NCBI GenBank assembly: GCA_913047695.1 | Contig: CAJWUI010000001.1 | Location: 1-64,000, forward strand | Reading direction: 5' to 3' | Length of the DNA: 64,000 bases | From: an uncultured Bacteroidota bacterium | Lineage (GTDB): Bacteria > Bacteroidota > Bacteroidia > Flavobacteriales > Flavobacteriaceae | Part shown: in pieces, positions 1-64,000 of the stretch | Layout of the letters: each line of letters begins with the position of its first letter | Numbering within the stretch: the stretch's first letter is position 1 | The notes under the pieces: model-generated | Told to the model about the DNA's origin: nothing | Seen by the model: only the letters and a program-made list of their open reading frames with translations | Databases searched by the model: none | Translations under genes and position numbers: made by a program

Positions 1-3000
1 AGTTTTCAGCAGATAATAATAATTGGGATGATATTATTGCAGGAAATAGAGCAGACCTTCTAGATGGTGGTTTTGCTGCAACTATCTCACAGACGACAAC
101 GATTTCAGCAGCTCAATTAGATACGGATATTGAAAGAAGACTACGAACATTAATTGACCCGGATATTCCAACAACGGTATATTATAGGCTTAAAACTACA
201 AGGTTTAATGACATCAATGATAATAATATATTAGATGCTGGGGAACTACCTTGTGTAGTTCTTTCAGCAGCCACTGAGATTGCAATTAGCGAACAGCCAA
301 CTTTAGTTCAAACAACTGCACCATTAGGCGGTCAAACCGTTTGTATAGGAACAGCAATAGATCCAATTACATTCCAATTTGGCGGATCTGCGACGGGTAT
401 TAGACTTGTAAATATTCCTGGCGGGCTCGGGGTTGCAAGAGACAATGCAGCGAAAACTGTTACTATTAGTGGAATACCAACAGGTACTGGTTTTGTAAGG
501 GTCACTACTGAAGGAACTACATGTCAAATTCAAACGCTACAACATTTTGTTAGAGTAACAACTGCTCCTCAGATCCCAGATTACATACTTATAGATGATG
601 TGGCAGGTGGAGCTGATCCAATTCCAATTATAAATAGACAACAAGATGGTAACATATATAATGGTCAAATTTATTTATGCGAGCAGGCTTTAGCCTCTTC
701 TCCAAACCCAACATTTTTTACAGCTTGTTACAATGACGGTAGAATTGCCCCACTTACTGAATCTTACAATTGGTTTATATCACCACCAGATGCAGGGACA
801 ATTTCTAGAACTACCGGATATGCAACATGGAATGACGGATTTACTGGTGATGCAATGATTCAGGTTGTAGCAGTTGGATGCGATGGCAGCGCTACTGCAA
901 CACTGACAACGGTAGTTTCGGTTAATGAATTTGATTCCTCTGCTTCTAACCCTACAGAACCAATTCCACTTTTAGAACAAGAATCTGAAATCATTTTTAT
1001 TAGAGAAAATTTAGGAGATATAAGATCGCAAGAAAGGTTTAATATTTCTCTTAATGGCGTAAGATATACTTTTGAGACAACTGACACCGATGTTCCACCT
1101 GACGGAAGAGCTAACCAAGATAGTAGGGCAATTGCTGATGCTCTAGCAGCTTTAATTAACAACGATAGCACTTCACCAATAGCCGGATTATTTGAAGCTC
1201 AGTCAGGTAATTTCAATCCGGGCGATGCAGATGGTAATGGTATTAGTGATGATATAGGAGGTTTTGTTAGAATAACGGCAAAATATGAGGGTAATTCAGC
1301 ACCGCCAATCCCTCCAGGAAATCCAAGGGGTGCTGGTGGTGATATGAGAATATCATTTAGCGTAACAAAATCACCTGTTGAAGGACGTGCATTCGGAATT
1401 ATGAATGGATATGAAACGAATCCTACTTCGGAAATTATATGTGGAAATTCAACAGGAGCAGAGCCAATATGTGAGACTACCGTAGCTACTCCTGACACCC
1501 AATACTTTTCAACAGCAACAAATTATGCATCAATAAGATTTGCGATTTCTAACATTGTTGCGGGCCCTGGAAGTGTCGCTTCGCCAGGAACAATCGATGC
1601 AAGCACAGGTGTAGTGAACTGGAATGCAGGTTTTCATGGAACCTTAAATGTTGAATCATATGCAACCGGTTGTAATGGTGTTGAGAACCCAGTACCAGGA
1701 GTACACACATTAAGAATTTATGAAAATGAAGTTGCACCTCTTGATATAAGTTATGATCCGTTAACACTCCCAGATTGTCCACCTCAAGCTGGTGACACCA
1801 CTCAATTTACCTCTAGCGATTTGGTCACTTGGTCATGGAATAATGAAACGGCTGGAAATTTAGATAGTGTTACAGGCCTTGTATCTTGGGCCGAAGGCTG
1901 GTCGGGAGCCTTAGTTATTACCGCGACTTCATTTGGCTGTGGAGGCGGATCCTTGTCAAGGACAATTGTTATTCCTGGTTCACCAACATTTACAAGAATT
2001 TCAGACCTATCTACGACCCAGCAAAGCGTTTGTGTCGGATCAACAATTACCCCTATTAGATATGAGATAGTAGGAGCAGCTACCGGTGCAGATGTAACGG
2101 GTATAGATGATCTAAACCTATTTGAACAACTTTCATCTGAAGATCAAGTTGACAGGTTTACAATTAGTGATGACTTTTCAGATGATGGGGATTCTTATAC
2201 TTTAACAATTGATCAAGTCCCATACACTGTTACTATTGGTGAAAACAATCAGATACTAATTCCAGCCTCAGATGGAGATGTTGATACTTTTGCCGAGGTT
2301 GCACAATTATTTGTTGCAAAAATAAATAATGCCTCCCTTGGAATAACAGCGGTTGATGACGGTGGAGGTGTATTTACATTAACTTCAAATGCATTTGATT
2401 TTTCAGTAAGTACCTCACTAAATGATGTAGCTGGTAATGAGCCTTTAGTAACATTTACAAGAACAGTTGTTGCAGATGGAGGAACTTTTATAGAAATTTC
2501 CGGAACAGTTTCTTCTAATCTAGCCATCACGGCCCCAACAACATATCAATATACTATAAGAACCACAGGTGGAAACTGCCAGCCATTTGAAGCACAAGGA
2601 TTTATTGCAGTAAGTCCAAACTCGATAATGACCATTCAGCCAGGAATGGATGTAGGTCAAATTATATGTAATAACTCGATAGGTTCACTAACCCCTATAG
2701 TTTACGATCTTACAGGAGCCTCAACAGTTAATGTTGATTGGACACCTTCGAGACCAACTGGTATTAATCACACCCATGTAATACAGAATCAAATATCTAC
2801 AATAGGAATTGGAGGGGTAGATGCGGATGTCGCTGCTAACGATGGCCAGGATTATACAATTACGATTAATTCAACCACAGTAACTTACACAGTGAATACT
2901 GCAGCACCACAAAATGATAACGAAGTTGTAGATATTTTAAATGGATTAAGTACATTAATCATTAATGCAAATCTACAAGTTGATCCAGTTGTAGTAGGTG

Positions 3001-6000
3001 GTAATTTGTTAAGGATAACCTCTAGAAATGGATTACCTTTCACCTTGTCATCAACAAGCCCGGGTATAAATGCATTAATTTTTAATGCCCCAGCACAAGT
3101 CCAATCAGCAACAAATTCAGTTACAATATTCGGTGATCCCGCAGTTGCTGGTCTAGCTGCTGACACAGTGTTTGGATTTACTATCACAACTGTCAATAAT
3201 GTTTTTGGATGTAATGATGCTGCTAGCCAAGTTTCTGCTACTGGTTCAATAACTATTGCACTTGAACCATCAATAGCATTAACCTCTGGAAGTGCTAATC
3301 TCACTATATGTAGATCTGAAACGATCTCATCAACCCAAGGTGGCGTCGATATAGAGTGGGATATTTCTGGTTTTGCTTTAGGAGCTTCTGTAAGTCCTAC
3401 ACAACTCCCTAACGGAATAGATGCTTCTTATAATGAAATACCTCAAATTACTGAAGTTACATTTAATGGTAATGAGGCCAACCTTGACGACAATGACATC
3501 TACAGAATAACAGTTAATGGAATTCAGAATGATGTTACAGTTGATGTTGGAGGTGGGATAAATACTTTTGAATCGATTCTTCAAAGCTTTGAAGCTTTAA
3601 TAGATAGTAATGTACCACAGGTTGATGCGTCTTATGCGGCAAATACACTAACTATTCAGTCAAATACAGGTGATGCGGTTTCTATTTTAGTCAATTTTGT
3701 GGGTGTTGTTGATGCCGGTGATCCAAATTTTAATGCACCAAATGTAATTCAAGCCAATAGAAAATTTTTAAGAATATTCGGAACTGCTAATGATGCTGAG
3801 GGGATTTATAATTATACTGTATCAACATTTGGTGGAAACTGTGATCCTACAACTGCAAATGGAATTATAAGGGTTGTTGGAGTTCCAACAATTGCTGTCG
3901 CAGCTGGAAGCAATGCATTCCCAAATACGGTTTGTAATCTATCACCGATGACTGACATTAACTTTGACATCTCTCCATTCGCTACCTATACTGTTACTTG
4001 GACGGGAGCTTCAGGGCAACCTGGAGGGATATCACTTGTAAGGACAACAAGTTCAACAATTTCCTTAATATCTGACCCAGTAGTAAATATACCCGGTGCA
4101 TTACCTGCCGGAGGTGTAAGCTACACCTATAGAATACTTTCAACCGTTAATAGTAATGGCTGCTCCACAGAGGCAAGTTTTGATGGTGTTGTTAATATTG
4201 TTAATGGGACAGCAACCTTAGCATTAAATACAGCTAGCTCAGCAACAGACGATCAAATAGATGCAAATGGAGACGGTTTTGATCCAAGTATTGCTCCTGA
4301 CTATGTCTTAATTGAAGCTTGTGAAGGTTCTGTTCTTGACAATGTCCTGTTTGATGCCTCTGTTGATATTACGAATGTTACCATAGCCGCAGGAGGAAAT
4401 TTACCTAGTGGGCTATTTGTTGATTTTAATGCTGGTGCTGGGCCTGGTGGAGCTGGACAGCTTGAAATTTATGGAACACCTGATACGGCAACCACAGAAG
4501 ATTTTGTTTTGCAGGCTGTCACAGATGCCTGTGTGCCCGCAGCTGATATAAGAGTTAGAGTGGTAGTTTATGGAAACTCAACTATAGCTCTTGATGCTGG
4601 CTCAAACGATAACCAAACCGTCTGTAATAATACTGCGTTAACTGACATATCATATACTATAGGGAATGCTCTAGATGCCAATGTTGTTGGGTTACCCCCA
4701 AGTTTGGTAGGTAATTTTCAAGCTCCTAACAAATTTGTTATTTCTGGTGATGTAGATGTTGCTGGCTTAACAGAGACGACATCTTACACATATACTATAA
4801 CAACTACAAATAATCCAGGTGGACCTCTTGTAGGCCCGTGTACTGAGACATCTATTACTGGAGTAATTACAGTAAGGCCAGAAGAGTCCTTGACTATCAG
4901 TCCAGCCAATGGTCCTGTAATTCAAGAAGTTTGTTATGGTGAGGATATAACTCCTATTGTAATAAGGGTAGTGGGAGATAACACCTTTGCGAGTATAGTA
5001 AATCCAGCTAATTTACCTGCTGGTATGAATTTTGATTTTATTGAAGATGTAGATAACATGGGAGGTATCTTAACTATTTCAGGAAGCCCAAGTGCTCCAA
5101 TTGCTGGTAATGATCCAGTGGATTACTCTTTTATAGTTACTACTGATGGGGCGAATACTAGTCCATGTGCAGGTTCAACTCAACAGGTTGACATTGCAGT
5201 TGTCCCGCCTTCTAGTTTGTTGTATGCAGGAGCAGACCCAGCTATACTAAACCAAACAGTATGTGAGGGAACACTCATAACAGATATAGAATTTAGAATC
5301 GGAGGGGGAGCAAATAATGTGACAGTAGCATTTGATGCAGGTTTAGGATTTACAAGAGTAGGTAATGTAAGGGTAAATGATCCATCTGATGCAAATAACT
5401 CAGTTATTTATGGTACAGCACCAAATGTGGTAAATAGAACTACTTATAATTTTGAGATCACCACAGTAAACCAGTGTAATCCTGGTACAAACGAGATATC
5501 ATTAGCAGGAACGATTACGGTTATACCAGAAGAAACTATTGTTCACAGAGGTGCTTCTGGAGCAACCACGCAGATAGCGTGCGTAAACCAAGACATAACC
5601 CCTATAATTTTTGATGTAACAGGACAAGATACCTATGCAAAGTTTGTAGATCCGAATTTAGTACCCTCAGGCATTTCACTCGATTTTGCTCCAGATCAAA
5701 TAAATGGTAATGGTGGTGTGGCATCTATAATTGGAAGTCCCGATAGTTCAAATGCAGCAGGAGATTATACATTTGAAATAACAACAGGAGGTGGGGTTAA
5801 TACTAGCCAATGTGCTGATCAAACACAATCTATTACAATAACAGTAAATTCTCTTCCTACAATGGTTTTCTCTGGAGCAGACCCAACTGTAATGAATCAA
5901 TCTGTTTGCGAACAAACAGCTATTACCCCAATTGATTTTACTTTAGGAGGCGGTGCAAATGACGTTATTTTTAGTTCTTCGCCAGCAGGTTTAGGTTTCA

Positions 6001-9000
6001 CAAGAGCTGCAAATGTATCTGTGAATGCGAATTCTGTTCAAATTTTTGGAACAGCACCAACAGTAGGAGTAGAAACAACTTACACATATAGTATAAGTAC
6101 AGTAAATCCAAACTCTTGTACGCCGAGTGTCACACTTGGAGGTTCGATTACTGTGTTCCCACCTGTACAATATAATAATTGGGCAGGTAACCACACTGTC
6201 AATGACCCACTTTGTAGCGATGATGGAGGCTCAATTGTTGTTAATGCTGCAGCCGTTTCAGGTGGCTTTGTCGCGGTAAAACAACAATCAAGAGTAGAAA
6301 TAGACAATCAGTTTGGAGTCGGAAATATTATTACTATAAATGTTGGCCCCCAGTCATTCGATTATACCGTCCAGGGAGTTGATAATGCAACTGGAAATCT
6401 GTCCAACGATCCAGCAATATATGATAGGGCCCAAAGTAAATCTGAAATTATAACCGAAATTGTAGGCCTTATTAATGATGCTAGTTCTGGATCAACACTT
6501 GTAACTGCTGTAGGAAACTCTCCGTCAGTTGGAATAGCAACACTAATTGCAAAAACATCTGGAATTGGATTCACAGTTACATCAAGCAAACAACCTGCGG
6601 CATCACCTGGTACTATAACAATAACAACACCAGTCGCAAACCAGTCGTTAACCTATGGTTACTATTGGAGGCAAACTGATGCGATTGGAACTCCTGTTTC
6701 AACACTTGACACGTCGGATCCAACAACATATGTTGATACTGGATTAACATTAAATTTGACTGGTGTTACGGGCTCAGAATACTACATGTTAACCACTGTA
6801 TCAAACAATTGTCAAGCAGACTCTCCCTTTGTCACTATTACTGCACCCGATCCATTAGCACTTTCAATTACAACTATTTGTGACACTGAAATTACTGCTA
6901 ACGGGAGTGGGGGTACTGGACAATTGACTTATATCATATATAACTCTGCTGGTACTGAGATTGGTAGATCACCTGCAACTTTTGGTTCTCACACTTTTAG
7001 TGATGGAGACGCTAACAATCTGCCTGGGGGTGGTTCAATTAGCATAGACCCTGGATTCCGATATAATATAGGAATAAATGATGCAAACGGTTGTTCACTA
7101 AATGGGAATGATTCCACTGTTCAAGTAAACACACCTATAGCATTAGATATTGACGAAACAACAATTCAAGTTACAAACCCTGGCTGTAATGCAAATGACG
7201 GTAGTATTCTACTTGATAATGGAGGATTTACAATTACTGGAGGTTCAGCAGGGAATATTGGGGATTACTCAAATCTTACATTTTTATGGACAAGAAGCAG
7301 TGGAGGAACATTTAATACTCCTAACATTTCAGGTCTTTCGCCTGCAGATTACACTCTCACTGTTACAGATAATTTGTGTAATACTTTATTTATCACTTCA
7401 AATCCAATTACGCTTGAAGATTCAACTGACTTTACGGTTACAAGTGCAGTAGACAATTCAACCATTTCAAACTGTTCAGACGGACATCTACAAGTTTCAG
7501 TTGCAGGAGGTTCAGGAAATTTCAGTTATAGATGGACAGATCAAAATGGAGTAGTAAGAGGAACTACAAACAGAATCGAAAATTTAGAAGCAGGAATATA
7601 TACCCTTGTAGTTAGGGACACAACAACAGGCTGTGAACAAACAAATCCAACAGGAGCACCAGACCCAAACGGAGTTAGACTACCATATATTATAACTGGT
7701 TCGTCAGGACCTCTCCAAATGATTAATCCCTTAGCAATAAACCAAGCAAATTTTGAAACTACTGATATTATTTGTAGCGGGGATAGTACAGGTAAATTTG
7801 AAGTTGAATTTACAGGTGGTAATCCTCCATATCAATATTCATTGAATGGTGGGGCCTATCAAGGACCAGGGGTAGGGTTCTCAACTAAAACTGTAACTGT
7901 AACAACGGGAGGCGCAAGTGCTACTATAGTTTCTTATACTACACAACTTTTAACCGTAGATACATTAGAAGGAGGAACTTATTCAGTAAAAATAAAAGAT
8001 AGTGGACTGTGCACGGACAATGCAGGAAATACAATTGAATTAAATCTGGGAATAGCAACAATTAATGAGCCCGACCCACTTTTAATTGGAATAAATCCAG
8101 GTCAATCAGATCCAATTGACTGTTCAAGCGGTATTAAGGGGTCTTTATCACTTGAAATTGGTGGTGGTACTCATAGTTCTGATAATCCTTATAGTATACT
8201 GTGGGAATTATATGGTCCTAATGGAGAAGTACTTTATAAAAGAACTACTTCCGGACATAACCTTGATACAAGCGGATATACAATTACAGATCTAGATTAT
8301 GCTGGTGACTACACAGTTACAGTAACAGATGCAAATGGTTGTACAACTAGTCAAATCGTAACTCTTGAAGATGGTTCAGATGAAGATCCATTTACTGTTG
8401 GTGAGACACCAACAGTTACTCAACCTGGTTGTAATTCTGAGGAAACCGGGTCTATAGAACTTGAAATGAGCGGGGGTGTTCAACCATACGATATCAAATG
8501 GTACAAACTATCTGTTGCTCAACAGAGTGCAACAGTTTCGCCACCTACAGCTTCTCCAACTACAATAGAATTTGCAGATGGGGGTTACGTAAGTATGAAC
8601 AAGGACGGATTTTATCTGATTGATAACCTTGAAGCTGGAAAATATAGGGCGATTATAACTGATGCTTCTGGTTGTCAGATTTTCTCAAGATCTGGTATTA
8701 TAAAATCTAACACATTTAATATGATAAGTCAGAGAATTTACAATAGAGAAGTCATAGATTGTGATTCAGGAGCTGTAGAAGCTGACTTTTCATTCCAATT
8801 ATCAGGTACCTCACTTGCCTACAATATATATCTTAACGGAGAGGCAATATATGGGGGGAATTCAGGACAAATAAGTGGAACAACTGTTGTGAGCAGTCCA
8901 ACGTTTGCAAATAGTATTATTAAACAAGGAAGTACATTTGTAATAAGAGGACTAAGTGAAGGAAGATATGTTGTTGAAGCACAGGACGCTTCTAATCCTG

Positions 9001-10616
9001 CATGCTCTATAGATTACGCATTTGATATTGAAACATATGTTCCAATTACATTTGAAGGTCAATTAGAATATGAATTTGATATTTGCGAAAGCACCTACCC
9101 ATTTGAATTGGATACAGCTTCAATTCTTGGGGGTAATCCAATCATAGATGACAATGATAACGTAATATATAATTTAAGGTGGACATACACTCCCTTGGAT
9201 CCCAATGAGTCAGGGGCAAGTTTCATAGGTCGCACATCATTTAATGCAGGACGAGGAACTTATCAATTAATTATATCAGACGGTACTTGTGAATCAGAAC
9301 CAATTGACTTTGTGTTTAGCGGTGAAGTGGATATTTTATCAATAAATGGCTTATTAACTAATGATGAAGTTTCTAAACCTGTAAGTTGCGCATTAGGAGC
9401 TCAGGATGGTAGAATCTCACTTGAAATATCCGGAGGTACAGAACCTTATGACATTTCGTGGCAGATTCTTAACCCTGATAAGATACCAAGTGGCAATGTT
9501 TCTCCAGTCCAAAGCCCTTACGATGATTTACCTGAATATCAAGGATTTACTACTTTAAACGATTTAGGACCAGGAATATATAGGTATAGAATAACAGGTG
9601 GTGGTGGCTGCCCTGATGACAATCTTTTCAATGAATTAGAGGGCGAAATTAGCGTGGACGACGATAGTACCCTTGTTATTACCGATGGGCCTTATATTGA
9701 TCCAAAACTTTGCGAGGGATTACCCGGTTTAATTCTTTTAGATGCTGTAGATAATTCTACAACCACTGCAACCTTAAATTTCTATTATGTTAATACTAAG
9801 GGCACAGAAGACACAGGTGACGACACTGAAGTACTTCTCAATGGTAATACAACAAAATTAGATGAAGATACTTATCAAATTCTAATTGATAATCCTTTTG
9901 ATTACGGTAAAATAAAAGTTGCTAATAATGATGGCTGTGGTAAAGAAGTTGAATTTAATTTGGCTCTTGGAAATCCATTTTTCTCATATACTTCTCCTTC
10001 TTTCGAGGAAGCAGGAGAAATTCCATCAAGAGAAACAGTTACTTTTACAGATGAATCTGAAGGAGAATTTTCAAGACTTGAATGGGATTTTGGTGATAAT
10101 TCAGATCCACAAGTTATAAGTGTGTCTGCTACATCTTCCGGTGTCACACAAGTCACTCACGTTTACGGTAATTCAGGCACCTATTACCCAACATTAACGA
10201 TTTATAATGAAATAGGATGTTATGCGTCAGTTACGAATCCGGTAATAGTTGGAAGGGGATATAGTGTATATGTGGCAAATGTATTTACTCCTAATAATGA
10301 TTGTTTAAACGATTTCTTTAGACCTTTATTTACAGGATTTGAAAGTTTGACATTTAATGTGTATGACAATAAAGGGAATTTAATATATACGGAACAAGCT
10401 CAGGACGGATCTATTGATAGGAATGCATGTCCTAATGTGATTAATCCTTTAGGAAATGGTAAAGCTGTTCTAGGTTGGGATGGAAAAAGGTCAGATGGTA
10501 CACCACTGGATTCTTTTAGCCCTTATTACATATACTCTATTGAAGGCATACCGTTAAACAGGGCAAACGATGAACAAGTTGTAGAGAGAAGTGGTATTTT
10601 CACAGTATTAAAATGA
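1..10616 (+). CDS. Giant SprB-like surface adhesin with T9SS type B C-terminal domain (5' partial)
   Basis: The frame is open from the left edge (first whole codon at base 3) to TGA at 10614-10616, giving at least 3537 residues; the true start lies outside. A GTG at 600 is only an internal codon. In order: about 2300 residues of PKD/Ig-like modules, each with one or two cysteines and endings such as YTYTITTTNN...GVITV; five copies of an inserted domain of the type YTITIN..TVTYTV...LIN...LRITS (about residues 344-456, 716-813, 926-1026, 1146-1236, 2095-2196); roughly eight SprB-type repeats (about 2380-3220; for example AGDYTVTVTDANGC); a PKD domain with WDFGDNS (about 3330-3416); and a gliding-motility-associated type B sorting domain (about 3423-3537; VFTPNNDCLNDFFRP, GWDGKRSDGTPLD). 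Known family role: cell-surface adhesins exported by T9SS and, in gliding relatives, moved along the cell. The composition is acidic and rich in Asn and Thr. The ligand is unknown. Confidence 0.9.
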   Translation, partial: FSADNNNWDDIIAGNRADLLDGGFAATISQTTTISAAQLDTDIERRLRTLIDPDIPTTVYYRLKTTRFNDINDNNILDAGELPCVVLSAATEIAISEQPTLVQTTAPLGGQTVCIGTAIDPITFQFGGSATGIRLVNIPGGLGVARDNAAKTVTISGIPTGTGFVRVTTEGTTCQIQTLQHFVRVTTAPQIPDYILIDDVAGGADPIPIINRQQDGNIYNGQIYLCEQALASSPNPTFFTACYNDGRIAPLTESYNWFISPPDAGTISRTTGYATWNDGFTGDAMIQVVAVGCDGSATATLTTVVSVNEFDSSASNPTEPIPLLEQESEIIFIRENLGDIRSQERFNISLNGVRYTFETTDTDVPPDGRANQDSRAIADALAALINNDSTSPIAGLFEAQSGNFNPGDADGNGISDDIGGFVRITAKYEGNSAPPIPPGNPRGAGGDMRISFSVTKSPVEGRAFGIMNGYETNPTSEIICGNSTGAEPICETTVATPDTQYFSTATNYASIRFAISNIVAGPGSVASPGTIDASTGVVNWNAGFHGTLNVESYATGCNGVENPVPGVHTLRIYENEVAPLDISYDPLTLPDCPPQAGDTTQFTSSDLVTWSWNNETAGNLDSVTGLVSWAEGWSGALVITATSFGCGGGSLSRTIVIPGSPTFTRISDLSTTQQSVCVGSTITPIRYEIVGAATGADVTGIDDLNLFEQLSSEDQVDRFTISDDFSDDGDSYTLTIDQVPYTVTIGENNQILIPASDGDVDTFAEVAQLFVAKINNASLGITAVDDGGGVFTLTSNAFDFSVSTSLNDVAGNEPLVTFTRTVVADGGTFIEISGTVSSNLAITAPTTYQYTIRTTGGNCQPFEAQGFIAVSPNSIMTIQPGMDVGQIICNNSIGSLTPIVYDLTGASTVNVDWTPSRPTGINHTHVIQNQISTIGIGGVDADVAANDGQDYTITINSTTVTYTVNTAAPQNDNEVVDILNGLSTLIINANLQVDPVVVGGNLLRITSRNGLPFTLSSTSPGINALIFNAPAQVQSATNSVTIFGDPAVAGLAADTVFGFTITTVNNVFGCNDAASQVSATGSITIALEPSIALTSGSANLTICRSETISSTQGGVDIEWDISGFALGASVSPTQLPNGIDASYNEIPQITEVTFNGNEANLDDNDIYRITVNGIQNDVTVDVGGGINTFESILQSFEALIDSNVPQVDASYAANTLTIQSNTGDAVSILVNFVGVVDAGDPNFNAPNVIQANRKFLRIFGTANDAEGIYNYTVSTFGGNCDPTTANGIIRVVGVPTIAVAAGSNAFPNTVCNLSPMTDINFDISPFATYTVTWTGASGQPGGISLVRTTSSTISLISDPVVNIPGALPAGGVSYTYRILSTVNSNGCSTEASFDGVVNIVNGTATLALNTASSATDDQIDANGDGFDPSIAPDYVLIEACEGSVLDNVLFDASVDITNVTIAAGGNLPSGLFVDFNAGAGPGGAGQLEIYGTPDTATTEDFVLQAVTDACVPAADIRVRVVVYGNSTIALDAGSNDNQTVCNNTALTDISYTIGNALDANVVGLPPSLVGNFQAPNKFVISGDVDVAGLTETTSYTYTITTTNNPGGPLVGPCTETSITGVITVRPEESLTISPANGPVIQEVCYGEDITPIVIRVVGDNTFASIVNPANLPAGMNFDFIEDVDNMGGILTISGSPSAPIAGNDPVDYSFIVTTDGANTSPCAGSTQQVDIAVVPPSSLLYAGADPAILNQTVCEGTLITDIEFRIGGGANNVTVAFDAGLGFTRVGNVRVNDPSDANNSVIYGTAPNVVNRTTYNFEITTVNQCNPGTNEISLAGTITVIPEETIVHRGASGATTQIACVNQDITPIIFDVTGQDTYAKFVDPNLVPSGISLDFAPDQINGNGGVASIIGSPDSSNAAGDYTFEITTGGGVNTSQCADQTQSITITVNSLPTMVFSGADPTVMNQSVCEQTAITPIDFTLGGGANDVIFSSSPAGLGFTRAANVSVNANSVQIFGTAPTVGVETTYTYSISTVNPNSCTPSVTLGGSITVFPPVQYNNWAGNHTVNDPLCSDDGGSIVVNAAAVSGGFVAVKQQSRVEIDNQFGVGNIITINVGPQSFDYTVQGVDNATGNLSNDPAIYDRAQSKSEIITEIVGLINDASSGSTLVTAVGNSPSVGIATLIAKTSGIGFTVTSSKQPAASPGTITITTPVANQSLTYGYYWRQTDAIGTPVSTLDTSDPTTYVDTGLTLNLTGVTGSEYYMLTTVSNNCQADSPFVTITAPDPLALSITTICDTEITANGSGGTGQLTYIIYNSAGTEIGRSPATFGSHTFSDGDANNLPGGGSISIDPGFRYNIGINDANGCSLNGNDSTVQVNTPIALDIDETTIQVTNPGCNANDGSILLDNGGFTITGGSAGNIGDYSNLTFLWTRSSGGTFNTPNISGLSPADYTLTVTDNLCNTLFITSNPITLEDSTDFTVTSAVDNSTISNCSDGHLQVSVAGGSGNFSYRWTDQNGVVRGTTNRIENLEAGIYTLVVRDTTTGCEQTNPTGAPDPNGVRLPYIITGSSGPLQMINPLAINQANFETTDIICSGDSTGKFEVEFTGGNPPYQYSLNGGAYQGPGVGFSTKTVTVTTGGASATIVSYTTQLLTVDTLEGGTYSVKIKDSGLCTDNAGNTIELNLGIATINEPDPLLIGINPGQSDPIDCSSGIKGSLSLEIGGGTHSSDNPYSILWELYGPNGEVLYKRTTSGHNLDTSGYTITDLDYAGDYTVTVTDANGCTTSQIVTLEDGSDEDPFTVGETPTVTQPGCNSEETGSIELEMSGGVQPYDIKWYKLSVAQQSATVSPPTASPTTIEFADGGYVSMNKDGFYLIDNLEAGKYRAIITDASGCQIFSRSGIIKSNTFNMISQRIYNREVIDCDSGAVEADFSFQLSGTSLAYNIYLNGEAIYGGNSGQISGTTVVSSPTFANSIIKQGSTFVIRGLSEGRYVVEAQDASNPACSIDYAFDIETYVPITFEGQLEYEFDICESTYPFELDTASILGGNPIIDDNDNVIYNLRWTYTPLDPNESGASFIGRTSFNAGRGTYQLIISDGTCESEPIDFVFSGEVDILSINGLLTNDEVSKPVSCALGAQDGRISLEISGGTEPYDISWQILNPDKIPSGNVSPVQSPYDDLPEYQGFTTLNDLGPGIYRYRITGGGGCPDDNLFNELEGEISVDDDSTLVITDGPYIDPKLCEGLPGLILLDAVDNSTTTATLNFYYVNTKGTEDTGDDTEVLLNGNTTKLDEDTYQILIDNPFDYGKIKVANNDGCGKEVEFNLALGNPFFSYTSPSFEEAGEIPSRETVTFTDESEGEFSRLEWDFGDNSDPQVISVSATSSGVTQVTHVYGNSGTYYPTLTIYNEIGCYASVTNPVIVGRGYSVYVANVFTPNNDCLNDFFRPLFTGFESLTFNVYDNKGNLIYTEQAQDGSIDRNACPNVINPLGNGKAVLGWDGKRSDGTPLDSFSPYYIYSIEGIPLNRANDEQVVERSGIFTVLK

Positions 10617-11629
10617 TTTTAAGAAATAAAATTTTCACAATAATTGCTTTGTTTTTGATTACCACATCAAAAGCCCAAGAAATGGTATTTAATTCTCAGC
10701 CAAAACTAATGCAGGTTAGCAATCCCAGTTTTTTTGGATTAAATAGTTGGAACAGATCAGGATTACTTTACAATTCGACGGAGATAAACCCTAACGAAAC
10801 TCAGAATAATAAGTTTTTCTATGGATCCTATTCTTTTGATCTATTAAATTTTAGCCTTGGAATCCAATTCAATAATTTTAGTGCACCTAATATTGGTTAC
10901 AGAAAAAATGATTTAAACCTAAGCTATATTTATAAAATTGAGTTGGGCAATGATATGTGGTTTCTTCCATCTGTTAATGTTGGGTTTGTTTCAAAAAATT
11001 TGAATCCATCAAATTTAATTTTTGAAGACCAAATTAACTCTATAACTGGATATATTAATCAGGAATCTATAGATCCTTTAGCTGATTTTTTCTTAGCAAA
11101 AAATTATTCTGACCTTGGAGCTTCTTTTATAGTCCATAACACCGATTTTTTAATTGGAATTAATTTTGACTATTTAAATCAACCCAACACTGCATACGAT
11201 ACTGACGTGGAATTTTTAGTACCAATCTCATACGGCATTCAAGCTGCATACGAATTTAACCTGAACCCTTATGATAGAAGATTTTTACCAAGATATTCGT
11301 ATTTATACGCCTATTCTTCGGTGAGAAGAGATTCTGAATCTATCAATATTTTTTCATCTCAAGAGTTCCAGCTTGGTGAATTTAGTGTTGGAATTAATCA
11401 ACAATTTGGACTTTTTGAAAATTTTTCCTTTTTGAATTTAGGATTAAGTGCTGGACTTACCTATGAAAATTTTGATTTTGGTGTATCATATGCCTTTTCA
11501 ATCCAGGATTTAACTAATACCTACAGGTACCCCCCAAGAATTTTTGATTTGTACCTAAGTTTTGATTTTAGTCCTTTTTTAAGAAATAGAAGAGGTCAGT
11601 ACAAAAGGCTTCAAGTAGATAATTACTAA
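10613..11629 (+). CDS. PorP/SprF family type IX secretion outer-membrane protein
   Basis: This 338-residue protein has a signal peptide (MILRNKIFTIIALFLITTSKAQ) followed by the NPSFFGLN-type segment and repeated aromatic beta-strand patterns of PorP/SprF proteins. Its ATG overlaps the TGA of the adhesin (ATGA), so the two are probably translationally coupled. In Flavobacterium, SprF-like proteins are needed for surface delivery of the type B CTD protein encoded just upstream, so this is most likely the dedicated partner of the giant adhesin. It presumably sits in the outer membrane as a beta-barrel. The pairing is inferred from gene order; the family call is secure. Confidence 0.88.
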   Translation: MILRNKIFTIIALFLITTSKAQEMVFNSQPKLMQVSNPSFFGLNSWNRSGLLYNSTEINPNETQNNKFFYGSYSFDLLNFSLGIQFNNFSAPNIGYRKNDLNLSYIYKIELGNDMWFLPSVNVGFVSKNLNPSNLIFEDQINSITGYINQESIDPLADFFLAKNYSDLGASFIVHNTDFLIGINFDYLNQPNTAYDTDVEFLVPISYGIQAAYEFNLNPYDRRFLPRYSYLYAYSSVRRDSESINIFSSQEFQLGEFSVGINQQFGLFENFSFLNLGLSAGLTYENFDFGVSYAFSIQDLTNTYRYPPRIFDLYLSFDFSPFLRNRRGQYKRLQVDNY

Positions 11630-12027
11630 TATTTGATAACATACATACTATCTTTAATATAGTATTTCCAAAGACCTACTCTCTTATTTTCTAAAAAATA
11701 TCCCTCGCTATTTAATTTACCATTGGGATTAAATATTATTTGATAGCCTTTATTACAGGAATCAAAAGATTTTTCAGTTAAAAGTTTTTCATTCATGAAT
11801 GTTTTTTCACTTTTTAAAATACCCTTTTTAACCTTACTTAAAATGTATTTATTTGATTGAAACATTTCAAATTCACCGGAGAATAATTCACCCTCAATAA
11901 AAACCTTACAATTACTAAAAGTTAATTCGTTTTTACTTACAGTAAATTCTTTACATCCAAAAAAAAGTAATACAAAAAATATCTTAATAGTTATAAATCG
12001 CAAGACCCCCACTTTTGAAAAATTCAT
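11626..12027 (-). CDS. Small predicted lipoprotein, weakly MORN/YwqK-like
   Basis: I chose the ATG at 12027 (133 residues) over the longer frame from 12066. It has GGAG eight bases upstream and places a lipoprotein signal at the N-terminus (MNFSKVGVLRFITIKIFFVLLFFGC, lipobox LFFGC). The mature part contains a MORN-like motif near the end (IFNPNGKLNSEGYFLENKRVGLWKYY, split here as NGKLNSEGYF and NKRVGLWKYY). The start lies 44 bases inside the 3' end of the upstream gene in another frame, so the two are probably co-translated. Its stop overlaps the stop of the convergent SprF-like gene. Function unknown; probably anchored in a membrane facing the periplasm or the surface. Confidence 0.6.
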   Translation of the reverse strand: MNFSKVGVLRFITIKIFFVLLFFGCKEFTVSKNELTFSNCKVFIEGELFSGEFEMFQSNKYILSKVKKGILKSEKTFMNEKLLTEKSFDSCNKGYQIIFNPNGKLNSEGYFLENKRVGLWKYYIKDSMYVIKY

Positions 12028-12478
12028 AAAACTCTCCAATCCTTTTACCTTTATAATAATTCCCACAAATTTTCAATTTTCCATTCTCATGAAATTCTTC
12101 ATAACTTCCATTACGATTGTTATAGTGATAAAATGTAACAATCTGTTCATTTCCACTTTCGTGATACGATGTAAACTTTCCATGTATTTCTCCTTTTATG
12201 AAGTTAGATTGTGTTTGTAGATTACCATTTGAATGAAATTGATTAAATGAGCCATGTTTTAGTCCTTTTGAGACAAACATTTCCATTTTAGTTTTTCCAT
12301 TATCATAGTATTCATTGATTGTTCCAGTAAATGGCTTTGAATTTTTTTTAAAAAACATTTCTTCATTATTAAAAGTTATTTCAACTTTGCTAATGTCTAT
12401 AGGCCTATTACAATTATAAAAAAAAGATGCAATCAATAGTATTGTTATTATTCTTATAGTAGAAAATACATTTATCAT
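11984..12478 (-). CDS. Lipoprotein with MORN-variant (YwqK-like) repeats
   Basis: The 164-residue product begins with a hydrophobic signal ending in a cysteine (TILLIASFFYNC), consistent with a lipoprotein although the lipobox is not ideal. It continues with about five repeats of roughly 22-24 residues of the form EYYDNGKTKMEMFVSKGLKHG, FHSNGNLQTQSNFIKGEIHG and EFHENGKLKICGNYYKGKRIG. These are MORN_2-type repeats found in YwqK family proteins. Despite the database label antitoxin for some relatives, nothing here suggests a toxin-antitoxin pair. The gene overlaps the next small lipoprotein gene downstream on the same strand. The biochemical role is unknown. Confidence 0.7.
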   Translation of the reverse strand: MINVFSTIRIITILLIASFFYNCNRPIDISKVEITFNNEEMFFKKNSKPFTGTINEYYDNGKTKMEMFVSKGLKHGSFNQFHSNGNLQTQSNFIKGEIHGKFTSYHESGNEQIVTFYHYNNRNGSYEEFHENGKLKICGNYYKGKRIGEFYEFFKSGGLAIYNY

Positions 12479-12490
12479 AAAGATTTAAAG

Positions 12491-12508
12491 CTTAAAATTG
12501 TTTTTAAG
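12491..12508 (-). terminator. Weak hairpin after the acyl-CoA dehydrogenase gene
   Basis: A 7-bp perfect inverted repeat (CTTAAAA / TTTTAAG, 4-base loop) lies 39 bases past the end of the acyl-CoA dehydrogenase gene on the minus strand. It is followed on that strand by a T-rich run. The stem is AT-rich and short, so this is a weak call. Confidence 0.3.
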
Positions 12509-12546
12509 ACTTTTCTCTGTTTAATCAGTGAAGAGGATAAAATAAC

Positions 12547-14340
12547 TTAAATAAAGTAAGAGTTCTGTTTAATAAATGAATCTGCAATTTCATTTTTTAT
12601 GTTTATAATATCTGGATATTCAGAGTAAGTGCATTTTTTTTTCAAAACAGCAAAAAGATTTTTCCTTTCTTGTCCAGCTGAAATCCTCGATATAATTTCA
12701 ATTCCCTTTTTGTGAATAGTATTTTGAGCATCAAAAATATAAAGCTTTGTAATATTTGTTTGTGTTTTTTGTAATTCATAACTAGTCCGATTAATATTTT
12801 TCAAAGTTCTTAGCAATCCAGATTCAGAAAAATAGGTTTCTATAAGTATATCAGACAAACAGAGAAGTATCTGTTGATGATTTTCAAGTCTTGTACCATA
12901 CTTTTGAACACAATTACCTAGTAGTACTAAAAATATTTGTTTGAACTTGTAAATTAATTTCTGTTCTTCAATAAGTTCATTACCTTTTATCTCTTCCTCA
13001 TTATTGTTTATAGAAGAAGCAGCCTGCATCACAGCTGCCATAAGATCTATCTGACCTTTCATCCCTTTTTTTAATAACATTCCAACGGAAAGCATTCTAT
13101 TAATTTCATTTGTACCTTCATAAATTCTACCAATACGAGCATCACGCCAAGCTGATTCCATCGGTGTATCAGCTGAAAAGCCCATACCTCCAAAAATTTG
13201 TATTCCTTCATCAGCACAGTTTTGTATATCTTCGGAAGCACCAACTTTAATTAATGAACATTCAACTGCGAAGTCTTCAACCCCCTTTAATTCAGCTTCT
13301 TGATCTGACATACCTTTTGAAACAAAATATTCTATTCGATCTTCAATATCCTTAGCAACTCTATAACAGGCTGATTCACCCATATAGCATGAGGTAGCCA
13401 TGTTCGCTATTTTTTCTCTAATCGCACCAAATTTTGAAATTGGAACCTTGAATTGAATTCTTTCATTTGCATATTTAATAGATTCTGTTGTAATTCTTCT
13501 TTGTGCATCTAAACAAGCTACTCCAAGTTTTACTCTACCTACATTTAAGGCATTCATTGCAATTTTAAATCCTCCATTTCTTTCACCTAATATATTTTCT
13601 TCAGGAACTAGGGTTTCATTAAAAAATACTTGTCGTGTAGATGAAGAATGTATACCCAATTTATTTTCCTCTTCTCCTAATTTTATTCCGTTTGATGGAT
13701 CGTAATCAACTAAAAATGCAGTTATATTTTTATCATCCTCTATTCTTGCAAATACTATCATTAAGGAAGCAAAACCAGCATTTGATATCCACATTTTTTG
13801 GCCTGATATTTTAAAATGCATACCATCATCAGATAAAACTGCTTTACTTTTTCCTGAGTTGGCATCAGAACCTGCCCCAGGTTCTGTTAAACAATAGCAA
13901 CCAAAACATTCGCCAGAGCTTAATCCAGGCAAGTATTTTTTCTTTTGCTCCTCTGTTCCATAAAGTACTACTGGAAGTGTACCAATACCAGTGTGTGCTC
14001 CGAAAGCAGTCGATAACGAACCAGTTGATCCTGAAATATAATCACACACCAACATAGAAGATACAAAACCCATACCCATTCCTCCGTATTCCTCTGGAAC
14101 TGAAACACTAAGAAATCCTAGTTCTCCAGCTTTTTGCATTAAAGATTTTGTAAAACCGTAGTCTTTTTTTTCAAATCTATCTTTGTAAGGCCATACTTCT
14201 CTATCAATAAAGTCCTTGACGGAATCTCTCATCATTAATTGTTCTTCATTGAAATCTTCAGGGGTAAAAATTGAATTATGATTATCATTATGGATAATAA
14301 AATCCCCTCCATACGTTTCTTTCTTTTGTGTAACTTCCAT
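12547..14340 (-). CDS. Acyl-CoA dehydrogenase family protein
   Basis: A flavoenzyme that would oxidise acyl-CoA to trans-2-enoyl-CoA in fatty-acid beta-oxidation. The 597-residue chain has the N-terminal helical domain (about 28-140), the FAD/substrate beta domain with CYCLTEPGAGSDANSG (about 148-163) and KISGQKMWISNAG, and the C-terminal helical domain (about 255-415) ending in RIYEGTNEINRML, where Glu408 of YEGT matches the usual catalytic base. About 180 extra C-terminal residues put it with the longer ACADs rather than the 380-residue short/medium-chain type. Its start lies 2 bases after the stop of the marR gene, so it is co-transcribed with the regulator. Chain-length specificity cannot be read from sequence. 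Confidence 0.9.
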   Translation of the reverse strand: MEVTQKKETYGGDFIIHNDNHNSIFTPEDFNEEQLMMRDSVKDFIDREVWPYKDRFEKKDYGFTKSLMQKAGELGFLSVSVPEEYGGMGMGFVSSMLVCDYISGSTGSLSTAFGAHTGIGTLPVVLYGTEEQKKKYLPGLSSGECFGCYCLTEPGAGSDANSGKSKAVLSDDGMHFKISGQKMWISNAGFASLMIVFARIEDDKNITAFLVDYDPSNGIKLGEEENKLGIHSSSTRQVFFNETLVPEENILGERNGGFKIAMNALNVGRVKLGVACLDAQRRITTESIKYANERIQFKVPISKFGAIREKIANMATSCYMGESACYRVAKDIEDRIEYFVSKGMSDQEAELKGVEDFAVECSLIKVGASEDIQNCADEGIQIFGGMGFSADTPMESAWRDARIGRIYEGTNEINRMLSVGMLLKKGMKGQIDLMAAVMQAASSINNNEEEIKGNELIEEQKLIYKFKQIFLVLLGNCVQKYGTRLENHQQILLCLSDILIETYFSESGLLRTLKNINRTSYELQKTQTNITKLYIFDAQNTIHKKGIEIISRISAGQERKNLFAVLKKKCTYSEYPDIINIKNEIADSFIKQNSYFI

Positions 14341-14342
14341 AA

Positions 14343-14795
14343 TTAAATTGTTTCTATAGTTTTACTCGAAAAATATTCAAATTCTTTTGCCACAGTCTTA
14401 ATAGATTCCATAACTTCAAAAAAATGTTGAATTTTTATCTCATTAAGTTTTTCTTCAATCTTAGAGTTAAAGTTCAAAACAACTGATTTTGAATCTTCTC
14501 TCTTTTCGATTCCAAATGGGGTTAGACGTATTAAAATGCTTCTGCCATCTCTAGGATTTTGAGTTCTAAAAATTAGCTTTCTTTCTTCCATAGCGTTAAG
14601 AAGTCTTGAAAGGCTTGTAGGCTCCATACCCATTTTTGGACCAAGTGTCGTAGAAGGAGTACCTTCTGCGTCAATACTTAGTAGTGCAAACCCCATAGCC
14701 ATTGTTGAGTCAAATTTTCCAGCTTCTTTATTATACATTTTACTCACGACCTGCCAAGTTGATCTTAACACACTGTCAAAAGTTTCTTTTTTCAT
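14343..14795 (-). CDS. MarR family transcriptional regulator
   Basis: A 150-residue winged-helix regulator starting at the ATG at 14795 (MKKETFDSVLRSTWQ). A longer open frame to 14891 was rejected because it runs through the operator and adds unrelated hydrophobic residues. The helix-turn-helix and wing are visible in MGMEPTSLSRLLNAMEER and TQNPRDGRSILIRLTPFG (RDGR is the wing). It lies between an acyl-CoA ligase gene upstream and an acyl-CoA dehydrogenase gene 2 bases downstream, so it probably senses a fatty acid or acyl-CoA. A perfect 26-bp palindrome starts 17 bases upstream of its start codon and is the obvious candidate operator. Ligand and direction of control are inferred. Confidence 0.88.
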   Translation of the reverse strand: MKKETFDSVLRSTWQVVSKMYNKEAGKFDSTMAMGFALLSIDAEGTPSTTLGPKMGMEPTSLSRLLNAMEERKLIFRTQNPRDGRSILIRLTPFGIEKREDSKSVVLNFNSKIEEKLNEIKIQHFFEVMESIKTVAKEFEYFSSKTIETI

Positions 14796-14812
14796 TGACT
14801 CAAATATAATGA

Positions 14813-14838
14813 TTTTTACTATGCATGCATAGTAAAAA
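14813..14838. promoter_or_regulatory. Perfect 26-bp palindrome, probable MarR operator
   Basis: The core ACTATGCATGCATAGT is flanked by five T on the left and five A on the right, giving 26 bases identical to their own reverse complement. It lies in the 76-base gap between the acyl-CoA ligase stop and the marR start. Its symmetry and size fit a MarR dimer site. Autoregulation of marR and the downstream dehydrogenase is an inference from position. Confidence 0.65.
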
Positions 14839-14871
14839 ACTAAATCTGTTACAATATTTATTTTAATTAAA

Positions 14872-16638
14872 TTAACTATACATACTATCAATCAGATCGC
14901 TATACTTTTCAGCAATAACCTTTCTTTTAAGTTTCATTGTAGGTGTTAAGTGCCCCTTATCAATACTCCATTCATCGGGTGTAAGCTCAATTTTTTTAAT
15001 TTGTTCCCAAGAGCCGAAATTTTGATTGTGATGCTCTACTTCGTCTTCAATTATTTTTTTCAGCCTAGGCTCATTTATTGCTTTAGCGAGAGAATCGCAT
15101 TTTATATCATTTTCTTTAAGCCACTTAGTCACATGATCAGTGTTGGGTTGAATTATTGCCGTTGCCATTCTTTTTCCTGCACCAACAACCATAATTTGCT
15201 CAATAAAAAGCGATTGTTTCATCTGGCTTTCTATGACTTGCGGTGCTATATATTTTCCACCTGAAGTTTTAAACATCTCTTTTTTTCTGTCTGTAATTTT
15301 TAAAAAACCCTCGTCATCTACTTCGCCAATGTCCCCAGTGTGAAAATAATCACCAGACATTACCTCTTGGGTCATTTTTTCTTCTTTGTAATATCCCATC
15401 ATTACATTGGGTCCCTTACAGAGAATCTCACCATCGTTGGCAATTTTGACTTCGACTCCATCAATCACCTTACCAACAGTTCCCATTTTGAGATTATTAT
15501 TTCTCATATCGCCAACTGAAATTATTGGAGAAGTTTCGGTTAAGCCGTATCCCTCTACTAAAATCATATCTGCAGCTGTAAAGACTTTAGCAAGTCTTTG
15601 TTGAAGAGGAGCACTCCCAGAAACAATTATTTCTAAGTTGCCTCCTAACGCTTCTTTCCATTTTGATAAAATCAATTTTCTTGCAATTTTTAATTTTAAC
15701 TCATACCATATTCCATTTTGTCCATAGGGCTCATATTGCAAGCCTAAATTAACAGCCCAATAAAAGAGAGATTTCTTTATCCCAGAAAGTTCACCACCTC
15801 TAGCATAAATTTTATCGTAGACTTTTTCTAATAGACGAGGTACTGCTGTCATTGTATTTGGTTTAACCTCCTTTAAATTATCTGCAATTGTCTCAAGCGA
15901 CTCTGCAAAATAGACTGAAATCCCATTAAATGTATATATGTAAAGAATTACCCTTTCAAAGATGTGACAAAGGGGTAGGAAACTTAATGATTTGGCTTTT
16001 CCCTTGATTAAAGGCAACCTTTTTGATCCAGAAATAACGTTAGTTACTATATTTTCATGGCTTAACATCACTCCTTTAGGGGTACCAGTTGTACCAGAAG
16101 TATATATAATAGTAGCAAGATCTTTTGGATTTACTTTCTCACGCATCTCACCTAATTTTTTGTCACGATCTTTAATTGATCCTTCATCTAAAAGTTCGGA
16201 CCAATGAGCACATCCTTTAATTTTGTTAAAGCTGTATATTTTTTTTAGTGATTTGATATCCTTAGATACTGCTTTTAACTTATCGTAAACCTCCTTATCA
16301 GAAACAAAACAATAAACACTTTCTGAGTGGTTTAAAATGTACTTGTAATCTTTTGATGAAATTGTTGGATATATGGGAACAGTAACAGCACCTAAAGAAA
16401 GAATACCAACATCCATTAAACACCATTCAGTTCTATTGTTTGTAGAGATCATGGCAATTTTATCACCAGCTTTTATGCCTTTACCAATCAGCGCCCTGCT
16501 AATTGCACTTGACTTTTCAATGAAATTAGAGGTAGAAAGGCTCTCCCAAGCACCTTCATTTTTTGTAGAAAAAGCCTTCTCAAGTGGAAGATTGTCCTTT
16601 TGGAATTCGATAAATTCAAATAATCTAGTCGGTATCAT
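14872..16638 (-). CDS. AMP-dependent long-chain acyl-CoA synthetase/ligase
   Basis: Would activate fatty acids to acyl-CoA using ATP and CoA through an acyl-adenylate. The 588-residue protein carries the AMP-binding P-loop YTSGTTGTPKG (179-189), the motif GYGLTETSP, the ATP-binding HTGDIG, and the C-terminal KEMFKTSGGKYIAPQ containing the hinge region typical of FAA1/FadD15-type synthetases. The length matches the family. The start MIPTRLFEFIEF is an ATG at 16638. It is the first gene of a presumed minus-strand unit with marR and the acyl-CoA dehydrogenase, with the palindrome between it and marR, so marR could also be transcribed independently. Substrate chain length is not evident. Confidence 0.92.
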   Translation of the reverse strand: MIPTRLFEFIEFQKDNLPLEKAFSTKNEGAWESLSTSNFIEKSSAISRALIGKGIKAGDKIAMISTNNRTEWCLMDVGILSLGAVTVPIYPTISSKDYKYILNHSESVYCFVSDKEVYDKLKAVSKDIKSLKKIYSFNKIKGCAHWSELLDEGSIKDRDKKLGEMREKVNPKDLATIIYTSGTTGTPKGVMLSHENIVTNVISGSKRLPLIKGKAKSLSFLPLCHIFERVILYIYTFNGISVYFAESLETIADNLKEVKPNTMTAVPRLLEKVYDKIYARGGELSGIKKSLFYWAVNLGLQYEPYGQNGIWYELKLKIARKLILSKWKEALGGNLEIIVSGSAPLQQRLAKVFTAADMILVEGYGLTETSPIISVGDMRNNNLKMGTVGKVIDGVEVKIANDGEILCKGPNVMMGYYKEEKMTQEVMSGDYFHTGDIGEVDDEGFLKITDRKKEMFKTSGGKYIAPQVIESQMKQSLFIEQIMVVGAGKRMATAIIQPNTDHVTKWLKENDIKCDSLAKAINEPRLKKIIEDEVEHHNQNFGSWEQIKKIELTPDEWSIDKGHLTPTMKLKRKVIAEKYSDLIDSMYS

Positions 16639-16697
16639 TTATTCATTTTAATGCAAAATATGAAATATTTTGAAGTAAATGAAGAAGTTTTTTGTTC

Positions 16698-19600
16698 CTA
16701 TTTTTTAAGCCAATTGTATGCGTTTTCAAAAGCTAAAATCCAAGGGCTAACCTCATCTTTTCTATTGTAAGGATAATAACCCCAATTCCATGGAAATGTA
16801 GACCGCTCAAGATGAGGCATCATTACTAAATGCCGGCCATTGTCACTTACTAACATAGCAGCATTAAAATCTGAGCCATTTGGGTTTGATGGATACCCTT
16901 CATAAAGGTATTTCGCTGGTATTTGGTAATTGATTTCGGCTTTGGGAAAGGAAAATCTTCCCTCACCGTGGGCAGCCCAAATTCCTAATATACTTCCTTC
17001 TAGTCCCTTCAACATTATTGATGAGCTTGGCTTAATATTAACGGCGGTAAAGATACATTCAAATTTTCCTGATTTATTATGCATCATTTTTGGCTTTTGA
17101 ATTTGATTTGTGTAAAGTAAGCCTAGTTCAATAAATAATTGACATCCATTACATACTCCAAGAGAAAGAGTATCCGTTCTACTAAAAAAGTTTTCTAAGG
17201 CTGCTTTAGCTTTAGTATTATATCTAAATGCACCAGCCCAGCCTTTGGCAGAACCTAGTACATCCGAATTTGAAAAACCTCCAACAGCTACTAATAGCTG
17301 AATATCTTTGAGAGTCTCTCTGCCCTTAATTAAATCAGTCATATGGACATCACGGACTTTGAAGCCGCAAAGGTCCATCATATAAGCCATTTCTCTTTCA
17401 GAATTACTCCCTTTTTCTCTTAATACTGCTGCATTTAATTGTTTTACTTTTTGCAAGGGTCTTTTTCCATAGAATTCAATTGGAAACTTAAATTTTAGAG
17501 GTTGTTTTGTTACATTATCTAGACGAAGTAAGGCTAATTCACTATTAGTCTGTTTCAATTCAAATTGAGTGGATGTTTTCATCCATTCCTTCCGCATTTC
17601 ATTAATTGAAATATTATTATTCCCAATTTTTAATGAGCCACTTTGATTAATAAATCCTATTTTATGTGCTTTTATTCCATTTTTTGAAAATGAGCTGTTT
17701 AGATCAAAATTTGATTGTAGAATAAGACCAACTTTTTCAGAAAATAAAATTTTCACCAAATCAGTCTCTTCAAGGCAGGAAAAGTCAAGATCCATTCCAA
17801 TATTTAATGTCGGAAAACAAAACTCGAGTAAAGAAGTTATTAAACCTCCTGATCCAATATCGTGGCCTGCTGAAATTTTATCAGCTTTTATGTGATCTTG
17901 TACGGTATTAAAAGCACTTTTAAAATAAACGGCATCTGTAACACCAGGGGTATCATTTCCAATACACTCTTGACTTTGAGCGAAAGATGAACCACCCAAA
18001 TAAAATTCATCTTGAGAAAAATCAACATAAAAAATTTCTCCTCCATTGGCAGTGGCTACTGGTTTAATTATATTTTTCACATCTGAACATTGACCAGCTG
18101 CTGATATTATAACAGTTCCTGGAGATAAGACATCATAATTTGAATATTTTTGTTTCATTGACAGTGAATCCTTGCCCGTAGGAATATTTATACCTAAATC
18201 AATTGCAAATTTTGAACACTCCTCAACAGCTTCATATAAACGTGTGTCTTCACCAGGGTTATTGCAAGGCCACATCCAATTAGCTGATAACGATATACTA
18301 TGAATTCCCTTTTCAAGTGGTGCAAAAACAATGTTTGTAAGTGCTTCTGCAATTGCATTTTTGCTTCCTTTTCTGGAATCAATCAATCCACTAATCGGTG
18401 CATGCCCAATAGATGTAGCAATCCCTTTATTACCAGTAAAATCTAATGATACGACCCCGCAGTTACTTAATGGTAGCTGTAACTCACCGACACATTGTTG
18501 CTGAGCTACTCTTCCAGTAACACATCGATCAACTTTATTAGTAAGCCAATCTTTACATGCTACAGCTTCTAGTTGGAGTACTTGTTTAATATAGATTAAA
18601 AGTTTGTTCTGTGAATAGGGGATTGCTTTAAATTCTCGAAAAACTGAAAAGTCGTGCATTACTGTTTTTGGGGAACTACCAAATAAAGCAGAAAGATCCA
18701 AATCAATTGGTATTTCTTTTTTAGTTTCATTTTTAAATACAAGTCTTTCATCACATGTAACTTCACCTACTATGTATAACGGGGCTCTTTCTCTCTCAGC
18801 TATTTTCTTTAATTTTTTAGTGTCTTTGGGAGATATTATTAACCCCATCCTTTCCTGTGATTCATTACCAATTATTTCTTTAGCTGAAAGTGTAGGATCC
18901 CCCAATGGAAGAGAATCAATTTCAATTGTACCTCCAGTGTTTTCAACTAATTCAGATAGACAATTCAAATGTCCTCCTGCTCCATGGTCATGAATAGAAA
19001 TAATTGGATTTATGTCACTTTCAACTAGAGCTCTAATAACGTTAGATACTCGTTTTTGCATTTCTGGGTTTGAACGTTGAATAGCATTAAGTTCAAGTAT
19101 ATTCCCGTATTTACCAGTATCTGCTGAAGAAACAGCAGCACCACCCATTCCAATGCGATAATTATCTCCACCTAAAATAATAATTTTGTCACCTTTTTTT
19201 GGAATACCTTTTTCTGCTTCATTTTTTTTACCATAACCAACTCCGCCAGCAAGCATTATTACTTTATCATACCCTAACAGTTGGTTATTTTCTTTATGCT
19301 CAAAAGTTAATATAGAACCTGCTATAAGTGGTTGTCCAAATTTATTTCCAAAGTCAGAAGCCCCATTAGAAGCTTTAATTAGTATATCTGTTGGATTTTG
19401 ATATAGCCAATCACGTTCAGCAAATGATCCTTTTTTAGAATTTTTTTGGATACGAGAATATGAAGTCATGTATACGGCAGTTCCTGCTAAAGGTAAAGAA
19501 CCTTTACCACCAGCTAATCTATCTCTTATTTCACCCCCTGATCCTGTCGCTGCACCATTAAAGGGTTCTACAGTAGTAGGGAAATTGTGTGTTTCTGCCT

Positions 19601-20330
19601 TTAGCGATATAACACTTTTAATTTTTTCTTTAGAAAAGTTACTAGGCGTAGTGGCGTCTTTTGGTATAAATTGTTCAATCTCTGGCCCTTCAATAAAAGC
19701 GACATTATCTTTGTATGCTGATACTATATTGTTTGGATTCTTCTTCGATGTTTTTTTAATTAATTCAAAAAGACTATTTTCCTTTGGTTTCCCGTTAATT
19801 ACGAACTTACCATTAAAGATTTTATGTCGGCAGTGTTCTGAATTAACTTGTGAAAATCCAAAAACTTCGGAGTCAGTAAGAAACCTGCCTAGAGTTTTAG
19901 AAAGATCATTAAGATATTCGACTTCATTATCACTTAAAGCTAATCCTTCTGTTAAATTATATTCAGCAATATCTCTTATATTGATAATATTGTCAGGTTT
20001 GATGTCAATATCAAAAATGTTTTGATCTAAATACTTGAATTCTGAATACAGCATGGGATCAACATTTTTTATTGTTGATTTTGAATGGAATTTTTCAATC
20101 CGAAGGATATCTTTTATTCCCATATTTTGAGTAATTTCTACAGCATTTGTACTCCAAGGGGAGACCATCGAAGCTCGAGGTCCAATAAAGGCACCTTTAA
20201 TTTCTTGGAAATTTATTAATGGTGCTGCCCCAAAAAGCCACTCAAGTTTTTTAATATTTTTGACAGAAAGGTCTGAATAAGTTTGGACTACAAAAATCTT
20301 GGTTTTTTTCTCGCCAAAAAACAATAGCAT
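16698..20330 (-). CDS. purL: Phosphoribosylformylglycinamidine synthase, single-chain form
   Basis: Catalyses step four of purine synthesis: FGAR plus glutamine and ATP to FGAM. At 1210 residues it is the large fused type, with an N-terminal PurS-like domain, two AIRS-like halves (KAETHNFPTTVEPFNGAATG, GGVGYGKK, HDHGAGGHLN in the first; GKDSLSMK, HDIGSGG in the second) and a C-terminal class I glutaminase. The glutaminase nucleophile is the cysteine of GVCNGCQ (about residue 1060), with PHLER supplying its His and Glu. The start MLLFFGEKKTK fits the usual short N-terminus of Bacteroidota homologues. It follows the rRNA methyltransferase gene by 109 bases that contain an inverted repeat, so it may have its own promoter. 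Confidence 0.97.
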   Translation of the reverse strand: MLLFFGEKKTKIFVVQTYSDLSVKNIKKLEWLFGAAPLINFQEIKGAFIGPRASMVSPWSTNAVEITQNMGIKDILRIEKFHSKSTIKNVDPMLYSEFKYLDQNIFDIDIKPDNIINIRDIAEYNLTEGLALSDNEVEYLNDLSKTLGRFLTDSEVFGFSQVNSEHCRHKIFNGKFVINGKPKENSLFELIKKTSKKNPNNIVSAYKDNVAFIEGPEIEQFIPKDATTPSNFSKEKIKSVISLKAETHNFPTTVEPFNGAATGSGGEIRDRLAGGKGSLPLAGTAVYMTSYSRIQKNSKKGSFAERDWLYQNPTDILIKASNGASDFGNKFGQPLIAGSILTFEHKENNQLLGYDKVIMLAGGVGYGKKNEAEKGIPKKGDKIIILGGDNYRIGMGGAAVSSADTGKYGNILELNAIQRSNPEMQKRVSNVIRALVESDINPIISIHDHGAGGHLNCLSELVENTGGTIEIDSLPLGDPTLSAKEIIGNESQERMGLIISPKDTKKLKKIAERERAPLYIVGEVTCDERLVFKNETKKEIPIDLDLSALFGSSPKTVMHDFSVFREFKAIPYSQNKLLIYIKQVLQLEAVACKDWLTNKVDRCVTGRVAQQQCVGELQLPLSNCGVVSLDFTGNKGIATSIGHAPISGLIDSRKGSKNAIAEALTNIVFAPLEKGIHSISLSANWMWPCNNPGEDTRLYEAVEECSKFAIDLGINIPTGKDSLSMKQKYSNYDVLSPGTVIISAAGQCSDVKNIIKPVATANGGEIFYVDFSQDEFYLGGSSFAQSQECIGNDTPGVTDAVYFKSAFNTVQDHIKADKISAGHDIGSGGLITSLLEFCFPTLNIGMDLDFSCLEETDLVKILFSEKVGLILQSNFDLNSSFSKNGIKAHKIGFINQSGSLKIGNNNISINEMRKEWMKTSTQFELKQTNSELALLRLDNVTKQPLKFKFPIEFYGKRPLQKVKQLNAAVLREKGSNSEREMAYMMDLCGFKVRDVHMTDLIKGRETLKDIQLLVAVGGFSNSDVLGSAKGWAGAFRYNTKAKAALENFFSRTDTLSLGVCNGCQLFIELGLLYTNQIQKPKMMHNKSGKFECIFTAVNIKPSSSIMLKGLEGSILGIWAAHGEGRFSFPKAEINYQIPAKYLYEGYPSNPNGSDFNAAMLVSDNGRHLVMMPHLERSTFPWNWGYYPYNRKDEVSPWILAFENAYNWLKK

Positions 20331-20378
20331 ATATATAATCCTTTGAAATTAAAATTAACTTTTTTATCTAAAATTTTT

Positions 20379-20416
20379 TCTTCAATAACTTTTTATATTT
20401 CCTAAGTTGTTGAAGA
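20379..20416. repeat. 13-bp inverted repeat between the RsmB-like gene and purL
   Basis: The arms are TCTTCAATAACTT (20379-20391) and AAGTTGTTGAAGA (20404-20416), complementary at 12 of 13 positions, with a 12-base spacer. The single odd pair is G-U as plus-strand RNA and A-C as minus-strand RNA. No T-run follows on the minus strand, so it is not a clear terminator. It may be an operator or attenuator for purL. Confidence 0.4.
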
Positions 20417-20439
20417 GTTATTCACAATTGAATTTATCC

Positions 20440-21651
20440 TTATAATCTTAATAATTTTACCACATAAAATCCATCTCCACCAGTATTATGGGCAAGCAAA
20501 ACTTCCTCTTTTTCTATTCGGAATGCAAGACCAAGATTTGACTTTAAAAAATTTTTTATTTGGTTTTGATTCTCATTTGGAAAAATTGAACAAGTAGCAT
20601 ATACAAGATTTCCTCTACTTTTAACCAGAGGAGCATATTTTTGAAGAATTTGTTTTTGTATTCCAATAAGTTGTTCGATGCGTTTTGGGTTCATGTGCCA
20701 TTTTGCAACTGGATTTCTTTTAATTACACCCAGTCCGCTGCAGGGGGCGTCGATAATTACAATATTCGCAGAATTATTGAATTTTTTAAAAAAGTAATCA
20801 TTTTCGCTATTTAGGTATTCCACTATAGAAATACCATTTCTTTTCAACCGGTTTTCTAGTTGATTTCTTTTTTTTTCTGAAGAATCAGTAGCTATAATTC
20901 TACCCTTATTTTTCATGATTGTAGCAAGATGAAGAGTTTTTCCACCACTACCTGCACATGCATCAATTATTAAATTATTCGGTTTTGGATTTGTAAAAAT
21001 TGATATTTTTTGTGAATTCAAATCCTGAATTTCAAACCAACCCTTTTTATATATATCCAAATGAGTCAATATCTTATTTTCTTCTACAACTAAAGCATTT
21101 GGAATATTTGAAACTATGTTTGTGTTAACTTTGTGATTTTCTTTTAAATAGGCTTGAAGTTTTTTCACATTAGTTTTTAAGGTATTTGTTCTTAAGAACA
21201 ATTTTGCAGGTCTGTTTAGAGCTTGAATTTCTTTCTCCCAAATTACTTTTCCATAGGTTTCCATTCCCAAACTGTCTAGCCAATCCGGAATGGAATTTTT
21301 AAAGGCTCTTTTGGAATTTGTGATTGAAAAGTTGTTGCAAATATTATCTTTTTTCAATTCAGAAAAAGTAAAACACTCTTCGAATTCAATATCATTATAG
21401 ATGCTCCAAATAACTAATAGATTCTTATAATAATTTTTTGATTCAAGATTTAATTTTCCAATAATGTCAAATTTTCTTTTCCACCTTATTATCTCTATTA
21501 TTCCTTTACCGACTAATTTTCTGTCATTAGATCCCCATTTACGGTTTTTTATTAAAATATTTTTTAGTGTGGGTCTTAAAGCCCTTCTATTTCCGAGAAC
21601 TTCTTGCAATCCTTCTACTATTCCGTTTGCAAGATTTCTATATAATTTCAT
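20440..21651 (-). CDS. RsmB/NOP family S-adenosylmethionine-dependent rRNA cytosine-C5 methyltransferase
   Basis: A 403-residue RNA m5C methyltransferase. It has a NusB-like N-terminal helical region and a C-terminal Rossmann methyltransferase domain with the SAM motif LIIDACAGSGGKTLHLA, the conserved DAPCSGLGVIKRNP (one active-site cysteine) and LVYATCSIFPNENQ (the catalytic cysteine). It ends with GGDGFYVVKL, typical of the family. Homologues methylate 16S rRNA in the decoding region; the exact base is not predictable here. It lies 32 bases downstream of the ABC exporter gene and 109 bases upstream of purL. Confidence 0.9.
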   Translation of the reverse strand: MKLYRNLANGIVEGLQEVLGNRRALRPTLKNILIKNRKWGSNDRKLVGKGIIEIIRWKRKFDIIGKLNLESKNYYKNLLVIWSIYNDIEFEECFTFSELKKDNICNNFSITNSKRAFKNSIPDWLDSLGMETYGKVIWEKEIQALNRPAKLFLRTNTLKTNVKKLQAYLKENHKVNTNIVSNIPNALVVEENKILTHLDIYKKGWFEIQDLNSQKISIFTNPKPNNLIIDACAGSGGKTLHLATIMKNKGRIIATDSSEKKRNQLENRLKRNGISIVEYLNSENDYFFKKFNNSANIVIIDAPCSGLGVIKRNPVAKWHMNPKRIEQLIGIQKQILQKYAPLVKSRGNLVYATCSIFPNENQNQIKNFLKSNLGLAFRIEKEEVLLAHNTGGDGFYVVKLLRL

Positions 21652-21683
21652 TTTTAATTTGATAAATTATGAAAATTTACAGT

Positions 21684-23510
21684 TTAGTTTATTTGCTGTT
21701 TTTTAACCCAATTTTTATAATAACTACTTTTTAGTAATAGTTCCTCATGTTTTCCCGAATTAACAATTTTTCCATTATCTAAAATCAAAATATTATCAGC
21801 TTTTTTAATTGTTGAAATTTTGTGAGCAATAATCAATGAAGTTCTGTTTTTCATTAATTTATTAAGAGCTTGTTGTACTTTCAGTTCTGCTTCAGAGTCC
21901 ATAGCAGAAGTTGCTTCATCTAAAATTAAAAGCTCAGGATTTTTAAGTAGTGCTCTTGCGATCGTTATACGTTGCTTTTCCCCTCCCGAAAGTTTATTAC
22001 CTAAATCACCAATATTGGTTTGATAACCTTTGGGAAGTTTTTTTATAAACTCATGAGCATTTGCTACTTTGGAAGCATTCAAAATTTCAGTCTCCTTAGC
22101 GCTTTTTTTCCCAAGCAATATATTATTGTATATGCTATCATTAAAAAGGATTGGGTCTTGAGTAACAGTCCCTATCATTTCGTAAAGACTTTTTAGTAGA
22201 ATTTTTTTATAAGGGATTCCGTCTATTTTTAAGTTACCTTTATTAACATCATAAAAGCGATTTAACAAATGTGTTAAAGTTGTTTTTCCGCTTCCAGATG
22301 GACCAATTAAGGCTACTACTTCACCTTTCTTAATTTCAAAACTAAGATCATTTATTACAGTTCGACTTTCATATTTAAACCATACTTTGTCAAAAACAAT
22401 ATTTTTTTCTAATTTATTTTTTGGGATTGCATTTTTGTCATCTTTCAGGACATAATTTAAATCAAGAATTTCTTGTATACGGTTAGCAGCAGCAATTCCT
22501 TTTTGTATCGAATAGCTGGACTTACTCATACCTTTTGCTGGCGTCAATATATTATATGCTAGTCCAATATAAACTAAAAATGTAGTATTTGAGAGATTAC
22601 TTTCAATAAGCACCATTTTTCCACCGAACCATAACAAAATCCCAATGGCAACTACACCTAGAAATTCACTCACTGGTCCAGCAAGGCTTGACCTCTGATA
22701 TAGTTTATTTGAAAAAAGATAAAAACTTTGTGAAGCCTTGAAGAACTTTTCTTTAAATAAAGGAATTGCATTTGACGATTTAATGATTCTTTGCCCGTTT
22801 ATTGTTTCATCCAGGATGGAAATAAAATCTCCCTGTTTTTGCTGAATTTTTGATGAATCAATTTTTAAACGTTTCCCAATACTTGAGATAATTAAACCTG
22901 ATAAGGGAACAAAAACTAAAACAAAAAGAGTAAGCTTAATGCTAAAAAAAAACATAACCAATAAGGAAAATAGTATAGTGAATGGTTCCCTAAAAATTAA
23001 TTCTAATATTGACAAATATGAATTTTGAATTTCGTTGACATCACTTGTAACTCTTGTAATTAGATCTCCTTTACGTTTTTTATTAAAATAAGATATTGGG
23101 AAATGAATAATTTTGTTGTAAGTAGCGTTTCTTAAATCCTTGAGAATACCGTTTTTTAAAAATGTTATAAAAAATAATGCTAAATAATTGCAAATATTTT
23201 TTAGTAGAAAAAGCATAATGACTAAGCTTATACTAAATACTAATGTTGATTCAACATCATCTTCAAGTCTTTTTGATAAATAGTTCTTAAGGCTTTCCTT
23301 TACATAGATGTGTATGTTTATTATACCTTTATATTCCGCCTCAACAAAATTATTTTTATTTGTATTGAAAAGTACTTTAAGCATTGGTATTAGCGAAACG
23401 AAGGACAATGCGCTAAAAAGCGCATAAAGTAGATTAAAAAAAATATTTAAAAATGCAAAAGCTTTATAAGGGTAACCAAAACGAAGTATTTTAATTAAAG
23501 ATGGAAACAT
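21684..23510 (-). CDS. MsbA-like ABC exporter (fused membrane and ATPase domains)
   Basis: A 608-residue half-transporter that would work as a homodimer in the inner membrane. The N-terminal ~320 residues hold about six transmembrane helices. The ATPase domain has Walker A GPSGSGKTTLT (from 403), the signature LSGGEKQRITIARALL (from about 505), Walker B LLILDEATSAMD and the switch histidine in IIAHKIST. This organisation is that of lipid A/lipid exporters and multidrug exporters; substrate unproven. Its ATG shares one base with the stop of the phosphohexomutase gene (TAATG), so the two are translationally coupled. The neighbouring mutase and glycosyltransferase favour an envelope lipid or glycolipid as cargo, by inference. 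Confidence 0.9.
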   Translation of the reverse strand: MFPSLIKILRFGYPYKAFAFLNIFFNLLYALFSALSFVSLIPMLKVLFNTNKNNFVEAEYKGIINIHIYVKESLKNYLSKRLEDDVESTLVFSISLVIMLFLLKNICNYLALFFITFLKNGILKDLRNATYNKIIHFPISYFNKKRKGDLITRVTSDVNEIQNSYLSILELIFREPFTILFSLLVMFFFSIKLTLFVLVFVPLSGLIISSIGKRLKIDSSKIQQKQGDFISILDETINGQRIIKSSNAIPLFKEKFFKASQSFYLFSNKLYQRSSLAGPVSEFLGVVAIGILLWFGGKMVLIESNLSNTTFLVYIGLAYNILTPAKGMSKSSYSIQKGIAAANRIQEILDLNYVLKDDKNAIPKNKLEKNIVFDKVWFKYESRTVINDLSFEIKKGEVVALIGPSGSGKTTLTHLLNRFYDVNKGNLKIDGIPYKKILLKSLYEMIGTVTQDPILFNDSIYNNILLGKKSAKETEILNASKVANAHEFIKKLPKGYQTNIGDLGNKLSGGEKQRITIARALLKNPELLILDEATSAMDSEAELKVQQALNKLMKNRTSLIIAHKISTIKKADNILILDNGKIVNSGKHEELLLKSSYYKNWVKKQQIN

Positions 23511-25213
23511 TAATGGATTATATCATTTAATAGTAAATCAATCTTTTTGTTTAGTATTTGTTGCTGTTTTTCCAATGTAACGTTTGGTTTATAGTTGTCA
23601 GAAACAGAAAAATAAAATTTTATTTTTGGTTCTGTACCACTTGGTCTTAGAGCTATTCTACTTTTATCTTCTAAAATAAATATCATAAGATCTGACTTTG
23701 GAAGAGAAATATTTTCTTTTTTTCCACTTTTCAAATCTAATATTGTTCTTTGAAAATAGTCTTCCACTATAAGTGTATTAATTCCAGCTATTCGCATTGG
23801 TGGATTTTTTCTGAATTTAGTCATTATGTTTTTTATTTCTTCTGAACCTTCTTTACCTGTTTTTGTTATGGATTTCAATCTTTCATTATAGATGCCGTAT
23901 TTTTTATAACATTCTATTAAAAATTTGTAGATATTTTTATTTTGAGATTTCAGTTCTGATGCTAATTCACACGCAAGTAATGAGGCTGAAATAGCATCCT
24001 TATCGCGAACTTTATTTCCAACCAAAAATCCAAAACTTTCTTCTCCACCGCAAACGAATTCTAATTCAGGATGATCTTTAATAAGTTTAGCGATCCATTT
24101 AAATCCCGTTAAACAATACTTGTATTTTATACCATATTCATCTGCTATAATTTTGATTATTGGAGAAGAAACTATAGTTGATGCAATAAATTTTTTTGAA
24201 TTTAATTGTTTTTTTGCCTTTTTTACAGAAAGTAAATATTCGGTTAAAACAGTCATTATCTGGTTACCATTCAAATAATACCAATAATTTTTGGAATCGC
24301 GAATAGCAATTCCCAAGCGGTCTGCATCCGGATCTGTTCCAATAACAATATCGGCATTTTTCTTCTCTGCCAAGTCTACAGCCATCTTAAGTGCTTCTTT
24401 ATCTTCTGGATTTGGGGAATTCACTGTCGAGAAATTACCATCAGGCTTTTCTTGTTCTTTAACAATATAAATTTTTCTATAGCCTGCTTTTTCTAAAACC
24501 TTAGGAATAGCAGTTATGGATGTGCCATGGATTGGAGTAAAGACAATCTTTAGCATATCTCGTTTTTTTTTATGCATTTGAGTCTCTTGAAGAATAATCT
24601 TTTGATATTCATTATCAATCTCATCATCAATATGGTTCAATAGTTTTTTATTTCTATTAAATAAAATTGTGTTGTATTTTATTTTATTGATTTCTTTTGT
24701 AACTAAAATGTCATCTGGAGGGACTAGTTGGCCCCCATCCTCGCCATATACCTTGAATCCATTGTATTCAGGGGGGTTGTGGGATGCTGTTAATACAATG
24801 CCACAGTTTGCTTTTAAATATCTTATGCTGAAGGATAACTCAGGTGTTGGTCTCAAGTCACTAAATAAATAGCAGTAAATTCCATTAGCGGTTAATACGT
24901 CTGCAACGTTGTTTGCAAAACTTTTACTTTGGTTACGACAATCATGTGCGACTACTACTTTAATTTTTTCTCCTAAATATTTTTTTTTCAGGAAATTTGA
25001 TAATCCTTGAGTACACTTTCCAAGAGTATACTTATTGATCCTATTTGTTCCAACACCCATTATTCCGCGTATACCACCTGTTCCAAATTCTAAAGAGGTG
25101 TAGAAAGCGTCTTCTAATTTTTTTGGTTCTTTTTTTAACAAGAGTATGGCATCTCTTACATTTTTATCAAATGGAGGTGAAAACCATTCTAAAATCGTTT
25201 CCTCTAAACTCAT
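23510..25213 (-). CDS. Phosphoglucomutase/phosphomannomutase family phospho-sugar mutase
   Basis: Interconverts hexose-1- and hexose-6-phosphates, feeding nucleotide-sugar synthesis. The 567-residue protein is of the long PGM2-like type. Visible motifs are FGTGGIRG (43-50), the phosphoserine loop TASHNPPEYNGFK (Ser144), the metal-binding DPDADRLGIA, the sugar-binding GGEESFGF and the phosphate-binding RPSGTEPKIKF near the C-terminus, all intact. It starts immediately after the glycosyltransferase stop and overlaps the ABC gene by one base. Glucose versus mannose preference cannot be settled from sequence. Confidence 0.93.
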   Translation of the reverse strand: MSLEETILEWFSPPFDKNVRDAILLLKKEPKKLEDAFYTSLEFGTGGIRGIMGVGTNRINKYTLGKCTQGLSNFLKKKYLGEKIKVVVAHDCRNQSKSFANNVADVLTANGIYCYLFSDLRPTPELSFSIRYLKANCGIVLTASHNPPEYNGFKVYGEDGGQLVPPDDILVTKEINKIKYNTILFNRNKKLLNHIDDEIDNEYQKIILQETQMHKKKRDMLKIVFTPIHGTSITAIPKVLEKAGYRKIYIVKEQEKPDGNFSTVNSPNPEDKEALKMAVDLAEKKNADIVIGTDPDADRLGIAIRDSKNYWYYLNGNQIMTVLTEYLLSVKKAKKQLNSKKFIASTIVSSPIIKIIADEYGIKYKYCLTGFKWIAKLIKDHPELEFVCGGEESFGFLVGNKVRDKDAISASLLACELASELKSQNKNIYKFLIECYKKYGIYNERLKSITKTGKEGSEEIKNIMTKFRKNPPMRIAGINTLIVEDYFQRTILDLKSGKKENISLPKSDLMIFILEDKSRIALRPSGTEPKIKFYFSVSDNYKPNVTLEKQQQILNKKIDLLLNDIIH

Positions 25214-26167
25214 TTATAATGTGTGTTCTTTAATTTTATATTCACTAGTCTTCTTTCCACTTTTTAGTATAATTTCACCTAAAAATCCAGCTATAAAAAA
25301 TTGACTTCCCAGCAACATTAGAGTGAGAGAAATATAAAATTCTGGGCGACTAGTGATTAACCTAGCTTGTTTAAATAAAAAAAGTTTTTCAATTCCAAGG
25401 TAAAATGTAAATGCAAAACCGATAATTAGCATAAAGCTTCCCCACAAACCAAAAAAGTGCATAGGTCTTTTACCAAACCTATTAATAAACCAAATAGACA
25501 GAAGGTCAAAAAAACCTTTAAAAAAGCGATCTGAACCAAATTTTGTTTTTCCATACTGACGTGCCTGGTGTTTCACAATTTGCTCTCCAATTTTGTTGAA
25601 TCCCTTTTGTGCAGCTAGAACCGGAATAAATCGATGCATTTCACCATAAAGATTAATAGTTTTTGCTACCTCCTTTTTGTAGGCTTTTATGCCACAGTTA
25701 AAATCGTGTAATTTTATTCCTGAAACACGTCTCGCTGCCCAATTAAAAAGTTTAGAAGGTAAGTTTTTGAATAAAATAGAATCATATCGTTTTTTTTTCC
25801 AGCCTGATACTAGATCATAGCCATCTTCTAGAAGTTTAATCATTTTAGGTATCTCTTCAGGTGAATCTTGAAGATCTGCGTCTAGTGTTACAATAAAATT
25901 ACCCTTGGCATTTTTAAAACCTGCATGTAAAGCTTGTGACTTACCATAATTTTTTTTGAAACTAATACCGTTAATATTTTTGAATTTTTTAGAGAGCTCA
26001 ACAATGATATCCCATGATGAGTCTTCGCTTCCATCATCCACAAAAATGATTTCAAAACTAAATCCGCACCCTTTTAGCGATTCAAAAATCCAATTACTAA
26101 GTTTTATTAACGATTCCTCCTCATTTAAAAGAGGAACTACAATAGAAACTAAGGCAGAATTTTGCAT
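25214..26167 (-). CDS. Family 2 glycosyltransferase, polyprenyl-phosphate type (DPM1/GtrB-like)
   Basis: The 317-residue protein has a GT-A domain with IVVPLLNEEESL, FVDDGSEDSSWD and the DXD region VTLDADLQDSPEEIP, followed by two hydrophobic segments (about 230-260 and 275-300). This is the layout of GtrB/ArnC/DPM1-type enzymes that move a sugar from a nucleotide donor to a polyprenyl phosphate at the inner membrane. It is the second gene of a DUF4199-glycosyltransferase-mutase-ABC exporter string with almost no spacing, which suggests a role in envelope glycan or glycolipid supply. The sugar is unknown. Confidence 0.9.
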   Translation of the reverse strand: MQNSALVSIVVPLLNEEESLIKLSNWIFESLKGCGFSFEIIFVDDGSEDSSWDIIVELSKKFKNINGISFKKNYGKSQALHAGFKNAKGNFIVTLDADLQDSPEEIPKMIKLLEDGYDLVSGWKKKRYDSILFKNLPSKLFNWAARRVSGIKLHDFNCGIKAYKKEVAKTINLYGEMHRFIPVLAAQKGFNKIGEQIVKHQARQYGKTKFGSDRFFKGFFDLLSIWFINRFGKRPMHFFGLWGSFMLIIGFAFTFYLGIEKLFLFKQARLITSRPEFYISLTLMLLGSQFFIAGFLGEIILKSGKKTSEYKIKEHTL

Positions 26168-26191
26168 AACAGCAAAATTACAAAATTTGGC

Positions 26192-26716
26192 TTACTCAGG
26201 TTTTGATTTTTTCACAACTAGGCCTCCAATTAGTGATATTACAAACCCAAAAAATAATGCAAAAATTATCTGTATAGCTGAAAAAATCAAAGGAGAAGAC
26301 ATTTTTTTTTGAATGGATCGAACACTTTCAAGCGCTTCCTTTGGCATTTCAGGGTTTTGAATCCGCATATTCTCTATAGTCAAATTTAAAGACTTATTCA
26401 TGGTTTCTGGATCTAAAAAATTTACTAAAATTTGGGTATATATAATACTTATAATTGCAGATACAAGGGAAACTCCTAATCCAATCTTTAAAGCTTCACT
26501 AAGGGAAATAAAACCTTCATTAGCTTTTTTAAATTGAATAAAGCTGTAAATAAGAATCCCAATCATTATAATGAGGGATATTATTCCGGCAGTAGTATCA
26601 TTTTTATAATGCATATCAAAAAAGTAGAGCATAAGTTGAAATACAACCGACGTTAAACCTAAAATTATACCGAAGTTGATAATAATTGTTTTAATTGAAG
26701 TAGATGATTCTCCCAT
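26192..26716 (-). CDS. DUF4199 family four-helix membrane protein
   Basis: The 174-residue protein has four hydrophobic helices (about 10-30, 38-60, 75-100 and 140-165) with a charged loop between the third and fourth (NMRIQNPEMPKEALESV). It matches the layout of DUF4199 proteins common in Bacteroidota, often next to a family 2 glycosyltransferase as here (24-base gap). No catalytic residues are evident and the role is unknown. It would be an inner-membrane protein, possibly an accessory to the glycosyltransferase. Confidence 0.75.
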   Translation of the reverse strand: MGESSTSIKTIIINFGIILGLTSVVFQLMLYFFDMHYKNDTTAGIISLIIMIGILIYSFIQFKKANEGFISLSEALKIGLGVSLVSAIISIIYTQILVNFLDPETMNKSLNLTIENMRIQNPEMPKEALESVRSIQKKMSSPLIFSAIQIIFALFFGFVISLIGGLVVKKSKPE

Positions 26717-26763
26717 AATTCTGTTTGACTAAATTCATTTCGAAATTAAAAAAAAAACCTGGG

Positions 26764-26796
26764 TTTAATATTTTTAAAAAAATAAAATTAAATTTG
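26764..26796 (+). promoter_or_regulatory. Bacteroidota-type promoter for rpmE2
   Basis: TAAATTTG (26789-26796) fits the -7 consensus TAnnTTTG exactly. TTTA at 26764-26767, 21 bases upstream, is a partial -33 match. The -7 box lies 16 bases before the rpmE2 ATG, implying a very short leader. Confidence 0.45.
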
Positions 26797-26812
26797 TACC
26801 CTAATTGATTTG

Positions 26813-27064
26813 ATGAAAGCAAACATACACCCAGATAACTACAGGCTAGTAGCCTTTAAAGACATGTCAAATGATGACGTTTTTATTACGAAATCAACAG
26901 TTAATTCTAAAGAAACAATTGAAGTTGATGGAGTAAAGTATCCTTTGGTTAAACTTGAAATATCTAGAACTTCTCATCCTTACTATACAGGTAAATCTAA
27001 ATTAGTCGATACAGCTGGGCGAATTGATAAGTTTAAAAATAAATATTCTAAGTTTAAGAAGTAA
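26813..27064 (+). CDS. rpmE2: 50S ribosomal protein L31 type B
   Basis: The start is the ATG at 26813 ([15 protein letters not shown], 83 residues); the TTG one codon upstream was not used. The protein matches type B L31 throughout ([41 protein letters not shown]). The CxxC zinc-binding cysteines of type A L31 are absent, which defines the zinc-independent form. It belongs to the large subunit and is monocistronic here, converging with the peptide-binding lipoprotein gene 3 bases downstream. A -7 promoter box lies just upstream. Confidence 0.96.
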
Positions 27065-27067
27065 TAT

Positions 27068-28687
27068 TTAATTCCTACCCTCCGATTTTTTTGTGTTTTT
27101 TAAAACTAACAAGTTGATAGGGTTTATTTCCATATCTCTAATATTTTTTTGAACAAAACGCACAACTTGATCATAGTAAAGTGGAATTATAGGAAAATCG
27201 CTGAAAGCAAGAGAGTCCATAAGCTTGTATTTTTTAAAACGTAAACTATCTGACAAAATTTTTAATGAATTTTTATACATTTTATCAAAGGTTAGATTCT
27301 TATAATGAGTATAGTTTGGACCATTAGGTGAAAAGTTGATACTGTTAAAAAGTGATAAGTAATTTTCGGCATCTGGATAATCTGCTATCCAACTAGCTCT
27401 GAAAAGTTCAAGTTTACCCGAAGATTTTGCTTGTCTTAATGATGCAGTTGGCATTACATTAATTATAATTTCAATTCCAATTTTTTGAAATTCTCTTTGC
27501 AAATATTCACATAGGTCTATATAATTAGAATCCGTTGCCAATTTTAAAGTTGGCCTTTCACCGGTTTCTTTTATGTAATCTTCGACTAATCTTTTTGCTA
27601 ATTTAGGATTATATTCAATTTCTTCATCACTAGTTCCAGGTAGTCCTTTAGGGATAAAACCTTTTTTTGCTGGATAACCTATATTATTTCTTAAGAACGC
27701 TACCATCAATTTTCTATCAAAACCTATATTAAGTGCTTTTCTTATTTTTTTAGATTTTATTGCTGGGTTTTTACTATCAAGGTATATCCCTATGTATTCA
27801 GAATTCAAATAAGGTCCCTTAAGCATGTTTATTTTCGCATAATATTTACTTCGTAAAGTTCCATCATAATCAAGTAATTCATCTTTGTATGAAGCATCCA
27901 GAGAATTAATAAAATCTAACTTTCCCTGCAAAAAAAGCATAAATTCACTTTGTATGTCTGTAATAAATCTAATTGTAATTGCGTCAAGGAAAGGTAATTT
28001 ATTACCCTTTTTATCCTTTTCGAAATATTTTCGATTTTTTAATAAAACTAATTTTACATTTTCATCCCATCTTTTAAAATAAAAAGGACCTGTACCTATT
28101 GGGTTAGATCTGAAATTAACTCCATAATAGGTAGTTACTTCCTGAGGTACAACAGAACAATATCGCATTGTGAGAAGTCCCAAAAAGGCTGGGAATGGGT
28201 TTTTAAGGGTAATAGTTAAAATATCTTCTGCTGTTGCTTCATAATTTTCTACATTTTGAAGAATCCAACTCCCAGGCGATGCAACTACAGGATCTTTTAA
28301 ACGATCGAAACTGAAAACAAAATCCTTCGCTTCTACTTTCCTAGTTTTTTTCTCTCCAAAAATTGGGGATTCATGAAAGTAAACATCATTACGAAGATAA
28401 AATGTGTAAATTAGGCCATCAGGACTTACTGACCAAGAGCTAGCAATCTCGGCCTCAATATTTAAATCTTTATCTAATTGAACTAAACCATTAAATAATT
28501 GATTAATTGGCCAAATATTTTGTGGATTTCTAGAAAAAGCTGGATCTAGAGATGTGATATTTCTATACTCATTATAACGAAACACAGTTTTATTTTGGAT
28601 TGTTTTCGTGTTGTCGCAGCTTATTAGAAAAAAATGTAATATCACACAGAAATTTATATAGTATTGAATTGTAATTAATTTATACAT
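27068..28687 (-). CDS. Family 5 (DppA/OppA-like) ABC transporter substrate-binding lipoprotein
   Basis: The 539-residue protein starts with a lipoprotein signal (FCVILHFFLISC) and then shows family 5 solute-binding hallmarks: YNEYRNITSLDPAF, LFNGLVQLDKDLNIEAEIA, SWSVSPDGLIYTFYLRNDVYFH, and the middle section FSFDRLKDP. Relatives bind oligopeptides or other small ligands in the periplasm. No permease or ATPase gene is adjacent, so it either uses components encoded elsewhere or works alone. It is divergent from mtaB, with 43 bases between the start codons, and convergent with rpmE2. Confidence 0.88.
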   Translation of the reverse strand: MYKLITIQYYINFCVILHFFLISCDNTKTIQNKTVFRYNEYRNITSLDPAFSRNPQNIWPINQLFNGLVQLDKDLNIEAEIASSWSVSPDGLIYTFYLRNDVYFHESPIFGEKKTRKVEAKDFVFSFDRLKDPVVASPGSWILQNVENYEATAEDILTITLKNPFPAFLGLLTMRYCSVVPQEVTTYYGVNFRSNPIGTGPFYFKRWDENVKLVLLKNRKYFEKDKKGNKLPFLDAITIRFITDIQSEFMLFLQGKLDFINSLDASYKDELLDYDGTLRSKYYAKINMLKGPYLNSEYIGIYLDSKNPAIKSKKIRKALNIGFDRKLMVAFLRNNIGYPAKKGFIPKGLPGTSDEEIEYNPKLAKRLVEDYIKETGERPTLKLATDSNYIDLCEYLQREFQKIGIEIIINVMPTASLRQAKSSGKLELFRASWIADYPDAENYLSLFNSINFSPNGPNYTHYKNLTFDKMYKNSLKILSDSLRFKKYKLMDSLAFSDFPIIPLYYDQVVRFVQKNIRDMEINPINLLVLKNTKKSEGRN

Positions 28688-28730
28688 GAAAATTTTGTTA
28701 ATATATTTGTTTTGAATTTACAGATTTAAA

Positions 28731-30089
28731 ATGGTTATGGAAAAAATCATTCCACCAGTAAATAAAAAAAAAATAAACTTAAAAAAGGTTGCTTTTCAAA
28801 CCTTGGGCTGTAAACTTAACTTCTCAGAAACAGCGACAATTTCAAGAGTATTTGCTTCTTCCCATTATCAAATTGTTCCATATAATTCTGTTGCAGACTT
28901 GTATGTTATCAACACCTGTTCAGTTACTCAAAATGCAGATAAAGAATTTGGTAATCTGGTTAAAAAAGCGCAAAAGAATAATCCTAATGCATTTATTGCT
29001 GCGATTGGATGTTATGCACAATTAAAGCCAAGTGAAATTGCTTCTATTCAAGGTGTAGATTTGGTTCTTGGTGCAACAGAAAAATTTAAACTAATAGAAT
29101 TCGTTAATAATCTTAAAAAAAATGAATTTACAGAAATACATTCATGTGAAATTGAAGATGCTAACTTTTATGAGTCTAGTTATTCCATAAATGAAAGAAC
29201 CAGGGCTTTTTTAAAAATTCAAGATGGTTGTGATTACAAATGTTCCTATTGTACAATTCCCAAAGCAAGAGGAATTTCGAGAAGTGACTCTTTATTAAGT
29301 ATTATTGATAATGCAAAAAAAATCGCTCATTCAGGGTTGAAAGAAATTGTTCTTACTGGAGTAAATATTGGTGACTACGGTAAAGGCGAGTTTGGAAACA
29401 AGAAACATAAGCATACTTTTTTAGATCTAATTAAAGCCTTAGATGATTTAAAATCAATTTATCGTTTTCGTATATCTTCAATTGAACCTAATCTTCTAAG
29501 TGAAGATATAATACATTTCATCGCTAAAAGCAATCGTTTCGCACCACACTTCCATATTCCATTACAAAGTGGTAGTGACAAAATATTAAAAAGTATGAAA
29601 CGACGTTATATGACATCATTATATTCTGAAAAAATCAGACAAATCAGATCTTTTCTCCCAAATGCTTGCATTGGGGCAGATGTTATTGTGGGTTACCCTG
29701 GAGAAACAGATCAAATTTTTTTAGAAACTTATAACTACATCTCAAGTTTAGAGATTTCTTATCTGCATGTGTTTACTTATTCGGAAAGGGATAATACTGA
29801 AGCTATTAAAATCAAAAATAGAATAGATAAATCAATAAGAAATAAAAGAAGTAAAATGTTAAGGTCATTGTCTACCAAAAAGAGAATAGATTTTTATAAA
29901 TCACAGCTAGGAAAGAGTTTTGAAGTATTATTTGAGAGTGAAAATAAGAAAGGATATATAACTGGCTTTACTGAAAATTATATTAAAATAAGAATGCCTT
30001 GGGACCCAAACCTCATAAATACTTTACATAAGGTAAAACTTGAAAAAATTGATGATGAGGGTTTCGTAAGAGTTAAAAAAACAGCTTAA
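28731..30089 (+). CDS. mtaB: tRNA (N6-threonylcarbamoyladenosine-C2)-methylthiotransferase
   Basis: A radical-SAM enzyme that converts t6A37 to ms2t6A in tRNAs reading ANN codons. The 452-residue chain has the N-terminal UPF0004 domain with iron-sulfur cysteines in TLGCKLN (Cys27), INTCSVT (Cys63) and AIGCYAQ (Cys94), the radical-SAM triplet DGCDYKCSYCTIP (Cys167, 171, 174), and a short C-terminal TRAM-like region. TLGCKLN together with NTCSVTQNADKE is characteristic of MtaB rather than MiaB or RimO. A TATATTTG -7 box at 28702-28709 lies 21 bases before the start. The stop overlaps the stop of the convergent GNAT-like gene. Confidence 0.95.
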   Translation: MVMEKIIPPVNKKKINLKKVAFQTLGCKLNFSETATISRVFASSHYQIVPYNSVADLYVINTCSVTQNADKEFGNLVKKAQKNNPNAFIAAIGCYAQLKPSEIASIQGVDLVLGATEKFKLIEFVNNLKKNEFTEIHSCEIEDANFYESSYSINERTRAFLKIQDGCDYKCSYCTIPKARGISRSDSLLSIIDNAKKIAHSGLKEIVLTGVNIGDYGKGEFGNKKHKHTFLDLIKALDDLKSIYRFRISSIEPNLLSEDIIHFIAKSNRFAPHFHIPLQSGSDKILKSMKRRYMTSLYSEKIRQIRSFLPNACIGADVIVGYPGETDQIFLETYNYISSLEISYLHVFTYSERDNTEAIKIKNRIDKSIRNKRSKMLRSLSTKKRIDFYKSQLGKSFEVLFESENKKGYITGFTENYIKIRMPWDPNLINTLHKVKLEKIDDEGFVRVKKTA

Positions 30090-30385
30090 AGTTTTATACC
30101 TACTGGAAGAAGTTGTTTATATCTCCGGTTGGATCTAACGAATCTCGCTATTTTTGGTGAAGTCGGAACAATTCTCAGGTTTTTTTCTGAAATAAACTCA
30201 AGAACTTTAACAATAAATGCTTCCTCGAACTGTTTGTTTTCTATCTTTTTCGGAATATGTAATTTGGTGAGAAAAATTTTTCTTTCCTGTTCTGAATATT
30301 CTATTCTAGCTAGACTATCTTCAATTTTAACTTCAAACTGTCTTAAAAATTCATTGTTTATTAAAGTTAAATTATCTATAGTCAT
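30086..30385 (-). CDS. Small GNAT-like protein (COG2388/YidJ-type N-acetyltransferase)
   Basis: A 99-residue protein matching the minimal GNAT_acetyltr_2 fold: an N-terminal strand pair, a short linker, then a helix followed by EKNLRIVPTSPKIARFVRSN and YKQLLP, the conserved end of this family. The usual acetyl-CoA-binding RGxG loop appears degenerate here (HIPKKIENKQFEEAFIVKVLEF, shown as IPKKIENKQFEEAF), so activity is uncertain. It converges with mtaB, their stop codons overlapping in a shared TTAA. Cytoplasmic; substrate unknown. Confidence 0.7.
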   Translation of the reverse strand: MTIDNLTLINNEFLRQFEVKIEDSLARIEYSEQERKIFLTKLHIPKKIENKQFEEAFIVKVLEFISEKNLRIVPTSPKIARFVRSNRRYKQLLPVGIKL

Positions 30386-30480
30386 AATGATTGATTATTT
30401 TTAATAGATCCTTAAATTGGATTTTAGGGATCGCTAAAATACAAAAAAATAACCAATAAAGTTATGATTTGAAGTGACAA

Positions 30481-31134
30481 ATGACACCAATTCATGTATA
30501 CTGCATGCCTGGAATGGCCGCAAGCCCAAAAATTTTTGAATATTTAAAATTACCTACAAATTTTCAAATTCATCTTTTGAGTTGGATACCGCCTTTAAAA
30601 GATGAACCTATTGATAAATACGCAAAAAGAATGAGTACCCGAATTGTTTTTAAGAATCCAATCCTTTTAGGTGTGTCATTCGGAGGAATATTAGTTCAGG
30701 AAATGGCAAAGCATATTTCTGTGAAAAAAATAGTGATCGTGTCAAGTATTAAAGTTAAAGACGAACTTCCATTACCAATGAAAATGGCGAAAAAAACAAA
30801 TATTCATAAACTTATTCCCACACACTGGATCGATAATTTAGATTATTTGGCAATTTTAGCTTTTGGTAAAGGAATTAGAAAGCGAGTAGCGCTTTACCAA
30901 AGATATCTTTCTGAGCGTAATCCAGAATATTTAAATTGGGCTGTTGATGCACTTGTTAATTGGGATCAAAATAAATTTTCAACAAAACTCATCCATATTC
31001 ATGGAGAGTCTGATACTGTTTTTCCTCTCAAAAATCTTGTTAGACCGGTTGTTAAAATCAAAGGAGGACATGCTGCAATAATTACAGAATCAAGTTGGTT
31101 CAATAGGGAGTTGCCTGCAATACTGCAAAAATGA
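30481..31134 (+). CDS. Alpha/beta hydrolase family protein
   Basis: A short (217-residue) alpha/beta hydrolase. The nucleophile elbow is GVSFGG (serine at about residue 63), the acid lies in IHGESDTVFPL and the histidine in KGGHAAI, giving a complete Ser-Asp-His triad in the usual order. There is no signal peptide, so it should be cytoplasmic. It lies 16 bases before the lytic transglycosylase gene and is probably co-transcribed with it. Substrate not predictable; a small-molecule ester or thioester is likely. Confidence 0.82.
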   Translation: MTPIHVYCMPGMAASPKIFEYLKLPTNFQIHLLSWIPPLKDEPIDKYAKRMSTRIVFKNPILLGVSFGGILVQEMAKHISVKKIVIVSSIKVKDELPLPMKMAKKTNIHKLIPTHWIDNLDYLAILAFGKGIRKRVALYQRYLSERNPEYLNWAVDALVNWDQNKFSTKLIHIHGESDTVFPLKNLVRPVVKIKGGHAAIITESSWFNRELPAILQK

Positions 31135-31150
31135 CTAAATTTAAAGTAAA

Positions 31151-32059
31151 ATGAAGTTAAATATGGGCAGCAGTGCCTTTCAATTTATTTTTTCGATTTT
31201 GTTGTTTTCTGGCTTTAACTTTTACATGAGAAGTCAAGTGCCAGAAACTACCATGAGCAACAAAAAATTAAAAGTTTTTGCCCTAAAATCACCTAATAAC
31301 TTGGATTTCTGTGGAGAAAAAGTTCCAATCAATTTTTCTGATATTAAGGAACGTTTAGATAGAGAATTATTGGTTAACACCTACTGGCAGTCTAATATGA
31401 TGCTATTAATTAAAAGAGCCAATAAGTGGTTTCCTAAAATTGAAGAAATTTTAAATGAAGAAGGCGTTCCTGATGATTTTAAATATTTGGCAGTCATCGA
31501 AAGTAGTTTGGAAAACGTACGTTCACCAAGAGGTGCAAAGGGATTTTGGCAATTGATGCCTTCTACTGCAAAACAATTTGGTTTAGAGGTAAACAGCAAT
31601 GTTGATGAAAGATATCATATTGAGAAATCCACCAGGGTAGCATGTAAATATTTGAAAGAAGCTAAATCCAAGTTTGGAAGTTGGACTTTAGCAGCAGCCT
31701 CTTTTAATAGAGGAATTTATGGTATTGAAAAGGAATTAATTAGACAAAAAGTAAAAAATTATTATGATCTCTTACTAAATAATGAAACTAGTCGTTATGT
31801 TTTTAGAATACTCGCAGTTAAAGATATTTTATCAAATCCCATTAGTTATGGATACGTTTATGAAAAATCTGATTTATATCACTCTACTCCAGTAAAAATA
31901 ATTGATTGGGATCTTCCAATTCAAAATATAGCGTCTTTTGCTAAAGAACAAGGTATTAATTATAAGCTTCTGAAAATATTTAATCCATGGTTAATACAAA
32001 ACCATTTAAATAATAATTCAAGGAAAAAGTACGAGATACAAATACCTCTAATAGATTGA
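31151..32059 (+). CDS. Lytic murein transglycosylase (SLT domain, MltD-like)
   Basis: Would cleave the MurNAc-GlcNAc bond of peptidoglycan to give 1,6-anhydro ends. The 302-residue protein has an N-terminal hydrophobic signal/anchor (FIFSILLFSGFNFYMRS) and an SLT domain with the catalytic glutamate in YLAVIESSLENVRSP, followed by GAKGFWQLMPSTAKQFGL and ASFNRGIYGI. The C-terminal part (SFAKEQGINYKLLKIFNPWL) resembles the region preceding LysM domains in MltD, but no full LysM repeat is present. The stop lies 2 bases from that of the convergent TPR gene. Confidence 0.9.
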   Translation: MKLNMGSSAFQFIFSILLFSGFNFYMRSQVPETTMSNKKLKVFALKSPNNLDFCGEKVPINFSDIKERLDRELLVNTYWQSNMMLLIKRANKWFPKIEEILNEEGVPDDFKYLAVIESSLENVRSPRGAKGFWQLMPSTAKQFGLEVNSNVDERYHIEKSTRVACKYLKEAKSKFGSWTLAAASFNRGIYGIEKELIRQKVKNYYDLLLNNETSRYVFRILAVKDILSNPISYGYVYEKSDLYHSTPVKIIDWDLPIQNIASFAKEQGINYKLLKIFNPWLIQNHLNNNSRKKYEIQIPLID

Positions 32060-32061
32060 CA

Positions 32062-32577
32062 TCAAATGCGTTTCATCTGTTGCTGAATGATCTTCATCTG
32101 ACTCTTAAGCATACCATGTTTGTCATGTTTTTTAGCTTCATTCAATAGTTGCTGTGCTTCTCTTTTTCTCCTTTTTTGTAAATAAATTCCTGCTAGGCTC
32201 ATTTTCGCCATTGCCAAATCGTGATTCATTGATAATCCCAATTTAATTGCTGTTTTAAAAAACTTTTCAGCCTGAGTAAGATTTTTTTGCGAATGAATTA
32301 TACCAAATAGATAGTTATAATAACCCTGTTGCTTTCTCACCAAATTCCTTTCAACATTTGGTATTCTCGTAAGCCACTTTTCTGTACCAACAAAATCTTG
32401 TTTTCTTAATCTTAAGAAGGCTAAAAAAATTATTTCATTTTTAAAATATAAGAGTATTAAAAATCCTGTAATTATGACCATCATTATACCATTTCCAATA
32501 TAATCATCAACAAACTGGTAAATGGCAAAGCCAAATGTTAGAACTGCTAGAAATAATTTTAGAATTTTAGGAAACAT
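32062..32577 (-). CDS. Membrane protein with TPR-like C-terminus, unknown function
   Basis: I place the start at the ATG at 32577 (MFPKILKLFLAV, 171 residues); a TTG five codons upstream is the alternative. Two hydrophobic segments (about 5-22 and 28-46) are followed by a cytoplasmic helical region with TPR-like repeats (YYNYLFGIIHSQKNLTQAEKF, seen as GIIHSQKNLTQAEKFFKTA, and MSLAGIYLQKRRKREAQQLL). The C-terminus is very basic (SQMKIIQQQMKRI). It converges with the transglycosylase gene and is divergent from rpmH. No function can be assigned. Confidence 0.65.
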   Translation of the reverse strand: MFPKILKLFLAVLTFGFAIYQFVDDYIGNGIMMVIITGFLILLYFKNEIIFLAFLRLRKQDFVGTEKWLTRIPNVERNLVRKQQGYYNYLFGIIHSQKNLTQAEKFFKTAIKLGLSMNHDLAMAKMSLAGIYLQKRRKREAQQLLNEAKKHDKHGMLKSQMKIIQQQMKRI

Positions 32578-32631
32578 TATACTTTTTTTCAAAGTTAAAA
32601 AAAAAGAAAAGCTAAATGTGTTTTAGCATAG

Positions 32632-32661
32632 TTGGTTGAAAAAAAAGATGTCGTATATTTG
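32632..32661 (+). promoter_or_regulatory. Bacteroidota-type promoter for rpmH
   Basis: TTG at 32632-32634 and TATATTTG at 32654-32661, separated by 19 bases, fit the flavobacterial -33/-7 consensus (TTG, N17-23, TAnnTTTG). The box is 37 bases upstream of the rpmH start codon. Confidence 0.65.
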
Positions 32662-32698
32662 GACTCCCTTAATGACCTAAAAACCTTGTCAAGATAAA

Positions 32699-32857
32699 AT
32701 GAAAAGAACATTTCAACCCTCAAAGAGGAAGAGAAAAAACAAACATGGATTTAGAGAAAGAATGGCCTCTGCTAGTGGCAGAAAGGTGCTCTCATCCAGA
32801 CGAGCAAAGGGAAGAAAAAAGCTATCGGTTTCCTCTGAACCAAGACATAAAAAATAA
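32699..32857 (+). CDS. rpmH: 50S ribosomal protein L34
   Basis: A 52-residue ORF from ATG 32699 to TAA 32857, easily missed because of its size. The sequence [20 protein letters not shown] followed by [20 protein letters not shown] is unmistakable L34, a very basic protein of the large ribosomal subunit. It has its own consensus promoter and is followed after 21 bases by a stable hairpin terminator that ends just before carB. Confidence 0.97.
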
Positions 32858-32878
32858 ATGATAAAAAAAAATTTTCTT

Positions 32879-32914
32879 AAAGGTGTTACTTTTATATTAG
32901 TAGCACCTTTTTTT
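32879..32914 (+). terminator. Rho-independent terminator after rpmH, possible carB attenuator
   Basis: An 11-bp stem, AAAGGTGTTAC (32879-32889) with GTAGCACCTTT (32900-32910), has one G-U pair and a 10-base loop, and continues into a run of seven T. It ends 22 bases before the carB start codon. Confidence 0.75.
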
Positions 32915-32936
32915 GTACCTAAATTATTTTACGATA

Positions 32937-35786
32937 ATGCCAAGAGTCAATTCAATTAAAAGCATTCTTGTTATTGGTTCAGGCCCAATAATAATTGGAC
33001 AGGCATGTGAATTTGATTACTCAGGATCACAAGCTTTAAGATCTTTGAGGGAGGACGGTATCGAGACAATTCTGATTAATTCTAATCCAGCAACTATTAT
33101 GACTGATCCGACAATGGCAGATCACGTCTATCTTAAACCACTTAATACAAAATCTATAATAGAAATACTCAAAAAACACAAGATCGACGCAGTATTACCA
33201 ACAATGGGAGGACAAACCGCTTTAAACCTTTGCATTGAAGCTGCGGATAAGGGAATTTGGGATGATTTTGAAGTAAAGATAATTGGAGTTGATATTGATG
33301 CTATTCAAATAACTGAGGATAGAGAACAATTTAGAGAATTAATGACCGAAATTGGTGTTGCGATGGCACCTCAGGCCACAGCAAATTCGTACCTAAAAGG
33401 CAAGGAAATTGCTCAGCAATTTGGATTCCCTCTTGTAATAAGAGCCTCTTACACACTAGGTGGAGCAGGGGCTTCTTTCGTTCATAAAGCTAAAGATTTT
33501 GATGAACTACTAACCCGAGGACTTGAAATCTCTCCAATTCATGAGGTAATGATAGATAAAGCATTAATTGGATGGAAAGAATACGAACTTGAATTACTCA
33601 GAGACAAAAATGATAATGTTGTAATCATATGCACAATCGAAAATATGGATCCAATGGGAATTCATACAGGTGACTCAATCACTGTTGCACCGGCTATGAC
33701 TTTGTCGGATAAAACATTTCAAAAAATGCGTGACATGGCAATTCACATGATGCGTAGTATTGGAGATTTTGCTGGAGGATGTAATGTTCAGTTTGCTGTA
33801 AGTCCAGATGAAAAAGAGGATATTATTGCTATAGAAATTAATCCACGAGTTTCTCGTTCATCTGCTCTGGCTTCAAAGGCAACAGGATACCCTATTGCAA
33901 AAATTGCCGCTAAACTTGCCATAGGATATAATCTAGATGAGCTTGAGAATCAAATTACTAAATCCACATCAGCTTTGTTTGAGCCTACATTGGATTACGT
34001 GATAGTAAAAATACCTAGATGGAACTTTGATAAATTTGAAGGATCAGATCGTACTTTGGGACTACAGATGAAATCTGTTGGTGAGGTAATGGGTATCGGA
34101 AGATCCTTTCAAGAAGCTCTTCACAAAGCAACTCAATCGCTTGAAATTAAAAGAAATGGTCTAGGTGCAGATGGTAAAGGATATACTGATTATGATACAA
34201 TTATAAGTAAACTAACTAATGCAAGCTGGGATAGAGTTTTTGTAATTTATGATGCCATTCAGATAGGTATTCCCCTTTCAAGAATTCATGAAATCACAAA
34301 AATTGATATGTGGTTCCTTAAACAATACGAAGAGTTATATATTCTTGAGAAGCAAATTTCTAAATTCAATATTACCTCAATTGATGGTTCATTGCTTTTA
34401 GAGGCTAAACAAAAAGGTTTCGCTGATCGACAAGTTGCACATATGCTACAATGTTTGGAAAGTGAAGTTTATGATAAAAGAATAGAATGTGGTATACAAA
34501 GAGTTTATAAGCTTGTCGACACTTGTGCTGCAGAATTTTCGGCTAAGACACCTTATTATTATTCAACTTTTGAGGCTAAGGTAAAATATAACGGGAAAAG
34601 TGCTATAAGTGAGAATGAGAGTAAGGTTTCAAATAGAAAAAAAATTGTAGTGTTAGGTTCTGGACCGAATCGAATAGGACAGGGTATTGAGTTTGACTAT
34701 TGCTGTGTTCATGGGGTATTAGCTGCTAGCGAATGTGATTTTGAAACAATTATGATAAATTGTAATCCTGAAACAGTTTCAACTGACTTTGACACTGCTG
34801 ATAAATTATATTTTGAACCAGTGTTCTGGGAACACATTTACGATATCATTCAGCATGAAAATCCAGAGGGTGTTATAGTCCAATTAGGTGGTCAAACTGC
34901 GTTAAAATTAGCTGAAAAGCTTGACCGATATGGAGTAAAAATTATTGGTACAAGTTTCAAATCTCTTGATTTAGCTGAAGATAGAGGGAGTTTTTCCACA
35001 TTATTAAAAGACAATAATATCCCATATCCTGAGTTTGGAGTTGCACAAACTGCTGATCAAGCACTGGAGCTTGCTGAAAAATTAGATTTCCCAATATTAG
35101 TAAGACCTTCATATGTTTTAGGTGGCCAGGGAATGAAAATTGTCATTAATAAAGAAGACTTAGAAGCTCATGTTGTTGACTTGCTTCAAAAAATACCTAA
35201 CAATAAGCTACTTCTTGATCATTATCTTGATGGTGCTATTGAATGTGAAGCCGATGCTATATGTGATGGAAATAATGTTCAAATAATTGGCATAATGGAG
35301 CATATTGAACCTTGCGGAATTCATTCTGGGGACTCAAATGCAACTTTACCAGTCTTCAATCTTGGTGAGTATGTAGTTCAGCAGATCAAGGACCATACCC
35401 ATAAGATTGCTTTATCGTTAAACACAATTGGACTTATTAATATTCAGTATGCTGTTAAAAATGATAAGGTTTATGTTATTGAAGCTAATCCTAGAGCCTC
35501 TAGAACAGTTCCTTTTATAGCAAAAGCTTACAAACAACCATATGTAAATTTTGCTACAAAAATAATGCTTGGAAAAAATAAACTAACTGATTTTAATTTT
35601 AAACCTAAGCTCAAAGGATACGCTATTAAACAACCAGTATTCTCTTTCAATAAATTCCCCAATGTTAATAAGCAATTAGGGCCAGAAATGAAGAGCACTG
35701 GAGAGAGTATTTTATTTATTGACAGTCTGAAAGAAGATGAATTCTATGACCTTTACTCTCGAAGAAAAATGTACTTAACTAAATGA
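32937..35786 (+). CDS. carB: Carbamoyl-phosphate synthase large subunit
   Basis: Makes carbamoyl phosphate from bicarbonate, ammonia (from CarA) and two ATP, for pyrimidines and arginine. The start is the ATG at 32937 (MPRVNSIKSILVIGSG, 949 residues); the upstream TTG frame overlaps the terminator. Both synthetase halves are present, each with a pre-ATP-grasp domain (VIGSGPIIIGQACEFDYSG; VLGSGPNRIGQGIEFDYC) and an ATP-grasp domain (AIEINPRVSRSSALASKATG; VIEANPRASRTVPF). The chain stops soon after FPNVNKQLGPEMKSTGE, so the C-terminal MGS-like regulatory domain of the 1073-residue E. coli protein is missing. carA is not in the window. Confidence 0.96.
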   Translation: MPRVNSIKSILVIGSGPIIIGQACEFDYSGSQALRSLREDGIETILINSNPATIMTDPTMADHVYLKPLNTKSIIEILKKHKIDAVLPTMGGQTALNLCIEAADKGIWDDFEVKIIGVDIDAIQITEDREQFRELMTEIGVAMAPQATANSYLKGKEIAQQFGFPLVIRASYTLGGAGASFVHKAKDFDELLTRGLEISPIHEVMIDKALIGWKEYELELLRDKNDNVVIICTIENMDPMGIHTGDSITVAPAMTLSDKTFQKMRDMAIHMMRSIGDFAGGCNVQFAVSPDEKEDIIAIEINPRVSRSSALASKATGYPIAKIAAKLAIGYNLDELENQITKSTSALFEPTLDYVIVKIPRWNFDKFEGSDRTLGLQMKSVGEVMGIGRSFQEALHKATQSLEIKRNGLGADGKGYTDYDTIISKLTNASWDRVFVIYDAIQIGIPLSRIHEITKIDMWFLKQYEELYILEKQISKFNITSIDGSLLLEAKQKGFADRQVAHMLQCLESEVYDKRIECGIQRVYKLVDTCAAEFSAKTPYYYSTFEAKVKYNGKSAISENESKVSNRKKIVVLGSGPNRIGQGIEFDYCCVHGVLAASECDFETIMINCNPETVSTDFDTADKLYFEPVFWEHIYDIIQHENPEGVIVQLGGQTALKLAEKLDRYGVKIIGTSFKSLDLAEDRGSFSTLLKDNNIPYPEFGVAQTADQALELAEKLDFPILVRPSYVLGGQGMKIVINKEDLEAHVVDLLQKIPNNKLLLDHYLDGAIECEADAICDGNNVQIIGIMEHIEPCGIHSGDSNATLPVFNLGEYVVQQIKDHTHKIALSLNTIGLINIQYAVKNDKVYVIEANPRASRTVPFIAKAYKQPYVNFATKIMLGKNKLTDFNFKPKLKGYAIKQPVFSFNKFPNVNKQLGPEMKSTGESILFIDSLKEDEFYDLYSRRKMYLTK

Positions 35787-35788
35787 TC

Positions 35789-35805
35789 AAAACTTGCTGA
35801 GTTTT
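35789..35805 (+). terminator. Possible terminator after carB
   Basis: A 6-bp stem AAAACT / AGTTTT with a 5-base loop runs into T residues, starting 3 bases after the carB stop. It is short, and the next gene begins only 16 bases later, so readthrough is likely. Confidence 0.35.
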
Positions 35806-35821
35806 TCCAAACTTGTACTTG

Positions 35822-36313
35822 ATGGAGTTTGATAAATTGACAATAAAAATGGTTTTAGGTTTGTTAATTCTAGCAATACTAACTAGACTTTTACCCCATC
35901 CACCCAACTTTGCCCCTATAACAAGTATTGCTCTTTTTTCAGGATTTTATTTTGAAAATAAGAGGTTTGCAATTCTTTTCCCTTTAGCTTGTATGCTTAT
36001 AACTGACATTTACCTTGGATTTCATTCCCTTATGCCAATAATATATGGGTGTTTTGTTATCAATACTTATATTGGCATAAAGTTTAAAAAACTTACTTTT
36101 AAGTCAATTTTATTAGCCTCATTTAGTTTTTTTATAGTCAGTAATCTCGGCGTGTGGTTTTTTCATTATCCTCAAACTTTTTCAGGTTTGCTAACTTGTT
36201 TTACTTTAGCAATCCCCTTTTTTGTCAATTCTTTAGCAGGAGATTTATTTTATAGTTCTATTCTAGAAATATCAGTAAAGAAATTAAGTCAGCCAAACTT
36301 TATTATCGTATAA
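35822..36313 (+). CDS. DUF6580 family putative membrane transport protein
   Basis: A 163-residue membrane protein starting at the ATG at 35822 (MEFDKLTIKMVLGLL). Features include RLLPHPPNFAPITSIALFSG and FPLACMLITDIYLGFH, the conserved N-terminal half of this family, and five or so hydrophobic helices. The fold resembles substrate-binding S components of ECF-type transporters, but no ECF ATPase is adjacent and the substrate is unknown. It may be co-transcribed with carB; its 3' end overlaps by 11 bases the convergent S41 protease gene. Confidence 0.75.
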   Translation: MEFDKLTIKMVLGLLILAILTRLLPHPPNFAPITSIALFSGFYFENKRFAILFPLACMLITDIYLGFHSLMPIIYGCFVINTYIGIKFKKLTFKSILLASFSFFIVSNLGVWFFHYPQTFSGLLTCFTLAIPFFVNSLAGDLFYSSILEISVKKLSQPNFIIV

Positions 36314-37802
36314 GGTAATTAATATTTTTTTCAATTATCATTTTTTGCCTTTCTAACATAAGTGGGTCAATAATCAAAAACTCTTTATTTAATTTTGGCT
36401 TTGTGGAAATCACTTTTTTTGTTCCAGAAATGAGATTTAGTGTGGATTTTAAAAGAGGTTCACCAACATTTCCCAATTCTCCAAGGTTGGTAATATCTTC
36501 TTCAATAAATCTATCTGGTTGAAGCCCTTCTGTGTAGTCCGCATATCCATCACTATTGGCCATTTTCAGAACTATAGGTTGCATGGCATAATTATGATCT
36601 GGGTTTTTGGTTTTTTCGTTATCTATATAATCGTAAACTGTAATGGAACCAACATTTTTTCCAACAGTACGTTCACCTATTTGTATTACTTCAATGTAGG
36701 AGGAAAGACCATTTATTAAAAGTTCGCTAGCAGATGCAGACTCGGAGGAAGTTATCACATATACTCGATCTAATTTTAGGGAGTTTATTATGCTCCCATT
36801 ACTCAAAGTATCTACAAAACGATTAATCAATGATTCAGAACCAAAACGTTTCTCCAAATAAGAGATTAGCTTACTGTTCCATTGTTCTTGAGCGAAAACA
36901 CCAGATTCAAATTGACCAGTAATCATACTTGCTAATTCAACACAATTTTTAACCGAACCACCACCATTGTATCTTAAATCAACAATAAGATTATCTATAT
37001 TTTTATTTTTGAATTCCGCAAAAACATCATTTAAATTCACACTTTTATTTGCAACAAATTGGTTGTACATCAAATAACCTACTTGGTCTCCATTTTGAAT
37101 ATCAAAGGTTTTATTTATCTGAATAGGATTTGTTTCAAAATTTTCCTCTTTTGTTAGTTCAACATTCACACCATTTGGGATTACTTTTCCATTTTCGATG
37201 GTTGCCATATTAAGTGTGTAATTAAGATTTTCTCCAAATAACAATGGTATATAATTACTATCATTTAAAATGGTTCCATTTACACCATTAAAGAAATCAC
37301 CTCGATTTATATTTTTTCCATCTGCATTAGAACCCTTATATATATATTTTACGAAGCCTAAAACTTCGTTGCAGTTTTCACACGCATATAATAGACCAAA
37401 TTCAACACCATTTGTCGCAAAAACTCCCTGTAAATTATTTTCCAATTCTACATAGTTGTCTTGTATCCAACTAAATCTGTCATCAGAATGTTTTAATGAT
37501 TCAAAAAATAGATTCGGATTTGAATTATTTTTTATGTAGTCTGCATACTCTTTTTCATCAATCAACTTCTCATCGGAAAGCTCTGAAACTTGATCCTGCC
37601 AATAATAAAATTCGTTTAAACCTTTCCATACAAAATCACTGATTTGCAGATCCCCTTCAAGATTAACTGCTAAGTCATCTGTATCAAAATTCTTATCAAA
37701 TTCATTATTCGCGTCTACTGTTAAATCACTAGAACAATGAATAATCGGGAGTGTAAGAATAAGAAATAGAAAAAGTTTTATGTTTACTATGTTATGATAC
37801 AT
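36303..37802 (-). CDS. S41 family (C-terminal processing) peptidase lipoprotein
   Basis: The 499-residue protein begins with a lipoprotein signal (LFLILTLPIIHCSSD). After an N-terminal helical region and a PDZ-like segment (VKYIYKGSNADGKNINRGD), the S41 protease domain has DLRYNGGGSVKNCVELASM and the catalytic serine in TSSESASASELLINGL, with a candidate general-base lysine in RTVGKNVGSITV. It would act in the periplasm or on the cell surface, cutting proteins near their C-termini. It resembles stand-alone Bacteroidota S41 lipoproteins rather than the Prc/CtpA housekeeping type. Confidence 0.88.
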   Translation of the reverse strand: MYHNIVNIKLFLFLILTLPIIHCSSDLTVDANNEFDKNFDTDDLAVNLEGDLQISDFVWKGLNEFYYWQDQVSELSDEKLIDEKEYADYIKNNSNPNLFFESLKHSDDRFSWIQDNYVELENNLQGVFATNGVEFGLLYACENCNEVLGFVKYIYKGSNADGKNINRGDFFNGVNGTILNDSNYIPLLFGENLNYTLNMATIENGKVIPNGVNVELTKEENFETNPIQINKTFDIQNGDQVGYLMYNQFVANKSVNLNDVFAEFKNKNIDNLIVDLRYNGGGSVKNCVELASMITGQFESGVFAQEQWNSKLISYLEKRFGSESLINRFVDTLSNGSIINSLKLDRVYVITSSESASASELLINGLSSYIEVIQIGERTVGKNVGSITVYDYIDNEKTKNPDHNYAMQPIVLKMANSDGYADYTEGLQPDRFIEEDITNLGELGNVGEPLLKSTLNLISGTKKVISTKPKLNKEFLIIDPLMLERQKMIIEKNINYLIR

Positions 37803-37888
37803 TTCTCAAAAAATTTAAAAATAAGTATTAAATATTAATATTTAGAGTGTTTTCTTAATCTTGAAGTTTCTTTTCTACAACAAAATAG

Positions 37889-39238
37889 TTAAAGTTTGAT
37901 ACCAGTGTAATTAAAAGGAGTTATTGACATTAGTTTTGATTTAATTTGGTCATCAATTTTTAATTCTTCTATAAACTTTCGAATTTGCTTCTCATCTACT
38001 CTTGAATTTGAACGCGTTAAGTCTTTCAGGGCCTCATATGGATTGCTAAATCCTTCTTTTCTCAGTATTGTTTGAATTGCTTCGGCAACAACTATCCAAT
38101 TTTGGTTAAGGTCTTCATTTATTTTGGATCTATTTACTACTAATTTTTTTAATCCAGTTAACGTGGATGTTAATCCAATAAGAGTATGGCTAAATGGGAC
38201 ACCTATATTCCTTAAAACAGTGCTATCTGATAAATCTCTTTGTAATCTAGAAATGGGCAATTTGGATGATAAAAATTCTAATATAGCGTTCGCAATCCCA
38301 AGATTTCCCTCTGAATTCTCAAAATCTATAGGATTAATTTTATGTGGCATTGCGGAAGAACCAATTTCACCTTGTTTAATTTTTTGTTTAAAGTAATCCA
38401 TTGATATATATTGCCACATGTCTCTATTTAAATCTATAATTATATTATTGATTCTCTTAACAGAATCACACAAAGCTGCAAATGAGTCATAATATTCAAT
38501 TTGAGTCGTTGGATAAGAATATTTTAACCCAAGTTTTGTTTCGACAAATTCTTCACCAAAAATTTTCCAGTCAACCTTGGGGTATGCAACATGATGGGCA
38601 TTGAAATTTCCAGTGGCCCCTGAAAACTTAGCTCCATAGGGAACCTCGCATAACATTATTTTTTGTTCTTCAATGCGAGTAACAAAAACTTGAATTTCTT
38701 TCCCAAGTAAAGTAGGTGAGGCAGGCTGACCGTGTGTTCTTGAGAGAATTGGAATCTCTTTAAATGCTTTTACTAAGGATTTCAGTTGGATAAGAATTTT
38801 ATCTAACATTGGAAGATAAACTTTTTCAACACCTTTTTTGACTGAAAGTGGGATAGCAGTGTTATTTATGTCCTGAGAGGTCAACCCAAAATGAATGAAT
38901 TCCTTGTATTTATTGAGACCTAATTTCTCAAATTGATTTTTAATAAAATATTCAAGGGCTTTTACATCATGATTTGTGATTTTTTCAATCTCTTTTATTT
39001 GAATTGCATAGTCAGTTGTAAATTTTTTATAAAAATTTCTGAGTTTTTTAAAAATACTTGAGTCAATGCTAGATAATTCTGGTAACGGTAATTCACAAAG
39101 AGCAATAAAGTATTCAATTTCTACTTCTAAGCGATATTTTATTAATGCTTGTTCTGAAAAAAAGGCTGAAAAGATTTTTGTTTTTGAACGATATCTACCA
39201 TCAATAGGCGAAATAGCATTGAGTTCAGTTAACGACAT
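37889..39238 (-). CDS. purB: Adenylosuccinate lyase
   Basis: Catalyses two fumarate-releasing steps of purine synthesis (SAICAR to AICAR, adenylosuccinate to AMP). The start is the ATG at 39238 (MSLTELNAISPIDGRYRSK, 449 residues). The fumarase/aspartase superfamily signature GSSAMPHKINPIDFEN carries the catalytic serine loop, and the conserved SRTHGQPASPTLLGKE and GLTSQDINNTA are present. The N-terminus ALSPLDGRY-like motif places it with the E. coli-type enzyme. A TATCTTTG promoter box on the minus strand lies 17 bases upstream. Confidence 0.97.
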   Translation of the reverse strand: MSLTELNAISPIDGRYRSKTKIFSAFFSEQALIKYRLEVEIEYFIALCELPLPELSSIDSSIFKKLRNFYKKFTTDYAIQIKEIEKITNHDVKALEYFIKNQFEKLGLNKYKEFIHFGLTSQDINNTAIPLSVKKGVEKVYLPMLDKILIQLKSLVKAFKEIPILSRTHGQPASPTLLGKEIQVFVTRIEEQKIMLCEVPYGAKFSGATGNFNAHHVAYPKVDWKIFGEEFVETKLGLKYSYPTTQIEYYDSFAALCDSVKRINNIIIDLNRDMWQYISMDYFKQKIKQGEIGSSAMPHKINPIDFENSEGNLGIANAILEFLSSKLPISRLQRDLSDSTVLRNIGVPFSHTLIGLTSTLTGLKKLVVNRSKINEDLNQNWIVVAEAIQTILRKEGFSNPYEALKDLTRSNSRVDEKQIRKFIEELKIDDQIKSKLMSITPFNYTGIKL

Positions 39239-39254
39239 CGACAATTATTTTCCA

Positions 39255-39262
39255 CAAAGATA
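39255..39262 (-). promoter_or_regulatory. -7 promoter element of purB
   Basis: On the minus strand the sequence reads TATCTTTG, an exact fit to TAnnTTTG, 16 bases before the purB ATG. No good -33 TTG was found at the usual distance. Confidence 0.35.
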
Positions 39263-39293
39263 CAATGAAAAATAGCTTTCCAGGACACTTGGC

Positions 39294-39355
39294 ACCTAAA
39301 ATATGTCGGTTTAATTCAATAAAATGAGAATTAATTTAATGTAAATATTTTAGGT
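39294..39355. repeat. Nested inverted repeats upstream of purB
   Basis: An outer 11-bp perfect inverted repeat ACCTAAAATAT (39294-39304) / ATATTTTAGGT (39345-39355) encloses an inner 7-bp one, TTAATTC (39311-39317) / GAATTAA (39328-39334). It occupies most of the 149-base gap between purB and the preceding gene. It could be a 3' end structure of that gene or a regulatory site upstream of the purB promoter. Confidence 0.45.
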
Positions 39356-39387
39356 AATAAAAACCTTGATTATTTAAAAAGGTATTT

Positions 39388-40140
39388 CTAGAGGTTTAAA
39401 ATTCTATACTCTTCATAACATCTAGAAATTGCTTCTAAAATTTGTAGATCGTTGGCCTCATTCATAAAGGTATCAGAGTAATTGCAATTACGGAGAATTT
39501 CATCTATATCAACTCGCTTAATTCCAAGGAGTTGTATCAGCACTTGTCGATCAAATTTTGATATTAAAAGATTTTTGATTTCATTATCCTCCCTCATAAG
39601 TTTTAATTTCTTCATTTGCACTGCATTTTTTCCAAACATATTACTCAAATAATCTATTGGGTTAAATAAGTTTCCAATAGCTTTTGAAAAGTTTCCTAAT
39701 TTTCTGCTGCCAGATTCATATCCTAAATTAGGTAGTCCAGAGATACTATAACGTTGTGCAGTGTTTATTGGAGTATTTTTTACATCAATATCCAAATAAC
39801 CTGTAAGTTGATATGGGCGAACTTCTACCTCTTCTAATGCAAAGGCTAGTTCAGTCATAATAAATTTGAAATTCCCGAATTTAAGCATATCGTTTGTCAC
39901 TGCAATTTTCAATGGTTTAAATCCAAGGTAAGAAAAATATAAAGTATCATTTACTTCGGCTGGAATCTCGAATTTTCCTTTTGGATTTGTAATAGCACCA
40001 ATAACCTTAGTTAAATTTAGAACATGTACGCTGGACATAGGTAATCCAGTAGTTTCATTTTCCACGATTGCATGAAATTCCTGTTGTGAAAATCCTTTGG
40101 ACGAAAAAAAAATTAAAACTGCAATACAAAACTTCCTCAT
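39388..40140 (-). CDS. Secreted protein with carboxypeptidase-like regulatory (CarbopepD_reg) domain
   Basis: The 250-residue protein has a signal peptide (MRKFCIAVLIFFSSKGFSQ) and an N-terminal beta-sandwich domain of the CarbopepD_reg_2 type (NETTGLPMSSVHVLNLTK, GAITNPKGKFEIPA, DTLYFSYLGFKPLKIAV). This domain is common at the start of TonB-dependent receptors, but no receptor follows here. The C-terminal half contains a helical region with conserved-looking segments (GLPNLGYESGSRK, FNPIDYLSNMFG) of unknown function, common in short Bacteroidota homologues. Exported, probably periplasmic. The gap to purB holds nested inverted repeats. Confidence 0.75.
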   Translation of the reverse strand: MRKFCIAVLIFFSSKGFSQQEFHAIVENETTGLPMSSVHVLNLTKVIGAITNPKGKFEIPAEVNDTLYFSYLGFKPLKIAVTNDMLKFGNFKFIMTELAFALEEVEVRPYQLTGYLDIDVKNTPINTAQRYSISGLPNLGYESGSRKLGNFSKAIGNLFNPIDYLSNMFGKNAVQMKKLKLMREDNEIKNLLISKFDRQVLIQLLGIKRVDIDEILRNCNYSDTFMNEANDLQILEAISRCYEEYRILNL

Positions 40141-40199
40141 GCGTTAAATTTATGTAAAAATCAATTAAATGTTTAGTGTTTTAAGGCATTTAATATCAA

Positions 40200-40775
40200 T
40201 TAGCTATTCACTAAGAGTTCAACTAATTTGAATGTTGCTTTTGCCCTATGACTAATCTTATTTTTTATATCATTTCCAAGTTCAGCAAATGTTTTATCGT
40301 AACCCTCAGGAATGAAAATAGGATCATAGCCAAAACCATTCTCTCCTCGCTTTTCAAAAATTATTTTTCCATCTATTCGACCTTCAAAGCAATAAGTATT
40401 TTTATTTAAATGAAGATAAAACACCGATCTGAAACAGGCTTTGGGATTTCTTACATTTCTGAGCTTTTTCCAAATTTTTTCAATGTTTGCATCATTATTT
40501 TTCAATGGGCCAGCGTATCTTGCTGACATTACTCCAGGTTCACCTCCCAAAATATTAATTTCCAATCCAGAATCATCAGAAAAACAATTTAGACCAAATT
40601 TTTTTCTAATGAAGTCAGATTTTATTTTAGCATTTTCTTCCAAGGTATTGCCAGTTTCTTCGATAGTATCATGGTAATTAATATCGTTTAAACTCCATAT
40701 TTTAATTGATTTTGGAACTATTCTCCTTAGTTCAATTACTTTGTTCTGATTATGAGTAGCAAAGATTATTTGCAT
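40200..40775 (-). CDS. rdgB: Non-canonical purine NTP pyrophosphatase (RdgB/HAM1)
   Basis: Hydrolyses ITP, dITP and XTP to the monophosphates and pyrophosphate, keeping deaminated purines out of nucleic acids. The 191-residue protein contains every hallmark: IIFATHNQNKVIELR at the N-terminus, CFSDDSGLEINILGGEPGV with the catalytic aspartates, SARYAG, GENGFGYDPIFIPEG and ISHRAKA at the end. Length matches the family. It starts 1 base after the rlmH stop, so the two form a unit. Confidence 0.95.
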   Translation of the reverse strand: MQIIFATHNQNKVIELRRIVPKSIKIWSLNDINYHDTIEETGNTLEENAKIKSDFIRKKFGLNCFSDDSGLEINILGGEPGVMSARYAGPLKNNDANIEKIWKKLRNVRNPKACFRSVFYLHLNKNTYCFEGRIDGKIIFEKRGENGFGYDPIFIPEGYDKTFAELGNDIKNKISHRAKATFKLVELLVNS

Positions 40776-40776
40776 T

Positions 40777-41250
40777 TTAATTATTATGGTATGGGTGATT
40801 ATTTATTATTGTAAATGCTCTATATAGTTGCTCACAAAAAATTAATCGAACCATTTGATGTGAAAATGTCATCGGAGAAAGAGAAATTTTAATTGGAAAT
40901 TTATCATAAAATTTTGCAGATAGACCATGAGCTCCGCCAGAAATGAAGAGTATTCTTTTTTTGCTTTTATTTGTTAAGTTCAATATTTCACTGGCAAAAT
41001 CAATTGAATTCAATAGCTTACCTTTTTCATCTAATAGAACTACAATGTCATCAGATGAGATTCTTTTTAATATTTTTTTGTATTGTTCTTCTTTTAATAA
41101 TTTTATATTATTTTTCTTGTTTTTCTGTGTTTCATAAATGCAAACCAAAGAAAATTTGATAAATCGTTGTATTTTTTTTTTGTAAGCTTCTAATTCATCT
41201 AACAAATAGTTTTTTTTCGTTTTACCAAAAAATAATAATTGAATTTCCAT
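40777..41250 (-). CDS. rlmH: 23S rRNA (pseudouridine1915-N3)-methyltransferase
   Basis: Methylates pseudouridine 1915 in helix 69 of 23S rRNA using SAM. The 157-residue SPOUT-class protein shows LLDEKGK, the SAM-binding FISGGAHGLS and the C-terminal knot LSPMTFSHQMVRLIFCEQLY...NHPYHN typical of RlmH. A minus-strand TAAATTTG box at 41255-41262 lies so close to the ATG that the transcript could be leaderless. It is followed directly by rdgB and is divergent from the YihY-family gene. Confidence 0.94.
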   Translation of the reverse strand: MEIQLLFFGKTKKNYLLDELEAYKKKIQRFIKFSLVCIYETQKNKKNNIKLLKEEQYKKILKRISSDDIVVLLDEKGKLLNSIDFASEILNLTNKSKKRILFISGGAHGLSAKFYDKFPIKISLSPMTFSHQMVRLIFCEQLYRAFTIINNHPYHNN

Positions 41251-41345
41251 TACACAAATTTACGAATGCTTTTGATTTTTCCAGCTTTTGGATTTTCTTC
41301 TAGTTTTCCCTCATATATTTTTATAATTTACTGGAAAATTGAGTG

Positions 41346-42281
41346 ATGAGATTTAAAAAGTTTCAGCTTTTAAAACCTATAATTCAATTCTTAAAGGTTA
41401 TAAAGCCACCAGGTTTTTATGGGTTTTCACTTTATGACCTTCTAGAAATGTATACGATTGGTATTGTAAAGGGTGCATTAACTTACAGGGCTGGAAGTAT
41501 TTCATTTAGCTTTTTTATGGCTTTATTCCCATTTATATTATTTATCCTCAATCTAATACCATTTATTGATCTAATCCCATTTATTAATATCGAAAATTTT
41601 GATCAAACTTTTTTAAATTACATAGAATTATTTCTCCCTCCCGAAACTCAAACTTTCTTTGCAGATATATTTGAAGACATAAGAACAAAACCCAGAGGAG
41701 GATTACTTTCGTCTGTTTTTTTACTCTCAATTTTTTTATCAGCTAATGGTATTTCAGCAATTTTTGGAAGTTTTGAAGTTTCATACCATGTGAATTTTTC
41801 TAGAAGTTTTTTTCGACAGTATTTTTTATCTATCGGAGTAAGTGTTCTTCTAGCTTTTTTTTTATTGATCACTGTAATTATCTTTTTTTATTTTGAATTT
41901 TATATCTTAAATAATCTAGACTCTCTAATTGCCTCCGAAATTAGATGGACTCGTATTGGTCAAATTACTTTTTTTGGACTATTCATCTACCTTACAATAA
42001 ATATCTTGTACTATTTTGGAACAATTGAAGGAAGAAAAAACCAATTTTTCACACCTGGATCTTTAATGACAACGTTTTTATTTTTCCTTACAACATATTG
42101 TTTTGGTATTTATATTGAAAACTTTTCTAACTATAATCAACTTTATGGATCAATAGGGGCACTATTAATTTTTCTTTTATACATATGGATAAATTCAAAT
42201 ATTTTGCTACTAGGTTTTGAATTAAATGCAACTTTGACAAGATTTAAGAGAGAACCAAAGGGGGAAATTGATGAAAATTAA
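41346..42281 (+). CDS. YihY/BrkB family inner-membrane protein
   Basis: A 311-residue membrane protein starting at the ATG at 41346 (MRFKKFQLLKP). It has about six transmembrane helices and the family motif YRAGSISFSFFMALFPFILF near the N-terminus; the end GSIGALLIFLLYIWINSNILL with LGFELNA is also conserved. Once called RNase BN, the family is now regarded as membrane proteins of uncertain, possibly transport-related function. Its 3' end overlaps priA by 11 bases, so the genes are co-transcribed. Confidence 0.9.
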   Translation: MRFKKFQLLKPIIQFLKVIKPPGFYGFSLYDLLEMYTIGIVKGALTYRAGSISFSFFMALFPFILFILNLIPFIDLIPFINIENFDQTFLNYIELFLPPETQTFFADIFEDIRTKPRGGLLSSVFLLSIFLSANGISAIFGSFEVSYHVNFSRSFFRQYFLSIGVSVLLAFFLLITVIIFFYFEFYILNNLDSLIASEIRWTRIGQITFFGLFIYLTINILYYFGTIEGRKNQFFTPGSLMTTFLFFLTTYCFGIYIENFSNYNQLYGSIGALLIFLLYIWINSNILLLGFELNATLTRFKREPKGEIDEN

Positions 42282-44739
42282 TCCATCAAATTTTTTTGTT
42301 GATGTCATATTACCACTGGCATTGCCAAACACATTTACTTACTCAATAAGTAAAGAAGAAGAAACTATTCTAAAACCAGGATTCAGAGTTGCGGTTCAAT
42401 TTGGTAAACAAAAAATTTATACAGCAATAGTTAAAAAAATTCATTCTACTCAACCTCAAAATTACGAACCAAAAAATATTTCGATGATAATGGATGAAGA
42501 CCCTTTAGTTACCAAGACGCAACTAAAATTTTGGGAATGGATCTCAGATTATTACATGTGCAGTGAAGGGGAAGTTCTTCGATCTAGTCTTCCTAGTGCG
42601 CTACTTATTGAAAGTAAATCAAATATCATAAAATTAGATACTACTGCCGAACAGATAGAAAATTTAAATGATGTTGAGTTCCTTGTTTATGAGGCACTTG
42701 AAAATTCTAATCTTACAATAGAACAAGTTGCAAAAATTATTGATTCAAAAAAAGTTATGCCTTTGATTTTAGGAATGATCCAAAAGAAAGTAGCATCAAT
42801 TGAACAAAGTTTTGAAGAAAAATTTATACCAAAAAAAGAACGCTTAATTAAACTAAATAAGAATTTTAAAAATAAAAAAAAATTAAAAGCTGTGATAGAT
42901 AGTTTAAAAAATGCACCAAAGCAAAAAGCAGTCATAATTAATTTGCTTAAAATATCGAATCAAACCGACAAATGGATACCGATTCTTAAGCTGAGAAATG
43001 AATTTGACACAAAAATTTATCATTTAAAAAGTCTAATAGATAAAGGAATTCTTGACCACAAGTATCAAGAAGTAAACAGAGTTCTAATAAAAAAATTTTC
43101 AAAGCAATCAAAAGAAATAATTTTATCTCCGTCTCAAAAAAAAGCCCTAGCTGAAATCAAAAAAAAATTAAAGGAGAAAGAAGTTGTCCTTCTTGAAGGA
43201 GTTACTTCTTCAGGTAAAACAGAGGTTTATATTAAACTAATTAATGAGGAATTAAAAAAGGGAAAACAAGTTCTTTATCTTCTTCCAGAGATATCATTGA
43301 CTTCACAAATCGTGCAAAGGTTAACTTCCCACTTTAGAGAAAAGGTTTTAGTGTATCATTCAAAATTTTCTTCACACGAAAGAACTGAAGTTTGGAATCA
43401 GGTTTTAAAAAGTAATGAAAAAGGTGTTGTTATTGTGGGAGCAAGGTCTGCATTATTTTTGCCTTTCATAAACCTGAGTCTATTAATTGTAGATGAAGAG
43501 CATGAAAATTCCTTCAAACAATTTGATCCGGCACCACGATATCAAGCGAGAGATAGTTCAATTTATTTAGCACGAGAGTTAAATTCTAAAGTTATTCTTG
43601 GATCTGCAACACCATCAATTGAAACTGCTGAAAATGTTCGAACTGGTAAATATGGCTGGGTTAAATTAAATCAGCGTTATGGAGGAGTTGAGTTACCAAA
43701 TATTGAACTTGTTGATCTTAAAGAGGAATATGAAAAAAAAACTATTTCAGGTATTTTTTCAAAACAACTTTTATTTAAAATTAAAGAAACTATAAAACAA
43801 CAAAAACAAGTAATCTTATTTCAAAACCGGAGAGGATATGCCCCAGTTTTGGAATGTCTAAGCTGCGGATATTCACCGCAATGTGTACAATGTGATGTTT
43901 CAATGACTTATCATCAAACTATAAATAAGTTAAAGTGTCATTATTGTGGTTATCACATAGAAACACCGAGCCTATGTGATTCTTGTGGAATGCCTAGTCT
44001 TAATAAAAAAGGATTTGGGACTCAACAAATAGAGGAACAAATAAAGAAATCTTTTCCTGGAATAAACGTTGGAAGAATGGATTGGGATAGTACAAGGGGA
44101 AAATGGGACTTTGACAAAATTATTGAAGCATTTCATCAAGAAAAAATTCAAATATTAGTTGGAACTCAAATGATTGTCAAAGGCTTAGATTTTAAAAATG
44201 TTTTATTAGTAGGTGTAATCAATGCTGATAGCATATTAAACTTTCCTGACTTCAGGGCACACGAGAGGAGCTATCAGATGCTGACTCAAGTTGCTGGTCG
44301 AGCAGGACGATTAGACAAAAAAGGAAAAGTGATTATCCAAACTTTTCAACCAGATCATCCAGTTTTACAACAGGTGTTAAATTATGACTATGATAACCTT
44401 TTTAAAACCCAAAAAAAAGAACGAATTCTCTATCGATATCCACCATATTACAGGATGATTAGAGTTACATTCAAGAGTAAAAGTTATGATAATGTTAATA
44501 AATCTTCTGAGTGGTTTTCAAATGTCATAAAGACTTTATATAAGGGGACAGTGTTAGGACCAGTATTTCCAGCAATCATGAGAATAAGAGGCCAATATCA
44601 AAAGCAACTTTTAATCAAACTGGATCATGAGTTAAAATCAAGTGAGTTAAAAAGCATAATCATGAAAACTTACAAAAGCTTCCAATCTATTGGAAAGTTT
44701 AGAATTACGAGAATTAACTTTGACGCCGATCCACACTAA
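42271..44739 (+). CDS. priA: Primosomal protein N' (replication restart helicase)
   Basis: Superfamily 2 3'-5' helicase that reloads the replisome at stalled forks. The start is the ATG at 42271 (822 residues), inside the 3' end of the YihY gene. Motifs in order: an N-terminal DNA-binding domain (FVDVILPLALPNTFTYSI), Walker A GVTSSGKTEVY, the helicase DEEH box LLIVDEEHENSFKQ, PRYQARD, and eight zinc-binding cysteines (CLSCGYSPQCVQC and CHYCG...CDSCG) between the helicase lobes. The late motif VAGRAGR is present. All parts appear intact. Confidence 0.96.
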   Translation: MKINPSNFFVDVILPLALPNTFTYSISKEEETILKPGFRVAVQFGKQKIYTAIVKKIHSTQPQNYEPKNISMIMDEDPLVTKTQLKFWEWISDYYMCSEGEVLRSSLPSALLIESKSNIIKLDTTAEQIENLNDVEFLVYEALENSNLTIEQVAKIIDSKKVMPLILGMIQKKVASIEQSFEEKFIPKKERLIKLNKNFKNKKKLKAVIDSLKNAPKQKAVIINLLKISNQTDKWIPILKLRNEFDTKIYHLKSLIDKGILDHKYQEVNRVLIKKFSKQSKEIILSPSQKKALAEIKKKLKEKEVVLLEGVTSSGKTEVYIKLINEELKKGKQVLYLLPEISLTSQIVQRLTSHFREKVLVYHSKFSSHERTEVWNQVLKSNEKGVVIVGARSALFLPFINLSLLIVDEEHENSFKQFDPAPRYQARDSSIYLARELNSKVILGSATPSIETAENVRTGKYGWVKLNQRYGGVELPNIELVDLKEEYEKKTISGIFSKQLLFKIKETIKQQKQVILFQNRRGYAPVLECLSCGYSPQCVQCDVSMTYHQTINKLKCHYCGYHIETPSLCDSCGMPSLNKKGFGTQQIEEQIKKSFPGINVGRMDWDSTRGKWDFDKIIEAFHQEKIQILVGTQMIVKGLDFKNVLLVGVINADSILNFPDFRAHERSYQMLTQVAGRAGRLDKKGKVIIQTFQPDHPVLQQVLNYDYDNLFKTQKKERILYRYPPYYRMIRVTFKSKSYDNVNKSSEWFSNVIKTLYKGTVLGPVFPAIMRIRGQYQKQLLIKLDHELKSSELKSIIMKTYKSFQSIGKFRITRINFDADPH

Positions 44740-44749
44740 AATACAGAGA

Positions 44750-44773
44750 GGGATAAGATTTCACCTTATCACC
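44750..44773 (+). terminator. Possible terminator after priA
   Basis: A stem of GG plus GATAAG pairing with CTTATC, a bulged A, then CC, starts 11 bases after the priA stop. The following T-run is weak (TAAATTTTC). The rest of the 265-base gap to rpsF holds another AT-rich hairpin (44827-44858) and the rpsF promoter; no RNA gene was recognised. Confidence 0.35.
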
Positions 44774-44953
44774 CTAAATTTTCTCAAAAAATTAAAACAT
44801 ACTTAGTTCCAAGCAACACGAATTACATGATTATTATTTAAAGCTGATAATAATTCATTTCTATTATTAATTAAGAGTGAATACGGTCAATAATTTTTAG
44901 TTTTTTTAGCGAGAAACTAACTAAAACTTCAAGAAACAAAACTTTTTATTTTT

Positions 44954-44985
44954 TTTGGGATTGTTAAAATAGAAATGTATTTTTG
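44954..44985 (+). promoter_or_regulatory. Bacteroidota-type promoter for rpsF-rpsR-rplI
   Basis: TTTG at 44954-44957 and TATTTTTG at 44978-44985 are separated by 20 bases, an excellent fit to the -33/-7 consensus. The -7 box ends 19 bases before the rpsF ATG, leaving a leader of only about a dozen bases. Confidence 0.7.
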
Positions 44986-45004
44986 CCATCCAAAATAGAG
45001 ATAT

Positions 45005-45346
45005 ATGAATCAATATGAAACTGTTTTCATATTAAATCCCGTTCTATCCGAAAAGCAGGTAGAGGAAGCAGTTCAGAAGTATACAAGCTTTTTAAAAACC
45101 CAAAAAGGAAAGCTATCTAATCAGGAAAACTGGGGTTTAAAAAAGCTAGCTTATCCAATAGAGAACAAAAAAAGTGGATTTTACCATCTGCTTGAATTTG
45201 CTGCTCCACAGGATGTTGTTTCTGAATTAGAACTTGAATTTAGACGCGATGAGAGAGTAATGCGTTACTTGACAGTAAAACTTGACAAAAATGCTAAAGC
45301 ATGGGCCGATAAAAGAAAAAAACGAAACAGCGTAAAAACTAAATAA
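45005..45346 (+). CDS. rpsF: 30S ribosomal protein S6
   Basis: The 113-residue protein starts MNQYETVFILNPVLSEKQVE and has GLKKLAYPIENKKSG and FRRDERVMRYLTVKL, diagnostic for S6. S6 binds 16S rRNA with S18 in the platform of the small subunit. First gene of the rpsF-rpsR-rplI operon; the next gene begins directly after its stop. The C-terminus is basic (ADKRKKRNSVKTK). Confidence 0.97.
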   Translation: MNQYETVFILNPVLSEKQVEEAVQKYTSFLKTQKGKLSNQENWGLKKLAYPIENKKSGFYHLLEFAAPQDVVSELELEFRRDERVMRYLTVKLDKNAKAWADKRKKRNSVKTK

Positions 45347-45643
45347 ATGTCTAAAATTGAAGAACAAAATTCAGGAAAAAAGGAAGGGGAGATTCGCTAT
45401 TTAACTCCTTTAAATATTGATACTTCAAACCAAAAAAAATACTGCCGATTTAAGAAATCGGGTATAAAATATGTTGATTATAAAGACCCAGACTTTCTTA
45501 TGAAATTTGTCAACGAGCAAGGTAAAATATTACCAAGAAGACTTACCGGCACTTCTCTGAAATACCAACGAAAAGTATCTGTAGCCATTAAAAGGGCTCG
45601 GCACTTAGCTTTGATGCCTTATGTAGCAGATATGTTAAAATAA
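45347..45643 (+). CDS. rpsR: 30S ribosomal protein S18
   Basis: The 98-residue protein contains [37 protein letters not shown] and [16 protein letters not shown], the conserved S18 core. An N-terminal extension of about 25 residues ([20 protein letters not shown]) precedes the core. The ATG follows the rpsF stop with no gap. It partners S6 in 16S rRNA binding. Confidence 0.97.
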
Positions 45644-45651
45644 AATTTAGC

Positions 45652-46113
45652 ATGAAATTAATTTTAAAAGAGGATATTCAAAACCTTGGCTTTAAAGACG
45701 ACGTAGTTTATGTGAAAAATGGTTACGGCCGTAATTATCTAATCCCAAAGGGAAAGGCAGTAATTGCTACAACGTCAGCTGTGAAGATACTCCAAGAAAA
45801 CTTGAGACAGCGTGCTTTTAAAGAAAAATCAATCGTTGATCAAGCCTCAAAAAAAGCTGAAAAGATAAAAGCTCTTAAAATTAAATTATCTAGTAAGGTG
45901 GGTAGTGAGGATAAACTATTTGGATCTGTAACCAATTCTGATTTAGCTGAGGCTATAGGTAAAAAAATCCCTGATATAGAAAAAAAGCATATTACTTTAC
46001 CAGGAAGAACAATAAAACGGCTAGGTAAATATGTTGCTAAAATCAGAATTCATCGTGATGTAAGTTTCGAATTCCCTTTTGAAGTAGTTCCTGAAGAAAA
46101 GGCAAAGAGGTAA
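45652..46113 (+). CDS. rplI: 50S ribosomal protein L9
   Basis: The 153-residue protein starts MKLILKEDIQNLGFKDDVV and has VKNGYGRNYLIPKGKA, the N-terminal RNA-binding domain of L9, followed by a long connecting helix and the C-terminal domain (KLFGSVTNSDLAEAI, HRDVSFEFPFEVVPE). The length is standard. Third gene of the operon, 8 bases after rpsR. Confidence 0.97.
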   Translation: MKLILKEDIQNLGFKDDVVYVKNGYGRNYLIPKGKAVIATTSAVKILQENLRQRAFKEKSIVDQASKKAEKIKALKIKLSSKVGSEDKLFGSVTNSDLAEAIGKKIPDIEKKHITLPGRTIKRLGKYVAKIRIHRDVSFEFPFEVVPEEKAKR

Positions 46114-46170
46114 GAAATTTGTCTTAATTCTCAGCTCTCACATATATAATTTTTAGATTTATTTATTTTT

Positions 46171-46190
46171 AAAATCTGCAATAAGATTTT
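46171..46190 (+). terminator. Possible terminator of the rpsF operon
   Basis: A 7-bp perfect stem AAAATCT / AGATTTT with a 6-base loop lies 57 bases after the rplI stop. It is AT-rich and lacks a long T-run. A TATTTTTG box at 46197-46204 just beyond may be the hisS promoter. Confidence 0.3.
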
Positions 46191-46244
46191 TAAAGCTATT
46201 TTTGTTTACCAAATTCAAAGATACTTGTTAAAGTAACATCAATA

Positions 46245-47612
46245 ATGGCAATAAAACCTTCCATACCAAAAGGTACTAGAGATTTTTCTTCTGTAGAGAT
46301 AGCAAAACGAAATTATCTTAAAAACATTCTTCAAATTACTTTTGAGGAATATGGATTTAGTCCAATTGAAACCCCTTCGTTCGAGAAATTAGAAACTCTT
46401 ACGGGAGTTTATGGTGATGAGGGTGATCGATTGGTTTTTAAGATTTTAAATTCTGGCGAAAAAATTAAAAGAGCAGATTTTAATGCTTATAATAATGGTG
46501 AAAATTACAAATTCATTAAATCAATATCAGAGAAAGCTTTAAGATATGATTTAACCGTTCCATTTGCCAGATATGTTGTACAGCACCAAAATGAATTAAC
46601 TTTTCCCTTTCGTAGATATCAAATCCAACCTGTCTGGAGAGCTGACCGTCCTCAGAGGGGAAGATTTCAAGAGTTTATTCAGTGTGATGCTGATATTGTT
46701 GGAAATCGTTCTTTATGGCAAGAAGTCGAAGTACTACATCTTTACGATCGAATATTCAATAAATTAAGACTAAAAGATGTTAATCTAAGAATTAATCACC
46801 GAAACATATTAGTAGCAATATTTACCCTCTTTGAAGACGAATCTAGAATTTACGACTTTACAGTTACATTAGACAAATTAAATAAAATCGGTAAAAAAGA
46901 AGTTTTTAAAGAATTAATTGGTAAAAATTTTCATTCAAAATTATTAGACATTCTTGAAAAAATGTTTGGTTTTCAGGAAAATTTTCAAAATAAAATCAAA
47001 TATTTGAAATCTTTATTTACAAACAATCAAAAAGGTTTAGAGGGTATTTCTGAGTTAGAATTTATTATAAATTCTTTTAAGTTAAGTTCATCGGATTCAG
47101 TAGTATTAAAATTTGATTTTTCTTTGGCTAGGGGCCTAAATTATTATACCGGAATGATAGTAGAGGTAGATTCGCCTGAAAATGTTAACATTGGATCTAT
47201 TGGAGGGGGAGGCCGATATGATGACTTAACAAGTGTTTTCGGGATGGATGAAATGAGTGGAGTTGGAGTTTCTTTTGGTTTTGAACGTATCTTCTTAGTC
47301 ATGGACCAGTTAGGCCTTTTTCCTGACAATTTATCTTATTCTACCAAAGTCTTATTTATCAATTTTGGAGATTCTGCCGCAGAAATAGCCTATAGCTATA
47401 TGATGAAATTAAGAGATAAAAATGTTTCAAGTGAATTATATCCTACTGCAGCAAAAATCAATAAGCAGATGGCTTATGCAAATTCGAAAGGCATAAAAAA
47501 TGTGATTTTAATGGGATCAAATGAAATTAGTAAAAAAGTTTTTGACCTAAAGGATATGGATAGTGGTAAACAGACTACATATTCTTTATCTAAACTCACA
47601 AACCTTTTCTAA
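46245..47612 (+). CDS. hisS: Histidyl-tRNA synthetase
   Basis: Class II aminoacyl-tRNA synthetase that charges tRNA-His. In the 455-residue protein, motif 1 is PSIPKGTRDFSS and the following helix, motif 2 is FRRYQIQPVWRADRPQRGR with FIQCDADIVG, the histidine-specific signature is LARGLNYYTGMIVEV, and motif 3 is IGGGGRYDDL with GVSFGFERI. The C-terminal anticodon-binding domain (VLFINFGDSAAEIAYSYMMKL, cited as FGDSAAEIAYSYM) is present. It is monocistronic, converging with the sterol-desaturase-like gene. Confidence 0.96.
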   Translation: MAIKPSIPKGTRDFSSVEIAKRNYLKNILQITFEEYGFSPIETPSFEKLETLTGVYGDEGDRLVFKILNSGEKIKRADFNAYNNGENYKFIKSISEKALRYDLTVPFARYVVQHQNELTFPFRRYQIQPVWRADRPQRGRFQEFIQCDADIVGNRSLWQEVEVLHLYDRIFNKLRLKDVNLRINHRNILVAIFTLFEDESRIYDFTVTLDKLNKIGKKEVFKELIGKNFHSKLLDILEKMFGFQENFQNKIKYLKSLFTNNQKGLEGISELEFIINSFKLSSSDSVVLKFDFSLARGLNYYTGMIVEVDSPENVNIGSIGGGGRYDDLTSVFGMDEMSGVGVSFGFERIFLVMDQLGLFPDNLSYSTKVLFINFGDSAAEIAYSYMMKLRDKNVSSELYPTAAKINKQMAYANSKGIKNVILMGSNEISKKVFDLKDMDSGKQTTYSLSKLTNLF

Positions 47613-47620
47613 TCTGGGCT

Positions 47621-48457
47621 TCACTTTCTTGGTGTTAAGGTTGGTTTAGAATATGGCTGAAAAGGTTGTTTTAGTAGATGACCGATTTTTCCATTAGCTT
47701 CTTTATCAAAAAAAACATCAACACCATAAACTAGCTTTTCTCTATTAAAAGTCCTGTAGGTTCCAAATAAGCGATCCCAAATTGAAAAAATATTCCCGAA
47801 GTTTGAATCAGTGTAAGGAAGGCGATAGTGGTGGTGTGTCTTATGCATATCAGGTGAAACAAAAAGATAACTTAAAAACAAATCGATTTTTTTAGGGAGT
47901 TTTATGTTAGCATGATTAAATTGAGTTGAGATAAGAGATAAAGACTGATAAAGCATGACAATACCAATATTTGTACCTATCAAAAAAACACCAAATAGCG
48001 TAAAGATAAATCTTATTAAACTTTCGAAAGGGTGATGACGGTTTGCTGTAGTTGTGTCAACATGGTGATCACTGTGATGAACAAGATGAATCATCCAAAG
48101 AGGTTTAATTTTGTGCTCTAGCCAGTGAGGTAGGTATGCCCCTATAAGATCGAGAAACAAAATCCCAAAAAAAATATTAATCCAGATTGGAGGTTCAGGC
48201 ATCCAGTTCAAGAGACCAAATTGTTTAGCAACTACCCAATCAGAAACATTCAATAACATAAAAGCTAAAAAAAAGTTTATAACTATTGTTGTCGCAGTAA
48301 AAAATAGATTTGGAAATGCATGTTTCCATTTTTTATACTTAAAACGAAACAATGAAAATTTATTCTCCAAAATCCAGAAAAAGCTAAGCCCACCAATTAA
48401 AATTAAGCTTCGATGAGATGAAGGAATAGTTTCAAAATATTCGATTAATGTTTGCAT
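47621..48457 (-). CDS. Sterol desaturase / fatty-acid hydroxylase family membrane protein
   Basis: A 278-residue di-iron membrane enzyme candidate. The histidine clusters required for iron binding are all visible: PHWLEH, HLVHHSDHHVDTTTANRHHP and KTHHHYRLPYTDSNFG. Several hydrophobic segments precede and separate them. Family members hydroxylate or desaturate lipids or carotenoids at the membrane; the substrate here is unknown. It converges with hisS (8-base gap) and is divergent from the DUF1080 gene, 70 bases away. Confidence 0.88.
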   Translation of the reverse strand: MQTLIEYFETIPSSHRSLILIGGLSFFWILENKFSLFRFKYKKWKHAFPNLFFTATTIVINFFLAFMLLNVSDWVVAKQFGLLNWMPEPPIWINIFFGILFLDLIGAYLPHWLEHKIKPLWMIHLVHHSDHHVDTTTANRHHPFESLIRFIFTLFGVFLIGTNIGIVMLYQSLSLISTQFNHANIKLPKKIDLFLSYLFVSPDMHKTHHHYRLPYTDSNFGNIFSIWDRLFGTYRTFNREKLVYGVDVFFDKEANGKIGHLLKQPFQPYSKPTLTPRK

Positions 48458-48527
48458 ACCTAAACAAATTTATAAATAATGAAAAAATATTCATTAATTT
48501 GGGTAATAAAACAATACTACATTAACA

Positions 48528-49262
48528 TTGAAAACGCAATATCACATAAAAATATTTTTTTTCTTTTTCCTTTGTTTAAAATTGAAAGCGCAAAAGGAAT
48601 CAGAATCAAAAGATAAAGAAATAAGCATTCAAGAACCAAAAATAGTAGTACCGGGAAGATTCTTATCTCCACCTAGTGATGCAACTGTACTATTTGATGG
48701 TAAAGATTTTACAAAATGGCAACATTCAAAGACAAGAAAGCCAGTTAAATGGAAATTAAATAGTGACAAATCCATGACTATTAAACCTGGAACAGGATCT
48801 ATTGAAACAAAGATGGAGCATGGATCTATTCAACTTCATATCGAATGGAAATCTCCAATAGAGAATGAAGGTGAGGGGCAAACAAGAGGCAACAGTGGCA
48901 TTATTTTTCAGGCAAGGTATGAAGTGCAAGTATTAAATAGTTATCAAAATAGAACATACCCGGACGGGCAAGCAGGTTCAATTTATGGTCAACATGTTCC
49001 TTTAGTTAATGCGATGCGCCCTACTGGAGAATGGCAAGTTTATGATATTATTTTTAATGCTCCCAAATATGATGATAAAGGAGTAATAGCAAAACCTGGA
49101 AGTTTTATTGTCTTACATAATGGAGTAATTATTCAGAATGCTGTTGAAATAAATGGTCCTACACTTGGTATAGATAAGGGTACAAGAAGGGTATTAACCC
49201 TACAAGATCACGATAAAAATGGTTCGGTAAGTTACAGAAATATTTGGATGCGAAGATTATAA
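48528..49262 (+). CDS. Secreted DUF1080 (3-keto-disaccharide hydrolase family) protein
   Basis: The only start that leaves a signal peptide (KTQYHIKIFFFFFLCLKLKAQ) is the TTG at 48528, giving 244 residues; the start codon is therefore unusual. The mature protein is a single lectin-like beta-sandwich with LFDGKDFTKWQHSK, WKLNSDKSMTIKPGTGSIET and RGNSGIIFQARYEVQVLNSY, the DUF1080 hallmarks. Characterised relatives act on 3-keto-glycosides produced by Gfo/Idh/MocA oxidoreductases, one of which is encoded convergently 42 bases away. Periplasmic or surface location is expected. Confidence 0.85.
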   Translation: MKTQYHIKIFFFFFLCLKLKAQKESESKDKEISIQEPKIVVPGRFLSPPSDATVLFDGKDFTKWQHSKTRKPVKWKLNSDKSMTIKPGTGSIETKMEHGSIQLHIEWKSPIENEGEGQTRGNSGIIFQARYEVQVLNSYQNRTYPDGQAGSIYGQHVPLVNAMRPTGEWQVYDIIFNAPKYDDKGVIAKPGSFIVLHNGVIIQNAVEINGPTLGIDKGTRRVLTLQDHDKNGSVSYRNIWMRRL

Positions 49263-49263
49263 A

Positions 49264-49288
49264 AAATCCTGCTTAAAAAGCAGGATTT
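49264..49288. terminator. Bidirectional terminator between the DUF1080 and Gfo/Idh genes
   Basis: A perfect 11-bp stem AAATCCTGCTT / AAGCAGGATTT with an AAA loop begins 2 bases after the DUF1080 stop and 17 bases past the end of the convergent oxidoreductase gene. It is symmetric enough to serve both. Confidence 0.75.
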
Positions 49289-49304
49289 AATTTAGTCTAA
49301 AATT

Positions 49305-50753
49305 TTACACTTCAAACCCTTGTCTGTAATCTCTTGTAACGAACTGATTAGCAGCTTCCAAATTCGTAATTTTCATGTTGTCACCGTCCCACAAAAGCTT
49401 CTTTCTGGCGAAAAATTCTTTTGTTTTCTTATCTCTTAACATATAACTTCTGATAGCAAGATTACCCATAAGAACCGTTTCTGTCATTGGTCCAGCATAA
49501 TCGAAAGATGATGTTAATGATAGATGTTCTTTACTGTTGAACCCTGCTTTACAAGCATCTACCCATTTTCTTTGATGACCATACTCAGGCTCAATCATTT
49601 TTTCTACTTCAGGTCCAAAATCAGTTGAACCGTCATTGAGATATAATTTTGGCATTAACGGTTCACTATCATTAATATTTGTTGAAATAACTCCTTTTTC
49701 TCCAATAATCAAGACTCCATTAGCACTGTTTTTTCCACCAATATCACTGTTTGCTGGTATTACACTTGGATGCGATGGCCTTATTCCTCCATCACTCCAT
49801 GTCATTTTTATGGGTGACTTTGATTTTGAAGTAGCGTCAAAATTTATAGTTATAAATGATGAAGGAGGACAGCTTTCAGGATTGAAATCTGGAGACCACA
49901 TTTGAGAAAAAACACTACCAACACTACATTCAGCAGCTTTAGGATATTTTAGACCGAGTGTTCTAAAGGGAATATCAATTAGGTGGCACCCTACATCACC
50001 CAAAGCACCTGTACCGTAATCCCACCATCCTCTCCAATTAAATGGATGCATGTTTGGAGTATAGGGTTTTGATTTTGCAGGACCAAGCCATAAATCCCAA
50101 TTTAGCGCATTTGGTTTTTTTGAAATATTAGGTTTTGGCATAGAAATTCCAGATGGCCAAACTGGTCTATTTGTCCAAATTTTAACTTCTGATATAGCAC
50201 CTAATTTATCTTTATCAATCCAGTCCTGAACCATATTAAGAAGTGGGTTAGACCCCCCTTGGTTCCCCATTTGAGTCACTACTTTTTGTTCTCTCGCCAT
50301 TTCGGTTAAAATTCTAGCTTCCCTAATATTGTGAGTCATGGGTTTTTGAACATAGACGTGCTTACCTCTTAACATAGCATATGTTGCCGCAGGTGCATGG
50401 ACGTGGTCAGGGGTTGATATTGTGACTGCGTCTATATTTTTTTGTTTGTCAAGCATTTTCCTGTAGTCATCATAAAGTTTAGCTTTTGGAAACTTTTTCA
50501 CAGTATTTGAAGCACTGCCAGAAAAGTCAACATCACATAGAGCAACAACTCTTTCTCTCCCTCTCACTGATGCGTTACTGATATCACTCGCACCTTTTCC
50601 TCCAGATCCTATGGCTGCAATATTTAATTGATCGCTTGGGGATATGTAGCCATTGCCTCCAAGTACATTTCTTGGGACAATCATAATTGAAGAAGCAGCT
50701 ATACCATTTTTGATAAAACTGCGTCTCGAAGATTTTTGTTTCTTTGGTTTCAT
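49305..50753 (-). CDS. Tat-exported Gfo/Idh/MocA family oxidoreductase (first copy)
   Basis: The 482-residue protein has a twin-arginine signal (SSRRSFIKNGIAASSIM), then an NAD(P)-binding Rossmann domain with an intact GSGGKG loop, VALCDVD, ISTPDHVHA, and the Gfo catalytic-region lysine in VYVQKPMTH. The C-terminal domain has ALNWDLWLGPA, GTGALGDVGCHLID and DYAGPMTE. Exported family members oxidise a sugar hydroxyl, often at C3, with tightly bound NAD. Clearly paralogous to the copy at 54481. It converges with the DUF1080 gene, its likely pathway partner. Confidence 0.9.
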   Translation of the reverse strand: MKPKKQKSSRRSFIKNGIAASSIMIVPRNVLGGNGYISPSDQLNIAAIGSGGKGASDISNASVRGRERVVALCDVDFSGSASNTVKKFPKAKLYDDYRKMLDKQKNIDAVTISTPDHVHAPAATYAMLRGKHVYVQKPMTHNIREARILTEMAREQKVVTQMGNQGGSNPLLNMVQDWIDKDKLGAISEVKIWTNRPVWPSGISMPKPNISKKPNALNWDLWLGPAKSKPYTPNMHPFNWRGWWDYGTGALGDVGCHLIDIPFRTLGLKYPKAAECSVGSVFSQMWSPDFNPESCPPSSFITINFDATSKSKSPIKMTWSDGGIRPSHPSVIPANSDIGGKNSANGVLIIGEKGVISTNINDSEPLMPKLYLNDGSTDFGPEVEKMIEPEYGHQRKWVDACKAGFNSKEHLSLTSSFDYAGPMTETVLMGNLAIRSYMLRDKKTKEFFARKKLLWDGDNMKITNLEAANQFVTRDYRQGFEV

Positions 50754-50872
50754 TTAGTTTATACTTTGTTAATCAATTCATTCATAAAGATATATATTTT
50801 TTAAAAAAAATGAAAAAGCTTTGAAGCCTATTAATATTGACTAAATCATTCGTTTAATTTAGGTTTCTACTT

Positions 50873-50880
50873 TATCTTTG
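50873..50880 (+). promoter_or_regulatory. -7 promoter element upstream of the hypothetical/esterase pair
   Basis: TATCTTTG fits TAnnTTTG and lies 36 bases before the start of the small secreted protein gene. The -33 element is poor (TTTA at 50853-50856, 16-base spacing). Confidence 0.45.
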
Positions 50881-50916
50881 AATTGAGAGAGAATTACAAA
50901 TTTTTAAAAAAAATGC

Positions 50917-51333
50917 ATGAAAACTCACTTATTTATCGCTTTTTATTCTTTTTGTTTATTAGTATTTTCTCAGAGAGGAAATACAGGTGACAAAACATTT
51001 AGTTTCAGATTCCCTGAGGATAAATTCAATGAAATATCTAATGCATCATTAGAAATAATTAATGAAGTTGACCACGACATAATTGTTGTAATAAGAGATC
51101 AAAGAAAAAAATATATTCGTCATGTATATATCAGAAATAGGGAAAAATATAAATTCGAGCAATTACCTATTACGCGGATATACGTTCAATTTAAGTCAAA
51201 AGAATTTTATTTTGAAGATTATGAGAGAACAACAATTAATTTTGGTGATCAGCATGTTTTTAATTTTTACTTTGATCCAAGAGAAAAAGAAAACTATTTT
51301 TTAATTACTGAGGAAGAATTTTTTAAACCTTAA
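50917..51333 (+). CDS. Small secreted protein of unknown function
   Basis: A 138-residue protein with a signal peptide (MKTHLFIAFYSFCLLVFSQ). I do not recognise the mature part, which is predicted to be rich in beta strands (SLEIINEVDHDIIVVIRDQ, RIYVQFKSKEFYFEDYERT, QHVFNFYFDPREKEN) with many charged and aromatic residues, suggesting a small beta-sandwich. An alternative ATG four bases upstream is in another frame and gives no signal peptide. It is 27 bases upstream of the sialate O-acetylesterase-type gene and is probably co-transcribed with it. Confidence 0.7.
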   Translation: MKTHLFIAFYSFCLLVFSQRGNTGDKTFSFRFPEDKFNEISNASLEIINEVDHDIIVVIRDQRKKYIRHVYIRNREKYKFEQLPITRIYVQFKSKEFYFEDYERTTINFGDQHVFNFYFDPREKENYFLITEEEFFKP

Positions 51334-51360
51334 TCATGAAAACAATTTAGTTTAAAAGCG

Positions 51361-53412
51361 ATGAAAATAAATTTATTTCACCGACTTTCATTTTTTCTGC
51401 TGATTTTATTTTTCTCATGTTATGATAATCAAAATGAATTAAAAATAGCACCAGTTTTTTCTGATCACATGGTACTACAACAACAATCAGATGTTGCTAT
51501 ATGGGGAAGTGGTTCTCCCGGTAATGATATCAAGGCAATTTGTAGTTGGGGTGAAGAGTCAAAAAGCAAAATTTCAGAGGACGGTAGTTGGAAGTTTTTT
51601 ATTAAAACACCAAAGTATGGAGGACCCTATGATGTAAAATTTATTTCAGGTGAAAAAGAAATCATTTTTGAGGATGTTATGATTGGAGAGGTTTGGCTTA
51701 CATCTGGACAATCAAATATGGAGTGGCCCATGAGTGCAAAAATATTAAATCAAAATTATGAAATTAATAATGCGAATTATCCAAAAATTAGAATGTTTTC
51801 TGTGCCTAGAAATCTGAATGGTAAAAATATTTACAATGCGAAATGGGAAATTGCAAATAGAGAAAATATTGAAGATTTCAGTGCAGTAGGCTATTTTTTT
51901 GCCCGTGAAATTCACGAAAAACTTGGTGTGCCAGTAGGAATTTTAAATAGTTCATGGGGAGGTACTCCAATTGAAGCCTGGACAAGCATTCAAAAATTAG
52001 AAAGTATAAAGGGAAGTTCAAGTGAGGCAAAAAGAATTATTAGTGAGGGAGGGCTAGATGAAATAAGACTCAAAGAAAAAAAATATAATAAATTAGCTAG
52101 AGAGGTAAATGAGAATTATTTCAGTGATAAAAGCTATGACATTCCAGAGAGTATTGAAGATTGGTCAAAGATGGACTTAGATGATTTTGACTTTTCAACT
52201 ATAGATTTTGATGATTCTAATTGGGACACCTTTGACACCAAAAACTCTGAAAAAAAAATCTTCACTTATGAGAATATTTTTAAAGATGGAAGTTTGGCAG
52301 AAGAAGGTGTGATGTGGATAAGAAAGGAATTTAACATCGATAAGCCAAATAAAGATTATATGTTTGTGGTTGATGGTGGTATAGATGATTACGATTATAC
52401 TTACATAAATGGAACATTAATTGGAAAGGGTTTTGCCTGCTGTAAGAGTAGGTCCTATAAGATACCCAAAAACTTACTAAAAAAAGGTAAAAATATTTTG
52501 GCAATACGAGTCATCGACATTGTCGGTGAAGGTGCTTTTAGAGGACCTGTGTATCTTAAATCTGAAAATGATAGTTTAAACTTTGATCCTGGTTTATGGC
52601 GTTTTAAACATACAGCTTTTTACTTTGATTCTTCAATTCAAAAGCATAACCTTCAAATCAAAAAACTTTTGAATCAAGATAGCCTTCTAAAAGCGAATAT
52701 CAATAAAGGTATTTCTACTCAAAACCCAAATACTTATAGTATTTTATATGACAAAATGATAAAACCATTAATACCCTATAAAATTAAGGGATTTTTGTGG
52801 TATCAAGGAGAAGAAAATGTCACAAATTATTATGATTATAAAGAACTTTTATCTGGAATGATTGATGACTGGCGAGATAAATGGGAGGAAAAATTACCCT
52901 TTTATTTTGTACAAATAGCCCCTTACGGATACTCTTCAAATCAATTATCTCAAGAGTTGAGAGAGGCGCAAAGAAAAACTTTAGATGTTGAAAAAACAGG
53001 TATGGCAGTTACTTTAGACATAGGAGAAAAAGATGATATACACCCAGCTAATAAGCAAGATGTTGGTTTAAGATTAGCAAAACTTGCCTTAGCAAATGAT
53101 TACAGTAAATTTAAGGTTGTAGCAAGCGGACCATTATATAAATCAAAAAATTTATATGACTCCTATATCGATCTTTATTTTGATTATGTTGGATCTGGAC
53201 TTATCTCCAAAGGCCTTTTAGACGGATTTGAAATTGCAGGATCAGATTCTTTTTATTATCCTGCAAAAGCTAAAATAGTAGGTGATAAGGTTAGGGTTTA
53301 TTCTAAAAAAGTAAAGAACCCTAAAACTGTAAGATATGGTTGGCAAAATTATTTTGATGCTACTTTATTTAATAAAGAGGGTTTGCCTGCTTCATCTTTT
53401 CAGACGAATTAA
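51361..53412 (+). CDS. Sialate O-acetylesterase-type (SASA) carbohydrate esterase lipoprotein
   Basis: The 683-residue protein begins with a lipoprotein signal (FLLILFFSC). An N-terminal beta domain (APVFSDHMVLQQQSDVAIWG) is followed by an SGNH-type esterase domain split by an inserted galactose-binding-like beta domain (about residues 230-400; MWIRKEFNIDKPNKDYMFVV, cited as WIRKEFNID). The catalytic serine is in TSGQSNMEWPMS, the third conserved block is GFLWYQGEENV and the Asp/His block is DDIHPANKQ. Relatives remove acetyl groups from sialic acid or plant/algal polysaccharides; here another acetylated glycan is possible. Followed by a terminator at 53459. Confidence 0.88.
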   Translation: MKINLFHRLSFFLLILFFSCYDNQNELKIAPVFSDHMVLQQQSDVAIWGSGSPGNDIKAICSWGEESKSKISEDGSWKFFIKTPKYGGPYDVKFISGEKEIIFEDVMIGEVWLTSGQSNMEWPMSAKILNQNYEINNANYPKIRMFSVPRNLNGKNIYNAKWEIANRENIEDFSAVGYFFAREIHEKLGVPVGILNSSWGGTPIEAWTSIQKLESIKGSSSEAKRIISEGGLDEIRLKEKKYNKLAREVNENYFSDKSYDIPESIEDWSKMDLDDFDFSTIDFDDSNWDTFDTKNSEKKIFTYENIFKDGSLAEEGVMWIRKEFNIDKPNKDYMFVVDGGIDDYDYTYINGTLIGKGFACCKSRSYKIPKNLLKKGKNILAIRVIDIVGEGAFRGPVYLKSENDSLNFDPGLWRFKHTAFYFDSSIQKHNLQIKKLLNQDSLLKANINKGISTQNPNTYSILYDKMIKPLIPYKIKGFLWYQGEENVTNYYDYKELLSGMIDDWRDKWEEKLPFYFVQIAPYGYSSNQLSQELREAQRKTLDVEKTGMAVTLDIGEKDDIHPANKQDVGLRLAKLALANDYSKFKVVASGPLYKSKNLYDSYIDLYFDYVGSGLISKGLLDGFEIAGSDSFYYPAKAKIVGDKVRVYSKKVKNPKTVRYGWQNYFDATLFNKEGLPASSFQTN

Positions 53413-53458
53413 AACTTTTTTTGGGATAAACTCTAAAAAATCAATTTCCATAAAATCG

Positions 53459-53484
53459 AAACTGTTTTTTTATGAACAGTTTTA
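53459..53484 (+). terminator. Terminator after the SASA-type esterase
   Basis: An 8-bp perfect stem AAACTGTT (53459-53466) / AACAGTTT (53475-53482) with an 8-base loop runs into TTTT. It lies 46 bases after the stop. Confidence 0.55.
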
Positions 53485-53508
53485 AGGAATCTAATTTTTA
53501 TTTTTTGA

Positions 53509-53613
53509 TTAAACTCGATACTCCATATGAGTTGATAAGATTTCTTGGTTTTTAAATCCTTTTGTGCACTCTGACACAACAATTAGAAAGAATAATAGAC
53601 ATTTTCTTATCAT
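53509..53613 (-). other. Possible 34-residue ORF with signal-like N-terminus
   Basis: ATG at 53613 to TAA at 53509 reads MIRKCLLFFLIVVSECTKGF and ends with HMEYRV. The basic start followed by a hydrophobic run looks like an export signal, but Glu at -1 does not fit a lipobox and the mature part is only about 18 residues. It may be a decayed lipoprotein gene or chance. Confidence 0.2.
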
Positions 53614-53634
53614 ATTTAGATAAAGTTTTTAGAT

Positions 53635-53820
53635 CTATTTTTTTAAAAAATTAAACATAACATAAACATAAAAGATTAACGTTATTAGTATGGCAATAAG
53701 TCCAAAAAATTTCACTAATTCTTTTTCAGTTGTTTTATTTATAAATTCTAGTGTGGGTTTAAACCCTTTGGCAAGAATAAACAATCCGAAAACGGATAAG
53801 AAATAAGAAAGTAATTCCAT
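53635..53820 (-). CDS. Small two-helix membrane protein
   Basis: A 61-residue ORF (MELLSYFLSVFGLFILAKGF...FLKK) with two hydrophobic helices (about 3-17 and 36-58) flanking a charged segment (NKTTEKELVKFF). I recognise no family. The regular amphipathic/hydrophobic pattern and ATG start argue for a real gene, but nothing else does. It lies between the esterase terminator and the DUF1643 gene. Confidence 0.4.
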   Translation of the reverse strand: MELLSYFLSVFGLFILAKGFKPTLEFINKTTEKELVKFFGLIAILITLIFYVYVMFNFLKK

Positions 53821-53853
53821 ACAATTATGAAAATAATATAATTATATTCCAAC

Positions 53854-53896
53854 TAAAATTAGTACATCTAATTTTATATAAAATGAAAAATTAGAT
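53854..53896 (+). promoter_or_regulatory. Two mutually exclusive hairpins abutting the DUF1643 start codon
   Basis: TAAAATTAG (53854-53862) pairs with CTAATTTTA (53868-53876; loop TACAT). The overlapping segment ATCTAATTTT (53866-53875) also pairs perfectly with AAAATTAGAT (53887-53896), which ends one base before the ATG at 53897. Only one of the two can form at a time, an arrangement expected of a translational switch. Confidence 0.4.
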
Positions 53897-54430
53897 ATGA
53901 TTTCAAAAAAAATTATTTGTTATCCATTAAAAGACAAAAGAAAAAGATTTTTGTTAGGGAGAAATGGTAACTCAGAGCTTCTGGCAGTAGGATTGAATCC
54001 AAGTACTGCAAACGAATCCTCTATGGATCCTACTTCCAAGAATATAGAATCTATTGCAAACCAAAATGATTTTGATGGTTGGTGGTTAGTAAATCTATAC
54101 CCTGGCAGATATCCTAAACCGAAAGATTTACCTAAAAAACCAAAAAAAAATTATTTGGAACAGAATCTCATGATAATTGATAAGATTATTCAAAGTGAAG
54201 AGTTTAGAATCAAAAATGTTCTTATATGTTGGGGAAATAATGTGAATAATCACAGCTATCTCAAAGATCAAATGAAAATTATTTTAAAAATGTTTGAAAG
54301 TTCAAAATTTTCTTTGTCCTGTATTGGAGTTACAAAACATGGTAATCCAATTCATCCTAGTCCACTTTCTATTAATAGATTTTTGGGTGGACTTAATCAG
54401 ATCAAATTAAAAGAGTTCAAACATTCATAA
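53897..54430 (+). CDS. DUF1643 domain-containing protein
   Basis: The 177-residue protein matches DUF1643 with LLAVGLNPSTANESSMDPTS, WWLVNLYPGRYPKPKDLP, VLICWGN and the end TKHGNPIHPSPLS. The family is small, cytoplasmic and of unknown biochemistry; members are often found in variable genomic regions. It has no signal peptide and no evident link to the carbohydrate genes on either side. Its start codon directly follows a pair of alternative hairpins. Confidence 0.82.
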   Translation: MISKKIICYPLKDKRKRFLLGRNGNSELLAVGLNPSTANESSMDPTSKNIESIANQNDFDGWWLVNLYPGRYPKPKDLPKKPKKNYLEQNLMIIDKIIQSEEFRIKNVLICWGNNVNNHSYLKDQMKIILKMFESSKFSLSCIGVTKHGNPIHPSPLSINRFLGGLNQIKLKEFKHS

Positions 54431-54480
54431 CTTTTTAATTTTTAATGTATCTTGATGTATCAGTAATTAAAAAAAAATAA

Positions 54481-55842
54481 ATGAGTGTTAAGAAAGATAG
54501 CCGTAGAAATTTTATAAAGAAAACATCTATTATACCTGGATTAATGATTTTACCCAGACATGTCTTAGGTGGAAAGGGTTATAAAGCACCAAGTGATAAG
54601 CTCAATATTGCCGGTGTAGGTGTTAGGAAATGGGGTATGGGATCTGGGAATTTACGTGCGTGTAAAGAAGAGAATATTGTTGCTTTATGCGATGTTGATT
54701 TCAAACAATCAGCACCTACATTTAAGGAATATCCGAAGGCGAAAGTATATAAAGATTTTAGAAAAATGTTTGAAAGACAAAAGGATATTGACGCAGTTAT
54801 TGTTGCCACACCTGATCATAATCATGCCGTAATTACAATGATGGCAATTAAATTAGGTAAGCACGTTTATTGCCAAAAGCCACTTACTCATACCGTTTTT
54901 GAGGCAAGGAAAATTACTGAAGCAGCAAGAAAATACAATGTGCAAACACAAATGGGTAATCAGGGCAGATCTTCTGATGAAATAAGAAGTCTAAAGGAAT
55001 GGATAAATGATGATGCGATTGGACCCGTAAGAGAAATTTATGCTTGGACAGACAGGCCAGTCGGAGGAAATGCATGGGATACATTTGCTGTTAAAGCTAT
55101 GTCTAAAGAAAAACCTCCAGTACCTGAAGGTCTTGATTGGGATCTTTGGCTTGGCCCAGCTCCTTATCGCGACTATCATCCAGATTACCATCCTCTGTCG
55201 TGGAGAGCATGGTTAGATTTTGGTACAGGTTCCATGGGAGATATGGGTTGCCATATTTTAGACCCTTCATTTTATGCACTTGATTTAGGATCTCCAACAG
55301 AAATACAGGCAACATCTACGCATTGGATTCCAGAAATATCATCACAAACATATCCCTCTGCTTCAATAGTAAGGATGAAGTTTCCTAAAAGGGATGAGCA
55401 TCCTGAAGTTAATCTTACTTGGTCTGATGGTCGAATTCTGCCTCCAATTCCAGACGAATTTAAACCAGGCGAAAAGTTTACTCTAAGTGGAGCTATGCTT
55501 ATTGGTGACAAAGGAAAGATAATACATGATTCTCACGGAGCTAGTGGCTTAAGAATATTACCAGAGCAGAAGATGAATGAATATGTAAAACCTGAAAAAA
55601 CAATTCCAAGGATAAAAACTTCTCACGAAGGAGATTGGATTCGTGCATGCAAAGATGGAAAAAAGGCTTCATCAAATTTTGACTATGGAGGACCTTTAAC
55701 TGAAATGGCTCTTCTTGGGATGATTGCTATTCGTCTAAAAGACCAAAGATTAATTTGGGATTCGAAAAATCTAAGATTTACTAATAATCAAATTGCAAAT
55801 GAATTAGTCCATAAGGAATATCGAAAAGGTTGGTCATTGTAA
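54481..55842 (+). CDS. Tat-exported Gfo/Idh/MocA family oxidoreductase (second copy)
   Basis: A 453-residue paralogue of the enzyme at 49305, with a Tat signal (DSRRNFIKKTSIIPGLMI), VALCDVD, ATPDHNHA, the lysine of VYCQKPLTH, LDWDLWLGPAP and GTGSMGDMGCHILD. Its dinucleotide-binding loop reads GVGVRKWGMGSG, two residues longer than GSGGKG in the other copy, so cofactor binding may differ. It would oxidise a sugar or glycoside in the periplasm. First gene of a seven-gene operon (next start 16 bases downstream) and therefore the probable entry step of the pathway. Confidence 0.9.
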   Translation: MSVKKDSRRNFIKKTSIIPGLMILPRHVLGGKGYKAPSDKLNIAGVGVRKWGMGSGNLRACKEENIVALCDVDFKQSAPTFKEYPKAKVYKDFRKMFERQKDIDAVIVATPDHNHAVITMMAIKLGKHVYCQKPLTHTVFEARKITEAARKYNVQTQMGNQGRSSDEIRSLKEWINDDAIGPVREIYAWTDRPVGGNAWDTFAVKAMSKEKPPVPEGLDWDLWLGPAPYRDYHPDYHPLSWRAWLDFGTGSMGDMGCHILDPSFYALDLGSPTEIQATSTHWIPEISSQTYPSASIVRMKFPKRDEHPEVNLTWSDGRILPPIPDEFKPGEKFTLSGAMLIGDKGKIIHDSHGASGLRILPEQKMNEYVKPEKTIPRIKTSHEGDWIRACKDGKKASSNFDYGGPLTEMALLGMIAIRLKDQRLIWDSKNLRFTNNQIANELVHKEYRKGWSL

Positions 55843-55858
55843 ATTTTAATTTTTAGAA

Positions 55859-56563
55859 ATGAAACCCCTAGTTCAAATTTCTCTAGATTTGACAAATATA
55901 GATGAGGCAATAGAAACCGCATCAATGGCCTTAAGGGCAGGTGTAGATTGGCTTGAAGCGGGTACACCTTTAATTTTAGCTGAAGGACTGCATGGTGTTA
56001 GAAATTTAAGAGATTCATTTCCGAAAGTACCTTTAGTTGCGGATTTAAAGACTATGGACGGAGGTTACCTTGAGGCAGAGATGATGGCAAAGGCTGGGGC
56101 TACTCACGTAGTTGTAATGGCTAGAGCTCATCCTGAAACTATCAAATGCGTTGTTCAAGCAGGAAAAGATTTTGGTATAAAAGTAATGGGAGATAATATG
56201 ATTAGTGATAATATGATTGACGGTGCAAAATTATTAGAAGATTTAGGATGTGATTATATTATCCATCACATAGGGTATGATGAAAGAAGAGGTATTAGTG
56301 TACAAGGAGGAAAAGTGCCAAGTCCGCTAGATCAGCTGCTAGAAGTTGTAAAAACAGTAGACGTCCCTGTTCAAGCTGTAGGCGGATTAACTCTTGAGCA
56401 AGCAATAAAGTGTCCTCAGTATGGAGCACCATTAGTTGTTTTAGGAGCTCCGCTTGTAATCGATGCAGATTCATTTAAAACTGCGGATGGAAATTTAGAA
56501 TCATCTTTGAAAAAAATATGTAATGCTATTCATTCTCAAAAAGTATTATACCATAAAAATTAG
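55859..56563 (+). CDS. HUMPS/OMPDC-family lyase (hexulose-6-phosphate synthase-like)
   Basis: The 234-residue TIM barrel belongs to the orotidine-5'-phosphate decarboxylase suprafamily: VADLKTMD gives the DxKxxD triad (Asp62, Lys64, Asp67), and GVDWLEAGTPLILAEG is the substrate-binding first part. The second half has YIIHHIGYDERRG where 3-hexulose-6-phosphate synthase has an HTG-type motif, and a phosphate-site-like AVGGLTLEQA...VVLGAPLV. Relatives perform aldol cleavage (HxlA) or decarboxylate 3-keto-L-gulonate-6-phosphate (UlaD). No hexuloisomerase or sugar kinase is adjacent, so the substrate is likely neither of these. The dehydrogenase gene follows with no gap. Confidence 0.85.
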   Translation: MKPLVQISLDLTNIDEAIETASMALRAGVDWLEAGTPLILAEGLHGVRNLRDSFPKVPLVADLKTMDGGYLEAEMMAKAGATHVVVMARAHPETIKCVVQAGKDFGIKVMGDNMISDNMIDGAKLLEDLGCDYIIHHIGYDERRGISVQGGKVPSPLDQLLEVVKTVDVPVQAVGGLTLEQAIKCPQYGAPLVVLGAPLVIDADSFKTADGNLESSLKKICNAIHSQKVLYHKN

Positions 56564-57601
56564 ATGTTGTTTCCAAAAAAAATAGCAGCAGTTGTAAATT
56601 ACTCAAGTATAAAGGGGTCAGTTGAATTAAGAGAAATCAAATTACCTGAAATAGGCGAACATGATGTTTTACTCCAAGTCGAAAATGTTGGTGTATGTGG
56701 TTCTGACCTTCATCAATGGACTTCAGAACATAGTTGGAAAGTAAATTACCCTGTTGTTTTGGGACATGAATTTGGAGGGTTGATTAGTAAAATAGGAGAT
56801 AAAGTGAAAAAATGGAAAGTTGGAGATCGAGTAGTCAGCGAAACTGCCGCTGTTATTGACAATGAAAGTCCTTTAACTAAAGCGGGTCTTTATAATCTTG
56901 ACCCTACAAGAAAAGGTTTTGGTTATGGTGTTGATGGTGCTATGACCAAATACGTTAGAACACCTGCAAGGTGTCTTCACCATATTCCTGACAATTTATC
57001 ATTTGAGGAAGCTTGTTTGACAGAGCCATGTTGTGTTGCATATAATGCTGTTGTAGTAAACTCAAAAATAAAACCAGGAGACAAAGTTCTAGTTATAGGA
57101 CCAGGAACAATTGGAATTCTTTGTGCCGTAATTGCAAAAATATGTGGGGCAGATGTTGCCGTCCTAGGTCTTGAAAGTGATAGGTTTAGACTTTCTAAAC
57201 TGAAAAATTACAATATTAACTCAATAGTAAAAAATGTTTCAAGTTGGACTAAAGAAAAAGATGGTCTTGGAGTTGATTTAGTAATTGATGCAGCTGGTGT
57301 TAGCCATACTCTTAAAATTGCTATGGATAATGTAAGACCAAACGGGCAGATAACTAAGGTTGGCTGGGGTCCGCAACCATTGGATTTTTCTTTAGACATG
57401 ATTGTTCAAAAAAATATTCGTTTGCAAGGGAGTTTTAGTCACAATTGGCCTATTTGGGAAAAAGTTATTCAATTGATGTCTGAAGGAACTTTAAATGTAA
57501 AACCAATTATTGGAGGGGTTTGGTCAATCGAAGAATGGGAAAAGGCATTTAGTGAAATGCATTCTGGAAAAATTATAAAAAGTATTTTAAAGCCTATTTG
57601 A
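56564..57601 (+). CDS. Zinc-type alcohol/polyol dehydrogenase (MDR superfamily)
   Basis: The 345-residue protein has the GroES-like domain with catalytic zinc ligands in GVCGSDLH (Cys45) and GHEFGG (His68, Glu69), then the Rossmann domain VLVIGPGTIGILCA. The four-cysteine structural-zinc lobe of classical members is absent: the segment after GDRVVSETA contains no cysteines. It resembles sorbitol, threonine and galactitol dehydrogenases; it would oxidise a secondary hydroxyl of a sugar acid or polyol with NAD. Its ATG follows the preceding TAG directly and its TGA is followed directly by the next ATG. Confidence 0.9.
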   Translation: MLFPKKIAAVVNYSSIKGSVELREIKLPEIGEHDVLLQVENVGVCGSDLHQWTSEHSWKVNYPVVLGHEFGGLISKIGDKVKKWKVGDRVVSETAAVIDNESPLTKAGLYNLDPTRKGFGYGVDGAMTKYVRTPARCLHHIPDNLSFEEACLTEPCCVAYNAVVVNSKIKPGDKVLVIGPGTIGILCAVIAKICGADVAVLGLESDRFRLSKLKNYNINSIVKNVSSWTKEKDGLGVDLVIDAAGVSHTLKIAMDNVRPNGQITKVGWGPQPLDFSLDMIVQKNIRLQGSFSHNWPIWEKVIQLMSEGTLNVKPIIGGVWSIEEWEKAFSEMHSGKIIKSILKPI

Positions 57602-58393
57602 ATGAGGTTAAAAAATAAAGTCATTATAATTACAGGAAGTACAATGGGAATTGGAAAGGCAATAGCAATAAAATTTGTTTCTGAGGGAGCCAAAGTGATA
57701 ATTCATGGTTTAGAGAAAGAATTAGCTGAGAATCTTAGAAAGATGCTGGGAATCGAAAATTGTATTTTTCATATTGAAGACCTTTCAAATAGTGGATGTT
57801 CTGATAGATTAGTGTCACTAGCAATAAAAAAATGGAACAAAATTGACGGGATTGTAAATAATGCTGCCATGGTAATTAATTCCAATATTGATAATACTGA
57901 TGAAAAACTTCTAAACCAAGTATTAAAAGTAAATACGTTTACTCCGTTTTTTCTAATTAAGTCTGCTTTGCCTTATTTAACTAAATCCAAGGGATCAGTA
58001 TTGAATATTGGATCTGTAAATGCATCGAGTGGAGAACCAAATTTATTAGCTTACAGTATTTCCAAGGGAGCTTTAATGACTATGACACGTAATTTAGGTG
58101 ATAGTCTTAATCGAAAAAATAATGTGAGGGTTAATCAAATTAATCCAGGATGGGTTTTAACAGAAAAGGAGGTTGAGCGAAAAAAAAATCATGGTCTAAA
58201 ACATGATTGGTACAAAAACCTGCCAAATATTTATGCTCCTTCAGGTAGAATTCTTTTACCTGAAGAAATTGCGTCATTAGCGACTTATTGGCTTTCAGAT
58301 GAGAGTGGTCCTGTCAGTGGACAGGTAATTGATCTTGAACAATATCCGATGATTGGAAGAAATATCTCTAAGGACCCACTAAATTTAACTTAG
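57602..58393 (+). CDS. Short-chain dehydrogenase/reductase
   Basis: The 263-residue classical SDR has the cofactor loop TGSTMGIG (11-18), NNAA, the catalytic Ser in NIGSVNASSG and YSISK (Tyr/Lys), and INPGWVLT. The C-terminus has the LPEEIASLATYWLSDESGPVSGQVIDLE region (shown as LPEEIASLATYWLSDE), as in gluconate 5-dehydrogenase and related enzymes. It probably interconverts a keto- and hydroxy-sugar or sugar acid. Abuts the zinc dehydrogenase gene, with a 26-base gap to the isomerase gene. Confidence 0.9.
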   Translation: MRLKNKVIIITGSTMGIGKAIAIKFVSEGAKVIIHGLEKELAENLRKMLGIENCIFHIEDLSNSGCSDRLVSLAIKKWNKIDGIVNNAAMVINSNIDNTDEKLLNQVLKVNTFTPFFLIKSALPYLTKSKGSVLNIGSVNASSGEPNLLAYSISKGALMTMTRNLGDSLNRKNNVRVNQINPGWVLTEKEVERKKNHGLKHDWYKNLPNIYAPSGRILLPEEIASLATYWLSDESGPVSGQVIDLEQYPMIGRNISKDPLNLT

Positions 58394-58419
58394 AAATGTT
58401 GTGAAGTTAAACTTTTAAT

Positions 58420-59304
58420 ATGCCAAAATTAGCTGTTTTTCCAAAAGCATATATGGAAGCCTTGTGTAAGGACGGGTCAATGAAAATTTCAGAATGGATT
58501 TCACTAGCCTCAAAGCTTGATATTCAGGGATTAGAATGGTATGCAGGCTTTTTAGAAATGAGGTATAAAACAAGATGGAAGGATTTCAAAAAAATGGTTG
58601 AAGATATTGGAAAAGAAATTCCAATGATGTGCTGTTCTCCAGATTTCACCCACCCTGATCAAAAATTTAGGGAGAAAGAAATCTTAAAGCAAAAACAATG
58701 GATAGATATGACGAATATTCTAGGAGGCAGCTACTGTAGGGTTTTATCTGGACAAAAGAGACCTGGATTATCATTATTGGAGGGACTAAAATATGCATCG
58801 GATTGTATTACTGATTGTTTATCATATGCTGAAGAAAGAGGAATTACACTTGTTCTAGAGAATCACTATAAAGATGATTTTTGGAAATATCCAGAATTTG
58901 CTCAAAAAAAAGATGTTTTTAAATCTTTAGTAGAAAGTATTAATCATCCAAGTTTTGGTGTAAACTTTGATCCAAGTAATGCTTTTTTAGCAGGAGAAGA
59001 ACCGCTTGATCTACTGTATTCAATATCTGATAGGGTTGTAACCATGCATGCAAGTGATAGATATCTAAAATCGGGTACAATAGATGATTTAAAAAAAATT
59101 GATAGTGGTAAAATTGGCTACGCAAATATACTTAGTCATGGTGAGGTTGGTAAAGGGATGAATGATTATGATCTTATTTTTAAAGAACTTAAAAGAGTAG
59201 GATTCGATAATTGGATAAGTATAGAGGATGGGGTAGATGGTTTTGATCAGCTTGAGCGTAGTGTAAAATTTGTTAACGAGAAAATTAGTGAATATTGGAC
59301 TTAG
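58420..59304 (+). CDS. Sugar phosphate isomerase/epimerase-type TIM barrel (AP endonuclease 2 superfamily)
   Basis: The 294-residue protein has the xylose-isomerase-like barrel signature: IQGLEWYAGFLEMRYKTRW, TLVLENHYKDDFW with the metal-ligand Glu, FGVNFDPSNAF with Asp, VVTMHASDRY with His, GEVGKGMNDYDLIFKEL and WISIEDGVDG with the last Glu. All metal-binding residues expected of the superfamily are visible. Members act as ketose epimerases, dehydratases or decarboxylases of keto-sugars; the reaction here is open. Cytoplasmic, fifth gene of the operon. Confidence 0.88.
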   Translation: MPKLAVFPKAYMEALCKDGSMKISEWISLASKLDIQGLEWYAGFLEMRYKTRWKDFKKMVEDIGKEIPMMCCSPDFTHPDQKFREKEILKQKQWIDMTNILGGSYCRVLSGQKRPGLSLLEGLKYASDCITDCLSYAEERGITLVLENHYKDDFWKYPEFAQKKDVFKSLVESINHPSFGVNFDPSNAFLAGEEPLDLLYSISDRVVTMHASDRYLKSGTIDDLKKIDSGKIGYANILSHGEVGKGMNDYDLIFKELKRVGFDNWISIEDGVDGFDQLERSVKFVNEKISEYWT

Positions 59305-59343
59305 AGTAATATAAAATCTTTATATATATAAATTTTTATAAGT

Positions 59344-60219
59344 ATGAGATATGAAGTGATTTCAAAATATCACTGTAGTCTTGGAGAAAGTCCTTACTGG
59401 CACCAAAGCAGTAAAAGTTTTTTTTGGGTTGATATAAATAAAGGGATTCTTTATGGCTACAAAATATCTTCTAAAAAAATAAGACGATATCAATTCAACC
59501 ACAAATTATCATTAGTGACAGAAGCTCACGATGGTAAACTTGTTTTAGCACTAGATTTAAGAATTGCAAGTTTTGATCTATTTTCTGAAAAAATTGAGTG
59601 GATTACAGAATTAAAAAATGAAAAATTAGTGGATAGATTTAATGATGGTAAATGTGATTTAAATGGGAATTTATGGATAGGAACTATTAACAATGAGTTA
59701 AAATCTAGGGCAGGATCACTTTATTGTATTTCAAGTGATCTCAAATTTAAAAAGAAATTAACTAACATTAGTGTATCAAATGGTATAGCATGGACAAGTA
59801 ATTATAGAAAAATGTACTTCATAGATAGTCCAACTCAGGAAATTAAAGCTTATGATTTTAATCAAAAAAAGAATCAAATTGAGTTTCAAAAAGTTGTGAT
59901 CAAAGTCCCTTTCGAATTAGGAACTCCTGATGGAATGTCAATAGATAAGAATGGAAATCTTTGGATTGCACATTACGGTGGGTATGGAATATACTGCTGG
60001 AGTCCAAAAACTGGTGAGATAATCGATAGAATTAAACTCCCAGCAAGAGATACAACATCATGTTGTTTTGGAGGTGAGAATCTTAATTATTTGTTGGTTA
60101 CTTCTGCAACACAAAGTTTGTCAAAAAAGAATTTAATTGAATCTCCCGATAATGGACATACTTTTCTAATAAAGCTTGACGTTGAGGGAACATTACCGAA
60201 TAAATTCGTTTATATTTAG
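59344..60219 (+). CDS. SMP-30/gluconolactonase family lactonase
   Basis: A 291-residue six-bladed propeller. The divalent-metal residues are seen in SLGESPYW (Glu15), RFNDGKCD (Asn), SNGIAWT (Asn) and GTPDGMSID (Asp), all in family order. Members hydrolyse aldonolactones produced by sugar dehydrogenases, which fits a pathway with three dehydrogenases. No signal peptide, so cytoplasmic. It lies 39 bases after the isomerase gene and 24 bases before the next. Confidence 0.9.
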   Translation: MRYEVISKYHCSLGESPYWHQSSKSFFWVDINKGILYGYKISSKKIRRYQFNHKLSLVTEAHDGKLVLALDLRIASFDLFSEKIEWITELKNEKLVDRFNDGKCDLNGNLWIGTINNELKSRAGSLYCISSDLKFKKKLTNISVSNGIAWTSNYRKMYFIDSPTQEIKAYDFNQKKNQIEFQKVVIKVPFELGTPDGMSIDKNGNLWIAHYGGYGIYCWSPKTGEIIDRIKLPARDTTSCCFGGENLNYLLVTSATQSLSKKNLIESPDNGHTFLIKLDVEGTLPNKFVYI

Positions 60220-60243
60220 TACAAAGCTTATTTGAAATCATTT

Positions 60244-61668
60244 ATGTCTATTAATTCCTTATGCACAAAAAAGATATCTGACACTTTTTTTATTTTATTT
60301 ATCTATTTGACATCATTATGTTACTCTCAGGAAAAATCTGCATTCAATTCTGATGAAATAAATAGTCTTATTTCATATGTACAAAACAAAGATAATTTTG
60401 AGTATACTCTTGTAGACAGTGTCTTATATGATGGTGCTACTTTGTATAGAATAAAAATGACCTCAGGTAAGTGGTTAAATAAAAATATAGTCAATGAAAC
60501 TGATTGGTGGCATTGGGTTGATATTGTAATTCCTGATACAATTACAACCCCAACTTCACTACTTTTTATAGGCTTGGGTACAAAATATGATAATCAAATA
60601 TTTTTGGATAGTTTAAGCATCAAGAAAGCTATAAAAACAAATTCAGTAGTTAGTTATGTGAGTAATATCCCATATCAACCTTTAGTTTTTAATACTTCTG
60701 ACAATATCAATCGCTATGAAGACAATTTGATTGCTTATGGGTGGAATCAATTTTTAAAAGGTGGAGCAAAAAAAGAACATAAAGAATGGTTGGCACGTTT
60801 TCCAATGACAAGAGCGGTTGTTAGAGCCATGGATGTAATTGAGGAATACACTTTAAAGTTTAAAAATCCGGTAAAAGAATTTTTTATATCAGGAGCTTCA
60901 AAAAGAGGCTGGACAACTTGGACTACTGCTGCTGTTGATAAAAGAGTCATTGGAATGGCACCAATAGTTATTGATATGCTTAAAATAGTACCCTCTTTTG
61001 AACATCATTATAGAGTTTATGGAGATTGGTCGCCTGCTGTTGAAGATTATGTTGAGTTTAATATTATGGACTGGATGTTTACAGATGAGTTCAACACACT
61101 TATTAATTACATCGAGCCTTACCAATTTAGACACCTATTCACAATGCCAAAATTGGTTATTAATGGGACAATTGATGAATTCTTTGTTACAGACTCATGG
61201 AAATTTTACTGGAATGGGATACCAGAAAAAAAATATCTTCAGTATGTTCCAAATGGCAATCATGAATTAGATGGAACTTATCAGACGCAAAATGTTTTTT
61301 CATTTTACAATTACATAATAAATAAAAAAGATTTACCACGAATTTTATGGAAAATTGAAAATGACATCTTTAATGTGGATGTTGAAAAAGGTATTCCTTA
61401 TGAAATAAATTTATGGAAGACAAATAATCCGAAGTCAAGAGACTTTAGGATTTGGGAAGTTGGGAAATCATGGGTTAAAACAAAAATAAGCCGAAATAAA
61501 AGTGGATCCTACAGCATAAAGGCACCTTTTGAAAAGGAGGGTTTTACCGCTTCTCTTGTTGAAATAGTTTTTTACCCTGAAACTGATAAACAATTGATCT
61601 TCACAACGGGAACACTTATTTTACCTGAGAAGTATTTGCATTCGCCATTTAAACCAAGTCTTGATTGA
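60244..61668 (+). CDS. PhoPQ-activated pathogenicity-related (PqaA-type) secreted alpha/beta hydrolase
   Basis: I chose the ATG at 60244 (MSINSLCTKK, 474 residues) over a TTG four codons upstream. A signal peptide (FFILFIYLTSLCYSQ) precedes the PhoPQ_related domain: WWHWVDIVIPD, RFPMTRAVVRAMDVI, the nucleophile elbow ISGASKRGWTTWTTAAVD, RVIGMAPIVIDMLK and the acid/His region INGTIDEFFVTDSWKFYW with PNGNHELDGT. The family is unassigned biochemically; the fold suggests an esterase or peptidase in the periplasm or outside. Last gene of the seven-gene sugar operon, followed by a bidirectional terminator. Confidence 0.87.
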   Translation: MSINSLCTKKISDTFFILFIYLTSLCYSQEKSAFNSDEINSLISYVQNKDNFEYTLVDSVLYDGATLYRIKMTSGKWLNKNIVNETDWWHWVDIVIPDTITTPTSLLFIGLGTKYDNQIFLDSLSIKKAIKTNSVVSYVSNIPYQPLVFNTSDNINRYEDNLIAYGWNQFLKGGAKKEHKEWLARFPMTRAVVRAMDVIEEYTLKFKNPVKEFFISGASKRGWTTWTTAAVDKRVIGMAPIVIDMLKIVPSFEHHYRVYGDWSPAVEDYVEFNIMDWMFTDEFNTLINYIEPYQFRHLFTMPKLVINGTIDEFFVTDSWKFYWNGIPEKKYLQYVPNGNHELDGTYQTQNVFSFYNYIINKKDLPRILWKIENDIFNVDVEKGIPYEINLWKTNNPKSRDFRIWEVGKSWVKTKISRNKSGSYSIKAPFEKEGFTASLVEIVFYPETDKQLIFTTGTLILPEKYLHSPFKPSLD

Positions 61669-61678
61669 TTAAGTAGTT

Positions 61679-61699
61679 ATTATAGTAGTTTACTATAAT
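61679..61699. terminator. Bidirectional terminator between the PqaA-type and GH3 genes
   Basis: A 9-bp perfect stem ATTATAGTA / TACTATAAT with a GTT loop lies between the two convergent genes. It overlaps the stop codon of the GH3 gene and is flanked by T-rich sequence on the plus side. Confidence 0.6.
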
Positions 61700-64000
61700 T
61701 TTAAATTTTTTAAATGAAGTCTGATATCAGAAGAGGAAGATCCGGCAAATATTTCATAATTACCTTTTTCAATTACCCATTCATTTTTTTCATCATCCCA
61801 ATATGAAAGGTCTGAGATTGGTAAACTAAAATCAACCTTGGCCTTTTCTCCACTTTTTAAAAGTTTTGTTTTAGAGAAATCTTTAAGTTCCTTTATTGGT
61901 CTATCGATAGAGCTATTTGATTTCGAAAAATATATTTGAACAACTTCTTTACCTGAAATATTACCCGAGTTTTTTATGTCAAGAGATATATTGATTGTAT
62001 CATTTACATTTTTTGCAACAATATTGGAGTAATCGAAATTTGTATATGATAGTCCATAACCAAAAGGATAAGATGTATTAATACCTTCCTTTTCAAAATG
62101 TCTGTAGCCAACATATAAGCCTTCTTCATAAATTGTGAAATCTTTATTTTTTGTTTGCTCTGAGAGAGGTTTCTCCTTTTTATCAAACATGAGTGTCATG
62201 TCAGATGAAGTACCATCAGTTGGAAAGTTTTTTGTAGACCGATGATCATTTAGTGCTACAGGAAATGTCATAGGAAGTTTACCACTAGGGTTTACTTTTC
62301 CATTAAGAATGTCAACAATAGAATTTCCTGATTCCTGGCCTGCCTGCCATGTGAGTAAAATTGCATCTGGTAAATCTTTCCAGCTATGAGTTTCTATGAC
62401 ACCACCAATATTTAGAACTACAACTACTTTTTTATTTTTAGAATGGAATACTTTACATGTTTTTTCTATTAATTCTTTCTCTTTTTTACTTAATAAAAAA
62501 TCATTTTTTTCAACTCTGTCCTTTCCTTCGCCACTATTTCTTCCTATTGTCAATACAGCTAAATCTGAATTTTCTGCCATGGTATTTAAATCATTATCTG
62601 AGTAATTTATTTGTGGTAGTAATTTTGGATTCATCATTAACATCAAATTCTCAATAATTCCTTCCGGTTTTTTTACAGGATTTTTTTTAAAATAATCTTC
62701 ATATAAATCCGTAGATGTTTTATTTAGTTTAAAATTAGATTTTATTAGTGCTTCATCAAGATTGACAGTGTAAGCCTCATCAACGTCACCTGAACCAATT
62801 CCCCCTGATATAATATTAAATGAGGTTACTCCTATTAGTGAAATAATATGATTTTCTTTTAATGGTAGTACACCACCATTTTTTAATAAAATCATTCCCT
62901 CAGAGGCTTTTTCTCTAACAATTTCTGCATGATATTTTAAATCTGGAGAATTGTCATTTTTGCTATTGTTCATCTTATTTGACCTAAGAATCAATTTTAA
63001 TATTCTACCAGCAGCTGTGTTAAGGTCATAGTCACTTAATTTTTGGTTTTCAAGTCCCTTTTCAAGATCCTCTAATACTTTACTTGTTCCGGGTTCTATA
63101 AGATCATTTCCTGCATTAATCGACTCCACGGTATCACCACCCCCAAACCAATCTGTCATTACAGTTCCTTTAAAACCCCAATCTTCCCTTAAAATACTTG
63201 TTAAAAGTCTTTTATTTACAGTTACATATTTCCCATTCAATTTATTATAAGATGACATAATAGCCCAGGGTTGGGATTTTTTAACCATTATTTCAAATCC
63301 TTTCAAATAAATTTCCCTGAGAGTTCTTTCATCTACTTGAGCATTGTTTTTCATTCGGTCAGTTTCTTGATTATTCACAATAAAATGTTTAGGGCAAGCA
63401 CCCACATTATTTTTCTGAATTCCATTAACTATGCCAGCAGCAATATTGCCTGATAAAACCGGGTCCTCTGAAAAGTATTCAAAATTCCTTCCACAAAGTG
63501 GGTTTCTATGTAAATTCATTCCAGGAGCAAGAATTATGTCGACACCATAACTTTTTGCCTCGCTACCCATTGCTTCACCAATTTCAAAAGCTAAATTTTT
63601 ATCCCAAGTTGATGCTATCAAAGAGCCCACGGGAAATGCAGTGCTGTATAATTTTTTATCAGAATTCTTTCTTTTCGATGAAATTCTCAAGCCTGCTGGA
63701 CCATCAGCTAAGTAAAGTTTACTAAGGCCAAACCTTTTGTTACCATAAATTTCACCTGCAGCACCTGGAACACCATTTGAGTTAAAACCTAGCATCGAAC
63801 CTATACCAGTTCCTTTTAAAATAGCAATTTTTTCTTCATTTGTCATTTTGTTTAGCAAATCAGAAACTCTTTCTTCTAGACTTTTAGAATTATCCTCATA
63901 TGTATCAAGAAGATTGTTATTGTTAAAATCATTAAAAGTTAAACCCTTATCGTTTGTAATACTTTTTACTTTTATTTCTCCATAGTTGTTGTTGTCAAAA
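61693..64000 (-). CDS. Glycoside hydrolase family 3 protein, beta-glucosidase type (5' partial)
   Basis: The frame is open to the right edge, so the visible 768 residues lack the N-terminus and any signal peptide; an internal TTG at 63858 is not the start. The edge segment has an EF-hand-like loop DFNNNNLLDTYEDN followed by LEERVSDLLNKMTNEEK, the usual opening of the GH3 barrel. Motifs include NLHRNPLCGRNFEYFSEDP, CPKHFIVNNQETDR, the nucleophile aspartate in VMTDWFGG, the GEGKDRVEKND segment with the likely acid/base glutamate, and a C-terminal Fn3-like domain. It would release glucose or a related sugar from beta-linked oligosaccharides. It converges with the sugar operon. Confidence 0.92.
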   Translation of the reverse strand, partial: FDNNNYGEIKVKSITNDKGLTFNDFNNNNLLDTYEDNSKSLEERVSDLLNKMTNEEKIAILKGTGIGSMLGFNSNGVPGAAGEIYGNKRFGLSKLYLADGPAGLRISSKRKNSDKKLYSTAFPVGSLIASTWDKNLAFEIGEAMGSEAKSYGVDIILAPGMNLHRNPLCGRNFEYFSEDPVLSGNIAAGIVNGIQKNNVGACPKHFIVNNQETDRMKNNAQVDERTLREIYLKGFEIMVKKSQPWAIMSSYNKLNGKYVTVNKRLLTSILREDWGFKGTVMTDWFGGGDTVESINAGNDLIEPGTSKVLEDLEKGLENQKLSDYDLNTAAGRILKLILRSNKMNNSKNDNSPDLKYHAEIVREKASEGMILLKNGGVLPLKENHIISLIGVTSFNIISGGIGSGDVDEAYTVNLDEALIKSNFKLNKTSTDLYEDYFKKNPVKKPEGIIENLMLMMNPKLLPQINYSDNDLNTMAENSDLAVLTIGRNSGEGKDRVEKNDFLLSKKEKELIEKTCKVFHSKNKKVVVVLNIGGVIETHSWKDLPDAILLTWQAGQESGNSIVDILNGKVNPSGKLPMTFPVALNDHRSTKNFPTDGTSSDMTLMFDKKEKPLSEQTKNKDFTIYEEGLYVGYRHFEKEGINTSYPFGYGLSYTNFDYSNIVAKNVNDTINISLDIKNSGNISGKEVVQIYFSKSNSSIDRPIKELKDFSKTKLLKSGEKAKVDFSLPISDLSYWDDEKNEWVIEKGNYEIFAGSSSSDIRLHLKNLKL

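Follow-up and report, generated by a model that had tools for sequence, protein, structure and literature searches.

The locus analyzed here raises the question of whether a set of exported enzymes cuts sugar chains by prior oxidation, as a first-pass annotation had proposed for positions 48528–55842 of the window (the whole 64,000-nucleotide stretch of DNA under study). Our answer is that they probably do. Cleaving glycans through oxidation and elimination is a recently described strategy, known mostly from gut bacteria, and the present analysis places a gene set probably of this type in the ~2 Mb genome of what is, because of the names of its nearest relatives, probably a marine flavobacterium. 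This genome holds 13 Gfo-type and 8 DUF1080 genes, after 1 of 14 PF01408 matches (L104) was dropped by eye as glutamyl-tRNA-reductase-like.

Gene content and layout of the locus

The genes listed in the first-pass annotation, namely two Gfo/Idh/MocA genes, a DUF1080 gene and an esterase gene, are all present as intact frames. The DUF1080 gene (48528–49262, + strand, TTG start) encodes a member of PF06439, the 3-keto-disaccharide hydrolase family, scoring 114.7 bits against a gathering cut-off of 26.8 bits, and the hydrophobic, signal-like N-terminus agrees with the claim that the protein is secreted. Convergent with it at a distance of 42 bp is GfoA (49305–50753, − strand; PF01408, 63.6 bits), which in turn is divergent from a 138-residue frame lacking a Pfam match (50917–51333, + strand) that adjoins GfoA also in L011, L012 and L192; neither orientation had been given before. 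This small frame precedes the esterase gene (51361–53412, + strand), where the claimed carbohydrate esterase proved to be a SASA-type protein (PF03629, 67.6 bits) that carries GQSNM (residue 116) and DDIH (residue 558). By eye, its N-terminus is lipoprotein-like. A DUF1643 gene (53897–54430, + strand; PF07799, 96.4 bits) lies 50 bp upstream of GfoB (54481–55842, + strand; PF01408, 69.6 bits).

GfoB is the first clear gene of a catabolic run on the + strand that extends to position 61668 with successive gaps of 16, 0, 0, 26, 39 and 12 bp. The larger run downstream of GfoB had been missed earlier. Its final gene (60232–61668, + strand) encodes a PF10142 'PhoPQ_related' protein (357.3 bits), and no transporter for a product was seen among the genes of the run. 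Beyond it a GH3 glycosidase gene (61693–63858, − strand; PF00933, PF01915 and PF14310) continues past the window end, its product in the genome (L113) having 804 residues. As for the statement that oxidation stands next to ordinary hydrolysis, what is seen is just the proximity of this GH3 gene, which is convergent with the GfoB run. A classical 3-keto-glycoside operon, with Gfo, DUF1080, AP_endonuc_2 and transporter genes in one run on one strand, is not found in the window. Elsewhere in the same genome L107 is a classical-type run with all four (the transporter recognized by eye), and an arrangement that by eye is LacA-like occurs at L110.

The Gfo and DUF1080 proteins and their linkage

Both Gfo proteins show PF01408 matches and the predicted twin-arginine motifs (SRRSFIK in GfoA, SRRNFIK in GfoB), along with QKP in each and GDVGCH or GDMGCH, respectively. 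They have a conserved lysine and an Asp/His pair, which we take to be catalytic residues, and the genome codes for TatC (219.6 bits), placing both among exported Gfo/Idh/MocA proteins. The nearest solved structures to both are the dehydrogenases 8tdf/8tdh (E 3.5e-87 to 4.8e-103), with 8tdf matching GfoA at 6.5e-90 and GfoB at 4.8e-103. For both proteins the top NCBIfam model is NF058561 (BT_2158_fam, 'glycoside 3-dehydrogenase'), although GfoA at 448.1 bits and GfoB at 509.7 bits stay below its 750-bit cut-off.

The DUF1080 model (pLDDT 80.8) has the family fold and matches structures 4qhz, 8tda and 9fbe. The second is Bacteroides BT2157, a 3-keto-2-hydroxy-glucal hydratase, and the third a 3-keto-glycoside eliminase/hydratase. 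Lower-ranked Foldseek matches, beneath the DUF1080 structures, show generic jelly-roll-like folds and were disregarded. A literature search found no relevant papers naming 8tda, 8tde, 8tdf, 9fbe, 8rr2 or 8v31. The suggested comparison of active-site residues, carried out against 8tda, gave a mixed result, with N122, S123, G124, E132, Q134, Q226 and H228 kept but the Asp of EVQ-L-D, which is present in both 4qhz and 8tda in the alignment, replaced by Asn137. Among the orthologues read, Asn137 occurs in 5/6 DUF1080 copies linked to GfoB, and 1/24 Asp copies is so linked. Judging from these sequences, Asn137 was apparently gained twice and may signify an altered or lost DUF1080 function; the Asn/Asp switch in GfoB-linked copies suggests that this position may modulate the enzyme's action.

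In the window's own genome 4/8 DUF1080 genes are located within 2 kb of a Gfo gene, versus a mean of 0.26 over 20,000 random placements with the genome handled as one line (P = 5e-5). When the window genes were left out, 3/7 were near a Gfo gene versus 0.19 expected (P = 8e-4). GfoA and DUF1080 were both found in 33 genomes, 26 of which have them on the same contig no more than 7 kb apart (up to 5 kb in 25 genomes and 6.9 kb in G013); the other seven have them on different contigs (6 genomes) or 117 kb apart (1 genome). The two genes are convergent in 26/26 cases, on which ground we rejected an operon as the explanation of this steady neighborhood. Since part of a DEAD-box-helicase-like gene flanks GfoA in 21/30 GfoA loci, the closeness of GfoA and DUF1080 is probably frozen gene order.

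GfoB was found in 10/120 genomes, and in 7 of these 10, the window's own genome counted, a PF06439 gene lies within 6 kb. Two relatives (G004 and G008) have GfoB and DUF1080 adjacent on one strand, 41–69 bp apart, while in G015 GfoB adjoins HPSL, the gene that follows it in the window, and no DUF1080 was recognized within 15 kb. Besides the window, esterases occur near GfoB in G001, G008 and G027. An exported 375-residue gene product beside GfoB in G001 and G027 was considered as a TIM barrel and discarded, Pfam identifying it as a GDSL/GxDLY esterase.

The central claim of the first-pass annotation, glycan cleavage by oxidation and elimination, is therefore borne out in part. In its favor are the nearest structures of the Gfo proteins (8tdf/8tdh) and of DUF1080 (4qhz/8tda/9fbe), NF058561 as top model, clustering beyond chance and the GfoB-DUF1080 adjacency in two relatives; on the other side are the scores below 750 bits, the lack of a single operon and Asn137. 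We take the system to be of the known 3-keto-glycoside kind.

The cassette downstream of GfoB

Five genes on the + strand follow GfoB, which we refer to as the cassette. HPSL (55859–56563), starting 16 bp after GfoB, encodes an HPS/KGPDC-like protein; ZnADH (56564–57601) a zinc-type polyol/threonine dehydrogenase-like protein (PF08240 and PF00107; PRK05396 at 189.6 of 380 bits); SDR (57602–58393) a short-chain dehydrogenase (PF13561, 147.8 bits; PRK06198 at 197.4 of 240 bits); TIM (58420–59304) a xylose-isomerase-like TIM barrel of epimerase or isomerase type (PF01261, 117.4 bits); and SGL (59344–60219) an SMP-30/gluconolactonase-like protein (PF08450, 224.7 bits). Among the matches listed, 0/5 cassette proteins reach a curated NCBIfam cut-off. 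ZnADH is nearest to the sorbitol dehydrogenase structure 1pl6 (E 4.5e-40), and TIM has the conserved motifs ENHYKDDFW, DPSN, MHASDR and SIEDG.

PF00215 (77.9 bits), fold and a D-x-K-x-x-D motif assign HPSL to the OMP decarboxylase suprafamily; its D62, K64 and D67 are invariant in 19 aligned rows, and its model (pLDDT 86.3) matches structure 9lj9 with Z 27.4. The protein scores 133.6 bits with the 3-hexulose-6-phosphate synthase (HPS) model TIGR03128, under the 200-bit cut-off, and 84.2 and 64 bits with the 3-keto-L-gulonate-6-phosphate decarboxylase (KGPDC) models PRK13306 (cut-off 250) and PRK13305 (cut-off 294). The KGPDC residues Glu112, Arg139 and Thr169 are absent, with Asp112, Tyr140 and Val174 instead.

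The order HPSL-ZnADH-SDR-TIM recurs in 42/44 Bacteroidota loci examined. GfoB adjoins HPSL in 5/7 genomes having both, but in just 2/80 genome-scan loci, and therefore the cassette does not need GfoB. In an HPSL tree of 80 rows (the window plus 79 loci, L086 left out) the Bacteroidota fall on one side and the phylum labels can be explained with the minimum of changes, with Planctomycetota inside Verrucomicrobiota at moderate support. Recent transfer as the source of the spread over phyla is not supported by a tree that keeps Bacteroidota on one side. Genes flanking the cassette at other loci indicated no common substrate. Nothing on the cassette was recognizable from titles and the starts of abstracts, and the available portions of PMC11036162 and PMC5613140 do not mention it.

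Proposed pathway and comparison with known systems

We propose, leaning modestly in its favor, a periplasmic 3-keto-sugar module composed of the esterase, GfoA and/or GfoB, and DUF1080. In this module the esterase would strip acyl groups off oligosaccharides, and GfoA and/or GfoB, Tat-exported with NAD bound, would oxidize a sugar residue at C3 as expected from their family. DUF1080 would then, by analogy with 8tda and 9fbe, cleave the activated glycosidic bond through an elimination followed by re-hydration, giving a 3-keto sugar. Seen directly for the oxidation step are the Tat motif, the lysine and the Asp/His pair. GfoB would be the dehydrogenase coupling the periplasmic module to a cytoplasmic clearing cassette, in which SDR, SGL and ZnADH might make and oxidize a sugar acid (the order is a guess), HPSL might decarboxylate the 3-keto acid to a pentulose, and TIM might epimerize or isomerize the pentulose. 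An FGGY kinase encoded elsewhere, the genome having two FGGY-family genes, may phosphorylate it. As written, this oxidative decarboxylation of sugar acids by the cassette is unlikely to be right. We give equally little credence to the broader idea that HPSL-ZnADH-SDR-TIM(-SGL) is an undescribed, widely shared route in which 3-keto sugars or sugar acids are disposed of through oxidation at C3 and decarboxylation, yielding pentuloses with no prior phosphorylation, and that this route is wired in the window to an exported C3 dehydrogenase. If true, periplasmic oxidation would consequently feed carbon straight into pentose metabolism. The range of such a route would be the Bacteroidota and, in part, the Verrucomicrobiota and Planctomycetota.

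The window might instead hold two unrelated neighbors, one being a long-standing gene block fixed in the genus (DUF1080, GfoA and the esterase) and the other a catabolic operon of its own (GfoB and the cassette). GfoB would then oxidize a free sugar or a polyol, perhaps at a different carbon, and would not work together with the window DUF1080. The convergent DUF1080-GfoA order kept in 26 genomes when GfoB is in just 10/120, the helicase-like flank of GfoA and the G015 arrangement favor such a division, but the 41–69 bp spacing in G004 and G008 and the tracking of GfoB linkage by Asn137 oppose it, and we consider it possible yet doubtful. Far less probable is that GfoA and GfoB are complete GH109-type glycosidases, which perform oxidation, elimination, hydration and reduction at a single active site and thus have no need of DUF1080. 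GH109 enzymes are likewise exported Gfo/Idh/MocA proteins, and GfoA weakly matches the GH109 structures 6t2b (E 1.2e-5) and 2ixa (E 1.3e-4). However, both proteins match 8tdf/8tdh much more closely (E 6.5e-90 and below), no GH109 entry appears for GfoB among the best 60 of 66 matches, and the Gfo genes are accompanied by DUF1080 genes.

With regard to the cassette, HPSL may be an aldolase and not a decarboxylase, joining or splitting a C1 unit as 3-hexulose-6-phosphate synthase does, in which case the cassette would process a keto-hexose by releasing or fixing formaldehyde. The top-ranking models and structures are those of HPS (TIGR03128 and 9lj9), Asp112 is HPS-like and fits an aldolase equally well, and Asp112 with a non-Arg residue at 140 recalls the E112D/R139V/T169A mutants in PDB titles. 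The genes of the run include no 6-phospho-3-hexuloisomerase and no formaldehyde-handling gene, however, and a lactonase with two dehydrogenases would better suit an acid route, leaving the aldolase a minority prospect. Returning to the decarboxylase reading, this widespread uncharacterized gene set joined to GfoB may finish sugar breakdown by removing carbon dioxide.

HPSL resembles both HPS and KGPDC in fold and in D62, K64 and D67 but differs in falling under both curated cut-offs and in Tyr140 and Val174, which fit neither. The cassette sets side by side three protein types that also occur in the ula/yia pathways of E. coli for ascorbate and gulonate, namely an HPS/KGPDC-like protein, a TIM barrel of the AP_endonuc_2 family and a lactonase. 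Unlike ula/yia, it has no phosphotransferase system or kinase, its lactonase is from another family, TIM lacks a curated UlaE-type match, and ZnADH and SDR are additional.

Nasseri 2024 (Nature 631:199) is reportedly the reference for the 3-keto-glycoside system BT2157/BT2158 of Bacteroides thetaiotaomicron. Like that system, which is described in the available parts of PMC9007349 and PMC11300592, the window pairs a secreted PF06439 protein with an exported Gfo/Idh/MocA dehydrogenase that is of the same type by sequence. It differs in that its genes do not form a single operon, its Gfo proteins are under the NF058561 cut-off, its DUF1080 has Asn137, and it additionally contains an esterase and the HPSL cassette. 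According to the accessible portion of PMC9007349, Caulobacter combines periplasmic C3 oxidation by LacABC with a subsequent DUF1080 step; the proposed order of events is the same, whereas the dehydrogenase in the window is of Gfo type. The same portion of that source gives the fate of 3-ketogalactose in Caulobacter as unknown, and for the later fate of 3-keto sugars the cassette that follows GfoB would provide a specific, testable answer.

Gene order around GfoA and GfoB

The first-pass annotation had read positions 48528–55842 as a probable oxidation and elimination module for glycans, with two Gfo/Idh/MocA dehydrogenases (GfoA and GfoB), a DUF1080 protein and an esterase, and a GH3 gene beyond. 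The gene list is correct, but gene order and strands show that the 7.3-kb stretch is no single unit. The DUF1080 gene (48528–49262, forward strand) is followed by GfoA on the reverse strand (49305–50753), and then, on the forward strand, by genes for a 138-aa protein (50917–51333), a SASA esterase (51361–53412) and a DUF1643 protein (53897–54430), the last lying 50 bp upstream of GfoB (54481–55842, forward). GfoB heads a forward-strand run to 61668 in which HPSL (an HPS/KGPDC-like protein), ZnADH (zinc-type dehydrogenase), SDR (short-chain dehydrogenase), TIM (xylose-isomerase-like TIM barrel), SGL (SMP-30/gluconolactonase-like) and a PF10142 protein follow in this order, with intergenic gaps of 16, 0, 0, 26, 39 and 12 bp. 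The PF10142 protein that ends the run (60232–61668, "PhoPQ-activated pathogenicity-related") may be a carbohydrate-acting hydrolase, and no sign of pathogenicity was seen in this analysis. The GH3 gene extends from 61693 past the window end in the opposite direction to the run; its full genomic frame (L113) has 804 aa. Elsewhere in the window, one uninterrupted frame of 3338 aa spans 600–10616.

Both dehydrogenases carry a twin-arginine motif (SRRSFIK in GfoA, SRRNFIK in GfoB), the QKP lysine and the GD-x-GCH pair, and TatC is encoded in the same genome. The closest solved structures for both are 8tdf/8tdh (E 6.5e-90 for GfoA and 4.8e-103 for GfoB), with the next protein at 8.9e-14 and 6.9e-18, respectively. 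Their top NCBIfam model is BT_2158_fam glycoside 3-dehydrogenase, matched at 448 and 510 bits under a cut-off of 750, and they are therefore relatives rather than certified members of that family. According to PMC11300592, BT2158 acts in the periplasm as a glycoside 3-dehydrogenase, and its mutant fails to use trehalose, leucrose or palatinose for growth.

Co-occurrence of Gfo and DUF1080 genes

GfoB was found in 10 of 120 genomes, our own counted (E 1e-120), and seven of these ten, our own included, have a PF06439 gene at most 6 kb away from it. A DUF1080 gene stands on the same strand 69 bp from GfoB in G004 and 41 bp from it in G008, where a SASA esterase and another DUF1080 gene follow; in G001 and G027 it lies past a GDSL esterase, and in G000 (our own genome), G028 and G031 the closest copy is 5.2–5.8 kb away. 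BLASTP with the window DUF1080 protein, a query that distant ones would escape, recognised none near GfoB in G011 and G015 in 10 and 15 kb; the G011 contig ends about 0.9 kb beyond GfoB, and in G017 GfoB sits at a contig start. These neighbourhoods indicate that esterase, Gfo and DUF1080 genes co-occur repeatedly, in several arrangements. GfoA and DUF1080 are convergent and within 5 kb of each other in 25 of the 33 genomes having both. A DEAD-box-helicase-like gene part adjoins GfoA in 21 of 30 GfoA loci, and in L192 hisS- and rplI-like genes (by eye) lie alongside it. The steady closeness of GfoA and DUF1080 looks like frozen gene order and is perhaps trivial.

Our own genome (1.96 Mb, 89% complete) has nine PF06439 matches in eight genes and 14 PF01408 matches, one of which (L104, glutamyl-tRNA-reductase-like by eye) was left out of the Gfo set. 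Under random placement, which handles the genome as one line so that all P values are approximate, the presence of a Gfo gene within 2 kb of 4/8 DUF1080 genes exceeds a mean of 0.26 (P = 5e-5), with P = 2.5e-4 at 3 kb and 0.003 at 6 kb. As the window genes had prompted this test, it was rerun without them, giving 3/7 within 2 kb vs 0.19 at random (P = 8e-4) and P = 0.01 at 6 kb. One compact, single-strand run (L107, G000:C3:105000-115000, 4796–9905) holds TIM (PF01261), transporter-like (by eye), Gfo, TIM (PF01261) and DUF1080 genes and resembles the classical 3-keto-glycoside operon arrangement; the window is therefore one among several 3-keto-type loci. At another locus (L110, G000:C5:181500-192000, 4921–9280), DUF1080 is followed by Gfo, a small Tat-like protein and a GMC-type oxidoreductase (by eye), a set that could be a LacABC-like membrane dehydrogenase.

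The DUF1080 protein and residue 137

The window DUF1080 protein matches PF06439 at 114.7 bits. Its predicted structure (mean pLDDT 80.8, pTM 0.75) is most similar to 4qhz, followed by further DUF1080 structures; among these, 8tda bears the title of a 3-keto-2-hydroxy-glucal hydratase from Bacteroides thetaiotaomicron, and 9fbe that of a 3-keto-glycoside eliminase/hydratase. Twelve columns are invariant in an alignment of 18 rows comprising orthologues and own-genome paralogues. Residue 137 is Asn in the window protein and Asp in 4qhz and 8tda. The orthologue search gave 46 DUF1080 matches, 14 of them outside the 30 orthologue loci used for this residue, which was scored in 30 copies from 28 of these loci (L135 and L140, off-motif, were left out). 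Asn137 occurs in six copies (G000, G031, G028 copy 1, G010 copy 1, G004 and G008), five of which have GfoB within 7 kb (0.04, 0.07, 5.2, 5.2 and 6.7 kb). The contig of the sixth, in G010, stops just beyond GfoA, and that genome gave no GfoB match at E 1e-120. Only 1 of 24 Asp copies lies within 7 kb of GfoB (G028 copy 2, 5.8 kb; Fisher P = 2.4e-4, kinship not corrected for). The DUF1080 tree splits the Asn copies between two positions, which needs two changes, and 0/200 bootstrap trees unite them; the starred branches alone are still compatible with one origin. Because the origins are few (two) and the pattern was sought post hoc, after the alignment had been seen, we regard the pairing as a lead and not as proof. 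This motif contains Asp in the other-type DUF1080 proteins that neighbour GfoB in G001, G027 and G008. Loci L116 and L117 (G028 and G010) carry a tandem DUF1080 doublet with one Asn137 and one Asp copy.

The HPSL cassette and the proposed pathway

The predicted HPSL structure (mean pLDDT 86.3, pTM 0.85) adopts the OMP decarboxylase suprafamily fold, with HPS closest (9lj9, Z 27.4, rmsd 1.8, 204 aligned; 3ajx, Z 27.2, rmsd 2.2, 207 aligned; 3f4w, Z 25.6) and KGPDC next (Z about 24). D62, K64, D67 and D112 do not vary across 19 aligned rows. Aligned to 3ieb, HPSL has Asp112, Tyr140 and Val174 at the sites of the KGPDC mutants E112D/R139V/T169A named in PDB titles, changes reported to shift KGPDC towards HPS. 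The rival reading, that HPSL is an aldolase, is favoured both by Asp112 and by the structure ranking with HPS first. HPSL stays under all curated cut-offs (TIGR03128, 133.6/200 bits; PRK13306, 84.2/250), and ZnADH, SDR, TIM and SGL reach no NCBIfam cut-off among the matches listed (SDR, best 25 of 228 families; SGL, no rows).

A scan of 84,980 species genomes gave at least 561 HPSL relatives, of which the best 80 (identity ≥77%) were kept; some of these loci are cut by contig ends. Among these 80, ZnADH, SDR and TIM follow HPSL on the same strand in 42/44 Bacteroidota loci, with SGL next in 33/44; of the 36 loci from Verrucomicrobiota and Planctomycetota, 18 have ZnADH behind HPSL and 4 have all three genes there. 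GfoB is upstream of HPSL in 2 of the 80, a Gfo of 33% identity is upstream in two Planctomycetaceae loci (L069, L080), and three Spirosoma loci (L065, L070, L090) encode a GfoA-like protein with a Tat motif downstream of the cassette. Within the 120 genomes HPSL is present in ten (our own, seven others from its genus, G055 at 79% identity and G038 at 32%), and the GfoB-HPSL gap is 14–20 bp in 5/7 genomes with both; in G001 and G027 the two are on separate contigs. Regulators were also seen at these loci: in Verrucomicrobiota one that by eye ends in an AraC-type helix-turn-helix (ORF cluster c10, 14 loci) is often beside HPSL on the opposite strand, and in one Emticicia locus (L087, 13473–14642) a XylR-like regulator with a periplasmic-binding domain and AraC helix-turn-helix directly follows the cassette, a hint of pentose-related control. 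In a Prosthecobacter bin (L088, 3521–5172) HPSL is immediately followed by a DUF1080-like gene in convergent orientation, which is 34% identical to L106.

From family knowledge, the periplasmic steps would probably be action of the esterase, oxidation of C3 by Gfo with bound NAD, and subsequent cleavage by DUF1080. Taking HPSL as a decarboxylase rather than an aldolase, we infer that in the cytoplasm a lactone would be opened, the sugar acid oxidised at C3 and decarboxylated by HPSL, and the product isomerised and then phosphorylated; two FGGY-family genes are present in our own genome. The idea of oxidative cleavage is reportedly in print in Nasseri 2024. It is also in PMC9007349, where DUF1080 is a 3-keto hydrolase in Bacteroides and is proposed as one in Caulobacter. 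We found no description of the HPSL cassette in our searches of an open-access library, a scope that excludes most subscription journals. The proposed cytoplasmic route has its parallel in the ula/yia set of E. coli.
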